From: Unio delphinus
Taxonomy: Eukaryota > Mollusca > Bivalvia > Unionida > Unionidae
Length of the DNA stretch: 64,000 bases
Assembly (NCBI GenBank): GCA_029339505.1
Contig: JAQISU010000069.1
Span: forward strand, 8,621,501-8,685,500
Direction: 5' to 3'
Shown here piece by piece: positions 1 through 64,000 of this stretch (positions within the stretch are counted from its first letter, which is position 1; each line of letters starts with the position of its first letter). Made by a program: the position numbers and the translations under genes. The notes under the pieces are model-generated. The model made no database searches. It saw nothing but the letters and a program-made list of their open reading frames with translations, and was not told the DNA's origin.

Positions 1-33
1 CAGCCCAATAGCAGCCTTAACCCTGCCCAATAG

Positions 34-3030
34 CATACATGCCAACCATTACGCTTTTGGCGTAATCATTACGCTTTTTCCCACTAAATTCCGCGTTACG
101 CGTTAACGTTTATAGATTACGCTTTTTCGATATATCCATCTTGCAAAAAAAAAAAAATTTTTCGTTTTTATTAGCATTACTTTATTTTTTACATACTGTT
201 TTATTTTTAATTAAAAAATACCCCGCTTCTACATAACTACGATATACGAGTATACTTGTCCGTGGACTTTCCTAATATTCATGTTCTATTTATAGCAACT
301 ATCATGTTACTAAGATACTTTCAAACTTTCGACCTCATATTCTATTTATAGCGGCTTAGTGAGGAGAGAACAGACTGGTTTCTATTTTGTTTAAATCATT
401 ATGCACATACTCTTTGTTCTAATTTTATATAGTGCAGAACCAGTCTAAAAGTTTTTTTTTGCGCTAAAAAGTATTAAAAAATTCTCAATGCGTTTATGAG
501 TGCAAAAAATATCTCTTAAATAATTTCACAGATGGGTTAGAAAAAGTCAATAAGAAACAAAGCAAAATGTAATCAATCCTCCAAACATGACGAGGGCATC
601 ATCACGTGACGTCTAATCGTTGGCGCTAAATGGCTTCAGATGTTAAGATGGATTCTAGTCTTTGTGTATGTTAGAGCACATTTTTTCCCCCAAAAATTTC
701 GCAGATGGATCAGAAAAAAGCAAAACAACGAGTCCTCCAAAAATTCAAAGATGAATATATGAATGGCATAATACAGCGTTCCATTCTAGGACAGCATAAT
801 GCTCATTGCAGACTGCGGAAACGATTTTAGCATTGGTCATGGTGGTAAATTTGATGTGGAAAAACACGTGAAAACAAGGAAACACGTCCAATTAGCTCGC
901 CTTACGAACTCTAATACTAAGGTAACTTCTTATTTACCGAGGTTTTAATAGAACACGGACTACCATTAGCGGTAGCAGACGACGCTGGTCCCTTGTTGAA
1001 GCGGATGTTTCCTGATTCGAAAATTGCGGGAAAATATGCTTGTGCAAGAACAAAATCATCTCATATTGTTCGGTGCATAGCAGAAGATACTTCACTTAAA
1101 ATTGCAGAAGCAATGAAAATTGGGCCGTTTAGTATTGCCACAGACGGGAGTTGTGATTATGATGTTAAAAATTTGTACCCAGTATGTGTTAGATACTTTG
1201 ACAGTGAAAAAGGCAAAGTCATGAGTGTTCTTTTTTCTTTACCAGAATTAACAGTAGATTCCACTGGACAAAACATTTTTGATTTGCTTGACAATGTTTT
1301 GAAGAAACATGACATAAGTTGGCAGAACTGTATGGGGTTTGCAGCTGATAATGCATCAGTGATGACTGGAATTCATAAAGGAGTTGCATCCTATATTTTG
1401 AAAATGTCTCCATCAGTGTTCATAACAGGTTGCCCCTGTCATTTGATGCACCTTGCTGCTGGTAAGGCTGCTGATAAATTAGAAGTAGATATTGGCCATT
1501 TATTAATAGATATCTACTATTATTTGGAGAAAAATAGTAAAAGGAAACAGGCTCTAAAGTTGTTACAAGATCAGTTTGATCTTGAAGACTATAAAGTTAT
1601 AAAGCATGCGTGTACAAGATGGTTATCCCTTGGCAAATGTGTTAGCCATTTACTTGAGCTTTGGGATGCATTACAAGCATTCTTTCAAACTGAAAGTGAA
1701 TCTGCACAGAGAAAACATGGTGGAAAAGTGAAGAAGAGTGGTACAAAAGCAGAATCTGTTATTGCAAGTCAGAAGATAACAAGAGATGAAAGTATAGACA
1801 GACATACTAACAATAAAGAGATTGGTGTAGCAGAAAGAAAGAAATTTAAATCCATGGAATTTTTATTTGAGAGGCCTCTATCTATCCAGCTAGAGGGCCT
1901 CCAGGCTCAGACCATGACTGTGAAAGATAAATCTTTTGACATAAAATTTCATCAGCCATCTGGATCAGGTTCTTCAGAGTATGAATCTGTTAAAAAGCAT
2001 ACTGGATCTTCTCATACTTCCAAGGGCAAAACTAGCATGTGAGATGGTTTACAAAAAGCTTAATGATCCAGTTACAAAACTGTACTGCTTGTTTATGAAG
2101 AGTGCCATTCCATTGTTTGATGCAGCAAATGTCTTGCAGAAAGAAGAACCATGCATTCATATTATGCACAAGATTCTGTCAAACCAGTTGTCAGATTTGC
2201 TAATAAGGTTTATTAAGCCAGAAATCATCGCATCAGCCAAACTTTTAACTGATATTGACTTTCATGACCATGCAAACCAGAAAGATAATGAAGATCTAGC
2301 TATTGGTGCAGAAGCAAGAGAATTCATAGAACACAATTCTACTCTTCCTGTGATTACATGCTCCATAAATTCCCATATGGAGATGAACTGCTTTTAAATG
2401 CTTCAGTTGCTTATGTAAATGAGAGACAGTCAAAAAGCTTCAAAAGTGTTAGATTCTTTGTCAAGAGATATCCCTTTCTATTGCCACCCTTGTCTAACTT
2501 GGATCATCTGGAAGAAGAATTCCTGAAGTATCAAGTTGGGATTCTACCTGACAATATACTTAATGCAGATAGAGTTGATGTGCAATGGCACCTTATTTCC
2601 CAGCTAAAAGACTATCACTGGAAGAAATAAATTTCCTCTTCTTTGTCAGGTTATGAAAGGAATATTGGTTCTTTACCATTCTAATGCTGACTGTGAGAGA
2701 TTGTTCAGTGTTGTTAACAAAAATAAAACTGAATTCAGGTCCAGGCTAAGTAACCCAGTAATGAGTGCTCTACTGGTATGCAAAACATTCATGGCCTCAG
2801 CTGGTACAAAGTGTTTTGAAATGCAACATGACAATCTGTTGCTTTCTAAAGCTAAAGTGCTACATATGAACACTTGAACCAGTAATGAATGATAAAAGAC
2901 GAGAAAAGCAAATAAATCATTGTTAATTGTAATTGTAGTATGTTATATGTGGATTACTCTTTTTCTGCTTGGATTCCTCTTTTTGACCACTTGGATTACA
3001 CTTTTTCCTCGTCAGGGGTTGGCATGTATG
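34..3030 (+). mobile_element. hAT-type DNA transposon (BED finger, decayed)
   Basis: The element is bounded by inverted ends CATACATGCCAACC (34-47) and GGTTGGCATGTATG (3017-3030) and flanked by the direct repeat CAATAG at 28-33 and 3031-3036. Subterminal motifs of the type GATTACRCTTTTTC recur at both ends. It encloses a broken transposase reading left to right. A 6-bp duplication is unusual because most hAT elements make 8 bp; the 2 extra bases may have mutated or the family may differ. The element is degenerate and cannot be autonomous. Confidence 0.75.
800..2876 (+). pseudogene. hAT transposase pseudogene (SCAND3/ZBED-like)
   Basis: A BED-type zinc finger remnant lies at about 800-885 (Cys pair, then His-V-K-T-R-K-H) with a 1-base frame change inside it. 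The core runs 993-2042 and contains the RNase H-like segment with ATDGSCDY, AADNASVMTG and CHLMHLAAGKAADKL. The frame then shifts to 2043-2395, again to 2396-2627, and ends with a hAT dimerisation block at 2653-2876 containing HSNADCERLFSVVNKNK. At least three frame breaks separate conserved blocks, so no full transposase can be made. The order BED, RNase H-like core, hAT C-terminal domain is the normal family order, and the ends at 34 and 3030 fit it. It could instead be a decayed host-domesticated copy, but the flanking inverted ends favour a transposon. Confidence 0.8.
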
Positions 3031-3036
3031 CAATAG

Positions 3037-3750
3037 TAGCAGTTTCCACTTTAGGCTAATTTTAGGCAGGAGTATATCCTTTTCTTTTGGAGGCAGTTTA
3101 ATAAAGGGATATGAAGCAAGGTTTCTCCGTCTGTGATCTTTGCCACATATCTTTGGCAACAAACTGTCAGTACATGCCCGACTCAATCTTTGTCACATGT
3201 GGATTGAACCTTCTGTAAAAAAAATGAATGGATGATCCAAGTTGTCCAGAGGGACTTTGATTTTGGTTTATCCAGTTCCGTCCTCTTTTGTCATCTCTTT
3301 CAAGGATATATATTCACTCTTATTCAAAAGAAGATCTGCTCTTTATTTGACAAAGCAGACATTCATACAGTTTACAAGTTAAAGTCTCTGATGTTCCATT
3401 AATTTTTGTTAACCTTTATCCTGTTGGATTATCTCAGCTGGTCACAGTTACATTGCTGTGTCAAAGCTAAGAATGGACAAGCGCAGGCAGCTTGGCGCTG
3501 GTGACAATCCTTCTCTTACAGTGAACAATGAAATCATCTCTTTTTGATCCAAGACACTATGTAAGCTTTGGGTTGGTGTGCAAGATCCAGTATCACATAG
3601 ACAAGAAACATCATTGATTTATTATTATCCCATCTATTGATATCATGTTGGGTGACCATCAGTTATGCCGCCTTCCGTTTGAGAGAATGTTGTATCCTTC
3701 ATATAGGGTTTCTGTCTGTAAATTAATGAGTTGGGGCATGTTTTGTCAGA
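3037..3750. other. Unannotated host DNA
   Basis: AT-rich sequence between the hAT element and the SINE. I see no convincing exon, repeat array or RNA gene here. Confidence 0.4.
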
Positions 3751-3754
3751 GATG

Positions 3755-4030
3755 ACTGCTCTGGTGGTCTAGTGGTTAGACTATCCATGGTGCAGCAAGT
3801 TGCGAGTTCAAACCCCGGACATGTCATACCCAATTCTTATAAAATGGTACTAACAGCTGTCTTTATCTGTGCTCAGCATTAAGAGGTTAAACTTAGGACT
3901 GGTCGTCCTGGTGTCAGGATAATGTGAGTGGATGGGACATCATGATGCATGGGTTTAGCATGATGCCCCAGTTTTAGACATCACTATAAACTGCCACACT
4001 GCAGACATCTTAGTGATATGACAGAATATT
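3755..4030 (+). mobile_element. tRNA-derived SINE
   Basis: The 5' part has a pol III A-box-like stretch (TGGTCTAGTGGTTAGACTA near 3764) and a B box (GTTCAAACCC near 3808), as in a tRNA head. A body of about 200 bp follows. The same body, inverted, is present at 47645-47905, including the segment around CTGGTGTCA...ATGATGCCCCAG, which shows that it is a dispersed family. It is probably an intron insertion in the plus-strand host gene. Confidence 0.75.
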
Positions 4031-4195
4031 TTTTATAGCTACATTAAAAATCCAGAAAAAAATAAAACATTCTCAGAGATAGATAATTTACTAAAGAAAT
4101 TTCGGATGGACTGAAAGAAATCAGAATGTGGATAATGCATCCATGATAAATGATAATTTCTTGAAGAGTGACCCTGTGTCCGATGTATTTTACAG

Positions 4196-4240
4196 CTCTT
4201 CGACAAGAAGTGAATGGTGCTCAAAGCAATTTATTGGAAG
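4196..4240 (+). CDS. Candidate host exon 1 of plus-strand gene
   Basis: The acceptor is a T-rich tract ending TTTTACAG and the donor is GAAG^GTAAGA. The exon is 45 nt long, starts with 2 nt of a split codon and ends with 1 nt. The reading LRQEVNGAQSNLLE is typical of a soluble, helical protein. The same 2-nt/1-nt phase is found in the candidate exons at 5276, 37852 and 40781, which is the main reason to believe it. I do not recognise the protein. More 5' exons must lie upstream of the window or be unrecognised in it. Confidence 0.5.
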
Positions 4241-4529
4241 GTAAGATTTTTGCATACATGTTAAATATCTTTGTTCCTTTATTGGATTATTGGCTATATA
4301 CGTATTCCTTACCGACTTTTATGGGTGCTGTTTTCAATCACAATAACGTTCTTTCTTGTGGAAGATATTCCAACCAGTGTAACCCCTTTCATTCGGAAAA
4401 TTAGGTCTAACTGAAGATGCTGAGATGTATATTTATTTTCTTGCCAGCAAATTATAGGTATGACATAGCTCTCACTTTCCCAATATTAAGCAACTACATC
4501 AATGTATGATGATTCTGTTTAAAGTTTTA

Positions 4530-4950
4530 TTAACTTTTTAGGCTGTAGGATGATTATGAGTGACCCTTTGTTAGCTTTTTAAGCTGTAAGATAATCATCT
4601 TTGATGTTTTGTTGGCTTTTTAAGCTGTGAGATAATCAGCTTTGAAGTTTTTTGAACTTTTTAGGCTGCAAGATTATTATGAGTGACCCTTTGTTAGGTT
4701 TTTAAGCTGTGAGATAATCATTTTTGATCTTTTGTTGGCTTTTTAAACTGTGTGATAATTCTCAGTGATGTTTTGTTAGCTTTTTAAGCTGTGTGATAAT
4801 TATATGTGATGTTTTGTTGGCTTTCCAAGCTGAGAGATAATTCTCTGTGATTTTTTGTTAGCTTTTCAAGCTGTGAGATAATTATATGTGATGTTTTTTG
4901 TGAGATAATTTTCTTTGTTGTTTTGTAAGCTTTCCCAGCTGTGAGGCAAA
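4530..4950. repeat. Minisatellite, about 41-bp unit
   Basis: About nine to ten imperfect copies of a T-rich unit containing TTTTTAAGCTGTGAGATAAT, with variable spacing. It lies in the intron between the first two candidate exons. Confidence 0.8.
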
Positions 4951-5275
4951 AATGAATTCAATCTATGGTATGATCCTGCATCAATTTTCCATTGACTGTT
5001 AACGGTTGTTATTTTCATCTTTTCATAATTCTGATGTTACAATTTGACACAAATATTAATATATATAGCATTCTGGCATGTCTTCCATAAAAAATGAAAA
5101 ATGTTATTAAAACTTGAAACAATTGTAAACAATTTCCTCTTCACCTTCTTTTGAATAAATTTACACCAAATGTACCTGTTACCTGAGAAAGACATATTTC
5201 CTTGCATATTCCTGTTGTTCTATGGTGGTTTCCTTGTATATTCCTGTTGTTGTAGGGTTTAACAACTTTTTTCAG

Positions 5276-5359
5276 CAGAAGATAGGCTATACATGGCGGC
5301 CAGTATTATTAGTGGAGGAAGAGCCCTGGAAAACACCACTAACCGATGTGAAGCTACTT
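5276..5359 (+). CDS. Candidate host exon 2 of plus-strand gene
   Basis: The acceptor is CTTTTTTCAG and the donor ACTT^GTAAGC. The exon has 84 nt (a multiple of three) and keeps the 2-nt/1-nt phase of the exon at 4196. In that phase it reads EDRLYMAASIISGGRALEN followed by TTNRCEAT, a plausible helical segment. In another frame it is also open, so the phase argument matters. The viral nest begins 302 bp downstream, inside the following intron. Confidence 0.5.
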
Positions 5360-5419
5360 GTAAGCTTTCTCACATACCCACATTGGCTGAATCCGAGACT
5401 CGAAAATCAATAAATTGTA

Positions 5420-5661
5420 CAATTAAAATATTATTGATTACCTGACAGACATCTTCAATATTAGTGTAAAATCAATAAATTGAATAAAAAGTATTATTAT
5501 GTGACACGTTATCAATATTATTCTAAAATCAATAAATTCTACAAATAATATTGATTATGTGACACATTATCAATCTTAGTCTAAAATCAATAAATTTTAC
5601 AAACGATATTGATTATGTGACACATTATCAATATTAGTCTAAAATCAATAAATTCTACAAA
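5420..5661. repeat. 58-59-bp minisatellite, left part
   Basis: About four copies of a unit containing AAAATCAATAAATTCTACAA and ATATTGATTATGTGACAC. The same array resumes at 37350 beyond the viral nest, so the outer element inserted into this array. The final ACAAA (5657-5661) is one copy of the target duplication. Confidence 0.9.
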
Positions 5662-5952
5662 AGCAGCAGGGGGGGGGGGGGGCGAATCGGACAACTTTTT
5701 TCGACAAAGTCAATTTAAGCCCTCAAAACGGAAAATAGAGCCTTCCTGCGAATCTCATATTTTAACCAAAAAAAAAAGAAAGTCTCCATTTGGTAAACAG
5801 AGACTTATTGATTTCTTGCTCGAAACGTTAGTTTGCGCGGGTGATACTCTATTCGCGTTTTCGTTGCTAAACCGTAAAATGTCGCGGCGATGTTGTCATC
5901 GCCCCCCCCCCCCCCCCGCTGCTATGGGTTAACCAAATATTTGATCAAGTCC
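5662..5952. repeat. Outer element, left TIR
   Basis: This pairs with 37071-37349 in inverted orientation and has several substitutions and homopolymer length differences. It begins AGCAGCAG plus a G run. At 5904-5923 it also contains a C run followed by GCTGCT, an inverted copy of the terminal motif. The innermost part (about 5929-5952) corresponds to the last codons of the ATPase gene present at the right end. Confidence 0.92.
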
Positions 5953-5968
5953 TTAGGATGAAAATCAT

Positions 5969-7315
5969 TTATGATTTCACAAACAAACTAATCGCTAACA
6001 CCTCATCTTGTAGATCAATTAAATTATTTGTCTGGTTGGTGAGTCGGAAATTAGTTCTCGTTAGCGAATTATTATGGCATCGCATGTAGACAGGATTAAA
6101 TGGGTTTTCAATAATTAGGAATTCCGGAGGAGCTGTTGGCGCAAACGAATAAAGAATATATCCCTGCTGAGCTTGATTTGATTGCTCTAGATTAATTTGA
6201 TAGCTTCCTTCAATTGCATCACATGTTAAATTGAGCGCAATCACCGCTGAAATATTTACATTATGCGGGGCAATATGCCTACCGCAACCATCTGGATCAT
6301 TATTATATTTGAGGAGGATAGTTGAATCTTGTACTTGTAATACCTTGATAACATTCCTAACAGATTATTTTAGTTCCTCGGCGTTGTATCTGGGAAACTT
6401 GAAATTACGCAGATCGGCTTCTGTGATATTGTAATCGGTTAGGAATCGTTGTTTTCTTCTGCTCTTGTCATTAATTATTGTTTGAATAATTAGTTCATTG
6501 ATATATTCCATGTCAGATACAAGCTGATTTAATATTTCAACGTGTTTTCGCGATTTTGTTTGCCGTAGTTGTTCTAGTTGTGTTTCATGTAATTGATTAA
6601 TTTCATTAAAATAACCAGTGATGTCATTTAGCGTAAATGAAATAGTAACATATAAGTCAGCTGTTCTTTTAATGATAAAATCCCATTGCAACGTGTTTTT
6701 GTTGGTAAATAAAAATCTATCGGCGATTTTTACTTTTCTTATATCAGATAAATTATCTCGATATCTGGGATTTATTTCATGATATGATTGTACGTCCGTG
6801 GTTAAGTCGGCGGTAGCTACGGGTGGTTTTTCAGGCCATCCTAACACTGTTCTTAACGAGCTGTTATAGATATCTACAATGTATCCCTCTGTGCTTATTT
6901 CGATCGACGACGAGAGCGTTGGTTCATGAAGTTTAATAGCTATTTTTGATTCTTTTCCAGTGATTGATTTTATTCTACGCTGAATTTCAGCATCGATTTG
7001 CTCAATTTGGTACGACCCAGTTGGTAACGAAACAGTTTCCCACACTGGAGTACCATCAGGTTTATTCTTATACGAGAACACCAGTGCGTTATTGGGTTGC
7101 TGACCGCCAAATGCAACCGATCTGATATTAGTCCAGCTATGATATACTCGTAATTTTGCCAGCGCGATCTCACGCACTGGAATCGGAGAGGGGAAGTTCA
7201 TACTAAATTGTGGGCTCGTTGATGTTATTGATATCATGCTTGTTCGTATCGGAGTGGTATTCTCCGCGATTCGTTGAAGCAGTTCGAGTGACATTATTGT
7301 TAACGCTGTCTTCAA
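5969..7315 (-). pseudogene. Outer penton-like / minor virion protein (in-frame stop)
   Basis: The two blocks, 7315-6365 and about 6362-5969, are in the same frame and separated by one TAA after residue 316. The N-terminal block holds the conserved stretch FGGQQPNNALVF and a Gln-Ile-Glu-Gln region. The C-terminal block ends FRLTNQTNNLIDLQDEVLAI, resembling the last strands of Polinton minor capsid proteins, which is why I suggest a penton-like jelly-roll role. The homologue in the inner element (11395-12768) is interrupted by a different stop in the same linker region. Its 5' end overlaps the membrane protein gene by about 110 bp. The penton assignment is tentative; a spike-base or other virion protein is possible. 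Confidence 0.55.
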
Positions 7316-7794
7316 TTTCCAGTTTCAACATCGCGGAGTTATACAACTGGGTCATCGTGGAAAATTCAACATCGGATATGAACGAATTATCTATTGACAG
7401 CGAGATCAACTCGGATAATTTCGAGTACGCGTCAAATACCACCCGGTACCGAACTGTATAATCACTGAATTTTTTCTGAGAACACGATGATAACTTTTTA
7501 GTTATCGCAGTGGCGACTGCCGCAATTTTTGTTGCCGCGGAGATAGCGATTGGAACTGCAATTGGAGCCATCATGGTCACCGTCGACAAAATAACCCCAG
7601 CGCTGGCCATCACACCGTACACCGAGTACACGGTGATGTCGATGATTGCTACGCTGCATCGGTATTTTTTTCATTTTTTCACGATAGCGCTCAGAAAGTG
7701 ATTTCAAGTTCGCGGAAAACTCTTTCACGGTATCATATCGATATCGATGCGATTGTGATACCTCTGGGACTATTATCGGTTCAATTGATTTCAT
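7203..7794 (-). pseudogene. Outer hydrophobic membrane protein (frameshifted)
   Basis: The N-terminal 42 or so residues read from 7794 and contain SLSERYREKMKK. The frame then changes near 7665, and the rest reads to 7203 through a long hydrophobic segment (VILSTVTMMAPIAVPIAISA) and a hydrophilic C-terminal half. The inner copy (12575-13222) has the same layout unbroken at this point. The hydrophobic hairpin-like region suggests a membrane-active or virion membrane-interacting protein; this is inference. An upstream motif CTAGTGTTTTCAATT (7811-7825, read on the other strand) precedes the start. Confidence 0.55.
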
Positions 7795-7810
7795 TGTTAT
7801 TTTAAACCCG

Positions 7811-7825
7811 CTAGTGTTTTCAATT
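7811..7825 (-). promoter_or_regulatory. Conserved upstream motif (late-promoter candidate)
   Basis: On the minus strand it reads AATTGAAAACACTAG, about 17-30 bp before the membrane-protein start. The same motif precedes several other minus-strand structural genes in both elements. Confidence 0.5.
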
Positions 7826-7858
7826 ATTCGCCATCGTTAAGGGGAATTGCTAGTAGCT

Positions 7859-9305
7859 TCAGCCGGAAAAATCATCTAAAAATTCTAAACACCATGTTAT
7901 TTTTGATCTAATGGTGGATTTATCAACCGCGATGACATTAAAGTCTTGTCCGCGACCGTTGAGAATTAACATCGCGGTGCCACCAGAGTAGGTTTCACCG
8001 TCCGCGATCATATTAAATTGATCGATAGAGATCCACGTTAGCCTGTAGATACCATCGACCCATGTTGGCCTGTAGCCATCGGCCCGCCCCCCCCCCCGCT
8101 GCTGACACCCCATATACCGATGGACATTGTAGTATAAACGTCTCTTATCCAATCCATGGTTCCATGATTGACCGTATACACGATATTTTTAACGCCTATG
8201 TCTGGATGCGGAATCTTTACCTTTTCAGATTTTTCTTTTAGTTTAAGAATATCGTCGTAAACGTCGAGATAGTTTTTTTTGATTTCGGTATATTTCATCA
8301 TCGTTTCATCGCGGCGTTTAAAAAATGAAATCAAAAGGAAGTTAAATTCCAAACCTTTTTGGGTATAAAGCCCGTTGAGTTGAGAATATGTCGTCGTGAT
8401 ATTGTAACTTTCAGAACCCTCAAAGAAATTATTAACAATTTTATTGGTGAGTTTTTGTTTGTCAATAGCTTTTTTAACTTCAGCGAGGGTCGGGCCTGTC
8501 AGAGATGTGGTTTCAGACACAGGTGTTCTCCCTAAAAAATTATCCACGATGGTATTGAGTGTTGTTTGTCTCACCATAAACATATTAATATCTTTGAGAG
8601 TCATCGTAGATGTAGCCGGGACACCAAAGAAACTATTAGCGACGTAGGTATTTTGAGTATGCTTGCCAATAAACTCACTAATTTCAGCGAGACTCGTGCC
8701 TGCCACAAGTGAGGTTCCAAAAAACTTAACAACGACGTCGTTAGTGGGTTTTTGTACCTTTTAAAAAATTTCTATTAGTTTAGAAATATCTGTGTAAATA
8801 TCGAGATAATTTGCTTTGATTTCATTTTCATTCATCATCCTCCCCGCATCCTTGTTAAAAAAGAATAAAGATAGAAAGTTTTAATTTCAGCTAGAGTCAT
8901 GCCAACCACAAGCGGGGTTCCAAAGAATTTATGTACGACATTTTTGCGAAAACTATTGTAACCTCGTATATAATCATCCAGCTCACGGCCGTGGGCGGCA
9001 ATCGCGTCGGTGATCGTAGACACAAGTGCGCCTGGTTTAAGTCGTCCACCGCTGGAATACAGCGCAATAGAGTTTTAAGCGGCATCGCTCTGCCGTATCA
9101 AAATGTCATCCGCGGATATATTACTGCTTTTCAATTTACCCTGGCGATCTTGAAATACAACTATTTCGTTCGGGTCAACACTTGCTAAATTTAAGGTCTC
9201 AGCGATTTCATCTTCAATTATTTTTTTTACATCCTCGATAGAACCCGCAGATGTTTTCGTGGTTGGTTTCGACATTGACAGAGATCGTCCCCAAATATCA
9301 ATCAA
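7859..9305 (-). pseudogene. Outer spike/fibre-like protein (broken, repeat-expanded)
   Basis: It starts MIDIWGRSLS at 9305, like the inner homologue (MIAIWGRSLK). An in-frame TAA follows residue 76. The reading continues to about 8835, has further breaks near 8750-8835, and proceeds through repeated units of the type FFGTP/FGVP...TLAEIK (about 8930, 8700, 8620, 8540, 8430). It then enters a coiled-coil segment and a C-terminal domain that shifts frame at a run of C near 8091-8098. The C-terminal block contains DGIYRLTW, matching GIYRLTL in the inner copy. An N-terminal anchor, an elongated repeat or coiled-coil stalk and a distal beta-rich domain resemble a fibre or spike, but I have no specific family match. 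Confidence 0.45.
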
Positions 9306-9318
9306 TATTGTAAAGACT

Positions 9319-9333
9319 CTAGTATTTTCAATT
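9319..9333 (-). promoter_or_regulatory. Conserved upstream motif before outer spike gene
   Basis: On the minus strand it reads AATTGAAAATACTAG, 14-28 bp before the spike start codon. It is the same class of motif as at 7811, 13238, 17213, 26641 and 27171. Confidence 0.5.
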
Positions 9334-9782
9334 TATTGATTCTCTAAAATTACCTTGTAATTTCCCACTGGTATATTCGTTTACAACAATATGAGGTGGT
9401 TTCCACGGAAATCCAAAGGATTTTAGTGAATTCTCCGCGAGGACACTTAATACTTCACGGCCGCATATTGGTGGATTTTTTAATTGTTGTGTTGGCAGCG
9501 TGGAATAAAAAATCGGAAACTCTTTGAGTTTCATCGAAGAATTTATATACCGCATAAACTCGCTTGGCGGAGCTAGCCCATATGAATCAAAATAGACAAT
9601 CGCACGCGGATCGATCGCGTATGCAACCCAGTGAGTTCCCGATCCGTTACTGTTATCAAGATTGATGATACCGGTTTCAACGCGTTTAGGTTTTCTCGGT
9701 AATTGATCTCTCATAAAAACCCCTCTGAAGTTTTTTATCGCTAGTTTTTTTTAGCAGCATTAATTAAATCAAAATTGGACAT
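9328..9782 (-). pseudogene. Outer adenain-like cysteine protease (frameshifted N-terminus)
   Basis: The conserved catalytic features are visible: His in SGTHWVAYAI, Asp in YFDSYGLAPP, Gln in TLPTQQ and Cys in PPICGREVL, in the order His-Asp-Gln-Cys typical of the adenovirus protease (C5) family. The equivalent start codon at 9782 (MSNFDL) runs into a stop after a lengthened A tract near 9750. Only an internal start at 9714 gives an open frame of 128 aa. In Polintons this enzyme processes virion proteins. The C-terminus differs from the inner copy. Confidence 0.75.
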
Positions 9783-9833
9783 GCGAACAATTGGGTTTTC
9801 AACTAATAAACCGTTCCTGGTATTCTCAGGCCG

Positions 9834-9849
9834 GATCCGTGAACGGATC
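9834..9849. other. Conserved palindrome between pX-like and protease genes
   Basis: GATCCGTGAACGGATC forms a 7-bp stem with a 2-bp loop. The inner element has the same sequence at 14727-14742 and an imperfect copy at 14832-14847, in a duplicated segment containing TTCCTGGTAGTCT. The role is unknown; terminator, operator-like or RNA hairpin are all possible. Confidence 0.45.
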
Positions 9850-9885
9850 TCCCGCTGTACCATGAATATGGAGTCCCTGGTAGTC

Positions 9886-10281
9886 TTAAACCCTTTCCCT
9901 TTTTTTATATCCTTTCCCAGTTGCCTTTTTCAACGCCATCCCTGCCGCGGTCCCAACGGCCCCCAACGCAGCCGCTTTTGCCACCGCTGGGGCAGCCGCT
10001 GCAATCAATGCTGGTATTGCAGCTAACAATGGAAATATACCACCTGATTTTATCATGTTGGCGACTGCAGCCTTTGAAAAAACAATTTGAACCCCTCGCC
10101 TATTCTTCAGCGCATCATTGAAATGTTTTATTTGACGATCCGTCAGTGATATTTTATGTGTACCGCCGGACATCTGCGCTGGTTTCAACGTTATTGTAGT
10201 TCCACATTCTTTAGCGGATTTTGATCGCAATTTCTTGACCTGACCATCAGTCAGCTTGATTCTAACAACGCTATATGTCAT
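9886..10281 (-). CDS. Outer pX-like virion protein
   Basis: From the start MTYSVVRIKL (10281) it has two similar N-terminal units of the form LTDGQVKKLRS and LTDRQIKHFNDA, then GVQIVFSKAAVANMIKSGG, an Ala-rich hydrophobic segment and a basic tail. This repeated LT-x-x-Q architecture followed by a Gly/Ala-rich hydrophobic end is familiar from small Polinton virion proteins compared with adenoviral pX/mu. It is intact, unlike most outer genes, although the last residues read into the region before the protease. The longer start at 10356 is less likely because the inner homologue starts at the equivalent of 10281. Confidence 0.6.
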   Translation of the reverse strand: MTYSVVRIKLTDGQVKKLRSKSAKECGTTITLKPAQMSGGTHKISLTDRQIKHFNDALKNRRGVQIVFSKAAVANMIKSGGIFPLLAAIPALIAAAAPAVAKAAALGAVGTAAGMALKKATGKGYKKRERV

Positions 10282-10297
10282 TTTATTGTAAAACACA

Positions 10298-10312
10298 TTT
10301 ATACTTTCAATT
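10298..10312 (-). promoter_or_regulatory. Upstream motif before outer pX-like gene
   Basis: On the minus strand AATTGAAAGTATAAA lies 17-31 bp upstream of the start; it is a variant of the AATTGAAAA-type motif. Confidence 0.4.
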
Positions 10313-10330
10313 GATCTAATTGTGAATCGT

Positions 10331-11014
10331 TTACATATTTTCCACTGGTGCATCAACAGTTCTCATTCGTCCACCAACACCTTCAAGTAGCATTGATTTG
10401 TCGCTGAGAATGACAGCAACCGCTCCATAATTAGCAATAGCGCCACGAAGGACATTAGCTCTGAAGTGTATATCAACGACGGATTACCTTGTTAAATCAA
10501 GATGTTCTAGCGAAAAGTAGTAGATCGGATACAAGTTCTTGAAATCATATTGCGATATTTGCAAACCAGTATCAACATTTTGATCACGGCCCATATATGA
10601 CAGCATACGATGGTACACGCGCGCAATATGATTTTGACCGAAATTAAGTTGTATGTCTTCGGATGGTTCATGCTGGCCATTTATTCTCAACGAGACCTCA
10701 GTAACTCCTAATTGATCAAATATCATATGACTGCGCAATTGTGATTCCACTCTTGTCATATCCTGCAACGCGATAAATATATGACGTGGAGCTGAAACGC
10801 CTTGTTGTGATGCCAAGTTCCATGTAAATGTACCATTGATATTTGATTGCTTAACATCTGTTGTTGTTGTTAGCCAACTTAGCAATGATTTGCCACCTGT
10901 TTCCATAAATGAAAGTAGCCGCTCTTCCGTGGTAATTGATGGGGTCATTACTGGCATCCACAAGACCAATTTAGTTAAAATGACTTTACCAGCGTCAGCA
11001 TCTGGATTTGCAGG
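10331..11014 (-). pseudogene. Outer major capsid protein, C-terminal part (split by inner element)
   Basis: This is the second half of the double jelly-roll major capsid protein. It aligns throughout with the inner copy (15286-16185), for example LVLWMPVMTP, HMIFDQLGV, DFKNLYPIYYFSLEHLDLTR. A nonsense codon follows LDLTR at about 10484; the same frame continues to the normal end at 10331. Its 5' boundary is the inner element insertion at 11014/11015; the N-terminal part resumes at 25898. The frame is conserved across the insertion when one copy of the 5-bp duplication is discounted, which shows that the gene was continuous before the insertion. Confidence 0.9.
11010..11014. repeat. Target-site duplication GCAGG, left copy
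   Basis: It matches GCAGG at 25898-25902 on the other side of the inner element. Confidence 0.85.
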
Positions 11015-11377
11015 AGCAGCAGAAGGGGCGAATCGGACAACATTTTTAGACAAGTTTTCACTGAAATCACGCTTAAAAACAATGAAACCAATGACATCAG
11101 GCCCCAATGTGTGTGTTTTTCAAGTTTTCACTGAAATCACGCTTAAAAACAATGAAACCAATGACATCAGGCCCCAATGTGTGTGTGAATCATGGATTAG
11201 GTCCAAAAAAAAAATATGAAAAAATCAATGAAATTAATGAAATCCTCCATCGATTTTTGGGAAAAGGGACTACAACATCGTTGTCACTTACCGTCTCTGC
11301 TGCTAGAACTTTCAGTTGGGGTTAACCGAATATTTGATCCAGTCCGATACGATATCGTGTTCGAGGGTCATGTAAAT
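11015..11377. repeat. Inner element, left TIR
   Basis: About 363 bp, nearly identical to 25534-25897 inverted. It holds two tandem copies of a roughly 66-bp unit (starting near 11050 and 11118, containing AATGACATCAGGCCCCAATG), and at 11297-11304 an internal inverted copy of the terminal motif (CTGCTGCT). Its inner end is the reverse complement of the ATPase 3' coding end. Confidence 0.93.
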
Positions 11378-11394
11378 CACTACGACGAAAATCA

Positions 11395-12768
11395 CTACGA
11401 CTTTACAAATAGACTAATTTGTAAAACCTCCTCTTGTAAATCAATCAGATTATTAGACTGGTCAGTGAGTTTGAAATTAATTCTGGTTAATGAATTATTA
11501 TGACATCGCATATAGACTGGATTCACCGGGGACTCAATTATTAAAAACCCTGGAGGAGCTATTGGTGCAAATGAATACAAAATATATCCCTGCTGAGCTT
11601 GATTTGATCGTTCTAAATTTATTTGATAGCTTCCTTCGATCACATCGCATACTAAATTGAGCGCAATCACCGTTGAAATATTCACATTGAACGGAGCAAT
11701 ATGCCTGCCACCACCGTCTGGGTCATTATTATGGGTCAGGATAGTTGTTTGTGGTTGTGATGGTGTTTTTTTTCACGTATCATGGATTTTTTTGAAACCT
11801 TCATCGATGGCATCATCGAGAGATTTTTGTAGTTCTAAGAGATTATATCCTGGTAGTTTGAATGTTGGAATATCTCTTATGCGGATCTTATAGTCTATTG
11901 CAAATAAATCTCTTGTTTTAGGACTACTGTCACCTAATACCTCTTGAATAATTTGTGAATGAAATGTTTCCATGTCATTGATGATTTTGTTACATGTTTC
12001 TACGACACTGATAAATTCATCTCGGGTGAGAGTGCCGGATCTAAGGGATATAAACAACAACGAAATATCGTTATTGAAAGCTGTGAAATTTTCAGTGATT
12101 TTATCCCGGTTAGCAAGATGATGAATAAGTCTTATTTTTTCATCATATTCTACTCTAATGAAAAAATACGACTTATCATAATATCTATAGCTTTTTATTG
12201 GATTATCAGATTTTATCCTGTCTGTGATATAATCGGTTTTTTTGGGTTCTGGTAATTTAACGGTTTTTCCCCCGGGTGGTAATTCAGGCCATCCTAGTAC
12301 GGTTCTAATAGAACTCTGATATATATCTACGACATATCCTTCTGTGCTTATTTCAATGGCAGATGATAGTGTTGGTTCATGAACTGTTATAGCTATTTTT
12401 GACTCTACTCCAGTAATCGATTTTATTCTACGCGCGAATTCATTATTGATTTGTTCGATTTGGTATGATCCGGTTGGTATGGAAACAACATTCCAGTCTG
12501 GGGTACCGTCTGGTTTATTCTTATTCGCAAATACCAGTGAATTATTGGGTTGTTGACCACCAAATGATTTTGACCTAATATTTGGCCAACTGTGGTATAC
12601 TCGTAATTTTGCTAGCGCTATCTCCTTCACTGGGACCGGAGAGGGGAAATTCACACTGAATTCTGGATTCGTTGAGGTTATTGAGATTATGCTTGTTTGT
12701 ACTGGGTTTGTGTTCTCCACTATTTGTTGAAGTAATTCCATCGGTGTTGCCATTGTTATTATACTCAT
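11395..12768 (-). pseudogene. Inner penton-like / minor virion protein (in-frame stop)
   Basis: It starts at 12768 or the in-frame Met a few codons later. The N-terminal block (331 aa) contains FGGQQPNNSLVF and IEISTEGYVVDIYQSS. A TGA after residue 331 is followed in the same frame by a C-terminal block ending at 11395 with NFKLTDQSNNLIDLQEEV. Most of the protein is well conserved with the outer copy except the linker around the stop. The C-terminal block also has internal Met codons, so separate products are conceivable. The first 194 nt overlap the end of the membrane protein frame. The penton-like call is tentative. Confidence 0.55.
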
Positions 12769-13222
12769 GTTTTTGTACTTCTAATTTTGACATCGCAGAA
12801 TCATATATATCTACCATCGCTGAAAACTCACTCTCTGATATAATTGTATCATCGAGAGATGACGATATCAATGAGGATAATTGCGAGTATGCAGTGGACA
12901 CAACATGAAATTGAATTATGTAGTCTTGTAGTTTCCGTTGGCTGCATGATGATATTTTTTTTGTGATTATTGAAATAATTCCAGCGATTGTTGTTGCCGC
13001 AGAAATGCAAATTGGAACAGCTATCGGGGCCATCATTGTCACTGAAGACAGTATAATACCGGCTCCGGTGATTACACCACTCACAGCGTACACAGTAACA
13101 TCAATTGCGGTAATTCTCCTGCGGTATTTTTTAATTTTCATTGCATACTCCTCAGACAGGGTTTTGAGTCTAGTTTGATATTCTCTGACCTGATCATAGC
13201 GATATTGCGATGATGAAATCAT
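12575..13222 (-). CDS. Inner hydrophobic membrane protein
   Basis: 215 aa starting MISSSQYRYDQVREYQ. A basic helix (residues 15-38) precedes a long hydrophobic segment (about residues 44-88, containing GIILSSVTMMAPIAVPICIS) that could span a membrane once or twice, then a helical acidic region and an Asn/Ser-rich tail. The outer homologue (7203-7794) is conserved in the hydrophobic core, so this region is functional. The last 60 or so residues overlap the penton-like gene and diverge, so the true stop may be affected. A small Polinton membrane-active virion protein is a reasonable guess, not demonstrated. Confidence 0.55.
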   Translation of the reverse strand: MISSSQYRYDQVREYQTRLKTLSEEYAMKIKKYRRRITAIDVTVYAVSGVITGAGIILSSVTMMAPIAVPICISAATTIAGIISIITKKISSCSQRKLQDYIIQFHVVSTAYSQLSSLISSSLDDTIISESEFSAMVDIYDSAMSKLEVQKHEYNNNGNTDGITSTNSGEHKPSTNKHNLNNLNESRIQCEFPLSGPSEGDSASKITSIPQLAKY

Positions 13223-13237
13223 TTTTTATTTTAACAA

Positions 13238-13254
13238 CGCTAGCGTTTTCAATT
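13238..13254 (-). promoter_or_regulatory. Conserved upstream motif before inner membrane-protein gene
   Basis: On the minus strand AATTGAAAACGCTAGCG is followed by an AT-rich stretch and the start codon. It is the clearest example of the shared motif. Confidence 0.55.
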
Positions 13255-13270
13255 GTGAAATCCTTTCAAT

Positions 13271-14218
13271 TTATTTACTTAAATCCGCTACGAATTCCAC
13301 ATACCATGTTGTTGAAACCCTAGCCAAAGTTTCATCAGTAGATGTTATAGTGAACTTTTCATTTGTACCCTTGTCGATGATCGTTGAAATCGTATTATTG
13401 ACCCCAGATGAACTGGACGATGAAATATTAAATTGAGACAATGGTGTTACTAGTGTTAATCGATAAATACCCTTAACGGTTGCAGTGATATCTAATTTGT
13501 TGTTTGTAGGTGACCACTCAAATGATCCGTGTTGGATTGTATATACTATGTTGTTAGTTTTCTCATGAGGAATTTTTGTTTTTTCAATAACTGTTATCAT
13601 CCTCGAAAAATCACCTTTGACGGCTTCGATGAAGTTTTTCGTCTCATCGATGGATTTTTTAATATCAGGGAGTTTAAGTTCAATTTTATCGAATGTAGTT
13701 CCAATAAATTTATCAATGATATTTCTACGAAATGCGGTAAACTGTTTTATGTGTTCTTCAATTCTAGATTTAAGTGTTGTTAGTACAACCACAGAATTGT
13801 TTAACTCATCGTTGAGAATTTTTAATCGATCTGTAATCGTCGAAACGAGTACACCCGGTTTGAGTTTACCCTGATCGGAAAATAGCGCAACGGTGTTCTC
13901 AATTGCGTTTTGTTGTTTAACTAAAATATCATCCAGAGAAATATTACTGGTTTTCAATTTACCCTGATCGGAAAATAGCGCAACGGTGTTCTCGATTGCG
14001 TTTTGTTGTTTAACTAAAATATCATCCAGAGAAATATTACTAGATTTCAATTTACCCTGGCGATCTTGAAATACAACTATTTCATTGGGTTCAACACTTT
14101 CTAAATTCAACGTCTCAGCTATTTCATCTTTAATTTTTTTTGTTATATCCTTGATAGAATCAGGGGTTGCAGTGCCATCGGGTTTGGGTTTCAAAGATCT
14201 CCCCCAAATAGCAATCAT
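13271..14218 (-). CDS. Inner spike/fibre-like protein
   Basis: 315 aa, intact. The N-terminus is MIAIWGRSLK. Residues about 56-115 contain a duplicated 31-residue unit beginning near GKLKSSNISLDDILVKQQNA and GKLKTSNISLDDILVKQQNA. A long helical, probably coiled-coil region (about 120-215) follows, then a C-terminal beta-rich domain with HGSFEWSPTNNKLDI and GIYRLTL. It sits between the protease and membrane-protein genes. An anchor, repeat stalk, coiled coil and terminal beta domain are typical of trimeric fibres or spikes, but no family match is claimed. The N- and C-terminal parts match the outer copy while the stalk differs strongly. Confidence 0.5.
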   Translation of the reverse strand: MIAIWGRSLKPKPDGTATPDSIKDITKKIKDEIAETLNLESVEPNEIVVFQDRQGKLKSSNISLDDILVKQQNAIENTVALFSDQGKLKTSNISLDDILVKQQNAIENTVALFSDQGKLKPGVLVSTITDRLKILNDELNNSVVVLTTLKSRIEEHIKQFTAFRRNIIDKFIGTTFDKIELKLPDIKKSIDETKNFIEAVKGDFSRMITVIEKTKIPHEKTNNIVYTIQHGSFEWSPTNNKLDITATVKGIYRLTLVTPLSQFNISSSSSSGVNNTISTIIDKGTNEKFTITSTDETLARVSTTWYVEFVADLSK

Positions 14219-14219
14219 G

Positions 14220-14642
14220 TTATTGTAAAACTCTTTCTCTCTCTAAAAAGCGATTGCTGGTGTAGTCATTTACGACAATATGAGGTGGTTTTCTAGATGC
14301 TGAAATAACGTCAAGGACATTTAATACTTCACTGCCGCATATTGGTGGGTCATTGATTTGTTGTGTTGGTAGCGTAGAATACCAAGTCTTCATTGGAAAT
14401 TGTTTTATGTAACGCATAAATTCTTTTGGTGGGGCTAATCCATATGAATCAAAATAGACAATCCCACGTGGATCAATAGCGTATGCAACCCAGTGAGTTC
14501 CAGGTCCGGTGCTGTTATCGAGATTAATAATACCTGTTTCAGTTTTGTTTGGTTGATGTGGTAATTGATCTTTCATAAAAACACCTCTGAAATTTTTAAT
14601 CACTAGTTTTTTAGCCGCATCCATTAAATCAAAATTGGACAT
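14220..14642 (-). CDS. Inner adenain-like cysteine protease
   Basis: Starting at MSNFDLMDAAKKLVIK (about 14633, or the Met at 14642) gives about 140 aa. The catalytic order is visible: His in PGTHWVAYAI, Asp in YFDSYG, Gln in TLPTQQ and Cys in PPICGSEVLNV, as in adenovirus-type C5 proteases used by Polintons to mature the virion. A longer open frame to 14801 only adds a low-complexity duplicated leader with the palindromic repeats, and the outer copy supports the shorter start. It is shorter than adenain (about 200 aa). The C-terminal 10 residues differ from the outer copy. Confidence 0.82.
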   Translation of the reverse strand: MSNFDLMDAAKKLVIKNFRGVFMKDQLPHQPNKTETGIINLDNSTGPGTHWVAYAIDPRGIVYFDSYGLAPPKEFMRYIKQFPMKTWYSTLPTQQINDPPICGSEVLNVLDVISASRKPPHIVVNDYTSNRFLERERVLQ

Positions 14643-14689
14643 TGGAATCATCGAAGATTTGGGAACCATAGGTTCGGAAATCGAAGATT

Positions 14690-14850
14690 TCTGAATTAAT
14701 AAATCGTTCCTGGTAGTCTCAGGCCTGATCCGTGAACGGATCTCCCGCTGTACCATGAATACGGGGTTCCTGGTAGTCTTAGACCCTTTCCGCTGTACCA
14801 CGAATACGGGGTTCCTGGTAGTCTTAGACCCAATCCGTGAACGGATCGTC
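14690..14850. repeat. Duplicated leader segment between pX-like and protease genes
   Basis: A unit with TTCCTGGTAGTCTTAGACC and CGCTGTACCAYGAATACGG occurs about three times, with the palindrome at 14727-14742 and an imperfect one at 14832-14847. The outer element has a shorter version at 9810-9900. Confidence 0.6.
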
Positions 14851-15236
14851 TCTTTTTTTATATCCTTGTCCAGCTGCCTTTTTCAACGCCATTCCTGCTG
14901 CAGTACCAACGGCTCCTAACGCTGCTGCTTTAGCCACCGCTGGGGCTGCTGCTGAAATCAATGGTGGTATTGCAGCTAACAATGGAAATATACCGCCTGT
15001 TTTAATCATATTTTTGATAGCAGCCGCAGAGAGAGAGTAATCTGAACCCCTTTTTTATCCTTGAAAGCATCATTGAAATGTTTCACCTGACGAGTTGTCA
15101 GCGATAATTTATTTGCACCACCAGTCATTTGGTTGGGTTTCAACGTGATTGTGGTTCCACATTTTTTAGCCGATTCTGATTGCAATTTTTTGATTTGACC
15201 TGGAGTTAACGTAACACTAATAACACTATATGACAT
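14824..15236 (-). pseudogene. Inner pX-like virion protein (CT-repeat frameshift)
   Basis: It starts MSYSVISVTLTPGQIKKLQS. The frame is lost at a run of CT dinucleotides near 15030, where the inner copy appears 2 bp out of frame relative to the outer copy. The second half, MIKTGGIFPLLAAIPPLISA followed by an Ala-rich segment and a basic end, reads from 15009 to 14824. The unbroken outer homologue is at 9886-10281. The dinucleotide run is a classic slippage site. Confidence 0.65.
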
Positions 15237-15285
15237 TATATATAATTGATTGATTCTAATTCAATGAAAAATCGAGAAAAATCGT

Positions 15286-16696
15286 TCAAAGATTTTCTAC
15301 TGGGGCATCTACCACTCTCATTCTTCCACCAACACCTTCGAGTAGCATTGATTTATCACTGAGAATGACAGCAACCGCTCTATAATCAGCAATAGCACCA
15401 CGAGTCACATTAGCTCTAAAGTGTATATCAACAACTGACTGTCTTGTCAAATCGAGATGTTCCAGTGAGAAGTAATAAATCGGATAGAGGCTTTTGAAAT
15501 CCCATTGTGATATTTGCAAACAAGTATCCACATTTTGATCGCGTGCCATAAATGACAACAGACGATGATAAACTCGTGCAATATGATTTTCTGTGTAATT
15601 AAGTTGGATATCCTCGGATGGTTCCTGCTGGCCGTTTATTCTCAGTGAGACGTCCTTCACACCTAATTGATCAAATATCATATGACTGGAGAGTTGATTG
15701 CCAACTCGTGCGTTATCCTGTAACGCAATAAATATATGACGTGGCGCAGAAACGCCTTGTTTTGATGCTAGGTTCCAAGTGAATAACCCGTTGATATTTG
15801 ATTGTTTCACATCTGTACTCACGGTTAGCCAACTCAGCAACGACTTTCCTCCTTGGTCCATACTTGATAGTAATCGTCCTTCTGCGGTGATTGCTGGAGT
15901 CAACACTGGCATCCACAATGATATTTTTGTTAAATCGACTCTACCGGCATCAGCATTGGGGGCTGCAACATCTACTGGAATCCTCCAAATTGCATCATTA
16001 TCATCACCCTTTCGTACAAGCGATACTGTATGCTTCGCCCCGTAGATAACTTTTCTGACGTTTCTACAGAATCCAAATATGTGATGCAGTGGAATCGCGC
16101 ATGAAAATGATTTACGCTCTCCTTGCAACATTGCGTTTCGTGTTGCAGCTCCTAGATTGAAATTAGCATCGTTGTTTATAATCATATTCTCGACATCAGA
16201 ATCACTATTATCACGTTTTTTTTTGTCGTCTTACAACAAATGGATTTCCTCCAGCGGTATTCTTACCATCTTTTGCAAACATCATAGAAGGTCCTGCTGA
16301 TCTTGTATAATCATCAGAATATCTCGCTAACCCGATTATTGTTGTGGCCACATCAACATCACGATCTATGGACTCAATTTCTTTTCCATCAATAAGATAT
16401 CTAGCACTCTCAAATAGCGCCATAATACCATTATTGACAAAACCGACTTGAGTACCAGCTGGATACGGTGCTGGTACAGCAGTAGTATCAGCAGCTGTTA
16501 CAATTTCTCCTTCTACTTCAATAAATGCTTCACAGGGTAAAAAGTATTTACTGGTATCATGGACTTGAAGATCAATTCTTGCTCGACTATTTGAGTTTAT
16601 GGCATGATAGGCGTAATATTGATAATCGCGTACAGAATCATCCTTGCCAACTGGGGCGTCTATATCAAACGCCGGATCATGTGATTTTTTGAACAT
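15286..16696 (-). pseudogene. Inner major capsid protein (one frameshift)
   Basis: The N-terminal block reads 16696-16211 (MFKKSHDPAFDIDAP, then FLPCEAFIEVEGE, NNGIMALFESARYLIDGKEI, TTIIGLARYSDDYTRS). The rest reads through 16185 to 15286 (NLGAATRNAML, PLHHIFGFCRNVRKVIYG, DFKSLYPIYYFSLEHLDLTR). Together they are about 465 aa, within the normal size of a Polinton double jelly-roll hexon-like capsid protein. The only break is a run of nine T (16216-16224) that puts the two blocks out of frame. Neighbouring genes are virion genes on the same strand. The break may be real or a homopolymer sequencing error. Confidence 0.88.
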
Positions 16697-16768
16697 TTTA
16701 TTCTATTTATCAGAGTCTAAATCGTGATTTTCATCGTGAAAAACGCTAGCGTGAAAATCCATAGAATT

Positions 16769-17200
16769 TCATCGACGTGGTTTTTTAAAGCCACTTCCTG
16801 CTATCATGATTGCAATATTGCTTTGGTCCCCTTGATTTACCATCGACGCTAGTTTTTCATCTACTGCGTTATTTATAATTTTACTAACACTTGCAGGCAT
16901 TTCTTCTGTAGACGGTAACGGTTTCTTTTTTCGCCTCACTAATGATGTTATTTTATCCTTCGCAGTTGAAAACGCCTTCCCGGCAAGATCTCCAACAGTA
17001 CTAATACCCTTATCACGAATAACATCAATGGCTTTCATTGATAATTGTTTAGCTAACGGCATCACTTTTGGGGCCATTCTTGAAAAGAATCCTAAAATGG
17101 TATTTCCGAGGCCATCTCCATAGTATGCTCTATAAACTGGAAACCGTGAATTAACTACATAGACGGGGGTTGGTTTATCATGATTATAATGGATGATCAT
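16769..17200 (-). CDS. Inner basic core / minor virion protein
   Basis: 143 aa, intact. It starts MIIHYNHDKPTPVYVVNS, has the motif YRAYYGDGLGNTILGFFSRM, then an amphipathic helical stretch with APLAKQ-like and RDKGIST residues, a basic cluster (LVRRKKKP) and a basic C-terminus. Strong conservation with the outer copy shows constraint. A glycine-rich start followed by amphipathic helices and basic clusters resembles small Polinton and adenovirus core or pVI-like proteins that bind DNA or membranes. This is assigned by position and composition. Confidence 0.55.
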   Translation of the reverse strand: MIIHYNHDKPTPVYVVNSRFPVYRAYYGDGLGNTILGFFSRMAPKVMPLAKQLSMKAIDVIRDKGISTVGDLAGKAFSTAKDKITSLVRRKKKPLPSTEEMPASVSKIINNAVDEKLASMVNQGDQSNIAIMIAGSGFKKPRR

Positions 17201-17212
17201 TATTATAAAAAC

Positions 17213-17228
17213 AATAGTGTTTTCAATT
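17213..17228 (-). promoter_or_regulatory. Conserved upstream motif before inner core gene
   Basis: AATTGAAAACACTATT on the minus strand, 13-28 bp before the start codon at 17200. Confidence 0.5.
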
Positions 17229-17233
17229 GTTAT

Positions 17234-17520
17234 TTAATCACTATGGTACCCATTTGCTAACTCGTCAATGAAATCTCGATAAGTTTTGATATCCATGATA
17301 CCGCCGGCAAATAACCGTCTACAGATATCAGCTGCTTCATTAATTATTTCCGGTGAATTATTTCCAGCTCGGAATCCTCCTACAAGAACATCTAATCGTG
17401 ATATATCATTGATAACACTATCAGGACATACCCCACTTTGGGGTCCACTGGAATCTTGCAATCCACTTCCGCTATAACCAGTTGCTTCATCTAGTTTTTC
17501 TACATCCGTTTCTTGTAAAT

Positions 17521-17555
<35 letters not shown>

Positions 17556-18256
17556 GGTAGTAGTTGTTGTTTTTTAGGAGAGAAAGAACTTTTCTTTGCA
17601 GGTTGCTGTCGCTTTCTTTGCAATTTTGGCGGTTTTTGTTGTTGTTTTAGTTCTTCATATTGATTATACACGTGATCCACCATCCTGATATATTCAATGT
17701 ATGATGCACTATCTGTCTTTTTTTGACTTTTTCCAGTTTTGATTTTGTAGAATATATCAGCCCAGTGAGTGAAATTCTTAACAAACTTATGATGTTCTGG
17801 TTTCAACATTTTTTTTCTGTTTTCATAAGACGTAACAACAAGCGCAGGAATTTCTGTTGGATCAGTCCCATCAATTTCTGCTAACCCTTCTTCGTTAAAT
17901 CTCATGCGTAAGTCCTCTACTGTTCTTTTTGATTCTATTTGTTTTGTTTGTTCAGTTTTTGCTGCTATTTTTTCAAGTTCACCAATAACAGATTTCCCCG
18001 TCTCGGGAACATCTCCCAGTAAAGCACGCTCTACCCCTTTCGTTGCTGTAGTTACTGGTTTAAACAACTCTTCAGACCCCAGAGCAAAATCAGTCTGAAG
18101 ACTCTGTCGTTGTTGCAGTTTATTCCGTACAGAGTCACGAATTGGTATAAATCTCTTAATTGCATCCAGTCGTTCACGAGCCAATCGGGTTGTTAATGCT
18201 TCATTGACCATTATTTGAAATCGCAAACCATTTTTCAATTGCAAAACACTTGACAT
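17234..18256 (-). CDS. Inner acidic Polinton protein of unknown function
   Basis: 340 aa, intact. The N-terminal helical region (MSSVLQLKNGLRF, then TTRLARERLDAIKRFIPIRD) is followed by a basic-rich middle with HWADIFYKIKTG, a run of 11 Asp encoded by a GAT/ATC trinucleotide repeat (17522-17555), and a C-terminal motif GNNSPEIINEAADICRRL...GGIMDIKTYRDFI. A C-terminal GNNS...NE...L...G-I...Y pattern recurs in Polinton-encoded proteins near the capsid genes; its function is not known to me. The outer copy is broken but conserved at both ends. The Asp run is a likely site of length variation. Confidence 0.6.
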
Positions 18257-18509
18257 GTCGGATGATTTTTAACACAGTCATGGAAGTGTTATTTCATCGT
18301 GAGACACCTTCTATCATTGATGGAGAAAGTATCAAAATTGTATATAAATAAAATAATACTGATAGTTTCTCCACTTTTTTGACATGTCGGATGATTTTTA
18401 ACACGGTCATGGAAGTGTTATTTCATCCTATAACAGCTTCTATCAGGTTTGTGGAAAGTGTCATAATTGTATATAAAATAAATAATACTGACAGTTTCCA
18501 CACTTTTTC
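18252..18509. repeat. Tandem 129-bp duplication over the acidic-gene start
   Basis: Two units begin GACATGTCGGATGATTTTTA at 18252 and 18381, with a weaker third start near 18530. The first unit includes the start codon of the acidic protein gene (18254-18256), so the duplication multiplies its 5' leader and promoter region. No gene is seen from 18257 to 18619 apart from this repeat. Confidence 0.7.
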
Positions 18510-18619
18510 ATTGATCAATCTGACATATCGTCCATCGATTTTTGACATACCCTTTGAGGGTCGGCTAAAAAAAATGAGGGTCGGAATGATAAATGGTCAG
18601 GCAATCAATGGTCGGGTAA

Positions 18620-18967
18620 TCAATTTTCTTGAATTAATGCTCGTAGGTTTCTAATTTTAGAGTTGACTTCTTTTTTCAATTCGTATTCGTACCCCAATTC
18701 TTTTCGTATTCCCTCTACGATAGTATACAACGGAACGAACACACTGATGTCACTGGAAAATGAAAGAGAGTCTTTAATAGAATTCTGAATTCTTTTGATG
18801 AGTGCATATTTCTTGGGTAGCATATACTTGTTAGTGCTAACCCCGTATTCTATATCCTGAAAATCAGACACAATTTGATCAGGATTTAACCCATCTGATA
18901 GTTTGATATCCTGATTTTTCAATTTTGCTATTTCAACTATGATGCTATTCATGTTTTCAGAATTCAT
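18620..18967 (-). CDS. Inner 118-aa-type conserved unknown protein
   Basis: Starting at MNSENMNSIIVEIAKLKN (18967) rather than the longer 19012 gives about 115 aa and matches the outer homologue (28737-29093). It is all-helical in appearance with KYMLPKKYALIKRIQNSI and a Lys/Arg-rich C-terminus. It lies between the HNH endonuclease and acidic protein genes in both elements. No family is recognised; strong conservation between the copies indicates a real gene. Confidence 0.55.
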   Translation of the reverse strand: MNSENMNSIIVEIAKLKNQDIKLSDGLNPDQIVSDFQDIEYGVSTNKYMLPKKYALIKRIQNSIKDSLSFSSDISVFVPLYTIVEGIRKELGYEYELKKEVNSKIRNLRALIQEN

Positions 18968-19011
18968 TATTCTATAAGAATGACATATCTCTAATTGGAA
19001 ATTATGACGCA

Positions 19012-19500
19012 TTAGACATAACTAAATTGAACTTTTTGTCCCGTCTTTTTTGAAATAGCCGTTTTGGTTATCCCCTCTGCAACGAATCGTACTGAAGTTC
19101 TACAAATATTGAAATACTTGCCGGCTTCATATAATGATTGAAATATTTTCTCTTCGTTAGTTGTTGTATTCAAAGATTTCACTGGTCTCGCTTTTGAACA
19201 AGTGTCAGTCCTTCCTCGTTTGGAATTCTCACTCTGTGTGATAGCTTGCAGATTTGATAAAGAATTGTTCCTTGGATTAGAATCAATGTGATCAATAACA
19301 AAACCATCTTTGATCAATCCATTAAAACATTCAAATACGAAACGATGATTGCGAAATGTCTTCCTTCCAACATTAAACACCAAATACCCCATACCATTAT
19401 CCCACCCAATTGGGTTCTTCAGTCTACAGTTTCTGACAGTACCATCACTGGATGCTTCGTAATTTTTAATCACTGGGTGTAGTCTGAATTCTTGGGTCAT
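19012..19500 (-). CDS. Inner NUMOD4/HNH endonuclease
   Basis: 162 aa, intact. The start MTQEFRLHPVIKNYEASSDG fits a NUMOD4-type DNA-binding motif. It is followed by the HNH core: HRFVFECFNGLI, GFVIDHIDSNPRNN, and LSNLQAITQSENSKRG. A C-terminal segment (EAGKYFNICRTSVRFVAEG) resembles a NUMOD1-type helix-turn-helix. This layout is typical of HNH homing-type endonucleases of phages and large DNA viruses, which cut specific DNA sites. It starts 96 bp from the divergent replication gene. The outer copy (30571-31038) has decayed, but its presence shows that the gene came with the common ancestor rather than being a late insertion. Confidence 0.8.
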   Translation of the reverse strand: MTQEFRLHPVIKNYEASSDGTVRNCRLKNPIGWDNGMGYLVFNVGRKTFRNHRFVFECFNGLIKDGFVIDHIDSNPRNNSLSNLQAITQSENSKRGRTDTCSKARPVKSLNTTTNEEKIFQSLYEAGKYFNICRTSVRFVAEGITKTAISKKTGQKVQFSYV

Positions 19501-19596
19501 TATATACTACACTATTGTCTAATTCAATGACTGACTCATTTTGCAGTGATTGATTATACATAAATCTTTCATTTAGACACCTGTTTTATATATAGC
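19501..19596. promoter_or_regulatory. Divergent promoter region, HNH / replication gene (inner)
   Basis: A 96-bp AT-rich interval between divergent start codons. TTTTATATATAG lies just before the plus-strand ATG, and the outer element has the similar TTTTAATTATAAC at the same place (31416-31428). A TATA-like element is possible but its distance to the start is very short. Confidence 0.35.
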
Positions 19597-22500
19597 ATGA
19601 AGGAGTTCAAGAGATTGACTTCGAAAAATGCTAAATTCAATGCTGATAGAGAGTTCAAGAGATTATTGAAAATCAATCCTAGATTTAATCGCGATAGACC
19701 CAAAAAACGTATAGTAGACGGAAACATGAAAGAGTTTAAGAGATTATTGAAAATCAATCCTAGATTTAATCGCGATAGACCCAAAAAACGTCCAATAGAC
19801 GGAAACAAACGTAACAAACGTCCAAAAGACGGAAACATGAAAGAGTTTAAGAGATTATTGAAAATTAATCCTAGATTTAATCGCGATAGACCCAAAAAAC
19901 GTAACAAACGTCCAAGAGACGGAAACATGAAAGAGTTTAAGAGATTATTAAAAATCAATCCTAGATTTAATATCGATAGACCCAAAAAACGTAACAAACG
20001 TCCAAGAGACGGAAACATGAGATCACCATGGAAGGATGCTCAATTCAATCTTGATATAGTTTCTAATACACCCAAGAATAAAATTCTTGATAAAGCCATC
20101 AGAGACTGTTTTAATGAATTCAAGCGTGATGGAGCATCTTATTGTTGGTCAACATTTCGAATTGATGGTGTTGTTGACGCTACCATGAATGATGAAAAGG
20201 CAGCAGTGATCATTTCACGTATTGGGGAAAAAAGTCATTTTTTCCGAATTAAATTCATTATCCGTGAGGATGGCAAATGGATCATTAGGGATAAATTTGA
20301 ACCCATTCTCAGGGGCAAAAAAACTGTCACCGTGAACCAGGATTCCAAACCGGGAATTTTGACTGGAATGGATAAACCCTACTACGAAAGATCTTATCCT
20401 GTCACAGCAGTTGTTTACGGGATCTATCCGCTCAATGAAAAACCTGATATTGCAAAACTAGCACCCATGAAATATTCGACAGGGCTCAACTGTGTAGCAG
20501 AACGAATAATAGAACACTTCACAAATGCGTCCCGGGGAAATAAACTAACTGATCTAAGACGAAAAAAAATAACCGAGTGGGAGTTCACGGTAAAAGAGCA
20601 TGGAGCAACAATTCAGGATATAACTAAATTAGAAAAATCATTAAGATTTCCAATATCGGTAAGGACAATCACCGGAGAAGTATTATACGAATCGAAATAT
20701 AAATCAAAAGGGGCTCCCATTGAAATTATTGATCATAACGCGCACGCGTGGTCATCTGCAGTAACAATATTCCCACGGGATAGAACCGTAAAATATCTAT
20801 CCCAAACCGAAGAGTTTTTTTCAGACCAGAAATTATTTGATGCTATTTACCATTTGAGTAAAAACGATTCTGTGTCAGCGTGGCTATTTCATAGTAATTC
20901 AGACGAGGAATGCAGATTTGATCAGTTTGTAAGGCCTAACGGAGAATTATACTGTACTGAAGAACTGCAGAATCAAATGAAACAACTACCTAGTGAGTTT
21001 TCTGAGGGGGAAATCGAAGATCAATTATTGGCAAACTGTTTCACAGTACCATCCATTGCAGCACATTTTGCTAGAAAGAAAAAACGCGTGGAAACCAACA
21101 CGAAGTGAGTTTTTATCAGATGTCAAATTGTCCTGTCTTGAATACAGCCACGGCGGATTATGGAACACAAAATACACCGCTGATACCGTTATTTCCATTG
21201 ATATGATTGCGTGTTATCCAGGAAGTTTTCTTGGGTATGGAGAGTGTGAGAAATATTTCAAACGATTTGGACACCCTACACACGAAATGACCCGTGTTGC
21301 TATTAATGGACCACTTCCTGATTTTGATTTAACCGGATTCGCTTGTGTGGTATCATTTGAAATGGCTGAAGGGCTTCATCTGTGTAGTTATCTTTGGATT
21401 GGTAAACACATGTCTGAAAAACACTGGATGCCAATAGTGTTATTACGGTATATGCTTGATTGTAAGATGTTAAAATCATTAATTGTCAGTGAAGCAATTA
21501 TATCCTATCGAGCACAGAAATCAGTCTGGTTACCACAACCTGATCTAGAAAAAATAATTAGCGAAGAGCGAAAACTGTTTCCAAATTTCAGTGAACAACA
21601 AATCATGGATTGGTCCCAACAGTTATTTGAAATCAGAAACAATGAAGCAAAAAATCTTGGACGAAGAATAATCGGTAAATTTACCCAAGGTGGCAAAGAT
21701 GATAATACGAAATATTCTTCACGATTGATTATAGACAACGCTGAATACGATTTTGTAATCGCGGATCTAACGAATAGGGGCCTATATGTCAATCGTAAGG
21801 ACGCATTTATGTCCGATGGAACCAAATTGGGTACAATTGTTACCTACAATGATGGATACCATCCGCAGTACACACACGTAAGAGCTTCTATGCTCGGTTA
21901 TGCTTCTATCAATCTGTTTTCAATGATCAATAGATTTCCTACCACCGCAGTTAGAGTTGCTACTGATTCATTTTACATAAATAGCAAAATGGCTGATTTT
22001 AAGGCTACTGGCAACGAGAAATGGGGATCATGGAGAATTAAGAAAGAAATGATTCATGATTATATTCCATCAGCAGATGTTACCATTGAAAATAATTACT
22101 TAGAAAGCAATCAGTGTTCAGAATTTTCTAGTGCACCACCGATTTCTGATCCAATATGCCTGTATAAAACAGTTTATTTAAACGGCTGTGGTGGGTCAGG
22201 AAAAACAACCCGGGCAATTGAGTTATTTCGTGTTTCCAATCCAAACATGATTGTGCTAACACCAACTCATAGACTTGCAAGAGAACTGATACAGAGAGGG
22301 GTTAATGCCTGCACTTATCACAGCTTTTTCCGATGGAAGGGAGATAAATGGACTCCTGAGCGCATGGGAGAGAAATTTATTCCTGAAATTATCATTTGGG
22401 ATGAAATAGACACAGTGTCAGAAGATGTCTTAAAAATATTTCTTGAGTGGTTGTTATTGAAGAATACAAAAGTCGTCATGTGCGGTGATCACGGCCAACC

Positions 22501-23439
22501 ACCACCATTTGTCGGTGCATCTCCCCATGAATGGCTAAAGGGTTTTGTAGACTATTATGAAGAAATTGATACCGATCATAGATCACTTGATAATGAATTA
22601 AAAGAATTTAAGAAACTAATTAGATTACAACCGGATAGAATCCAGTGTGAAATAACCCGTGAAATAATTTCGGAAACTCCCATGAATGAGTTTTGGGAAA
22701 TGTGGAGACCAAACGATTTGATCATTGCAAGTAGAAAAATAGTCAGGGATACACTTCAGATGAAATTATTTGAATTGCATAAAGAAAAATTTGCAACGCT
22801 TCCAGTACCCCTTTGTTATAGGCCATCGGATACACGAAAACAGAACATCGAAGTTGATATTCCAGGACAGAGTGAAAAACAAATTCTCATATTAAATGAT
22901 ATTGTGCTGGTTGATATCAATGTCGTTGAAGATGCATTGCGTGCTAATAAATCCCCATGGACGCTAGGATACGCAGCAACAATACACTCTTCACAGGGAT
23001 TGACTATATCGGATACAATTGTTTGGATGGTAGATAATCGCATAGAATGGTCAAATTTAGTCTATCTTTCAGTATCCAGAGTACGAAAAATAAATCAACT
23101 TCGAAGAATTGTCCTGACAGAGTCAGGCGATGATGAAATCATTAGCGATGATAATGACACCACAATAGATGATATTATTGATAAAAAACTCTCCGGTTAC
23201 AAACAACAGGACAAAAAAAAAAACAACGAGAATTTGATATTGATGCTGAATTAATAATCACTTTGAAGCAACAACAGAATAATCACTGCGCGAGTTGCAA
23301 TTGTATAATGCGTTGGCAGTATTCGGATAAGGATCCTCGCCAATTCACCGTTGACAGAAAAAATAACAATCTCGGTCATGTCAGAAATAATGTGATGTTG
23401 ACTTGCCTTGAGTGCAATAGACGCAAGGGTGCTAGTTAA
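19597..23439 (+). pseudogene. Inner replication protein: PolB-like palm + SF1 helicase + HNH (two frameshifts)
   Basis: About 1,280 codons in three blocks: 19597-21108, 21090-23254 and 23240-23439. After an N-terminal array of about 30-residue repeats come a conserved central region (NCVAERIIEHFTNASRGN), a motif A-like VISIDMIACYPGSFLGYGE (near 21195), a motif B-like RRIIGKFTQGG and a motif C-like VRVATDSFYI (near 21955). The helicase half has Walker A GCGGSGKTT (near 22190), TPTHRLAR, Walker B IIWDEI, CGDHGQPP, ATIHSSQGLT and YLSVSRV, the motif set of SF1B (Pif1/RecD/Dda-like). The end has two Cys pairs flanking DRKNN...GHVRNN, an HNH/zinc-type nuclease end. Frame breaks are at A runs near 21078 and 23214. 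It should replicate the element; protein priming is inferred from the TIRs. The polymerase call is from motifs only. Confidence 0.75.
19655..20020 (+). repeat. In-frame tandem repeats in replication protein N-terminus
   Basis: Four long copies of a unit of 26-37 residues carrying EFKRLLKINPRF and DRPKKR, plus a divergent first copy. Most copies begin with Met, so internal starts are possible. The outer homologue has a single equivalent segment. Confidence 0.85.
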
Positions 23440-24375
23440 GACCATGCGGTGGTAATTGAGTATCCTCGGGTATCACTTGTAATTGTTGTCTAGTAAAACC
23501 CCGTTGAGGGGCAGTTGAATCCAGTTTATAGATTGGAGGTCTACCCGTAGATCGTGTTATACTAGATATCTTATGCGTAGTGACGCTCCAAATAGGATCA
23601 GTAGCCCTTTTCTATCCCCTTCAAGCTCTCCTGGTTCGTATAAGTACCTCACAATGACATTACTACCAAGAATTGGTTCTTTGAAATCTTTTTGTGGTTT
23701 TTCAGGTATCGACTTCTTTTTAATCGCGTTGATAGGTTTCATGTTGATGGTTCTAGTAATCTCGTTATTCAGTGCGGTAACTACACCTGGTAATCTCTTA
23801 ACCCATTCACGGGATCTTTTTTTTTGGATGAATTCTTTTGCATATTGATATCCAAATAACCGTTCAGCAAGAATCCGATTAAATCGTTTTACAATGGCCT
23901 GATCACGATGCAGTGCAGTATGCCCTCGTCTGATAGCGACATTGTGATATTTCATTGTAGATAACACTGCACCCTGAAATTCCTTGCCAGGATCAACTTG
24001 TAATAGATTTGGCCAGTGCAGCGGACTCCTTCGATAAATCCTTTCAAATGCAGAAGCCACTTCAGTGGCCGATTTTGTTTTTAACGGTTCTGCTTCTTTG
24101 TATCGACTTGCAATATCAACTACGGTTAATGCGTATTTGTAACCACGATCATGTGGCAGAAATAATAGATCAGCCTGATGAACTTCATTGGGTCCGGTTA
24201 CATCAAAATGCGAGAATTGAATTTGTTTAGGCGGTGGTAGATAAATTTGCCATAGTGCCTTTTTGGATAACCAATGAGCCGCAGTGGTTTTTTTCACTTT
24301 TGCGGCGCTAGCGAGTTTACTGATTGCAGCGTTACCCTTCCAGTATCCTCTTGGGGAATAGTAAATAGATTCCAT
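23432..24375 (-). pseudogene. Inner retroviral-type integrase (catalytic Glu replaced; C-terminal frameshift)
   Basis: It starts MESIYYSPRGYW (24375). The rve core shows the first Asp in HQADLLFLPHDRGY, the second Asp in LLQVDPGKEFQGA, and the position of the catalytic Glu in RDQAIVKRFNRIL, where Lys is present instead of Glu; the outer copy has Glu at this position. A frameshift near 23610 (AGAAAAGGG) removes the normal C-terminal SH3/chromo-like segment, which otherwise reads on to 23432 and includes DPIWSV and LQVIPEDTQLPPHG. The gene is convergent with the replication gene and overlaps its end by about 8 bp. Polinton integrases insert the element and make the target duplication; this copy is predicted inactive. 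Confidence 0.88.
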
Positions 24376-24382
24376 GTTGTTA

Positions 24383-24912
24383 TTAATTACCAGCACCTAA
24401 CATCAATTTACTTTTCATTGCCGATTTTATCAAAAATGAAGCCAATTTTTCTTTGAAGGATTTATCAGGAATGGCATTCAACGCATGAATTAATTTCACA
24501 TCTGCTAGATGCCTGTGTTGCAAATTGCTGCTTTTATAAGCAACATCATGAAGGTGACAGGCCTTATCAATAGCGTTTATTGGTTCCTCACCGGGTCGGG
24601 GCTGATTTTGATCATTGAGTCTGATATCAAGTCTTGTTCCCGGTCCACAATAACTATACCCTGGAAGGTGTTTTTCTCCGGGGTATTTTGCCCATGGGGT
24701 TCCAGGGAGTTTTGCTAATTTGGCAGCGATATCACCTCCTCGTTTTTTTTTAAAGGTTCCTTGGGTTCCTTGGGTTTAGAAAAAAATCTAAATTTCTTTG
24801 TACTACATTGTACGCATTTACCAGAAAGCGCTGATCGGTTATTTTTAGTTGTAATCGTCGTCAAGTCATCTGTGCCAGTACGCGCCTTACACTTCACGCA
24901 ATATAGATCCAT
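24383..24912 (-). pseudogene. Inner zinc ribbon-phospholipase A2 protein (A9 frameshift)
   Basis: The N-terminal zinc ribbon (MDLYCVKCKARTG...GKCVQCSTKKFRFF, a DUF5679-like CxxC...CxxC) reads from 24912 and is followed by a Lys/Pro linker. At a run of nine A (24743-24751, T on the plus strand) the frame changes. The following open frame to 24383 encodes a parvovirus-type PLA2 domain with Ca-loop-like GYSYCGPGTRLD, catalytic-type HDVAY and a downstream LADVKLI. In the outer copy the run has ten A and both domains are in one frame, so they form one protein. The PLA2 probably acts on membranes during entry, as known for parvovirus capsids. This second half is easily missed because it has no start codon of its own. 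Confidence 0.8.
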
Positions 24913-24917
24913 AATTT

Positions 24918-25589
24918 ATGTATAGAGATATGAATATAATTGATTTTTCAGCGACTAAAACAAGAGAACCAGTGAAGCATCATGCAGCGCTACCAAACTC
25001 TATCCGCGCAATTATAATCGGGCCATCTGGATCCGGTAAAACGCAATATTTGCTCAATTTAATAATGAGATGGATGAAGTGGGATAAGTTGTATTTAATT
25101 GCCCCTAGCGTAGACGACCAACGATGCTATGAAGTGCTAAAAGATTTTAATGAAAACGCTTCAGAGATTGCCGGCGAGGATGTTATTGAATTTATAACCG
25201 ATATTGACGAGGCGCCATCCGTGAATGACCTCGATGGAAGTATCAACAATTTACTTGTATACGACGATGTCATGTTAGATAATCAAAAAAATCCTGCTAG
25301 AATATTTTCCCGAGGCAGGCATAAAAACACTGATGTAATCTATGTCACTCAACGCTACACTCAGATTCCAAAAGTGATTAGAGATAACTGTAATGTGCTT
25401 GCTGTATTCAACGGCGTTGATACACATACGCTACGAAATATTTGGCAGACATGGTGTTCTGATATGGACTTCAATCAATTTAGAAATTTCTTTAGTCATG
25501 CTCAGTCTGCCCCACACGGATTTGTAACAATAAATTTACATGACCCTCGAACACGATATCGTATCGGACTGGATCAAATATTCGGTTAA
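24918..25589 (+). CDS. Inner packaging ATPase (FtsK/HerA type)
   Basis: 223 aa, intact, beginning MYRDMNIIDFSATK (24918, or the internal Met at 24930). Walker A is IIIGPSGSGKTQYLLN (about residues 32-47) and Walker B NLLVYDDVM (about residues 111-119), followed by HKNTDVIYVTQRYTQIPKVI. This matches the A32-like genome-packaging ATPases of Polintons and nucleocytoplasmic viruses, which pump DNA into the capsid. The start is 5 bp from the divergent zinc ribbon gene. The last 18 or so codons lie inside the right TIR, so the left TIR carries an inverted copy of this coding end. The size is typical for the family. Confidence 0.92.
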   Translation: MYRDMNIIDFSATKTREPVKHHAALPNSIRAIIIGPSGSGKTQYLLNLIMRWMKWDKLYLIAPSVDDQRCYEVLKDFNENASEIAGEDVIEFITDIDEAPSVNDLDGSINNLLVYDDVMLDNQKNPARIFSRGRHKNTDVIYVTQRYTQIPKVIRDNCNVLAVFNGVDTHTLRNIWQTWCSDMDFNQFRNFFSHAQSAPHGFVTINLHDPRTRYRIGLDQIFG

Positions 25590-25897
25590 CCCCAACTGAA
25601 AGTTCTAGCAGCAGAGAGGGTAAGTGACAACGATGTTGTAGTCCCTTTTCCCAAAAATCGATGGAGGATTTCATTAATTTCATTGATTTTTTCATATTTT
25701 TTTTTTGGGACCTAATCCATGATTCACACACACATTGGGGCCTGATGTCATTGGTTTCATTGTTTTTAAGCGTGATTTGAGTGAAAACTTGAAAAACACA
25801 CACATTGGGGCCTGATGTCATTGGTTTCATTGTTTTTAAGCGTGATTTCAGTGAAAACTTGTCTAAAAATGTTGTCCGATTCGCCCCTTCTGCTCCT
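25534..25897. repeat. Inner element, right TIR
   Basis: Inverted copy of 11015-11377 with very few differences. Its inner part codes for the ATPase C-terminus, and it contains the two tandem copies of the roughly 66-bp unit. Confidence 0.93.
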
Positions 25898-26630
25898 GCA
25901 GGATCCGCTGGAATCCTCCAGATTGCATCATCGTCACTACCCTTTCGCACGAGTACTATTGTATGCTTCGCTCCATAAATAACTTTTCGTACATTTCTAC
26001 AGAATCCAAATATATGATGCAACGGAATCGCACATGAAAACGATTTACGCTGTCCTGCCAACATTGCTATTCGTGTTGCAGCTCCTAGATTGTACTGGGG
26101 ATCAGTATTTATAATCATATTCTAGACATCAACAGCAGCAGCGCCAGCATTATTATTTGGTCGTCGTACAATAAATTGAGTAGGTCCAGCAGTGTTTTTA
26201 TTATCTTTTGCAAACATCATAGACGGACCTGCTGATCTTGTATAATCATCAGAGTATCTTGCTAACCCAATTATTGTTGTAGCCATATCAACATCACGTT
26301 CTATAGACTCAATCTCTTTTCCGTCAATGAGATATCTCGCTGATTCAAATAGCGCCATGATACCATTATTGACTAAGCCGACTTTGGTGCCATCTGGATA
26401 CGGGTCGGGTATAGCAGGAGTATCAGTAAGTTGTACAAGTTCTCCTTCTACTTCGATAAACGCTTCACACGGCAAAAGTATTTGCTGGTATCATCGACTT
26501 GAAGTTCAATTCGCGATCGAATATCTGCTTGTATTGCATGATAGGAATAAAATTGATAATCGCGGACGGAATTGTCCTTGGGTACTGGGGCTTCCATATC
26601 TAACGCTGGATCAGCTGTTCTTTTAAACAT
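25898..26630 (-). pseudogene. Outer major capsid protein, N-terminal part (split, frameshift and stop)
   Basis: It starts MFKRTADPALDMEAPVPK (26630). A single-base loss near 26475 shifts the frame at the position equivalent to KYFLPCEAF in the inner copy; the reading resumes as EAFIEVEGELV to 26122, where a stop codon (Glu to TAG) occurs. It continues as NLGAATRIAML, PLHHIFGFCRN, up to the inner element boundary at 25898. The 3' part is 10331-11014. It is the first half of a double jelly-roll hexon-like capsid protein, with three kinds of damage: insertion, frameshift and nonsense. Confidence 0.9.
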
Positions 26631-26640
26631 TATATTAACA

Positions 26641-26657
26641 TACTAGTATTTTCAATT
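26641..26657 (-). promoter_or_regulatory. Conserved upstream motif before outer capsid gene
   Basis: AATTGAAAATACTAGTA on the minus strand, 11-27 bp before the capsid start at 26630. Confidence 0.55.
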
Positions 26658-26673
26658 GTGAAATTCTTTGTAA

Positions 26674-27156
26674 TCATCGTCGTTTTTGTTTTCGTTTCAA
26701 ACCACTTCCTGCTATCATGTTTGCGATATCATCTTGGTTACTGTTCGCCAGCAACGCAGCCACGGATGACGGAGTCACCGAAGCAGCCAACGACGCTAAT
26801 TTTTCTTCCACTGCGCTATTTATTGCTTTGCTGACACTTGCAGGCATCACTGTTGTAGATGGCAGTACAACTGGTTGCTTTTTTCGTCGTCGCACCAATG
26901 ATGTTATTTTATCTTTCGCGGCAGAAAATGCCTTTCCGGCAAGATTTCCAACAGCGCTGATTCCCTTATCACGAATAATATCAATGGCCTTCATTGATAA
27001 TTGTTTAGCTAACGGCGCCACCTTGGGAGCCATTCTTGTAAATAACCCCGCAATGGTATTGCCGAAACCATCTCCGTAATATGCTCTATAAACAGGCAAT
27101 CGTGAGTTCACCACGTAGACGCTTACGGGTTTATCATGGTTGTAGTGTATACTCAT
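26674..27156 (-). CDS. Outer basic core / minor virion protein
   Basis: About 160 aa from MSIHYNHDKPVSVYVVNS (27156), intact. It shows the same YRAYYGDGFGNTI motif, amphipathic helices and basic cluster (LVRRRKKQP) as the inner copy (16769-17200), with an Ala-rich insertion near the C-terminus and a basic end (KRKQKRR). The start at 27156 is preferred over 27183 because it matches the inner start and places the AATTGAAAA motif directly upstream. It is one of the few undamaged outer genes. Confidence 0.55.
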   Translation of the reverse strand: MSIHYNHDKPVSVYVVNSRLPVYRAYYGDGFGNTIAGLFTRMAPKVAPLAKQLSMKAIDIIRDKGISAVGNLAGKAFSAAKDKITSLVRRRKKQPVVLPSTTVMPASVSKAINSAVEEKLASLAASVTPSSVAALLANSNQDDIANMIAGSGLKRKQKRR

Positions 27157-27170
27157 CTTGTTATAAAACT

Positions 27171-27185
27171 CGTAGTTTTTCAATT
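27171..27185 (-). promoter_or_regulatory. Conserved upstream motif before outer core gene
   Basis: AATTGAAAAACTACG on the minus strand, 15-29 bp upstream of the start at 27156. Confidence 0.5.
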
Positions 27186-27190
27186 AGTGA

Positions 27191-28317
27191 TCAATCGCTA
27201 AGATCCATAGGATTTTCATCATAAACATGGGCGTCTCTGTGATTTTCAACTAATTCAGCAATGAGTTCTCGATATACATAAATGCCCATGATACCGCCGG
27301 CAAATAATCGTCTACAGATATCAGCTGCTTCATTAATTATTTCAATGGAGTTGTTTCCGGCTCGCTTCCTCCCGATGAGAACTTCCAGCCGTGATATATA
27401 CGAGAGAATATTACCAGGACAACTAACTAGGCCACTACCTGAAATTACTGGCAATTTCTGAGATTTAGAAAATCCCTTCCCACTACTATAATCAGGTGCT
27501 CCCTCCAGTTTTTCTAAATCCGTACTTTGTAAATAACTAAAAGGATCATCATCATCTCGATCAGATGGTCCAGGCGAAAGTCCAAGCGAAGCTTGGGATG
27601 GTAGTTGTTGAGATTCTTCTTGTTTAGCAGGTGAAAAAGATATTTTTTTACAGCTTGTTGTCGCCGCCGCTGCAGTCTTTGTGGTTTTCTTTTTGAATTT
27701 TGTTCTTCATATTTATTATACACTATACTCACCATTTTGAGATATTTAATATATGACGTATTGTCCTTGTCAACTTTACCTGTTTCAGTTTTAATTTTGT
27801 AAAATATATCAGCCCAATGTTTTATACCTCTTACATACTTGTGCTGTTCTGGTTTTAACATTTTTTTTTCTGTTTTCATACGTCGTAACAACAAGTGCAG
27901 GAAACTCTGCATGGTCAGTCTTATCAATTACTGCTAACCCTTCTTCGTTAAATCGCGCGCGTAATTCATCTACTATTTTATCATTGGTCTTTTTCGGACC
28001 AGGTGGTTTTTTTGTAACAACGCTGATGTCTTTTCAGTTTCCGCTGCTATCTTTTCAAGTGTATCAAGCAGCGGCGCCTTCGCTGCTCGTTATTTTTCAG
28101 GAATATCTCCGTATATCGCTGCTTCAGTTAACTTTTTCACATCTTTGGTCGCACTTGTTATCGGAGTAAACAGTTGTTCACTTGACATAGAAAAGTCAGT
28201 ATGCGCTTGTTGTCGTTGTTGAAGTTTTTCGCGAAGTCTGTCTCGAACCGGTATAAACTTTTTAATTGCTGCTAGCCGCTCGCGGGCTAATTTAGTTGTA
28301 AGCGATTCACCTACCAT
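27191..28317 (-). pseudogene. Outer acidic Polinton protein (several breaks)
   Basis: It starts near 28317 (TTKLARERLAAIKKFIPVRD). A stop lies near 28092 and further frame changes near 28010, 27860 and 27645. The conserved C-terminus (GNNSIEIINEAADICRRLFA) reads to 27191. The homologue of 17234-18256 has only a short Asp run here. Function unknown; it is clearly a decayed gene. Confidence 0.65.
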
Positions 28318-28382
28318 ATATTGTTTGTGAACTGAGTTTTCAAATGTGAAACTATCACAATTAAAAGCTGAGTTATTAAATA

Positions 28383-28661
28383 ATGTACCATCAAGCTAAC
28401 GTATCCATCTCGGACAAGGTTAAACTGTACGACGCTATCCGCGAGTGTTTCAGAAACAACATCGCTGGGGGTTTCAAAATTGTAATATCTGAGAACGGCG
28501 ATGAACGATTTTTGTTAACGACGCGGCAACAACAACAACTACGTGAAAATGGAGGCGTCGCGGTGATTACTTGCTACCACAACCAGATCATCCAGTACGC
28601 ACATAACTGCATGAGCAAGCCCAAACTGCTGAGTATCCTTTCAGGAGAAAATCCCATGTGA
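28383..28661 (+). CDS. Outer-only 92-aa unknown protein
   Basis: The open frame MYHQANVSISDKVKLYD... begins 65 bp from the divergent acidic gene start. It ends within a region that has no counterpart in the inner element (18257-18619). The residue mix (FKIVISENGD, FLLTTRQQQQLREN, AVITCYHNQII) is that of a normal small protein with no membrane segment. No family recognised. It could be a small early gene lost from the inner element, or a chance frame. Confidence 0.4.
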   Translation: MYHQANVSISDKVKLYDAIRECFRNNIAGGFKIVISENGDERFLLTTRQQQQLRENGGVAVITCYHNQIIQYAHNCMSKPKLLSILSGENPM

Positions 28662-28736
28662 CAAGTGTAACAAGTGTTACAAAAAACACTAAAAAAAAAT
28701 TACTGAAAGCCTATTTTTATAGTAACGGTCACGTGG

Positions 28737-29093
28737 TTAGGATACTGGTTTTTCCTCGTTTAATATTTTTCTAAGATCACGAACCTTAGAACTAATTTCA
28801 GCTCGTTTTTGATACCCTTGGCCGAGCTTTTGACGTATTGCTTCAACGGTGCTAAATAGCGTTATAAATACATTAATGTTGTTACCATACAAACAAGCAT
28901 TGATGGACTTTTGAATTCCTTTCACGAGCCTATACATCTTAGGTAAAACATAACGACCCTTACTAAACTGATACTCAATGTCTTCATATTCCGAGGCAAT
29001 CCTGTCATAGTCGAGATCTTCAGATAATACTATCCCTAGATTCTTCAAAATTGAAATTTCAGCAATTATAGAATTTACATCGTTGATATCCAT
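28737..29093 (-). CDS. Outer 118-aa conserved unknown protein
   Basis: It starts MDINDVNSIIAEISILKN and is intact. It matches the inner gene at 18620-18967 in the blocks YVLPKMYRLVKGIQKSI and KRAEISSKVRDLRKIL. Function unknown; a helical protein in the same position in both elements. Confidence 0.55.
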   Translation of the reverse strand: MDINDVNSIIAEISILKNLGIVLSEDLDYDRIASEYEDIEYQFSKGRYVLPKMYRLVKGIQKSINACLYGNNINVFITLFSTVEAIRQKLGQGYQKRAEISSKVRDLRKILNEEKPVS

Positions 29094-29099
29094 TATTTA

Positions 29100-30570
29100 T
29101 ATAATACATTTTATCTCTAATTATTAAAAAATATTGGGGTCGTTTTTGACCCGTTTTGTTTTATGGACAGTACAATGCCGTATATATCTCCACTCGAGTG
29201 TTGCGGCAGATTTTAGGCATACATATACTTAATTAAGTTAATTAATGGACGGTACAATGCCATATATATCTCCACTCGAGTGTTGCGGCAGATTTTAGGC
29301 ATACATATACTTAATTAAGTTAATTAATGGACGGTACAATGCCGTATATATCTCCATTCGAGTGTTGCGGCAGATTTTAGGCATACATATACTTAAGTTA
29401 ATTATTCAATGAAACGATGATGGAATTTGTGATGTGGATGGTGGGCGTGTGCAAACCCAAGGGAACCCCAAAGCATACATCTCTGAAAGGGAGGCCTAAG
29501 GTGACAAACATCATCTTAGACCGCCCAGAAGATATGCTTGGGGGACATCACAACATATACTTAATTAACTTAATTAATGGACGGTACAATGCCGTATATA
29601 TCTCCACTCGAGTGTTGCAGCAGATTTTAGGCATAACATACTTAATTAACTTAATTAAGGATGGTATTATTCAATGAAACAATGATTGAATTTGTGATGT
29701 AATGATGTGGGACGGCACAAGACAGCACAAACATGAAACGACGGGGCAGATTTTCTACGGCCAATCCAACCAATCAAAATCAACCGAACTAAATTAACCC
29801 GGTTGCATGATTGACAAAAGACAACCACACGCCCGTGTTAATGGCGTTGCTTAGTTTTGATTGGTCGGATTGGCTTTCGAAAGCCCCAAGCTTATTACGA
29901 GTCATAACATATATAAGGCGACTAATACAGCAGCGTTGATTCACGAGTGTGTTATTTTATTTCCTTGAATTACTTATTAATACTGTTTCACAACATTTAA
30001 ATGAGACAAAATATTTAAATAAAACACTAAACAAAATAATACAGTTGTTAGATAACAGCGTGTATTTTCCCTGTTCTAATTCTCTAGACAAAATGCATTA
30101 TCTATTAGATCACAAAGAGCTGTATACAGAGGAATTTTAACCACGCCCACCTACTTCAATGAATGGGAAACACTAGTGTTTCATGCTCGTTCCGGCTGAG
30201 CGAACATAGGTAGCGCGCTTTATTATAAAGAACGTCTGTACTAAAAGTGTATAAATAACTGAACTTAGATGGTCTAAATAAATACAACCGTTTAAATGAT
30301 GCGGTTTTAGCCAAGCGACAATAAAAAGTTTTAAAAAATGTTAAAAGTTGATAAATACAACTCTACCGAAACTATGTATTTACTCCATTACAGTCACGTG
30401 TGCGCGCCTAGTGAATTATACCTCTCTTTCTATAGGTGTAGCAGACGACACAAATTCCTTTGACGTCATAATACAATGGAACTTAGTGAGTAGAGTGTTA
30501 TGAGTGGCGGCGACTTATTCATAAAGGAGTTATCTCCCTTGAATCGTTTCAGATGTATACGACTTTTATT
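29100..30570. other. Outer-only spacer with 82-bp minisatellite and promoter-like region
   Basis: About 1.5 kb absent from the inner element. At 29165-29405 there are three tandem 82-bp units (containing GGACGGTACAATGCC and CTCCACTCGAGTGTTGCGGC), with a further copy at 29579-29650. At 29760-29920 there are CCAAT-type motifs in both orientations (CCAATCAAAATC, GATTGGTCGGATTGG) and a TATA-like CATATATAAGG near 29910, followed by a 63-codon frame (29949-30140). It could be a separate inserted element or a promoter with a small gene. Nothing else convincing was found. Confidence 0.5.
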
Positions 30571-31038
30571 TTATGACCATTTTTTTGACAGAGTTAATTG
30601 AATTATGTTTTCTGCAACAAATCGTATTGAAGACCTACAAATATAAAAATATGTACTGGCTTCATTTATTTATTGAAATATTTTTTCTTCGTTGGTTTCT
30701 GTATCAAATGCCTTGACATGCTTTGCCCTTTTTGCGTGTTTGCCGGTTCCACCTAATTTTGCATTCTCACTTTGAGTAACAACTCGTAAGTTATCCAATT
30801 TGTTATTTTGAGGAAATCCATCAACGTGATCAATCACAAATCCGTCTTCGATTAATCCGTAAAATGCTTCATATATGGCTCTGTGACAGAGATATTTCTT
30901 CCTCCCAGCTGTAAACATCAAGAATCCCATATTATTTACCCATCCAACCGGTTTTTTTAGTTTGCGATGCCTGACAACACCATCACGGGATGCTTCATAA
31001 TTAACAAGCACTGGGTGAGGTCTGAAATCTTAGCTCAT
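30571..31038 (-). pseudogene. Outer NUMOD4/HNH endonuclease (two stops)
   Basis: A nonsense codon at codon 3 (TAA) and another after EEKIFQ interrupt it. The core is otherwise clear: VLVNYEASRDGVVRHRKLKK, HRAIYEAFYGLIEDGFVIDH, and NNKLDNLRVVTQSENAK. It is the homologue of 19012-19500. Confidence 0.75.
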
Positions 31039-31039
31039 T

Positions 31040-31428
31040 TGTATAATAATACTATTTGTCTAGTTTATATCTGCTTTAATTATAAATCTCTGTATACAAC
31101 TGTGAGGGGTATTTATGATTTTGTCGCTGACGGAGTCATCAGTAGGATCAGTGACTGCATTTTTTATTCGTTTGTCATAATAGCGTTTTAGTTCTCTGTA
31201 ACGTTTGCCGCCACAACTGAGACACAACTACGATCTTCCCCTTACCCCCACCCCACATCAGAGGCACGGTAGGGGGCCAAAGGAACCGTTGCGAACGCTA
31301 TGTAAATGATACCCACAGAATTCGCTTCTGCATGATTTGTTACACGGGGTTGTTGATCGAATCATTAGCCACTTGCATTGATTCATTATACTATATTTTT
31401 CTATTTAAATACTTGTTTTAATTATAAC
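31040..31428. other. Divergent intergenic region, HNH / replication gene (outer)
   Basis: About 390 bp, longer than the 96 bp of the inner element. It contains a C-rich segment at 31236-31262 and AT-rich sequence before the replication gene start. No gene recognised. Confidence 0.35.
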
Positions 31429-34400
31429 ATGGAGGATTTCGAGAGATTATCAACAATTAAGCCTTTCAAAAACGTTAAATTTAATCTCGATAGAACCCTC
31501 AAAGATGTGCCAAAACGGGCAATAACTGATAGAGATCTGATAAATAAAATACGCGATTGTATTAATGAATTCAAACACGACGGCGCATCTCATAACTGGT
31601 CAACATTTCGAATTGATGGCGTTGTTGATGCCACCATGAACGACAGCAACGCAGCGTTGATTTTATCACAACTTGGCAACAGAAAGTACTTTTTTAGAGT
31701 GAAATTCATTATCCGTGTAGAATCAGGCGGTTGGATTATACGAGACAAATTTGAACCGATTCTCAAAGACAAGAAAACAGTCGTTGTTAGCCGTGATTCT
31801 AAGCCGGGTCTGTTAACTGGAATTGACAAACTATACTATGAAACAGCAGTTGTGTATGGGATATATCCGTTAAATGAAAAACCTGATATAAGAAAACTTA
31901 AACCAATGAAACAGTCGTCGATGGCGACTTCGTCGTCAGTGGCTTTGCCATCCAATTGTGTAGCAGCACGAATAACAGAACATTTTACAAATGCATCCCG
32001 AGGGAACAAACATACCGATCTACGGCGTAGCAAAATAGCTCAATGGGAGTTAACGGTGAAAAACCGCGGAGCGACTATTAGCGATATAGCAAAATTAGAA
32101 ATGTCGCTGAGATTTCCAATAACTGTTACAACGATAACCGGAGAAGTTTTATACAAATCAAAATATAGATCAAAGGGGGCCATAATTAAAATTATTGAGC
32201 ATAACGAACACTCATGGACGTCTGTGGTCACAATATTTCCACGAAACAGAACAATAAAGTATATACCCGACGAATTCTTACGAGAAGAATTTTCCAGGGA
32301 CGGTTTTCTCGTTGAAAAGAAACTATTCGATGCTATTGCGCATTTGAGTAAAAACGACCCCGTGTCGGTGTGGTTACTTCGCAGCACTGAAAACGACATG
32401 GATACGTTTGATCAGTTTGTAAGACCAAACGGTGAATTATACCGCACTGAAGCATTTCACAACAAAATGAAGAAAACAGCTGGTGGGTTTTTAACGGCGT
32501 GTGGCGAAGCCACCGATGAAATCATCAACGACGAACAATTATTGACAAACTGTTTTACAATCCCGTCGGTTGCAGCTCATTTTGCGAGAATCAAAAACGC
32601 ATGGAAACCAACACGAGTAGAATTCTTGCCAGACATTGAGGCTAGTTGTTTAGAATTTAATAATGGCGGTTTATGGAATAACAAATACGACCATGATAAT
32701 ATCATTTCAGTTGATATGGTTGCTTGTTATGCGGCGAGTATTCTTGGTTATGGAGAGTATACTGAGTATTTTAAAAGATTTGGACACCCCGTACATGAAA
32801 TGACTCGTGTTGCAATTAATGGGCCGCTGCCTGATTTTGATTTAACTGGATTCGCTCGTGTAGTATCATTTGAATTTGCAGCAGGACTTCATCACTGTTG
32901 TTATATTTGGATTGGTAGACACATGTCTGAAAAGAAGTGGCTGCCAATAGCGCTATTACGATTCATGATTGATACAAAAATGTTAATTTCGCTGACAGTC
33001 AGTGAAGCAATTATATCATATTGGAAACAAATCAATGTCTGGTTACCAACACCGGAACGTCTTGATAGTATAATTGAGGAATCCAGAAAACATATTGATG
33101 CCAACGAAGAATATATCATTGAGTGGTCCAAACGGATATTTAATCAACGAAACATCGAATCAAAAGATCTCGGCAGAAGAATAATCGGAAAATTCACTCA
33201 GGGAGGAAACAAATGCGACTATAAACGATATTGTTCACGGCTGATTATGGATAACACCGAATACGACTTTGTAATCGCGGATGCAGTATCTGAAAACATA
33301 TATGTAGATCGTAAAGATGCTTTTTTTGTCCGATGGAACAAAATTGGGTACAGTTGTTACTTATAGCGACGGTTATAGATCCCCGTATACACATTTGAGG
33401 TCGTCGATGCTGGGTTATACTTGTATTAATTTATTTTCAATGATAAATAGATTTCCTGACATTGCGGTTAGAGTTGCCGTTGATTCATTTTACATTAACA
33501 GCAAGTACAGTTGCGCAGTTGCTGAATTCACTAATTCGGATGAAAGTTGGGGATCATGGAGAATTAAAAAAGAAATGCTGCGCGAGTATTCTGAATCAGC
33601 AGACGTTGAAAGTAAAAGTAATTACTTACGTGGTGATAATTTATCAGAGCGTTCTAATTCACCATCGATATCAGATCCAATTTATAGATATAAAACAGTT
33701 TATTTAAACGGCCATGGGGGGGGGGGGGGTCAGGAAAAACTACGCGTGCAATCGAGTTATTTCGTGGGAAAAATCCTACGGATTTCACAAACGTGATTGT
33801 GCTGACGCCAACACATAGATTAGCCAGAGAGATGAAACAACGAAACGTTGAAGCTTGTACTTATCACAGCTTTTTTCGATACAAGGGCGATGAATGGACC
33901 CCTGAAAGAATGGGTGATAAATTCATCCCTGCGGTTATTATTTGGGATGAGATATCCTCGGTTTCGGTAGATTTATTAAAAATGTTTCTTGATTGGTTGC
34001 TGCAAAAGAATCCAGCGGTGATAATGTGTGGAGATCATGGCCAACCACCACCATTTGTCTGCGCGGGTCCACATGATTGGCTAAAGAATTTTGTTGCCTA
34101 TTATGAAGAAATTGATACTGACTATAGAGCACTTGATGAACAATTACGTACACTTAAGAATTTAATTAGACTGCAACCCGATAAAGTCCAATGCGAAATA
34201 ATCAGGGAAATAATACCTGAAACTCACATGGAGGAATTTTGGGAAGCATGGAGACCAAACGATTTTGTAGTGGCAAGTAGAAAGATAGTCATAGATACAA
34301 TTCAGCGGCAATTATTTGAGCTACACAAACAAGAATATCCAATGTTACAGGTTCCATTGTGTTTCAGACCAGCTGACACCCGCAAGAAAAACATCGAGGT

Positions 34401-34956
34401 GGAAATACCCGGCGGAGGCAAACAAATACTTGTGCTAAATGATATTGTATGCGTTGATATACAATTTGTTGAACGCGCATTGAACGCTAAATCATCGCTG
34501 TGGATACTGGGTTATGTAACGACGATACATTCCTCGCAGGGATTAACCATCACAGATACAATTGTTTGGATAGTCGATAATCACATTGAGTGGTCAAATT
34601 TAGTCTATCTTGCAGTGTCTAGAGTATGGCGAATAAATAAACTTCGAAGAATTGTTTTCGATGATGACACCACAATGGATGATATTGATGTTGGCATCAT
34701 TAATAAAAAACTCTCCGGTTACAAACAACAAGACAAAAAAATCCGAGAATTTGACATTGATGATGAATTAATAATCCCGTTGAAGAAACAACAGAATAAT
34801 CACTGCGCGAGTTGCAATTGTATAATGCGTTGGCAGTATTCGGATAAAGATCCTCGCCAATTTACCGTAGACAGAAAAAATAACAGTCTCGGTCATGTCA
34901 GAAACAATGTGATGTTGACTTGTCTTGAGTGCAGTAGACGCAACGGTGCTAGTTAA
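31429..34956 (+). pseudogene. Outer replication protein: PolB-like palm + SF1 helicase + HNH (two frameshifts)
   Basis: It starts MEDFERLSTIKPFKNVKF (31429) with one copy of the N-terminal unit. It reads to 33330, where an extra T in a T run shifts the frame, then to a 14-G run at 33716-33729 inside the Walker A glycine stretch, then from about 33736 to 34956. Motifs: ISVDMVACYAASILGYGE, RRIIGKFTQGG, VRVAVDSFYI (motif C-like), TPTHRLAREM, IIWDEI, CGDHGQPP, TTIHSSQGLT, YLAVSRV, then the HNH end with CASCN...DRKNNSLGHVRNN...CLECS. The C-terminal HNH is in frame with the helicase here, which supports the three-domain fusion. In the motif C-like site the Thr of the inner copy is Val. Confidence 0.78.
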
Positions 34957-35891
34957 GGCCGCGCGGTGGCAATTGAGTATCATCGGGAATCACTTGTAGT
35001 TGTTCGCGTGTAAAACCCCGCTGAGGGGCAGTTGAATCCAATTTATAGATTGGAGGTCTACCAGTTGATCTTGTTATAGTAGATATGCTACGCGTAGTGA
35101 CACTCCAAATAGGATCAGTAGCCCTTTTTTTTTACCACCTTCGAGTTCTCCTGGTTCATATAAATATCTCACGGTGACATTGCTGATAATTGGCTGAGAA
35201 ACACTATCTCGCTGTGGCTGTGGTATATACTTTTTTTTATTGCGTTGTTAGGTTTCATATTGATTGCTCTGGTAATCTCGTTATTTAGCGCTGCAACTAC
35301 CCCTGGTAACCTTTTGACCCATTCACGGGATCGCTTTTCTTGGATGAATTCTTTTGCGTATTGATATCCAAATAACCGCTCAGCAAGAGTCCGATTAAAT
35401 CATTCAACAATTGCCTGATCGCGATGTAGTGCAGTATGCCCCCGTCTGATGGTGACATCGTGATCTTTCATCGCTGATAAAACAGCGCCTTGAAATTCCT
35501 TGCCAGGATCAACTTGTAACAGATTTGGCCAGCGTAGTGGGCCTCGTCGATAAATCTTTTCAAATGCAGAAGCAACTTCAGGTGATGATTTTGTTTTTAG
35601 CGGTTCTGCTTGTTTGCATCGACTCGCAACGTCAACTATGGTTAGCGCGTATTTGTTACCGTTGTCATGTGGTAAAAACAATAAATCAGCTTGATGAACT
35701 TCATTGGGTACAGTAACATCAAAATGCGAGAAATTGATTTGTTTAGGACGCGGTAGATAAATTTGCCATATAGCCTTTTTGGATAACCAATTAGCCGCAG
35801 TGGCCTTTTTCACTTTTGCGGCGTTGGCGAGTTTATTGATTGCAGTGTTACCCCTCCAGTATCCTTTTGGAGAATAATAAATAGATTCCAT
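34949..35891 (-). pseudogene. Outer retroviral-type integrase (nonsense after catalytic Glu)
   Basis: It starts MESIYYSPKGYWRGN (35891). Asp residues are in HQADLLFLPHDNGN and LLQVDPGKEFQGA; the catalytic Glu is present (RDQAIVE) but the next codon is TGA. The frame continues as FNRTLAERLFGYQY. A second break lies at an A run near 35235-35245 and another near the AAAAAAAAGGG at 35123-35133. The tail reads to 34949, overlapping the replication gene end. Inactive as it stands. Confidence 0.85.
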
Positions 35892-35895
35892 ATTA

Positions 35896-36417
35896 TTAAT
35901 TACCAGCGTCCATCATCAATTTGCCTTTCATAGCTGATTTTACCAACCACGAAGCAAATTTTTCTTTGAAAGATTTATCAGGAATAGCATTTAACGCATG
36001 AATTAATTTCACATCCGCGAGATGCCTGTTTTGCAGATTGCTGCTTTTATATGCAACATCATGAGCATGAAACGCCTTATCAATAGCGTTTATCGGATGC
36101 TTGCCGGGTCGGGGCTGATTTTGATCATCAAGTCTGATATCTAATCGTGTTCCGGGGCCACAATAGCTATATCCTGGAAGGTGCTTTTCTCCAGGGTACT
36201 TTGCCCATGGGGTTCCAGGGAGTTTTGCAAATTTGGCTGTGATATCACCTCGTCGTTTTTTTTTTAAAACATCTCTGGATTTCATAGAAACAAATCTAAA
36301 CTTTTTTATACGTTATGTTGCACATTTACCAGTTAGTGCCGATCTGTTTTTTTTAGTTGTAATCATCGTCACATTTGTGTTAGTACGCGTTTTACACTTC
36401 ACACAATATAGATCCAT
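35896..36417 (-). pseudogene. Outer zinc ribbon-phospholipase A2 protein (one stop)
   Basis: From ATG at 36417 the zinc ribbon (MDLYCVKCKTRTN...GKCAT) and the PLA2 domain (GYSYCGPGTRLDIRLDDQNQ, AFHAHDVAYKSS, HLADVKLIHAL) share one frame, interrupted only by a TAA within the second Cys pair of the ribbon; the second Cys is also lost there. The PLA2 part is open from an internal Met at 36285 (129 aa), so a shorter product is possible. The Ca-binding-like YCGPG loop and HD catalytic pair match parvovirus VP1-type PLA2, known also from some adintoviruses. Confidence 0.82.
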
Positions 36418-36422
36418 AATTT

Positions 36423-37094
36423 ATGTATAGAGATATGAATATAATTGATTTTTCAGCGACTAAAACAAGAGAACCAGTTAAGCATCATGCAGCGCTACCA
36501 AACTCTATCCGCGCAATTATAATCGGGCCATCTGGATCCGGCAAAACGCAATTGTTGCTCAATTTAATAGTGAGATGGATGAAGTGGGATAAGTTGTATT
36601 TAGTTGCTCCTAGCGTAGATGATCAACAATGCTATGAAGTGTTAAAGGGTTTTAACGAGAATGCATCAGAAATTAAGGGTGAGAACGCCATTGATTTTAT
36701 AACTGATATTGACGAGGCACCATCTGTGGATGACCTTGATGAGAGCATTAACAATTTAGTCGTATACGACGATGTGATGTTAGACAATCAAAAAAAACCA
36801 GCTAGAATATTTTCCCGAGGCAGGCATAAAAACACCGACGTGATATATGTCACTCAACGCTACACTCAGATTCCAAAAGTGATCAGAGATAACTGTAATA
36901 TTCTTGCTGTGTTTAACGGCGTTGATACACATACGTTACGAAATATTTGGCAGTCATGATGTTCCGATATGGACTTCAATCAATTTAAAAATTTCTTTAG
37001 TAAAGCTCAGTCAACCCCACATGGATTTATAACAATAAGTTTACATGATCCTTGGACATGATATCGTATCGGACTTGATAAAATATTTGGTTAA
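36423..37094 (+). pseudogene. Outer packaging ATPase (two nonsense codons)
   Basis: It starts MYRDMNIIDFSATK like the inner copy. Walker A GPSGSGKTQLLLN and Walker B NLVVYDDVM are intact. TGA replaces a Trp codon at about 36957, and another TGA occurs at 37059. The end (GLDKIFG) lies in the right TIR. FtsK/HerA A32-like packaging ATPase. Confidence 0.9.
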
Positions 37095-37349
37095 CCCATA
37101 GCAGCAGGGGGGGTGATGACAACATCGCCGCGACGTTTTACAGTTTATTAACGAAAACGCGAATAGAGTATCACCCGCGCAAACTCATGTTTTGAGCAAG
37201 AAATCAATAAGTCTCCGTTTACCAAATGGAGACTTTCTTTTTTTTTGGTTAAAATATGAGATTCGCAGGAAGGCTCTATTTTCCGTTTTGAGGGCTTAAA
37301 GTGACTTTGTCGGAAAAAGTTGTCCGTTTCTCCCCCCCCCCCTGCTGCT
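37071..37349. repeat. Outer element, right TIR
   Basis: Inverted copy of 5662-5952 with several substitutions and shorter G/C runs. It ends CCTGCTGCT and is followed by ACAAA (37350-37354). Confidence 0.92.
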
Positions 37350-37505
37350 ACAAATAATATTGATTATGTGACACATTATCAATATTAGTCTAAAATCAAT
37401 ATATTGTACAAATTGTATTGATTACGTGACACACATTATCAATATTAGTCTAAAATCAAAAAATTGTACAAATAGTATTGATTACATGACATACATTATC
37501 AAATG
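37350..37505. repeat. 58-59-bp minisatellite, right part
   Basis: Continuation of the array at 5420-5661 (ATATTGATTATGTGACAC, TCTAAAATCAA), interrupted by the viral nest. Confidence 0.9.
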
Positions 37506-37851
37506 AATTTTTCTGCATGTTTCATTGATATTTTCTAAATTTATTTTAGTTTTGTGATGTTTTATATTTTGGTAACATAGAACAACTGAATCATGCTAAA
37601 ATCTAAAAATAAATGAAATAAGAGAAGTAAAAGCAAGCAAAGAAACAAGAAATGGATGTCTAACAAAAGATAAAGTTTAACAAACCTGATGGCATACGTT
37701 ATTGGTCCATTGGAATTGACTGCTTATCTTGAGAAAAATCTATTTTCTGACAGAATAGACAGTCTTTGCCCAAGACAGATATTACTGTACTGCTCAAACT
37801 AAAGGTTTATTATTAATCATATCATTTAGAACATGACAATTTTATTTTCAG

Positions 37852-38025
37852 ATCCCCATTTTCCAACATTGGGAAGCAGTTTGTTTGACAGTTGTAGTAC
37901 AAACAGTACAGCTGATCAACAGGAAGTGTCATATGGATCAGGGAGAGATCAAACCCATTATAAAGAGATCATCACTAGTGAGAATCGCATTGAAGAGGAG
38001 GGACATGACAGTGGTGCATTAGAGA
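37852..38025 (+). CDS. Candidate host exon 3 of plus-strand gene
   Basis: The acceptor is TTTATTTTCAG and the donor GAGA^GTGAGT. The exon is 174 nt, starting with 2 nt and ending with 1 nt of split codons, the same phase as the exons at 4196 and 5276. It reads PHFPTLGSSLFDSCSTNSTA and later ITSENRIEEEGHDSGALE, an acidic, serine-rich and probably disordered segment. The viral nest lies in the intron before it. Confidence 0.55.
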
Positions 38026-38138
38026 GTGAGTAATGATTACATTTTATAGATAGATGTTCCTTGAAATTATGTAAGTTTGACTTCATAAATGCATTTGCCA
38101 GTATTGTTATAGATATAATCCAGCATCATTAAGGATTC

Positions 38139-38665
38139 TCAGACTTTGGAGAATGGTTGGGACTTTAGATTGCCCATCAGTGGTTGGGACTTTAGATTGC
38201 CCATCAGTGGTTGGGACTTTATATTGCCCATCATTGGTTGGGACTTCAGATTACCCATCAGTGGTTGGGACTTTAGATTGCCCATCAATGGTTTGGACTT
38301 TAGATTGCCCATCAATGATTGGGACTTTAGATTGCCCATCAGTGGTTTGGACTTTAAATTGGCCATCAATGGTTCGGACTTTAGATTGCCCATCAATGGT
38401 TGGGAATTTAGACTGCCCATCAGTGGTTTGTACTTTAGATTGCCCATCAATGGTTGGGACTTTAGATTACCCTTCATTGGTTGGGGCTTTAGATTGCCCA
38501 TCAGTGGTTTGGACTTTAAATTGCTCATCAATGGTTGAGACTTTATATTGCCCATCAATGGTTGGGACTTTAATTTGCCCATCAATGGTTGGGACTTTAG
38601 ATTGCCCATCAATGGTTGGGACTTTAGATTGCTCATGAATGGTTACGACTTTAGATTGCTCATTA
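38139..38665. repeat. 27-bp minisatellite
   Basis: About 18 copies of a 27-bp unit containing GGTTGGGACTTTAGATTGCC. Because 27 is a multiple of three, long frames are open on both strands; these are by-products. Confidence 0.92.
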
Positions 38666-39330
38666 AGTATAGAATTTTACTCAATCCCTGTAGGGTTGTG
38701 ATATGATTGGAATGTGACACTTGAGCATATATAATGGTTGGCAGAGATACCTGAGAATGCAGACATTTCAATAAAATGCATGTTGCAGCTATTGTAATAA
38801 TTTGATGAATGGATGAGAATTATTTCTTATAACTATCACTCAAATGCAATATTTGTGGCAAATGCCTGAACTGAGATATATAACTAATTCATTTGGTCTC
38901 TGGTTATCTATCAATATGCAGCAAAAATATTAAAGGTTTTGAAACAAAAATGGAGAAAAATACTCTGACCCTACAAGATGGTTTTTTGTTAGGTTAGCCA
39001 AGCAGTCAAGAAGGTGCATGCAATTTGCAAATAAAAAACATGCAGTAATATTAGCTATTTATTAATTTTTTACTTTTTTTAGTTTCATTTTTTAAGAAAC
39101 TCAATGCTTGCTTTAGCAGGTTTAAATTAACTTTTATGATCACCATGGAGATAATCCTGTAACTGTTGTTTGTATATAATTTCAAAATTATTTTATATCC
39201 TTGAGAAAAATTAATAAATATTAAGCTGAATTTTTTTAATTCAATTGCATTCTTAACCATGGTTATTACTTAATATAATTAAGAAGAAACCAATCAACCC
39301 TTTGGCCTCCATTTTGCAACAATAATATTA

Positions 39331-40642
39331 CACCGCTCCCTCGATAAGTCGCGCCCTGATAACTCGCGAACCCGCTTATAACGCGGTGTCTGGTGTGGAT
39401 CCCGATTTTTACCCAAAGATAAAATATATTTTGAATTTTTTTTTTTTTAAAAAATATGCTGAACGTGAAGAAACTATAAGAATTGGTAAATTAAACCTTT
39501 ATACATTTCTCGTTTTATCATAAAAAAAGGTGATTAATGCCCATAAAGATCGATTCCATATTGTAAAATTTGCAAAATCGAAATAAGATATCATATATTA
39601 TGTTCGGGTTTATTTGTTGATACACCGTCATCAATCGCCGTAAATAAACAGTCTGGTGAAATAGCTATCAATGAAAACATCCGGTAAATGCTAACAGGTG
39701 GCAACAGATAATGAAATAAACAACAATTTTGCTGTGCTAAAACCACATAATAATCCTTTATTTCCGTTTCAATGTAAACATTATAATTGCAACATATTCT
39801 TTTCTATGAAAACATGAAAAGAGTAAATCAACCATCACATCGAAACCCGCGAGTACTTCCGTGAGAACCTAATTACCTGCCGGCTTTGTTTTGATCAACA
39901 AACTTGGCCAAGTGTCATTTGTCCAGCGTATCACAACGGGCATTTGTATTATTGTGTTCTAATTTACATTGTTTCAAATTTTTCATTTTATTTCTACCAC
40001 AATCAAATATATACACTGTATATGAATCGATCGATTGACATTGTTTCTTGAAAAGAGTCTATCAATTACGTCTAATTTGAATCAAACAATAAAAGAAGAA
40101 TGTATCCAATTCAGCACAAACATTAGTGACGTAATACACAATGACTGAATCTGTACACATGTTAATCGAACCACAGGAGTCTGACATTTTATCAATCAAC
40201 TACGGCGAAATCTCTGACAAAATGAATTCCCCTTATCGGTAATATCGTTTTTAAATATGTATTACCGATAAGGGGAATTCATGTTGTCAGAGATTTCGCC
40301 GTACTTTATTGATAAAACGTCAGACTCCTGCGATCGAACGGAAACCACGTGGAATAATGTTTTCGATTAATTCGTCTATATACGGTAATTTATCCTGAAA
40401 TTAATGTTACTCTATGAGGTAAAAAAAAAACTATACCATTATGAAGAGATATTTATTCACAGTTAATCACAGTAAGTTTATGAATTGAGTATTAAAAGCA
40501 ATAAAAAAACTGCCACCCACCCACCCTTTTGCCTTTGTATCGATCCTTTTGTTATTATAGGTCCCTCGATAACTCGCACCTCACTTATAGTGCGGTCGAT
40601 GTTTTTGGACCCCGATGTGCGCGAGTTATCGAGGGAGTGGTG
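39331..40642. mobile_element. Nonautonomous TA-flanked DNA transposon (1.3 kb)
   Basis: Ends CACCGCTCCCTCGATAAGTC (39331) and GAGTTATCGAGGGAGTGGTG (to 40642) are inverted repeats, each flanked by TA (39329-39330 and 40643-40644). A second inverted set, GTCCCTCGATAACTCGC, lies near 40561. TA duplication and the end motif suggest a Tc1/mariner-pogo type family. No transposase is seen. Confidence 0.75.
40174..40330. repeat. Large palindrome inside the TA-flanked element
   Basis: The left arm from CAGGAGTCTGAC (40174) and the right arm ending GTCAGACTCCTG (40330) pair over about 70 bp each, with a short A/T loop around 40250. A strong hairpin is expected; it may be a nested foldback element. Confidence 0.85.
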
Positions 40643-40780
40643 TAATTACTAGTGTGTCAGTTATTGTGTTGATTGTCAATGATGTTGTTAACACCACTAA
40701 CTTGTAATCATTTTCTGTAAGTTCTTTCCGACTACAGACTGTGTCATTAATCTTTAATCATTTAATATAACTTCTTTCAG

Positions 40781-40839
40781 ACTCCAGACTGTGCCATGTA
40801 GCCTCGGAGAGAGACGGAGAAGAAGAACAGTTACTGTAG
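40781..40839 (+). CDS. Candidate terminal host exon 4 of plus-strand gene
   Basis: After the acceptor CTTCTTTCAG the exon starts with 2 nt, completing the codon left open by the exon ending at 38025. It then reads SRLCHVASERDGEEEQLL and a TAG stop (40837-40839). The phase match over four exons and an acidic, dileucine-type C-terminus make a real 3' coding end plausible. The protein is not recognised. Confidence 0.5.
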
Positions 40840-41028
40840 ATTCACTCTTTCCATGATATTTGTCTTGTTACAGCATATATTTGTCTTTAGATCATATGTG
40901 TTTTCCAAATGTTAATGAATTTTAAGGTAAAGGTAGATTTAAGAAACCCAACAATGGAAGTTGATTCAGAATGATTAGGATGAAGTGTTTACCCTGTGAG
41001 ATTTGCTATACATATTTTATTTTTGATA

Positions 41029-42571
41029 CAGTCCTACCCGTTTATATCGACATCGCTTATCTCAACAAGCCGCCTTTGTTGACACAAAAGCAACGTCCCG
41101 GTACCATGGTCAACTATTACAATCAAATTGTCATGCCTATGTCGACGTCGAGATAAAAGAAAAATGTATATGTCGACAGAAGCCCTTGGTCCCAGCTTGA
41201 ACAAATCCTTTGTTTTCAAAATGTTTATGTCGACAAGCTGCCAATTAAGACCAATACTTTGTTCAACAGTTAGTTGATCTTGCCGCCAGGCTTTAATGTC
41301 GTGGTCGGATAAAAAAAAAACAACAAACAAACCCATAGCAGCACATTTTCTCACCACTCTGCAGCTAGTTGTCTTTGATCTTGCCGCCTAGCTTGTGGGT
41401 CATGTTCTTCAAATGTACTCTTACAATGACAGTATGTACATCTGTGGGTCTTTCAGCCACTAAATTTTCTGATTCTAAATATATCAACATAGCGAATAGG
41501 ATCAATTTATGAACATAATTTCCCAATCAACAGGTGGTCGAAGCAGGACTAGCAAGCCCTTAAATTTGCCATTCAGGAAATTGATGCGTACAGAGGACTC
41601 CTGTATACATGATTTTTCTGAATCCCATATATAAAAATTGCATGAAAATACGGATTACGCGTTTCCAAGACCTTTGAAAGTGATCGGTGATTTTCGCTGT
41701 GAAAGTTTCATTTTTAACTTTATTTACATTTACGATGGCTACCGACAGAAGGGCAAAACGCAAATTAAATTTACAGTCTTTGGAAACTAAATATCTGGCT
41801 GTTAATGAAGTTAAGGGGTGAACATCTCGCAGAGAGGTCTGTGAAACTTTATCATTTAAAAATAACACGTCTAGGAACGATGAAAGTTGCAGAGTCTATA
41901 AAGAAAGACTAAGTTGAAGGTAACTGCGCTTCTCAAAGGAAGAAGCAAGACTGCTACATTTGAAGTCGTGGAGGAAGCATCTAAACGGTTCAGTGAAGCA
42001 TTATCAAAAAAGCTTTGTGTGGGGAACTACGCTGCAACAAGTGGGTGGTGCAGTCGCTTTAATGTTCGTCATAACATCGGATACAAAAGTATTTGTGGAG
42101 AATACATGTACTGTTGACAGTTTTTCATTTCCCTGTGAATAGCACCATCCCCTTGGTAGCCTCAATAAGATGGGAACAGACTGACCAAAATCGAGGCCAA
42201 TTTAAGTACATGTACATGAAGCATGTAACTGACAACTTCTCAACCATGTGTTAATGCCGACGTTGAATATCGTAATGTTGTTCGTATCAGGATGTGATCA
42301 TTGCAATATTTTTATTTGGATTTTATTACACAAAGGTAACCAAAATGTAATTTGTCAATATACAGGTGTATTTCACACTGATTCTGTCTTCATGTACTCA
42401 AAATTTCCATTTTTTTTCTCAAAGTGTAAATGACGACAGGTCACCCTTTGCTAACGAATTTTTAATTTTATCTTTATTCAGCCCCCACACCCTCAACACT
42501 TATCTCGACATCCGCCTATGTCGACAATATTTCCTCGGGCCCGAGGATGTCGAGATAAATGGGTAGAACTG
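41029..42571 (+). mobile_element. Tigger/pogo-like element, full-length but decayed
   Basis: Ends CAGTCCTACCCGTTTATATC (41029) and GATAAATGGGTAGAACTG (to 42571) are inverted and flanked by TA (41027-41028, 42572-42573). Inside, a CENP-B-like DNA-binding region is recognisable: MATDRRAKRKLNLQSLETKY (41734) and later SGWCSRFNVRHNIGYKSICG (about 42038-42100). No DDE catalytic domain is present, so it is an internally deleted, nonautonomous derivative. Confidence 0.75.
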
Positions 42572-42665
42572 TATTATCAAAATTCATATAAAAATATACA
42601 ATTTGTGTCTTTTTGAAACAACAGTGGTTTTTGTTATATAAAAAAATTCTCCACAACTCATTTTA

Positions 42666-43945
42666 TTTAGGTGATGTAACATGATAGAAATGCATTGACT
42701 GTGGTCAAGTGCATTATAATAACATTTAGGCGATGTAGCATGATACAAATGAATTTACTGTGGTCAAGTGCATTATAAAAACATTTAGGCGATGTAACAT
42801 GATACAGATGCATTGACTGTGGTCAAGTGCATTATAATAACATTTAGGCGATGTAACATGATAAAGATGCATTGACTGTGGTCAAGTGCATTATAATAAC
42901 ATTTAGGCGATGTAACATGATACAGATGCATTGACTGTGGTCAAGTGCATTATAAAAACATTTAGGCGATGTAACATGATACAGATGCATTGACTGTGGT
43001 CAAGTGCATTATAATAACATTTAGGCGATGTAACATGATACAGATGCATTGACTGGTCATGTGCGTTATAAAAACATTTAGGCGATGTAACATGATACAG
43101 ATGCATTGACTGTGGTCAAGTGCATTATAATAACATTTAGGTGATGTAACATGATACAGATGCATTGACTGTGGTCAAGTGCATTATAAAAACATTAAGG
43201 CGATGTAACATGATACAGATGCATTGACTGTGGTCAAGTGCATTATAATAACATTTAGGCGATGTAACATGATACAGATGCATTGACTGTGGTCAAGTGC
43301 ATTATAATAACATTTAGGTGATGTAACATGATACAGATGCATTGACTGTGGTCAAGTGCATTATAAAAACATTCAGGCGATGTAACATGATACAGATGCA
43401 TTGACTGTGGTCAAGTGCATTATAATAACATTTAGGCGATGTAACATGATACAGATGCATTGACTGTGGTCAAGTGCATTATAAAAACATTTAGGCGATG
43501 TAACATGATACAGATGCATTGACTGTGGTCAAGTGCATTATAAGAACATTTAGGCGATGTAACCTGATACAGATGCATTGACTGTGGTCAAATGCATTAT
43601 AATAACATTTTGGGGATGTAACATGATACAAATGAATTGATGGTGGTCAAGTGCATTATAAAAACATTTAGGCGATGTAACATGATACAAATGTATTGAC
43701 TGTGGTCAAAGGCATTATAAAAAACATTTAGGTGATGTAACATGATACAAATGTATTGGCTGTGGTCAAATGAATTATAAAAACATTTAGGCGATGTAAC
43801 ATGATACAAATGTACTGACTGTGGTCAAATGCATTATAAAAACATTTAGGCGATGTTACATGATACAAATGTATTGAATGTGGTCAAATGTATGATAATA
43901 ACATTTCGGCGATGTAACATGATACAAATGTATTGACTATGATAT
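42666..43945. repeat. 59-bp satellite-like array
   Basis: About 21 copies of a unit with GGCGATGTAACATGATACAG and GACTGTGGTCAAGTGCATTA. Copies end in ATAATAACA or ATAAAAACA, often alternating, suggesting a two-unit higher-order repeat. Units towards 43.9 kb are more diverged. Confidence 0.95.
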
Positions 43946-45045
43946 AATATTGTAATATTGTTTCTTAATTTCTGTACTTGTATTTTTCTACTTTAAATAT
44001 TAGCCATCTCTTGCATGATCAAATTATGTTTCACTTGGTTTCTGTGTGCTGAATATATTAGACATAGTTGATTGACAATTATTGATTCGATTTCCTGAAT
44101 ATAATGGTATTTCAGAAATTCATGTTGAGTGCCTGAGAGTATTTGAAAATGTGCAAATTGATTGCATCAATTGGTGAATGTATCAGCAATTTTCTTGAAT
44201 GTATTGTAATGTTAGCAAATGTGTTGGGAATATCTACATCAAAATCTATTTTTCAGAATGAATTTCCATAGTGTTTTAGTGTGTTTGCTTTGGTTTTACC
44301 AAAATCAAATGTTATTATCTTTGACATGTGACAACTAGATGAACATTTCCAATAATGTCAAAGTTCTTACAATTCAGAATTGTTTTAGGTACTTGCTAAA
44401 TGCACATTATTACTCACTGAATCCAAAATGAGTCATCCAAACCCTTCCAGCTCTGATGTAATTAAATAATGAATCATGGCTTACATGGAGTTCACTGAAT
44501 CAAAACCAGTCATCCAAACCCTTCCAGCTCTGATGTAATTATGTAATGAGTCGTGTCTTACTGGGTTTCACTGAATCCATACCATTATGTTTCAGACAAA
44601 TTGTAGAATCTGTAGGCATGTATAAATAACTTCCATTCTCCCTGTAGAAATGACTGCCATTCTCCCTGTAAAAATGACTGCCATTCATCTGTTGTGAAAT
44701 ATTCATGTCAGCTATTTCCTATTCACAGTAAATTATATTTGCTGTGCATTGTGTACACATTATCATTGGGTGACTCTGATGTACTAAAAGCAGACTGATG
44801 GTTTCTGTTACAGGCCGACAAAAGTGACTTGCTAATTTAACATTTTAGTAAAATACAAACACTATCATTGTGTAAGCTGCAGTTTGAAAGAACATTCACC
44901 TCTTAACTCCATTTTAACATATTACGCAAAGGTTGTGCCTAGTGGTGTATGGTGCCTAAAGTCATATGTTATACTTCCATTGGAGGATAAAATAGGTGAT
45001 TCAGAGTACCTTAATTAGCATGTGGCTTTCTGATGCACAGGGAAA
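43946..45045. other. Unannotated AT-rich host DNA
   Basis: It contains a short local duplication (AACCCTTCCAGCTCTGATGT near 44438 and 44517). No exon or gene recognised. Confidence 0.4.
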
Positions 45046-45215
45046 TCAAACCCCGTGAAAGATCTGACCCATTTTATTTGGAGTAGGCTACAGCATACAG
45101 GGAAATCAAACTCTGTGAAAGATCTGTCCATTTTATTTTGAGTAGGCTACAGCACACAGGGAAATCAAACTCTGTGAAAGATCTGACCCATTTTATTTTG
45201 AGTAGGCTACAGCAT
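45046..45215. repeat. 60-bp triplicated repeat
   Basis: Three copies of a unit with GGGAAATCAAACTCTGTGAA and TGAGTAGGCTACAGCA. Confidence 0.85.
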
Positions 45216-45479
45216 GCATGAAATCCATGACCCAGTTGAAAATATGTTTTTATATCAATAATTAAAATATTTTAAAAGCATGTGTCTCACTGAATTATTT
45301 ATCATTTGTCTACCTGTTTATAAATCTATCTACCTTCTCTGTGTCTATCTTACAAGATGTGTCTTCAGTAACCTAAAAATACACAATGCATGGTCCCATT
45401 TATGATGAATGCTGACTTTAATTAAAAATCATCCATGATCATCACTCACAGAGGATATTTATAACTGACATAAAGAATG

Positions 45480-46450
45480 GTTTCTTAAACATTGATATAC
45501 TTGTGGTTTATGACATTGACGGTTGCTTGAATGTTAACATTCCAGCCATGGTTTATGATATTTGATATTTTCTTAAATGTTGCCATATCAGTCATGGTTT
45601 ATGACATTTGATGGTTGCTTAAATTTTGACATACCTGCCACATTTTATGATATTTGATGTTTGCTTAAATGTTGACATACCAGCTATGGTTTATGACATT
45701 TGATGGTTGCTTAAATGTTGACATACCCATAGTTTATGACATGAGATGATTTCTTAAATATTGACCTGTTATCTATGTTTTATGACATGGGATATTTGTT
45801 TAACTGTTGACCTATCAACTATGTATCATGACATTGAGTGGATGTTCAATTGTTGACCTATTAGCAACTTTGGCATTGAATGGTTGTTTAACTATTGACT
45901 GAATAACTATATTTCATACACAGAATCATTTGCTTGACTGTTGATTATTCAACTATTGTTCATGACACAAGATCATTGGTTTCATGTTGACCAATCAACT
46001 ATTTTTCATGACTCAAGATCATTACTTACCTGTTGACCATTCAACTATTGTTCATAACACAAGACCATTGCCTACTTGCTGACCATTCAACTATTTTGCA
46101 TGACACAATATCTTTGCTTACCTGTTGGCCATTCGACTCTGTTCATCACACAAGATCATTGCTTACCTGTTGACCGATCAATTTTTGTTTATGACACAAG
46201 ATCAGTGCTTGCCTGTTGACTGATCTTGCCTGTTGACTGATCAATTTTTGTTTATGCCACAAGATCACTTGCTTACCTGTTGACCAATCAACTTTAGTTC
46301 ATGACACAACATCATTGCTTACCTGTTGACCGATCAATTTTTGTTTGTGATACAAGATCAGTGCTTACCTGTTGACCGATCAGTTTTTGTTTATGACAAG
46401 ATTATTGCTTACCTGTTGACCGTTCAACTATTGTTCCTGACACAAGATGG
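45480..46450. repeat. Diverged minisatellite, about 45-60-bp units
   Basis: Many degenerate copies around CATGACACAAGATCATTGCT and ACCTGTTGACCAATCAACTA, with an older version (GTTTATGACATTTGATGGTTG) at the left side. Confidence 0.75.
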
Positions 46451-46889
46451 ATGCTGAATTAATATTCAATCCACTACATTTCATGACATGGTTTTTAATG
46501 CTTTACAGATTAAGTTGTTAAAACTTGTAAACATTTTTAAAGTAACACAAAGTCTGACAAACCAATAAGAATACAGAGGACAACTTTGCATAAACGACTG
46601 TAAAAACTCCATCGAAATGTGTTATTACTTTTCACGTTTCAACTTATGTAAAGGGAGATAACTTAAGGACAGTTGTAATCAGGAGTTTTGGTTGATGTGG
46701 AAGACATTTAAGAGTATTACAACGTTGAACCATATTTTACACAAAATACTTTGAAATATAAAGATAAGAAAGATAAGACTTAGTATTAGAGTCAACCTGA
46801 TTCAACAATCAATTGGGAAATGATCACGAACTTTAACACATTTCATTCTAATATTGGTTTAAAACATTATTTTTTATCGAATTGTCATG

Positions 46890-47080
46890 TAACAAATGTA
46901 AAAGTAGAATATAGGCTTATATAAGACCTCCCCTCTTGAATGCAACACATGTTAAAATAAAAAAAATAGGCTTACAAAAGATCTCCCCTCTCGAATGCAA
47001 CAAATGTAAAGCTAAAATAAAGGCTTATATAAGACCTCCCCTCTTGAATACAACAAATGTAAAAGTAGAATATAGAAGGA
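46890..47080. repeat. 57-bp repeat, three copies
   Basis: Units contain AGGCTTATATAAGACCTCCC and AATGCAACAAATGTAAA. Followed by a purine-rich (GAAGAA) tract to 47115. Confidence 0.8.
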
Positions 47081-47644
47081 GAAGGAGGAGAAGAATAAGA
47101 AGAAAAAAGAGAAGAGTACATCCCTGCCTCACCTCATCCTGAGAACAAGTTATGAGGTGAAAACCATAGTGAGGAAACCTCCCCAGTGCCAAGCACTACT
47201 GCCACCAATACTACCACCACCAAGACCTGTGGTTCCCCAGAAAATTGGTATGCAGAATTATAGATGCAAGAATAAGATTGGGAGCCTCAGTGACCACAAT
47301 ATCCATGGGAGCAGAATAGACAAAGGAAACAGGAACAAGTCTCCAATATCCCTCAAATGGAGGATTGGGATAGTGAAGCTGAACAAATCCACTCTGCACT
47401 TCCAACCATATGCATCAATTGGGACATTGATTGGAGTCAGCATTGTGTCTGTGGTACCTGGCCTGGGAAGTATCACCATTAACTTGGTGCATCTAGATTT
47501 CAAAACAACATCCATTTTCAAGGCTAACTAGATCTCTAGAAAAGAGGGTCTGATCAAGTTGCCAAAATATTAGTGTTTGTTGGTAATGTGTGTGTGTGTA
47601 TGTATGTGTGTGTGATTTGGATCTTTAATGTAGTTTTAACAATT

Positions 47645-47905
47645 TTTCAGTCATATTACTATGACATCTGCAGTGTGACAGTTGATTGTGATATCTAGTA
47701 CTGGGGCATCATGCTGTAGACATGTCCCACCCAGTCACATCATCATGACACCAGGCTAACTAGTCCTAACACTAACCACTTAATGCTGAGCACCAAGTGA
47801 GGCAGCTGTCAGTGCCACTGTGATAAGCTTTTGGTATGACTCAGCCAGGGATCAAACCCACGACTAACCTCATCTGAGGCAGAGTGAACCATCTCCCAAA
47901 CTGTA
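47645..47905 (-). mobile_element. tRNA-derived SINE, second copy
   Basis: Inverted relative to the SINE at 3755-4030. Read on the minus strand it shows a B box (GGTTTGATCCC near 47850) and the shared body with ACTGGGTGGGACATG and ATGATGCCCCAGTA. Confidence 0.75.
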
Positions 47906-48079
47906 TACCATAAAAATTTTACTATATCCCCAGAAAGATTATTTCTAATTAAAATACTTAATATGCACAGGCTTTTATTTTAAACTAAACTTAATCAAAG
48001 ATCTTGATGATATAAACTCATTAAAAAGTTTTATTTTATTTTAATTATATTTCAAATTTGATCAAAATAGGTTCCAAAG

Positions 48080-48490
48080 TATGAGATTTAAAATTAAATT
48101 TGATGGACTGGTACTCAGTCAGTATCAAACTTCTATGAAAACTTAATGATATAAGGGCATATACCAAATCTTTCCCTATTGGCATAGATCAAATCTGATG
48201 GTACTTATTCAGTATCAAACTTGTATGAAATTTTAATGATATAAGGGCATATAACAAATCTAAAGTTACTCATTCAGTATGAAATCTTAATATATGGACA
48301 AATAACAAATATGATGGTATACTCATTCAGTATGAAATCTTCACTATTAAAAGGCATAAAACAAATCCGATGGTACCCATTCAGTAAAAAATCTTGACAA
48401 TATATGGACAAATAACAAATCTGATGGTATACTCATTTAGTATGAAATCTTAATGATATAAGGGCATATATCAAAATATGATCATAATTG
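48080..48490. repeat. Degenerate repeats, about 60-bp units
   Basis: Several copies around AATCTGATGGTATACTCATT and AATGATATAAGGGCATATA. Confidence 0.65.
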
Positions 48491-49398
48491 GATCCAAAAT
48501 AAAAGCCTCCAGAGAGATAAAAAGGCAAACCAATCAGATGCAAGATCACCTCATTAGGATGCATAGATCATGGTCATTATAGAACACATCCAAGATCTTA
48601 ATGTCATAAGCATACATTCCAAGTTTGATTAAGATACGAAATATGGTCTCTAGAACAGTAACAAGTTTAACCATTCGTAACAGCTCATTTATGCACATCG
48701 ATGCTGCTCTTTGTTGAGGAATTGAAAATTCTGGTGATGTAAATAAATATTCCCAAATCTTATTGAAATTAGTTCAGAAACAGGGTCTTTGGCATGATAA
48801 CAAGAAATTGTTGATGGACTTTAATGTGATGCAAAATGCATGAAAGATGCAGGGCCATAGCATCCATCTGGGAGTGGTAAGACACAATTATTACTTAATC
48901 TTAAAGATGCAGGGCCATACTATAAGGTCACGTGATATTATAGCCGTGTGAACTAAAAATAAATTATTCTTATACATTCTGGCTTATTTTACTAAATTTC
49001 AATCTTAATTTTAAAGGTTAGTAATATAAAAGCGTAAAATTATTTAGGGGAATGTCAACTTATATGAAATTTTAAAAATCCCAACAATTCACAGGCTAGG
49101 TATCTTGATGTACTGTCACCAGATGAGAAAGAGTTTCATTTGGAGAGCTGCAATTGAGCCAACATGTTATGGCTTGATGATAATGACATTTTGGCCCATG
49201 TATTGAATATCTGATTAGCCACAACTTGTCAACTTGGCACAGATAAATAAAGAGTTGTAAATGTTTGACAAACATTTCGTCTTAACATTGTCAAAACAGA
49301 ACATATTCAAATTTGAACAATATAAACAATCAAATACTACTATTGAAACATTTCTTCTTGTAATGTACTATTGAAATATTCCTCCTGTTATTTTGAGT

Positions 49399-49584
49399 TC
49401 ACTGCTCTGTATGTTTTGCCTTTTCCTTTTCATGATCACTCTCAGGAAGTGGTTCTCCTCTCTTGCCAAAGGCTATCTCTGCATAATCTACACGGTTCTC
49501 TATGCCATGAATTACATCCTCCCCATTTATTCTTGAGGGTGCATCCAGCATCAAGTCAGAATACAGCAGGCCATCTTTGTTCTT
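49399..49584 (-). CDS. Last exon of putative membrane receptor, cytoplasmic tail
   Basis: On the minus strand the acceptor TTTTACAG is followed by 62 codons (including stop) in phase 0: GLLYSDLMLDAP, then NRVDYAEIAFGKRGEPLP and an acidic end. Two tyrosine sites fit the ITIM consensus (LLYSDL and VDYAEI), which in immune receptors bind SH2 phosphatases. The phase fits the donor of the exon at 53892-54034. Extracellular domains would lie outside the window. Immunoglobulin-superfamily or similar adhesion receptors are likely candidates, but no extracellular part is visible. Confidence 0.6.
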   Translation of the reverse strand, partial: KNKDGLLYSDLMLDAPSRINGEDVIHGIENRVDYAEIAFGKRGEPLPESDHEKEKAKHTEQ

Positions 49585-49629
49585 CTGTAAAACATGATAT
49601 AAATAAGTGCAGGATAAAATCCAATCCAT

Positions 49630-52500
49630 TACTCCCTAAACAACTGTTCAATTCAAGAGCACAAACTTATACAAGAAAATTGGTCTGGTTTCAAATAAAG
49701 TCCTTTATTCAAAACTACTTGTATCAATGGTTGATGAATGATTAAAATTAACTTTTTGGCAATTAATACTTCATGAAGGTAGAAAAAGACCTTAGATATT
49801 GCTGAATGGTTGAAACACTGTAAAGTGTTAAGCTATTTTAATGTATCCATATGTACAGAACATGTTTAGTTTCAAACATTTGTGCCGGACTTGACCCCCC
49901 CCCCATCAGAAACATAATAATATAAACAAGTTTAATGTTATCTCAGTTTCGGGAGTTTTGAAATTCTAAATGGATGGATTACTTATTATTTAGTTTAGAA
50001 CATGTTTTGAATTTATCAAGAATTCAGACTCTCAAAATCCAACTTGTATAATTCAAGATGTACTCTTACAAGCACCTGTTAATATTCTCAAATAGTCTAA
50101 TTTTATTTTTCCAATGAACAATTTTTGTATCCAATGAAGTCAGTCACATAAACAAACTATATCACATTCATATATTCTTTCCAAAGAAATGTAACCCAAC
50201 TAACATTTCAAATTCTTCCAGGTTTTTCCAGGATGAAATAAATTTTTCAAGGTTCACAAATAAAGTATATTTATTGAAAATGTTTCTCTTTCAAAACTCT
50301 TTATGTACAAAACCACAAAATGTATCATACAAAACAAGTCTGATTATATTCCAATTATTTCGGCATGTAAAGCCATTTCAATGTATAGAATACAAATTTT
50401 AACTTTATTTTGCTGACCTGCATTAGGTGGGAACAACATAATGAATACAAATAAGTTTGCTCCCTTTCAAACCTTTAATTTTAAAGGATTCTGTAGCAAT
50501 AATTATAAATGCATCTTATAAAGAGTAAACATTTCCTATCACCATTTAAAAACCCCAATAAAAACAAATAATTAGAATCTTGTCTTCTAACGAAAAGAGT
50601 TGCATACTGAATTTTTCTATGTCAAAAAAATTCCAGACAAGATTTTTTAAACAACATATTAATCTTCTAAAGATGATAGATTAAAAATATGTTATTTAAA
50701 ACTTATTTTCTAAAGGGTTGAATTTAAATCAGGGGTATCACACTCAAAAAACACTGAGTTTAATATTTCAATAGTACACATGAGGACATTTTCAATATTC
50801 CAAGGGCTTTGTCATCTCTCATAACACCTTTTGCTGCCATACATTTTCCTGGCCACAAGTTACGGCTTGGCTGTCATAGTGTTTGAGACTGCTGATTTAA
50901 ATTTTAACAAAAGACCTTTAAAATTATATACTGTTGTATAGAAAAAGGAATTAATTTTCTGCAAAATCAACTTGTCTTCTTGTAATTAATTAAACCTGTA
51001 CACAAACCTGCATGGATACAGGAGCTCATATCATTTTTAATATATAATATATGGGATGATGATTTCTCATATTAGCTATGAGATTCAACAATTAGGACTA
51101 CAAATTTGGCTTAAAACGAATAGCAGTCTGTTTCTAACCTGGGTTTCCTCCGAGTATTCCACCCAATATATCATATTTGGACATTTAGGTTGGGATGAGG
51201 GTCAACTGTAAATGTATATAGAAAATTTGAAATCTGCCACCACCACACGGTAGCAACATATGGTGGTAGTCACTTATCAGCAGTCCTAGAAAACTTAAAA
51301 CATATGTTATATCAGCTTATACCGGTTGAAATCGATAAGAAAATTATTTTTTTTTCTTCTTCAGAAATGGCAAATATTATAATTGTTATTTGATGTTTCA
51401 GTTTTACATACACAATATATTCTAGTAGGATTACTCCATGAGTCAGGTGTATCAATATGAGCTGTACTCAGTTATTTAACATACAGGTATATTTATAAAT
51501 TATTTGATACTAAAAAACAAACTGAAAAATATTTCTCTTTTATATTATTTTATTATACTGAATCGTCAACCCATGATTCTGAATTAATGTTATGTTAATT
51601 TGTTCATTTAATGATTGCCCTTTCTTACCTGGCTTCAACATATCAGGTGATAATTATTAAATTATCTAATTATCCTGTCCTTGTGCTTTTGTCGACCACA
51701 ATTTTTAAAATGTTGAAAGCTGATAACCTTCCTTATTTTACAAGCAAATGACAGCACTTGTGATATTATGCCATACAATCAGGAAATTGATTTATTATAT
51801 ACTTTTGTATGAAATATAGACCTACTAGCGATATCATTTTCATTTGTTTTCATTCCGCTATATTATATATGTGATACTCAATTATGTGTGCTAACAAAAC
51901 TTGAACCTGTTTAACAAAAATGAGTACTTTGTGAGATAGAATAAATAAATAGAAACTGCCATAAATTACAGACATAGAAATTAATCTTTGATAAATAAAC
52001 ATTAAACATAACTAGATACTGTTTACACTTCTAAGAAGTTATCTCCCCTTCCTTGACAGCAATAATAAACTGCTGCAATGAATTGCTGAATAAGACTCAC
52101 CTTGCTTTCAATTATTTTAGAAAATGATAAAAATGGAATTTATTGTGGCAGATGAGGTCAACCATTTACTTAGGTTACTATATTTAATTAATCAGCCTAT
52201 GAATGTGATGTGAATTTATTAAATGTGGGTGAGGGAAGCGTGGTATGCTGAAGAGTGAGTTTAATCTTCTAAACATCGACTATGGAGCAAGTTTAGTAAG
52301 CAATGAATATAAAAATTTCTTTTACTGTCATTGAGTGGTACCTAAAATCTGATATTTAAATGAGTGAAGAAATGATATATATAACAGTGCGGCCATTTTC
52401 ATCGATAGCATCCGTACGATTTGAGCCGGAAATGTCAAAATAATGAGGAACAATAGGTAATTAAACAATTTAACCTTAACCACATTTCAATGATAACGTT
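49630..52500. other. Intronic AT-rich DNA
   Basis: Low-complexity, AT-rich sequence between exons of the minus-strand receptor gene. I see no exon or defined repeat family. Confidence 0.4.
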
Positions 52501-52521
52501 TATGTTCATATTTCGCTATTT

Positions 52522-53062
52522 CTACTGACTGTCAGTGTCACTTTCAATAATTCTCCTACGTTTCTGCTGTGTGGGCCCTGTTTGAGAATTCGCCTGTTGA
52601 AAGTTGACCAAGTTAGGGATCTCGTTCATAACAAACATATTTTGTACGGTGATGTTTGATCCGTAGAATGGGTTTATTTCTTTTCCTTTAGATTTTAAAT
52701 CTTTTTGCTTAGCCGGAAGAGCTTCCCTTGTTAGTGCAAAATTTGTGTCTGTTCCTCTCATGATTGTTCTTGCATATTTCTTGATTTTGAGGTGGCGATC
52801 GATGGAGCTGATGATGCTTCTTAAGCTGTTCGGTTCAAACTCAGATCCATCTTTTCTCCTAACACTGAGTATAAAACAAGCCTGGTGCTGATCCAATTCA
52901 GATGGGTTTAACTTGTCTAACTTTCTGAATTCATTTTTTGACTGCAAGAATTCTGTCACTAGCCTTACATCAAAAAGTGTCTTTTTTAAAGTGTTTGCAT
53001 TCTGATTACTTTCTATAAATTTTAGTATATCATCAGGCTCACGGTGTACAAATCTGTCTTCC
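52522..53062 (-). CDS. Crypton/KIAA1958-like open reading frame
   Basis: Reading from a possible acceptor near 53063 or from Met at 52959 to the stop at 52522, it contains RFVHREPDDILKFIESNQ, VTEFLQSKNEFRKLDKLNPS, RRKDGSEFEPNSLRSIISSI and REALPAKQKDLKSKGKEINP. This pattern is the N-terminal half of the Crypton-derived DUF3504 group (KIAA1958/ZMYM-type proteins). The tyrosine recombinase catalytic half is absent; the frame ends in a basic tail (QKRRRIIES). It lies in an intron of the minus-strand receptor gene, on the same strand. It could be a fragment of a mobile element or a short domesticated gene. Confidence 0.6.
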
Positions 53063-53582
53063 CTAACACAATGATCATTTTATTTACAAATGTCTCAGTC
53101 ATGTTTCTATCAAACTCTCCAATTAACTCACAGTTTAGTAGATTAAATGTTGCTTCTTGATCTTGCTCCATATCTGATGTCATTGTTTTCTTTTTTCCAC
53201 AGAGTTGCAGTGCTTGATTTTTGCCAGAGGGAGAGACTTGAAACAGCAGTGTTGACAGAGATGACAGCAGACAACACAAGGCGGAGCTCAATAATATTTA
53301 TTTCCTGAATTGAGTATTGTTGGTTTTTTTTTTTATATAAAAATGTTAGTTTCTATAAAATATTTTACAAGAAAATCAATATTTTGTTATTTTTTCCTTT
53401 TTAAATGTAATTTTCTAAGAAATTCATATCCATGTTTACAGAGTATAATAGCTATAAAAACATCTTCATTATGTGTATTCATACGCCATGGGCAAATCAC
53501 AATTTGATATATCAATACTATTGGTATATCAAAATGCTTTATACCAACACTTCAAAGGCCATGTTATTTTTAATGTATGTGG

Positions 53583-53584
<2 letters not shown>

Positions 53585-53646
<62 letters not shown>
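53585..53646. repeat. (TA)n microsatellite
   Basis: About 30 TA dinucleotides in a row. Confidence 0.95.
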
Positions 53647-53649
<3 letters not shown>

Positions 53650-53891
53650 TGTATGATGGTATAATGTATCAATCATATTCTACAATATGTATAAATGTTT
53701 TACTAAAAGGAAAGAAGTTCTTGCAGAGTTTACTTTTAATTTTGGATGAAATATGATTAAGGAGGGTTTGAGAAGTTGAAAACAGCTGGACAAAGTATCA
53801 ATGCAACACTCTGACTTATGGAACATATTAAGCTCACTAAGATTAATAGCAAGGCAAGGTAAAAATCAACATTGCCAACATGCCACCATAC

Positions 53892-54034
53892 CTTAGGACC
53901 ATTAGATGCAGTTAGTTCAACATCTTCATATAAATTTTCATCACATGGATTGGCCTTTGCATTGCTTGAATTTTGGTACAAATTATCATGTGTTGATCGT
54001 TTTCGCGCCAGGTCAGCGTTTTCATATATATCTC
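53892..54034 (-). CDS. Internal exon of putative membrane receptor
   Basis: Minus strand: acceptor TTATTTTCAG and donor AAG^GTATGG, 143 nt. It reads DIYENADLARKRSTHDNLYQ then NPCDENLYEDVELTASNGPK. It has several tyrosine sites (YENA, YQNS, YEDV); Y-x-N sites are the Grb2-SH2 type. It joins in phase to the last exon (49399-49584) and to the exon ending at 62646. It is the cytoplasmic part of a signalling receptor. Confidence 0.6.
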
Positions 54035-54089
54035 CTGAAAATAATTGTAGAGAATCATCTTAAAAGCTAGATGAACCTACATGTGTCAA

Positions 54090-54335
54090 CAACTACAATT
54101 TAGGTAGGTAATAAATACATGTTAGTGGATGCAACATGATAAAAAACATACTGAAATAGCTTCTCCTGAATTTAGGGGTGTTTTCCATGCCCACCCTGCA
54201 TCAAAAACTGAAATCTACAACAATTTAGGTAGGTAGCACATGTTAGTGGATGCAACAAGATAAAAAACATACTGAAATAGCTTCTCCTGAATTTAGCGGT
54301 GTTTCCCATGCCCATCCCCCATCAAAAACTGAAAT
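54090..54335. repeat. Tandem duplication, about 118 bp, two copies
   Basis: Copies contain CATGTTAGTGGATGCAACA and ACTGAAATAGCTTCTCCTGA and differ at a few positions. Confidence 0.85.
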
Positions 54336-54459
54336 CTCCTTGATATAAAATAATTGTGATCAATTTAATTTAATTCACTTTTCATATTCTGATTATAGTG
54401 TAGTATATGTATGGTAATTCTGCCTGTGATCACCTCTCTGAACTGAATTAAGAATGGTA

Positions 54460-55215
54460 AGACAATGTGCTGTTGCTAATTTCAATCTTTCATTACGTCA
54501 GCATGGTTGGTTGGTTGCTAATTTCAATCTTTCATCAAGACAGCATGGTTGGTTGGTTGCTAATTTCAATCTTTCATCACGTCAGCATGGTTGGTTGGTT
54601 GCTAATTTCAATCTTTCATCAAGACAGCATGGTTGGTTGGTTGCTAATTTCAATCTTTCATCACGTCAGCATGGTTGGTTGGTTGCTAATTTCAATCTTT
54701 CATCACGTCAGTATGGTTGGTTGGTTGCTAATTTCAATCTTTCATCACGTCAGCATGGTTGGTTGGTTTGCTAATTTCGATCTTTTATCACGTCAGCATG
54801 GTTGGTTGGTTTGCTAATTTCAATCTTTCATCCTGTTAGCATGGTTGGTTGGTTGCTAATTTCAATATTTCATCCTGTTAGCATGGTTGGTTGGCTGCTA
54901 ATTTCAATCTTTCATCCTGTTAGCATGGTTGGTTTGCTGCTAATTTCAATCTTTCATCCTGTTAGCATGGTTGGTTGGCTGCTAATTTCAATCTTTCATC
55001 CTGTTAGCATGGTTGGTTGGTTGCTAATTTCAATCTTTCATCCTGTTAGCATGGCTGGTTGGCTGGCAAGACAATGTACTGCTGCTAATTTCAATCTTTC
55101 ATCACGTCAGCATGGTTGGTTGGTTGCTAATTTAAATTTTTCATCCTGCTAGCATGGTTGGTTGGTTGCTAATTTCAATCTTTCATCACGTCAGCATGGT
55201 TGGTTGGCTGGCAAG
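54460..55215. repeat. 42-bp minisatellite
   Basis: About 18 copies of a unit with GCTAATTTCAATCTTTCATC and AGCATGGTTGGTTG. Two variants are clustered: CACGTCAGC copies to the left and CCTGTTAGC copies to the right. The length is a multiple of three, so long open frames arise without coding meaning. Confidence 0.93.
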
Positions 55216-55309
55216 ACAATGTATTTCACCTCTTCATTGTATCAGCGTGGTAGGATGGCTTAATTATTTTAAATTTGTACATTAGGATTATACTATGTGT
55301 GAACAGAAT

Positions 55310-55615
55310 TAATTCATAAAGGATTACAGATTTTAAATAGATAAGGTTTTATTACTGAATTAATTCATAAAGGATTACAGATTTTAAAAAGATAAGGTTT
55401 TATTAAAGAAGTAATTCATAAAGGATTACAGATTTTAAATAGATAAGGTTTTATAACTGAAGCAATTGATAAAGGATTACAGATTTTAAATAGATAAGAT
55501 TTTATTACAGAAGTAATTCATAAAGGATTACAGATTTTAAATAGATAAGGTTTTAATACAGACGTAATTCATGAAGGATTACAGATTTTAAATAGATAAG
55601 GTTTTATTACCAAAG
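55310..55615. repeat. 51-bp repeat, about six copies
   Basis: Units contain ATAAAGGATTACAGATTTTA and AATAGATAAGGTTTTATTA. Confidence 0.9.
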
Positions 55616-57330
55616 TGCTCAATAAGCATAAAACAATACATGTTAGTTTGATTCTCTCCACAAGGTATGTTCTGCTTTAGTGTTTAATGTTGATGAGATG
55701 GATTAGAGTCTGTTCCATGTATGATCAAATGTAAATTGGACATGATTAAAGATGTTAATTGATTATGGCTGGATTACTCAAGAGATCAAGTGGCATGAAA
55801 CTAGATTGGCTTGACTTTGGTGCTTAAAGTCTAGATGTCCTAGAAAAAGCAATTGTCAATACACCAAAATTCCAGCAACCAAAATATCATTAGATCCAAT
55901 GATGGTTGGAAACAAAAATATATGTGGTAACAATCATGTCCACAGGGACACAAATATGTAAAGCTGATCTAACTTTAAGTCTGTTACATTAGCAGGAATG
56001 ACATCATATGTCACACAGAATTCCAATTTCTTAAAAGTATAATAACTGTGGTAATAAATATGTCATTGCCAAAATCCATGTTTGTTTGGAATATGCACCA
56101 AATATGGATCATGTTAGACTCAAACATTATTTGACAAATTAAAGCTGAACATGATCTTACTGTTCTATGGTCATAAACTGAGTAAACAGAAAGAAGCACA
56201 ACCAAAATGTTCTGTAAAACATAGCCAATAATTACAAAAGTTATAAAAGGAAAATGTAATACAATGTTCAGTATTATGAATCAAATCCAAAATAATCCTA
56301 TTTTTAAATTCATGACCAAATCAATAAAATGTTCCGAATAAATTTCAAATCCTCGAATGCATGTATCACAATGACTTTATCCTCTAAACAGTTCATAATA
56401 GTCCCAGAATGATGTTCTAGTTCAATGAGCACTTTGTAACTCCAAGGAATAATCCTAAAAAGTCTCCTTTCAAATTGTCAACATGCAAATTAACCAAACA
56501 CGCATACCAATTTTAGCACATGAAACACTCGAAGTAGGAATGAATCCAAAATATGAATCAATTTGATTTCTTAGATTTCCCTCATATACACTTTCAAGAA
56601 TCTATCATTATATGTTGCAATATATCCCATGTGACAGATCTTACTACTCAATGCAATATCTTATATGTTCACGTAACCAACCCCATCAAATGCAAACTAG
56701 CTTAATTCTTCTTTGAACCACCTGACCGTAACAGGCAATGAGAAATTAAGCAAAACTTGTCAACAAGTCTTATTATTAGAAACCTGACATCTGCTTTTAT
56801 ATGTATGCAATATACAGGCACTGTAATATCTTAAAATATAATCTATAACCACATACAAAATTAACTATTTAATATCTTCTCTATTAATTTTCACTTCAAT
56901 TTATGGGCAAAGACAAAAGTACACATAAAATAGATACAGTCATGTATCAAGAGTTACTAAAAGACATTGAAGTACATAACATAATAAAACATATTTTTTG
57001 TGTGAGTGAACACCTTGAGAACCAGATCAAAAATCATGAGTATGTACCAGACACTTCTATGAAGAACTGCATCACAAAAATACACCACAGATATATAATC
57101 ATCTGTAACAGCAATGTAAAGAAACTTCCTGATATTAAACCATGATGAAATCTGGGAAACTGTTATGACTCTATGGTCTTAATCTAAGCAACAGAAAGAA
57201 TTAAAAACCAATCAAATATTAAAAGCAACAAATAATGTTATTTCTCTAAGATACAAAGTGAAACTTTCATAGGAAATTGGTCTTGTCATTTATATCCGAA
57301 ATAATTATAACAACTAAATGGTTCAACTAA
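55616..57330. other. Intronic AT-rich DNA
   Basis: Sequence between exons of the minus-strand gene with no exon or repeat family I can support. An 80-codon frame at 56903 lacks any recognisable feature. Confidence 0.4.
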
Positions 57331-57334
57331 AGGA

Positions 57335-57485
57335 AGCTAGCATTACGCTAAAACACCTGATTGGCAAAAGGAAGCTGACATTATGCTAAAAGACCTGATT
57401 GGCAAAAGGAAGCTGGCATTATGCTAAAACACCTGATTGGCAAAAGGAAGCTGGCATTATGCTAAAAGACCCGATTGGCAATGGA
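57335..57485. repeat. 39-40-bp repeat, four copies
   Basis: Units contain AAAGGAAGCTGGCATTATGC and CCTGATTGGC. Confidence 0.85.
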
Positions 57486-59079
57486 GAGAAAACTGATCAA
57501 TAACTACAATTAAGCCTCATACATCCCAGCTTTATGAATTATGTATGGAACTCACTCCTTAAAACTTGAGGGTAAGATATTCAAAGGCACCTTTACTCAA
57601 ACCTAAGATGTTTTTTAATTTACAGACCACATGAGACATTCTATTTAGTTATTAGAGAGAGATTTTGGACTCTGCAATTCTTAATACCTAATCAGATTTT
57701 CTAAATGCAAACTGTCTTGATCGACTTTTGAAAATTGAAACACATTAGATAGGGCTGCTCCATAAAGCTAGATAGTATAAACCAAGCATTGTTTTTCTTG
57801 GATAAGGAGGATAATAAAATCAGCCACCACACTCATAGAGTAACAGAGGCCAAGAATGGAGGTGGAAAATCTGGGGACTGTTGTCTAGGAGAGAGCCCAT
57901 GTGCTACAACATGAAGTCCTTCCCCTGAGGTAAGGTTTCAGGACGGACCACCTGCAGATTGAGAAGATCAGTAAACCAAGATACATGGGGTCACAGTGGA
58001 CAAACACAATAAGCTGAAGCATGGAGAGCCTGATTTTGTACATGAAATGTGGGATCATGCTGAAGAGTGTGAATGTGTAACTGAATAAGTGATCCAACAT
58101 AATATTGAAGGCATCCAATGCCCAGGCCCTCTGGCTGGACACTTGCAAAACATAAATGGGGAACTTCCTGCTCAGCCTGGTGGAAAATGAGTCCACCAAG
58201 GGTGTTCCCCAAAAACAGGGAGTCTGCTATGTATTGGTGTAAAGACCATTCCTTAAAAACATTCTCTCTTCCCTTTAATTGCCAGACATCAAGTGAAGTG
58301 CATACTGGAAGTCGTTTCTGTCGAACATCAAATGCTTGTCATTTTTAATTTCTCTAAAATCTAGCTGTCAGCTAGAGTTGCAATTACAAATTTTTGAATG
58401 TATTCAATGGAAATGAGCTGTTTAGTTGGTATTTATCAGCACTTCTAAACCATTATAGGCTATTTCATGCTTAAGAAATGATATCAAAGTGCATTTTAAA
58501 TAACACACAGAAGTAGCTGACATACGTTGGTCAAGGCTGATGTATAACCCATAAGCTAGTATTAAGCATCCAATGATCTACAAATTGAGTAACAGCATTT
58601 CAATCTATGGTAGCACTTGCACACAACAGGTCATGGGATATCTTTTATTTATTTTAAAGATATCTATACTTTATTTACACATGTTTCCCTTCTTTTCTCT
58701 TTACAGGGTAATCAGGAATATATGATTTCATGTCACAAGCACAGCACATGTGTGCTCCATGAAATCAAGTTATGATGTACAATGTGCATGGGCAGATGCC
58801 CATTTTCCACAATATCTGCTTTTAAGAATTTTGTTTTTAATTTTCCAAGAAAGTGATACTCATTAAATATATGTCACAGTGACACAACTGTTGCTATCAG
58901 TATTGGCTCTATTGAGACATTAAGTCTACAAATATGATGGATCAGCTGTGCTATGTCACTCTCTTAACCAATAGGGTTTCTGTATTATTTGACAGATCTG
59001 AAAATGTTTACGTCTTTATGGTTGATTTTGTGAGCCACTGGCCTCAAATGTCAGAGACGCCATCCATCACCAAAACCAA

Positions 59080-59505
59080 AGCTAAACTTTTACAATGCAT
59101 GAATGTTTGCAAGTCATGTTAATTTAAGTTGATCAAGAGCTATTACACTGTGAGAAATCAACCTTTCACTACATTTATCTAAGCTGCTCTTAACATGAGG
59201 CTTCACAGTCAACTTTAGCACAATGACAACATGACAGTTACCTAAATAGCGATAACAAAACATTCCTTTGTGGTGACCATACTGGATGTCAGTTTGGTAC
59301 TATTTTCATCTATGACCAACTAGGTACTAAGGATAAGTAGATTTTAAAGGTGGTCATCTTGATAATCATACTGGATTTTTAAGGAGCACCATTTGCATGC
59401 ATAACTATTTAGGTTACAAGTTGACTATGTGTTAAGTTTCATGGCAATCATTTATGTAATTACACAGTTGTCCTAACAGACAGATGGATGATGGTCAAAT
59501 GACCA
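59080..59505. repeat. Dispersed repeat, copy 1
   Basis: The part at 59211-59500 is a direct copy of 63735-64000 (GACAGTTACCTAAATAGCGA and onward). The part at 59080-59155 is an inverted copy of 63655-63730. It has no coding features. Confidence 0.8.
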
Positions 59506-60197
59506 GCCTAAGGTCTCTTTTGGTCTAAGATAAAAACATTAACCTGTGTGAAATTAAACAAACAGTGTGAATGCTAGTGATTGTTTCAATGGTTATGGAT
59601 TAACACATACTTTAATAAGATGCTCAAATGTGATTATAACTGTATGAAATATTTGCACACATTTTTTACATCTTGAGGGTAGCTTTTTTTTTAATCAGTG
59701 AATGGTTTGAGGTCTTGTTAAAGTGAAACTTAAACATTAATGACTGAAATTAAACAAACAGTGGGAATACTAGTGATCTAGATTGTTTAAACAGTTATGA
59801 CTTAACAAATAAAAATGCTTAAGTTCAATAATTCTTTGAAACATCTGCACATTCTTTAAAAGTCATCGAACAGCTTGAGGGTACCTTAATGGCTTACTCT
59901 GGTTAAAATAAATTTATCAATTTGGAAGTTATGGTCTTCACATAGCTCTGTATTGGCAATGAGTGTGCTATCAAAATCAAGGCTATAGCTTTAAGAAATA
60001 TTAGCAAAAGGTGTTTGCTCATCATTAAGCAAATATGATTTCTTGTTGAGATGTACCTTCAAGGTAAATTAGGTCAAATTCTAGTAATAAACCTGTTATA
60101 CACAACATTTTACATGAGTAATGCCAATGTAACCATCATCAAATTAAACCAAGTAAGAAATGGTTCAAATTGTGATACAAAATAAGTGTACTAGATA

Positions 60198-62498
60198 CAG
60201 TATTTACCGTATATGTTGGGACACCGTATTTGTTGGGACACCATAATTTTATTTTAAAAATAATTTTCTGTGCACTGTATATTCTGGGACACAGCTTTTT
60301 TTGAGTCGTAAGTTGTGGGATACCTTTTAAATCATTCGAAAAGTACATGTCAGAAAATGTACTCAAACGTATATTTTATTAAGTAAAACTTTAAAAAATA
60401 AAACTCCGAGTTTTGATTGTTTTCACTTTTCGTAAAAATATATTCAGAGAGAGAGAAAATGAAAGAGATAGAGAGAGATATACCAGTAGATAGTGACTGT
60501 ACTTTGTTTTCAAATAATTTATGTCGACAAACTGCCAGTTCCGACCCATACTTTGTTCAACAATTAGTTGATCTTGCCGCCAGGCTTTTGATGTCGCGGG
60601 CGGATCAAAAAACATAGCAGCACATTTTCTCACCACTCTTCAGCTAGTTAAGTCTTTGATCTTGCCGCCTCGCTTGTGAGTCATATTCTTCAGACGTACT
60701 CTTACAATGACAGCATGTACATCTGTGGGTCATTCAGCCACTGAATTTTCTGATTGTAAATATCAGCACAGCTAAAAGGATCAATTGATGAACACAATTT
60801 TTCTATCAACAGGTGGTCGAAGCAGGATTCGCAAGCCCTTAAATTTACAGTCCAGGAAATTGATGCGTACAGAGGACTCCTGTATACGTGATTTTCTGAA
60901 TCCCATATGTAAAAATTGTGTGAAAATACGGATTACGCGTTTCCGAGACATTTAAAAGTGATCGGTGATTAAAACAAAGTATTTTTTGGTGTGAAAGTTT
61001 CGTTTTTAACTTTATTTACATTTACGATGGCTACCAACTGCAAGATAAAACGAAAATTAAATTTACATTTTCTGGAAACTAAATATCTGGCTCGTAAGGA
61101 AGTTAAGTGATGAACATCTCGCAAAGAGGTCTGTGAAATTTTTTGATAATGTGATAATCCCGACGTTGAATTTCGTATCAGGATGTGATCAATGCAATAT
61201 TTTAATTTGGATTTTATTACACAAAGGTAACCAAAATGTAATTTATCAATATACAAGTGTATTTCACACTGATACTATCTTCATGTTATCTTTTTTTTCA
61301 GGCCCACCCCCACCCCCACTTATCTCAACATCCGCCTATATCGACAATATTTACTCTGGCCCGAGGATAATGAGATAAATGGGTAGGACTGTACCCACAA
61401 ACTTTAAATGATTTTCAGATCAGATCTGGCTTGTCCTGAAGCGATTCGACTGCTTTAAAATGCAGTCTACAACTGTTTGTTTATCTGCACTCTTAATACG
61501 AGACGTGTGGTCATTTTCCTTGGCTTCCCTATGTCGGCCGACTTTGTATACACATGCATAGTTAAAACAAATCTCCACGCTAATAGGAATCCAATGTCAG
61601 CTTCCGGGGTCGGTTTGTTTTGTAATAAATTAACCTTTGTATTTGATATCCTGCCTGTAAGTTCAAACAATGAGTTTATGGCTGTTACAAGGTGTGTTTA
61701 TTCAACACCTGGGCTTTCATTTATATGCCGTCTGCAGTCATAATTGATACAAATTGGTTTCGAGTTATTCGGTAAATAGTATATACAGCATTAACTTGTT
61801 TTAATAATACTTTTTGTATCCCATACAATCAAAAAGATAGTCATTTGTACTCACAGTGAATGTATTTCTAATAATGATTTTAGTTTGCGAGATATTGTCA
61901 TATTGTTACCCTGGATATAATACACTCTTGGTTATTTTGTACCTTACACCTTATCACGCGTAAATGTCAGTTGCTTTCGACCAATGGGGCTGATAATTCT
62001 CACTCTTTCTTTCTCTATCTCATTCATATGTGATTTTGCGGAATCCAGTTTTCATTTTCAAAACATTAAAACCTTTGAGGACAACTAAACATGATTCGTT
62101 TCTCAATATTCACGTCAATGACTAATGTATTGCGTTGTCTGACGAAAGCTATTACACTATGGATTCATGCGCTACTCATACGGAGTTTGTGGATATATTT
62201 TTCCTTTAATAAAATGCTAATGTCGACAAAAAATGTGAATAAATGATAACAGTACAAGTTTAGTTTCTTGTTTATTTTATTTTATGATCAAATACGCATT
62301 TTATTTATCTATTTTATTGTAACATGCGGTGTGGCCAGTTGTTGGCGGGAGGGGGGGGGGATAGGGAATTGAACATGTTTTTCATTTCCTAAGTCTTGGG
62401 ACACATGATGTAGGTTTTAAAAAAGTTCACCGTAAGTTCTGGGACACGAAAAAAAATAATTATTTTTTTTTGTGTCCCAACATATGCGGTAAATACGG
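60198..62498. mobile_element. TA-flanked DNA transposon with nested Tigger fragment
   Basis: Ends CAGTATTTACCGTATATGTT (60198) and the inverse AACATATGCGGTAAATACGG (to 62498) are flanked by TA on each side. Additional GTTGGGACAC/GTGTCCCAA motifs repeat inside both ends. No transposase is seen. A Tigger-like copy lies at about 60505-61391. Confidence 0.7.
60505..61391 (+). mobile_element. Tigger/pogo-like element, truncated second copy
   Basis: It matches 41210-42571 (TGTTCAACAATTAGTTGATC, CAGGTGGTCGAAGCAGGA, MAT-like start near 61027) with an internal deletion of the helix-turn-helix region and loss of the 5' end. The 3' end GATAAATGGGTAGGACTG is followed by TA. Confidence 0.7.
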
Positions 62499-62645
62499 TA
62501 ACTTACAACACAATCAGATGAAAAATAGATGAAAGCGACTTCTATATCTTCTTTTCTAAAATGATAGAATTCATTAGATGCTTTACAAGTGTAAACAGAT
62601 ATAAACCAAAGTTTACTGGGTAATAAGTAATGTTACAATACCAAC

Positions 62646-62717
62646 CTATTGAAGGCTTTCCACGCTTCCCCTTTTCTGCTCCTACAATTGTCACAAAGAA
62701 ATTACCGGTAAGAGTCC
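62646..62717 (-). CDS. Upstream exon of putative membrane receptor (boundary uncertain)
   Basis: Minus strand: the donor ATAG^GTTGGT joins in phase to the exon at 53892-54034. The reading GTLTGNFFVTIVGAEKGKRG is followed by KPSI. The acceptor may be TTTTCTTAG (exon to 62717) or TTGTAG nearer 62682. A hydrophobic stretch followed by a Lys/Arg-rich segment could be the end of a transmembrane helix and its stop-transfer sequence, but the helix is incomplete here. Confidence 0.4.
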
Positions 62718-63654
62718 CTAAGAAAATCAAACACATCGATATGGAAAGATGCAAGTAAATTACAGAATTACATCAAACCATTAATTGGGTCATATACATT
62801 GATCTGTGTTTAACAGCTCTCTTTTTATGGTTATTAGTATGGCTTAATTCATTACTGACCAACACTTCTCACTAACAATGACCTATGGTCAAAGTATGCA
62901 GTCTTGACCTACATTGTGTAGAAACAAATTATATTTATACAGGCTTGTTTTGATCTTGACATTTACCAGAAAAAACTTGTTGTACTTATGGTGTACGAAA
63001 GCCCAAAGAGTTTGTTCGAATTATTAACTTGAGAACCACGGTGAGTGTCAAGAACTCTTTTTTTGTCTTTATGTCAAAATTACCTCAACCTTAGAATTGT
63101 TGATGTCCAAATCAGTGGGCTTTGTTTCTACTGAAAGTGTAAGAAATCCACTGACTGAAAAAGAAAGAAAGAAATCAAGAAATCCAAAAAATGAGAGAAA
63201 TCAAGAAATCCACAAACTCTTTTGACAGTATTTGGTTGAGAACTTGATATGTGTTGATGCACCAACTATTTTTGATTCATCAGATTGGTTATTGCACTAA
63301 ATACATTTATCTTTGAGTCAGACCTCCCCTCTCCCACTATGAACTTCGATATTGTTGTTTGTATTTTAATATTAAACAGCCTTTTGTTTGTAAAAGTGAC
63401 ACAAAATTTACTCACACAGAAAAACTATTTTTCTTTGAACCTCACGGATTCTCATCTTTGAGGCCCAATGTGGTTGTAATTGGTATTCGATAACATTGGT
63501 ATTTTATATTACAATGAGTGACGATGAAGTCCTTGATGATTCAAGTTCATGGTAAAGTCAATGATGATAATGAAGCAGCTATTTATAAAGTCTTGGCTGT
63601 GCATGCTCATTTGATCCAATAGCTAGTTAAACGTGTGAAATGGAACAATCCTGC

Positions 63655-64000
63655 AGTACCAAAGCCAGTGTAATAACTCTTGATCAACTTAAATTAACAT
63701 GACTTGCAAACATGCATGCATTGTAAAAGATTAGCTTTAGCACAATGCCAACATGACAGTTACCTAAATAGCGATAACAAAACATTCCATTGTAGTGACC
63801 ATACTGGACGTCAGTTTGGTACTATTTTCATCTATGACCAACTAGGTACTAAGGATAAGTAGATTTTAAAGGTGGTCATCTTGTTAATCATACTGGATTT
63901 TTAAGGAGCACCATTTTCATGCATAACCATTTAGGTTACAAGTTGACTATGTGTTAAGTTTCATGGCAATCATTTATGTAATTACACAGTTGTCCTAACA
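63655..64000. repeat. Dispersed repeat, copy 2 (rearranged)
   Basis: Second copy of the 59-kb repeat: 63735-64000 direct and 63655-63730 inverted relative to copy 1; it runs off the window. Confidence 0.8.

What the first reader, a model, noticed from the sequence alone, without database searches (positions are those of the whole stretch)
19597..23439. Replication protein fusing a PolB-like palm, an SF1 helicase and an HNH nuclease
Polintons normally encode a stand-alone protein-primed PolB. Here motif A/B/C-like polymerase blocks are followed by a full SF1B helicase motif set and a C-terminal two-Cys-pair HNH, in one gene in both elements (the outer copy keeps helicase and HNH in one frame). 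The polymerase region is divergent and long N-terminal sequence is unassigned. A primer-handling, unwinding and cutting machine in one chain would be a distinctive replication module.
Basis: partly seen in the sequence, partly recalled or inferred. Interest (0 to 1): 0.9.

Follow-up and report, generated by a model that had tools for sequence, protein, structure and literature searches.

The report
Known polymerase-helicase-nuclease fusion, decayed copies
The gene is a real all-in-one replication protein (primer-like part, protease, DNA polymerase, helicase, nuclease) of a virus-like mobile element, but this kind of fusion is already described, and both copies here are broken.

Summary

It is not a new kind: the architecture is published for 'Tlr1-like helicases' (pPolB-S1H) of polinton-like viruses, Tlr1 and transpovirons, with a C-terminal GIY-YIG or HNH (PMC11071308). 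The 'unassigned' N-terminus holds the published vOTU (Cys and His conserved), and the palm shows the published loss of the first motif-C Asp.

What it adds: relatives in molluscs and Glomeromycotina whose HNH looks co-inherited with the helicase and is closest to an endonuclease VII profile, rather than scattered like homing genes. Interest 0.32.

The parts
19597..21108 (+). Inner copy, N-terminal piece: repeated leader, TP-position alpha/beta domain, vOTU-like protease domain; stops before the palm
   Evidence: ORF; 66% identical to residues 13-378 of P0004 over 366 residues
19650..20020 (+). Tandem repeats coding a repeated leader peptide in the inner copy
   Evidence: Tandem Repeats Finder, periods 81 and 90
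20485..20751 (+). vOTU-like core: Cys box (LNCVAERI 20485-20508) and His box (IIDHNAHAW 20725-20751)
20993..23254 (+). Inner copy, palm+helicase piece (753 aa) in one open frame
   Evidence: ORF; 71% identical to P0004 over 731 residues
21188..21976 (+). PolB palm: motif A 21188-21226, GKF block (end of motif B, my reading) 21668-21694, motif C RVATDSFY 21953-21976 (first Asp of the usual DTD replaced)
   Evidence: Positions; motif A Asp and last motif C Asp in 38 of 38 rows with a residue, of 39; phi29 DNA polymerase fold match of a relative
22184..23083 (+). SF1B Pif1/RecD2/Dda-like helicase: Walker A 22184, WDE 22391, GDHGQPPP 22481, HSSQGLT 22979, SVSRV 23063
   Evidence: Pfam AAA_19/AAA_30; PHROG Dda-like helicase on relatives; PDB Pif1 by sequence and fold
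23185..23439 (+). Inner copy, C-terminal HNH piece (open frame; HNH motif 23287-23415)
   Evidence: PF01844 E 0.0047, below cut-off; PHROG endonuclease VII E 2.8e-11
31378..33366 (+). Outer copy: N-terminal domains and palm to beyond the GKF block, in one open frame (aligned start at about 31429)
   Evidence: ORF; 70% identical to P0004 over 647 residues
33308..33796 (+). Outer copy: rest of the palm (motif C as AVDS) and damaged Walker A stretch
   Evidence: Open frame; sequence; 71% identical to P0004 over 139 residues
33694..34956 (+). Outer copy: helicase and HNH in one open frame
   Evidence: Open frame (ORF 33793-34956); Pfam AAA_19 E 5.2e-13; 77% identical to P0004 over 392 residues
11015..25896 (.). 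Inner element, with probable 6-bp target duplication TGCAGG (11009-11014 and 25897-25902) and AGC-repeat termini
   Evidence: Inverted repeats; flanks
5662..37349 (.). Outer element (host of the inner one); termini AGCAGCAG, flanking ACAAA or TACAAA
   Evidence: Inverted repeats; flanks
15286..16185 (-). [quoted passage not shown]
   Evidence: PF21738 E 5.9e-16
14220..14801 (-). Inner element adenovirus-type cysteine protease (weak)
   Evidence: PF00770 E 0.0029, below cut-off
23557..24396 (-). Inner element retrovirus-type integrase
   Evidence: PF00665 E 1.4e-7, 0.4 bits below cut-off; NCBIfam IS481 transposase 1.4e-10, far below cut-off
24918..25589 (+). Inner element A32-type packaging ATPase
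   Evidence: PF04665 E 1.7e-12

Best explanation
Decayed copies of the pPolB-S1H ('Tlr1-like helicase') replication protein of two nested polinton-like elements, probably in a mollusc genome. In intact relatives one chain carries, in order, a TP-position domain, a vOTU-like protease, a family-B palm, a Pif1-like SF1B helicase and an endonuclease-VII-like HNH. Proposed working: the N-terminal domain primes synthesis at the AGC-repeat ends of the linear DNA; the vOTU cuts the primed part free; the palm copies; the helicase opens the strand ahead; the HNH cuts branched or joint DNA. Shown here: homology, domain order, conserved residues, predicted folds of palm and helicase in a relative, more weakly the vOTU. 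Inferred: every activity, priming, self-cleavage and the HNH substrate. The confidence is for the identity; I put the mechanism as a whole at about 0.5.
Confidence: 0.85

Rival explanations
1. The HNH is a selfish homing endonuclease that invaded the C-terminus and does not serve replication, as PMC11071308 proposes for such domains (intein invasions).
For: Published reading. A separate HNH_3/NUMOD1 ORF lies next to the gene at 19012-19500 (-). Identity between the two copies steps up near the start of the HNH, as co-conversion would give, though it stays up to the right end of the element. The more distant family has it in 0 of 32. HNH distances agree with helicase distances somewhat less well than palm distances do (r 0.82 against 0.90).
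Against: 62 of 77 proteins that reach the helicase end keep the HNH; of the other 15, 10 end within 36 residues of that point and 5 have 67-162 other residues there. HNH and helicase distances agree, Mantel r 0.82, 0 of 2000 permutations as high (31 of 39 rows used). It sits at the chain end. Best profile is endonuclease VII.
Confidence: 0.4
2. The palm is a dead, structural remnant; helicase and nuclease are the working parts, and DNA is copied by a host or helper polymerase.
For: First Asp of motif C is replaced in 38 of 38 rows with a residue; the 2016 paper called the polymerase inactivated (title; told).
Against: Motif A Asp and last motif C Asp are kept in 38 of 38 rows with a residue. 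PMC11071308 notes that mavirus, pipolin and other active PolBs lack the same Asp. The palm pieces are constrained, dN/dS 0.28 and 0.31, though these are the highest of the five pieces together with the HNH, 0.30.
Confidence: 0.2
3. Palm, helicase and HNH are separate genes that only look joined because the region is decayed.
For: Each copy is in three pieces here. The searches admitted only proteins of 0.55-1.75 times the query length, so short stand-alone relatives would have been missed.
Against: 34 of 123 relatives carry all five domains in one chain, and every junction is open in one of the two copies.
Confidence: 0.02

Closest known systems
Tlr1-like helicase / pPolB-S1H of polinton-like viruses, Tlr1 and transpovirons (Krupovic et al. 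2016, 2024)
   Same: Order of TP-position domain, vOTU with Cys/His, palm lacking the first motif-C Asp, SF1 helicase, C-terminal HNH or GIY-YIG (published; here)
   Different: Probable mollusc host; HNH in 62 of 77 proteins that reach the helicase end; leader repeats in the inner copy; both copies broken
Oxyrrhis marina OmPLV Helicase SF1-pPolB (PMC12721341)
   Same: SF1 helicase and pPolB in one chain of a polinton-like element
   Different: There the helicase is N-terminal and the polymerase keeps its exonuclease domain
Cryptophyte PLV helicases with GIY-YIG or HNH (PMC12220804)
   Same: SF1 helicase with C-terminal GIY-YIG in some Cryptomonas PLVs
   Different: The HNH fusions there are N-terminal to the helicase
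Mavirus protein-primed DNA polymerase
   Same: Fold match of the model, E 1.3e-10, TM-scores 0.18 and 0.31; published TP-vOTU-palm
   Different: Helicase (S3H) is a separate gene
Phage endonuclease VII
   Same: PHROG profile match of the C-terminal domain, E 2.8e-11 inner and 1.8e-14 in P0013
   Different: Here fused to a replication protein; DR where HNH families usually have DH (recalled pattern)

Membership tests
Tlr1-like helicase (pPolB-S1H) | Palm followed by SF1 helicase in one chain | tested here: met
   Inner ORF 20993-23254; relatives; folds in a relative
Tlr1-like helicase (pPolB-S1H) | vOTU with catalytic Cys and His before the palm | tested here: met
   Residues kept in 37 of 37 and 36 of 36 rows with a residue, of 39; 42 of 50 VIA-align rows are OTU-type proteases (by title and recall), but at low Z, 3.4-5.4, so the fold alone would be inconclusive
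Tlr1-like helicase (pPolB-S1H) | Alpha/beta domain in the terminal-protein position | tested here: inconclusive
   Helices and strands modelled there, no terminal-protein match
Tlr1-like helicase (pPolB-S1H) | First Asp of motif C (DTD) replaced | tested here: met
   Ala in 38 of 38 rows with a residue, of 39
Tlr1-like helicase (pPolB-S1H) | Exonuclease domain absent | tested here: inconclusive
   The phi29 match starts at phi29 residue 52-54, inside its exonuclease domain (recalled), so a remnant may be present; exonuclease motifs were not searched for
Tlr1-like helicase (pPolB-S1H) | TPR1 and TPR2 subdomains of protein-primed PolB | not tested
   Match to phi29 polymerase is suggestive only
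Tlr1-like helicase (pPolB-S1H) | Groups with named Tlr1/transpoviron proteins in a tree | not tested
   No such named sequence came up; best viral structure hit H6WBE3 has no name in the tables at hand
Classic Polinton/Maverick | Stand-alone pPolB without helicase | tested here: not met
   Palm is fused to SF1 helicase
Polinton-like supergroup element | Inverted repeats, DJR capsid protein, A32 ATPase, integrase | tested here: met
   the integrase match is 0.4 bits below its Pfam cut-off
HNH nuclease | Two Cys pairs and HNH catalytic core | tested here: inconclusive
   All four Cys, the later His and the Asn kept in 31 of 31 full-length rows, but the His of the usual DH is Arg in 31 of 31; PF01844 below cut-off; PHROG HNH/endonuclease VII profiles clear

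The most novel reading that the evidence does not exclude
In a clade of animal- and fungus-associated elements the C-terminal HNH has stopped being a homing gene, if it ever was one, and is a fixed endonuclease-VII-like resolvase of the replication protein: one chain primes, frees its primer, copies, unwinds and debranches a linear genome.
Probability: 0.35. Interest if true: 0.55.

Novelty: new member of a known kind. Interest (0 to 1): 0.32.

Why it matters
It places the pPolB-S1H replication protein in probable mollusc elements that also carry capsid, packaging and integrase genes, with relatives in Glomeromycotina. It supplies full-length relatives on which the open question of whether the motif-C-altered palm is active can be tested. 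It also gives a clade in which the nuclease is inherited with the helicase, which tests the published homing/intein reading.

Tried and rejected
Searches of viral contigs with the inner palm+helicase protein found no relative. With a 13-row alignment they gave one distant match, 26% identity over the helicase part, on a 126-kb contig, L001. Genome contigs gave one relative, L002, a 3.2-kb contig titled Diapherotrites; 47% identity in its best segment, and no plus-strand ORF of 150 aa or more. I take it for eukaryotic contamination but did not test that. The capsid protein found nothing in viral contigs. A paper search for the accession of the best viral structure hit found nothing.

The window's own genome could not be searched: the genome search failed each of nine times with a busy error, so the host is inferred only. 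Rfam found nothing in the window at gathering scores. The HNH piece has no sequence relative in the PDB (two pleckstrin rows at E 0.9 and 1.3 are noise); the 13-row profile touches PacI at E 0.5, too weak to use. Foldseek and VIA-align on the outer N-terminus+palm model gave no confident match; this does not show that the folds differ.

Considered and set aside, not tested: domesticated host gene (element context and decay argue against it); intron between the pieces (no splice-site search; breaks in the two copies lie at different places, and in the inner copy both lie near A-runs, so decay or homopolymer error is simpler).

Papers: PMC11071308, section 10 read, rest by passages; PMC12721341, PMC12220804, PMC10120064, PMC7805220, PMC4642659 and PMC8905726 by passages; other papers as search listings only. 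vew019 and the PNAS version of PMC11071308 are not held, known from reference lists; the id was a wrong guess for vew019. I did not see this clade described from mollusc or glomeromycotan elements in searches; the library lacks most subscription papers, only listings and passages were seen, and PMC7805220 mentions an early Polinton from Rhizophagus.

Full report
What is there. Two virus-like elements are nested. The inner one spans about 11015-25896, with inverted repeats 99% alike and a 6-bp flank TGCAGG on both sides; the outer one spans about 5662-37349 with more diverged repeats, 92 and 95%. Both end in AGC repeats. The inner element encodes a double jelly-roll capsid protein, an A32 packaging ATPase, a retrovirus-type integrase (0.4 bits below the Pfam cut-off) and a weakly matching adenovirus-type protease. 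The gene of the finding is on the + strand between the capsid-side genes and the integrase.

Check of the observation. The inner copy reads as 19597-21108, 20993-23254 and 23185-23439; the outer as 31378-33366, 33308-33796 and 33694-34956. No single frame holds everything in either copy. Each junction is nevertheless open in one copy: N-terminus to palm in the outer, palm to helicase in the inner, helicase to HNH in the outer. The inner breaks lie near runs of A; decay, assembly error and slippage were not told apart. Comparing the pieces separately gives dN/dS of 0.19, 0.28, 0.31, 0.17 and 0.30, which suggests that the copies diverged under constraint before decay.

Relatives. A search with the inner palm+helicase ORF gave 122 proteins, 120 listed; a search from P0050 gave 55, three of the family new, plus P0127, from which a third search gave 32 of a more distant family. 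All searches admit only proteins of 0.55-1.75 times the query length, so short stand-alone relatives are invisible. Of 123 family proteins examined with profiles for five parts, 34 have all five in one chain and none has them in another order; the other 89 lack one or more parts. The profiles were built from 31 of the 123. Source names include the mussel Sinanodonta woodiana, the sea slug Elysia, the coral Desmophyllum, and the fungi Racocetra, Cetraspora, Gigaspora, Diversispora and Rhizophagus; the two Sinanodonta proteins and the coral one are partial and show no HNH motif. In a quick tree of 46 chosen proteins the window protein groups with P0004 and P0007 (support 86), then with a Sinanodonta protein (96), and the 8 fungal proteins form one group (100); the program warned of long branches joining the window group and P0050 with two others, and 13 of 43 inner branches are weak. 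A mollusc host is therefore an inference.

Palm state. Motif A keeps its Asp and motif C its last Asp in 38 of 38 rows with a residue, but the first Asp of the usual DTD is Ala in all 38. The paper section read reports the same change in Tlr1-like helicases and argues that it does not abolish activity. I take the palm as probably active, at about four to one.

Nuclease. The C-terminal domain keeps all four Cys in 31 of 31 full-length rows, and has Arg in place of His after the core Asp in 31 of 31. Its best profile is PHROG 'endonuclease VII', E 2.8e-11 for the inner piece, 1.0e-6 for the cut outer piece, 1.8e-8 within P0004 and 1.8e-14 within P0013. Of 77 proteins that reach the helicase end, 62 have it; 10 of the others stop within 36 residues and 5 have other sequence there, so true HNH-less members are not excluded. 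HNH and helicase distances correlate (r 0.82, 0 of 2000 permutations as high; 31 of 39 rows used), about as N-terminal domain and helicase do (0.83) and less than palm and helicase (0.90). In the more distant family the HNH profile matches 0 of 32. So the HNH marks this clade and seems to have been inherited with it for some time.

Known or new. PMC11071308 describes TP-vOTU-palm-S1H proteins with C-terminal GIY-YIG or HNH in polinton-like viruses, Tlr1 and transpovirons, and PMC12220804 and PMC12721341 describe further fusions. A 13-row profile of this clade matches a 17-row profile of the more distant family over 857 columns with probability 99.9%; that family is not named either. I therefore file the gene with the pPolB-S1H family, with four features untested or inconclusive (see the membership test). 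What it adds is host range and the co-inherited HNH.

Mechanism.

Noticed in passing
10484-11107 (-) and from about 25908: The inner element lies inside the outer element's double jelly-roll capsid gene and splits it.
   Followed up: partly
about 23200 to 25533 versus 34728 to 37106: Identity between the two copies steps from 61-81% per 200-base bin (20000-23200) to 76-93% from the start of the HNH to the right end; synonymous divergence falls from 0.8-1.1 to 0.20 in the HNH. This looks like a recombination or conversion boundary.
   Followed up: partly
19650-20020: The first codons of the inner gene are expanded into tandem repeats of about 81-90 bases that stay in frame; the outer copy shows about one unit, by eye.
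   Followed up: no
19012-19500 (-): A free-standing HNH_3/NUMOD1 ORF lies head to head with the replication gene.
   Followed up: no
11015, 25896, 5662, 37349: Both elements end in AGC triplet repeats, which would suit sliding-back protein priming (recalled mechanism).
   Followed up: no
L002; P0065, P0069, P0072, P0080: Relatives sit in records named after archaea or lucinid symbionts (Diapherotrites, Thiodiazotropha), probably eukaryotic DNA in those assemblies.
   Followed up: no
42547-44025, 38044-38772, 54347-55296: Satellite-like arrays of 59-, 27- and 42-base units in the DNA to the right of the outer element.
   Followed up: no
P0127-P0132, P0135, P0136: These eight of 32 proteins of the more distant family run about 290-320 residues past the helicase without HNH; the extra C-terminal part was not identified.
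   Followed up: no
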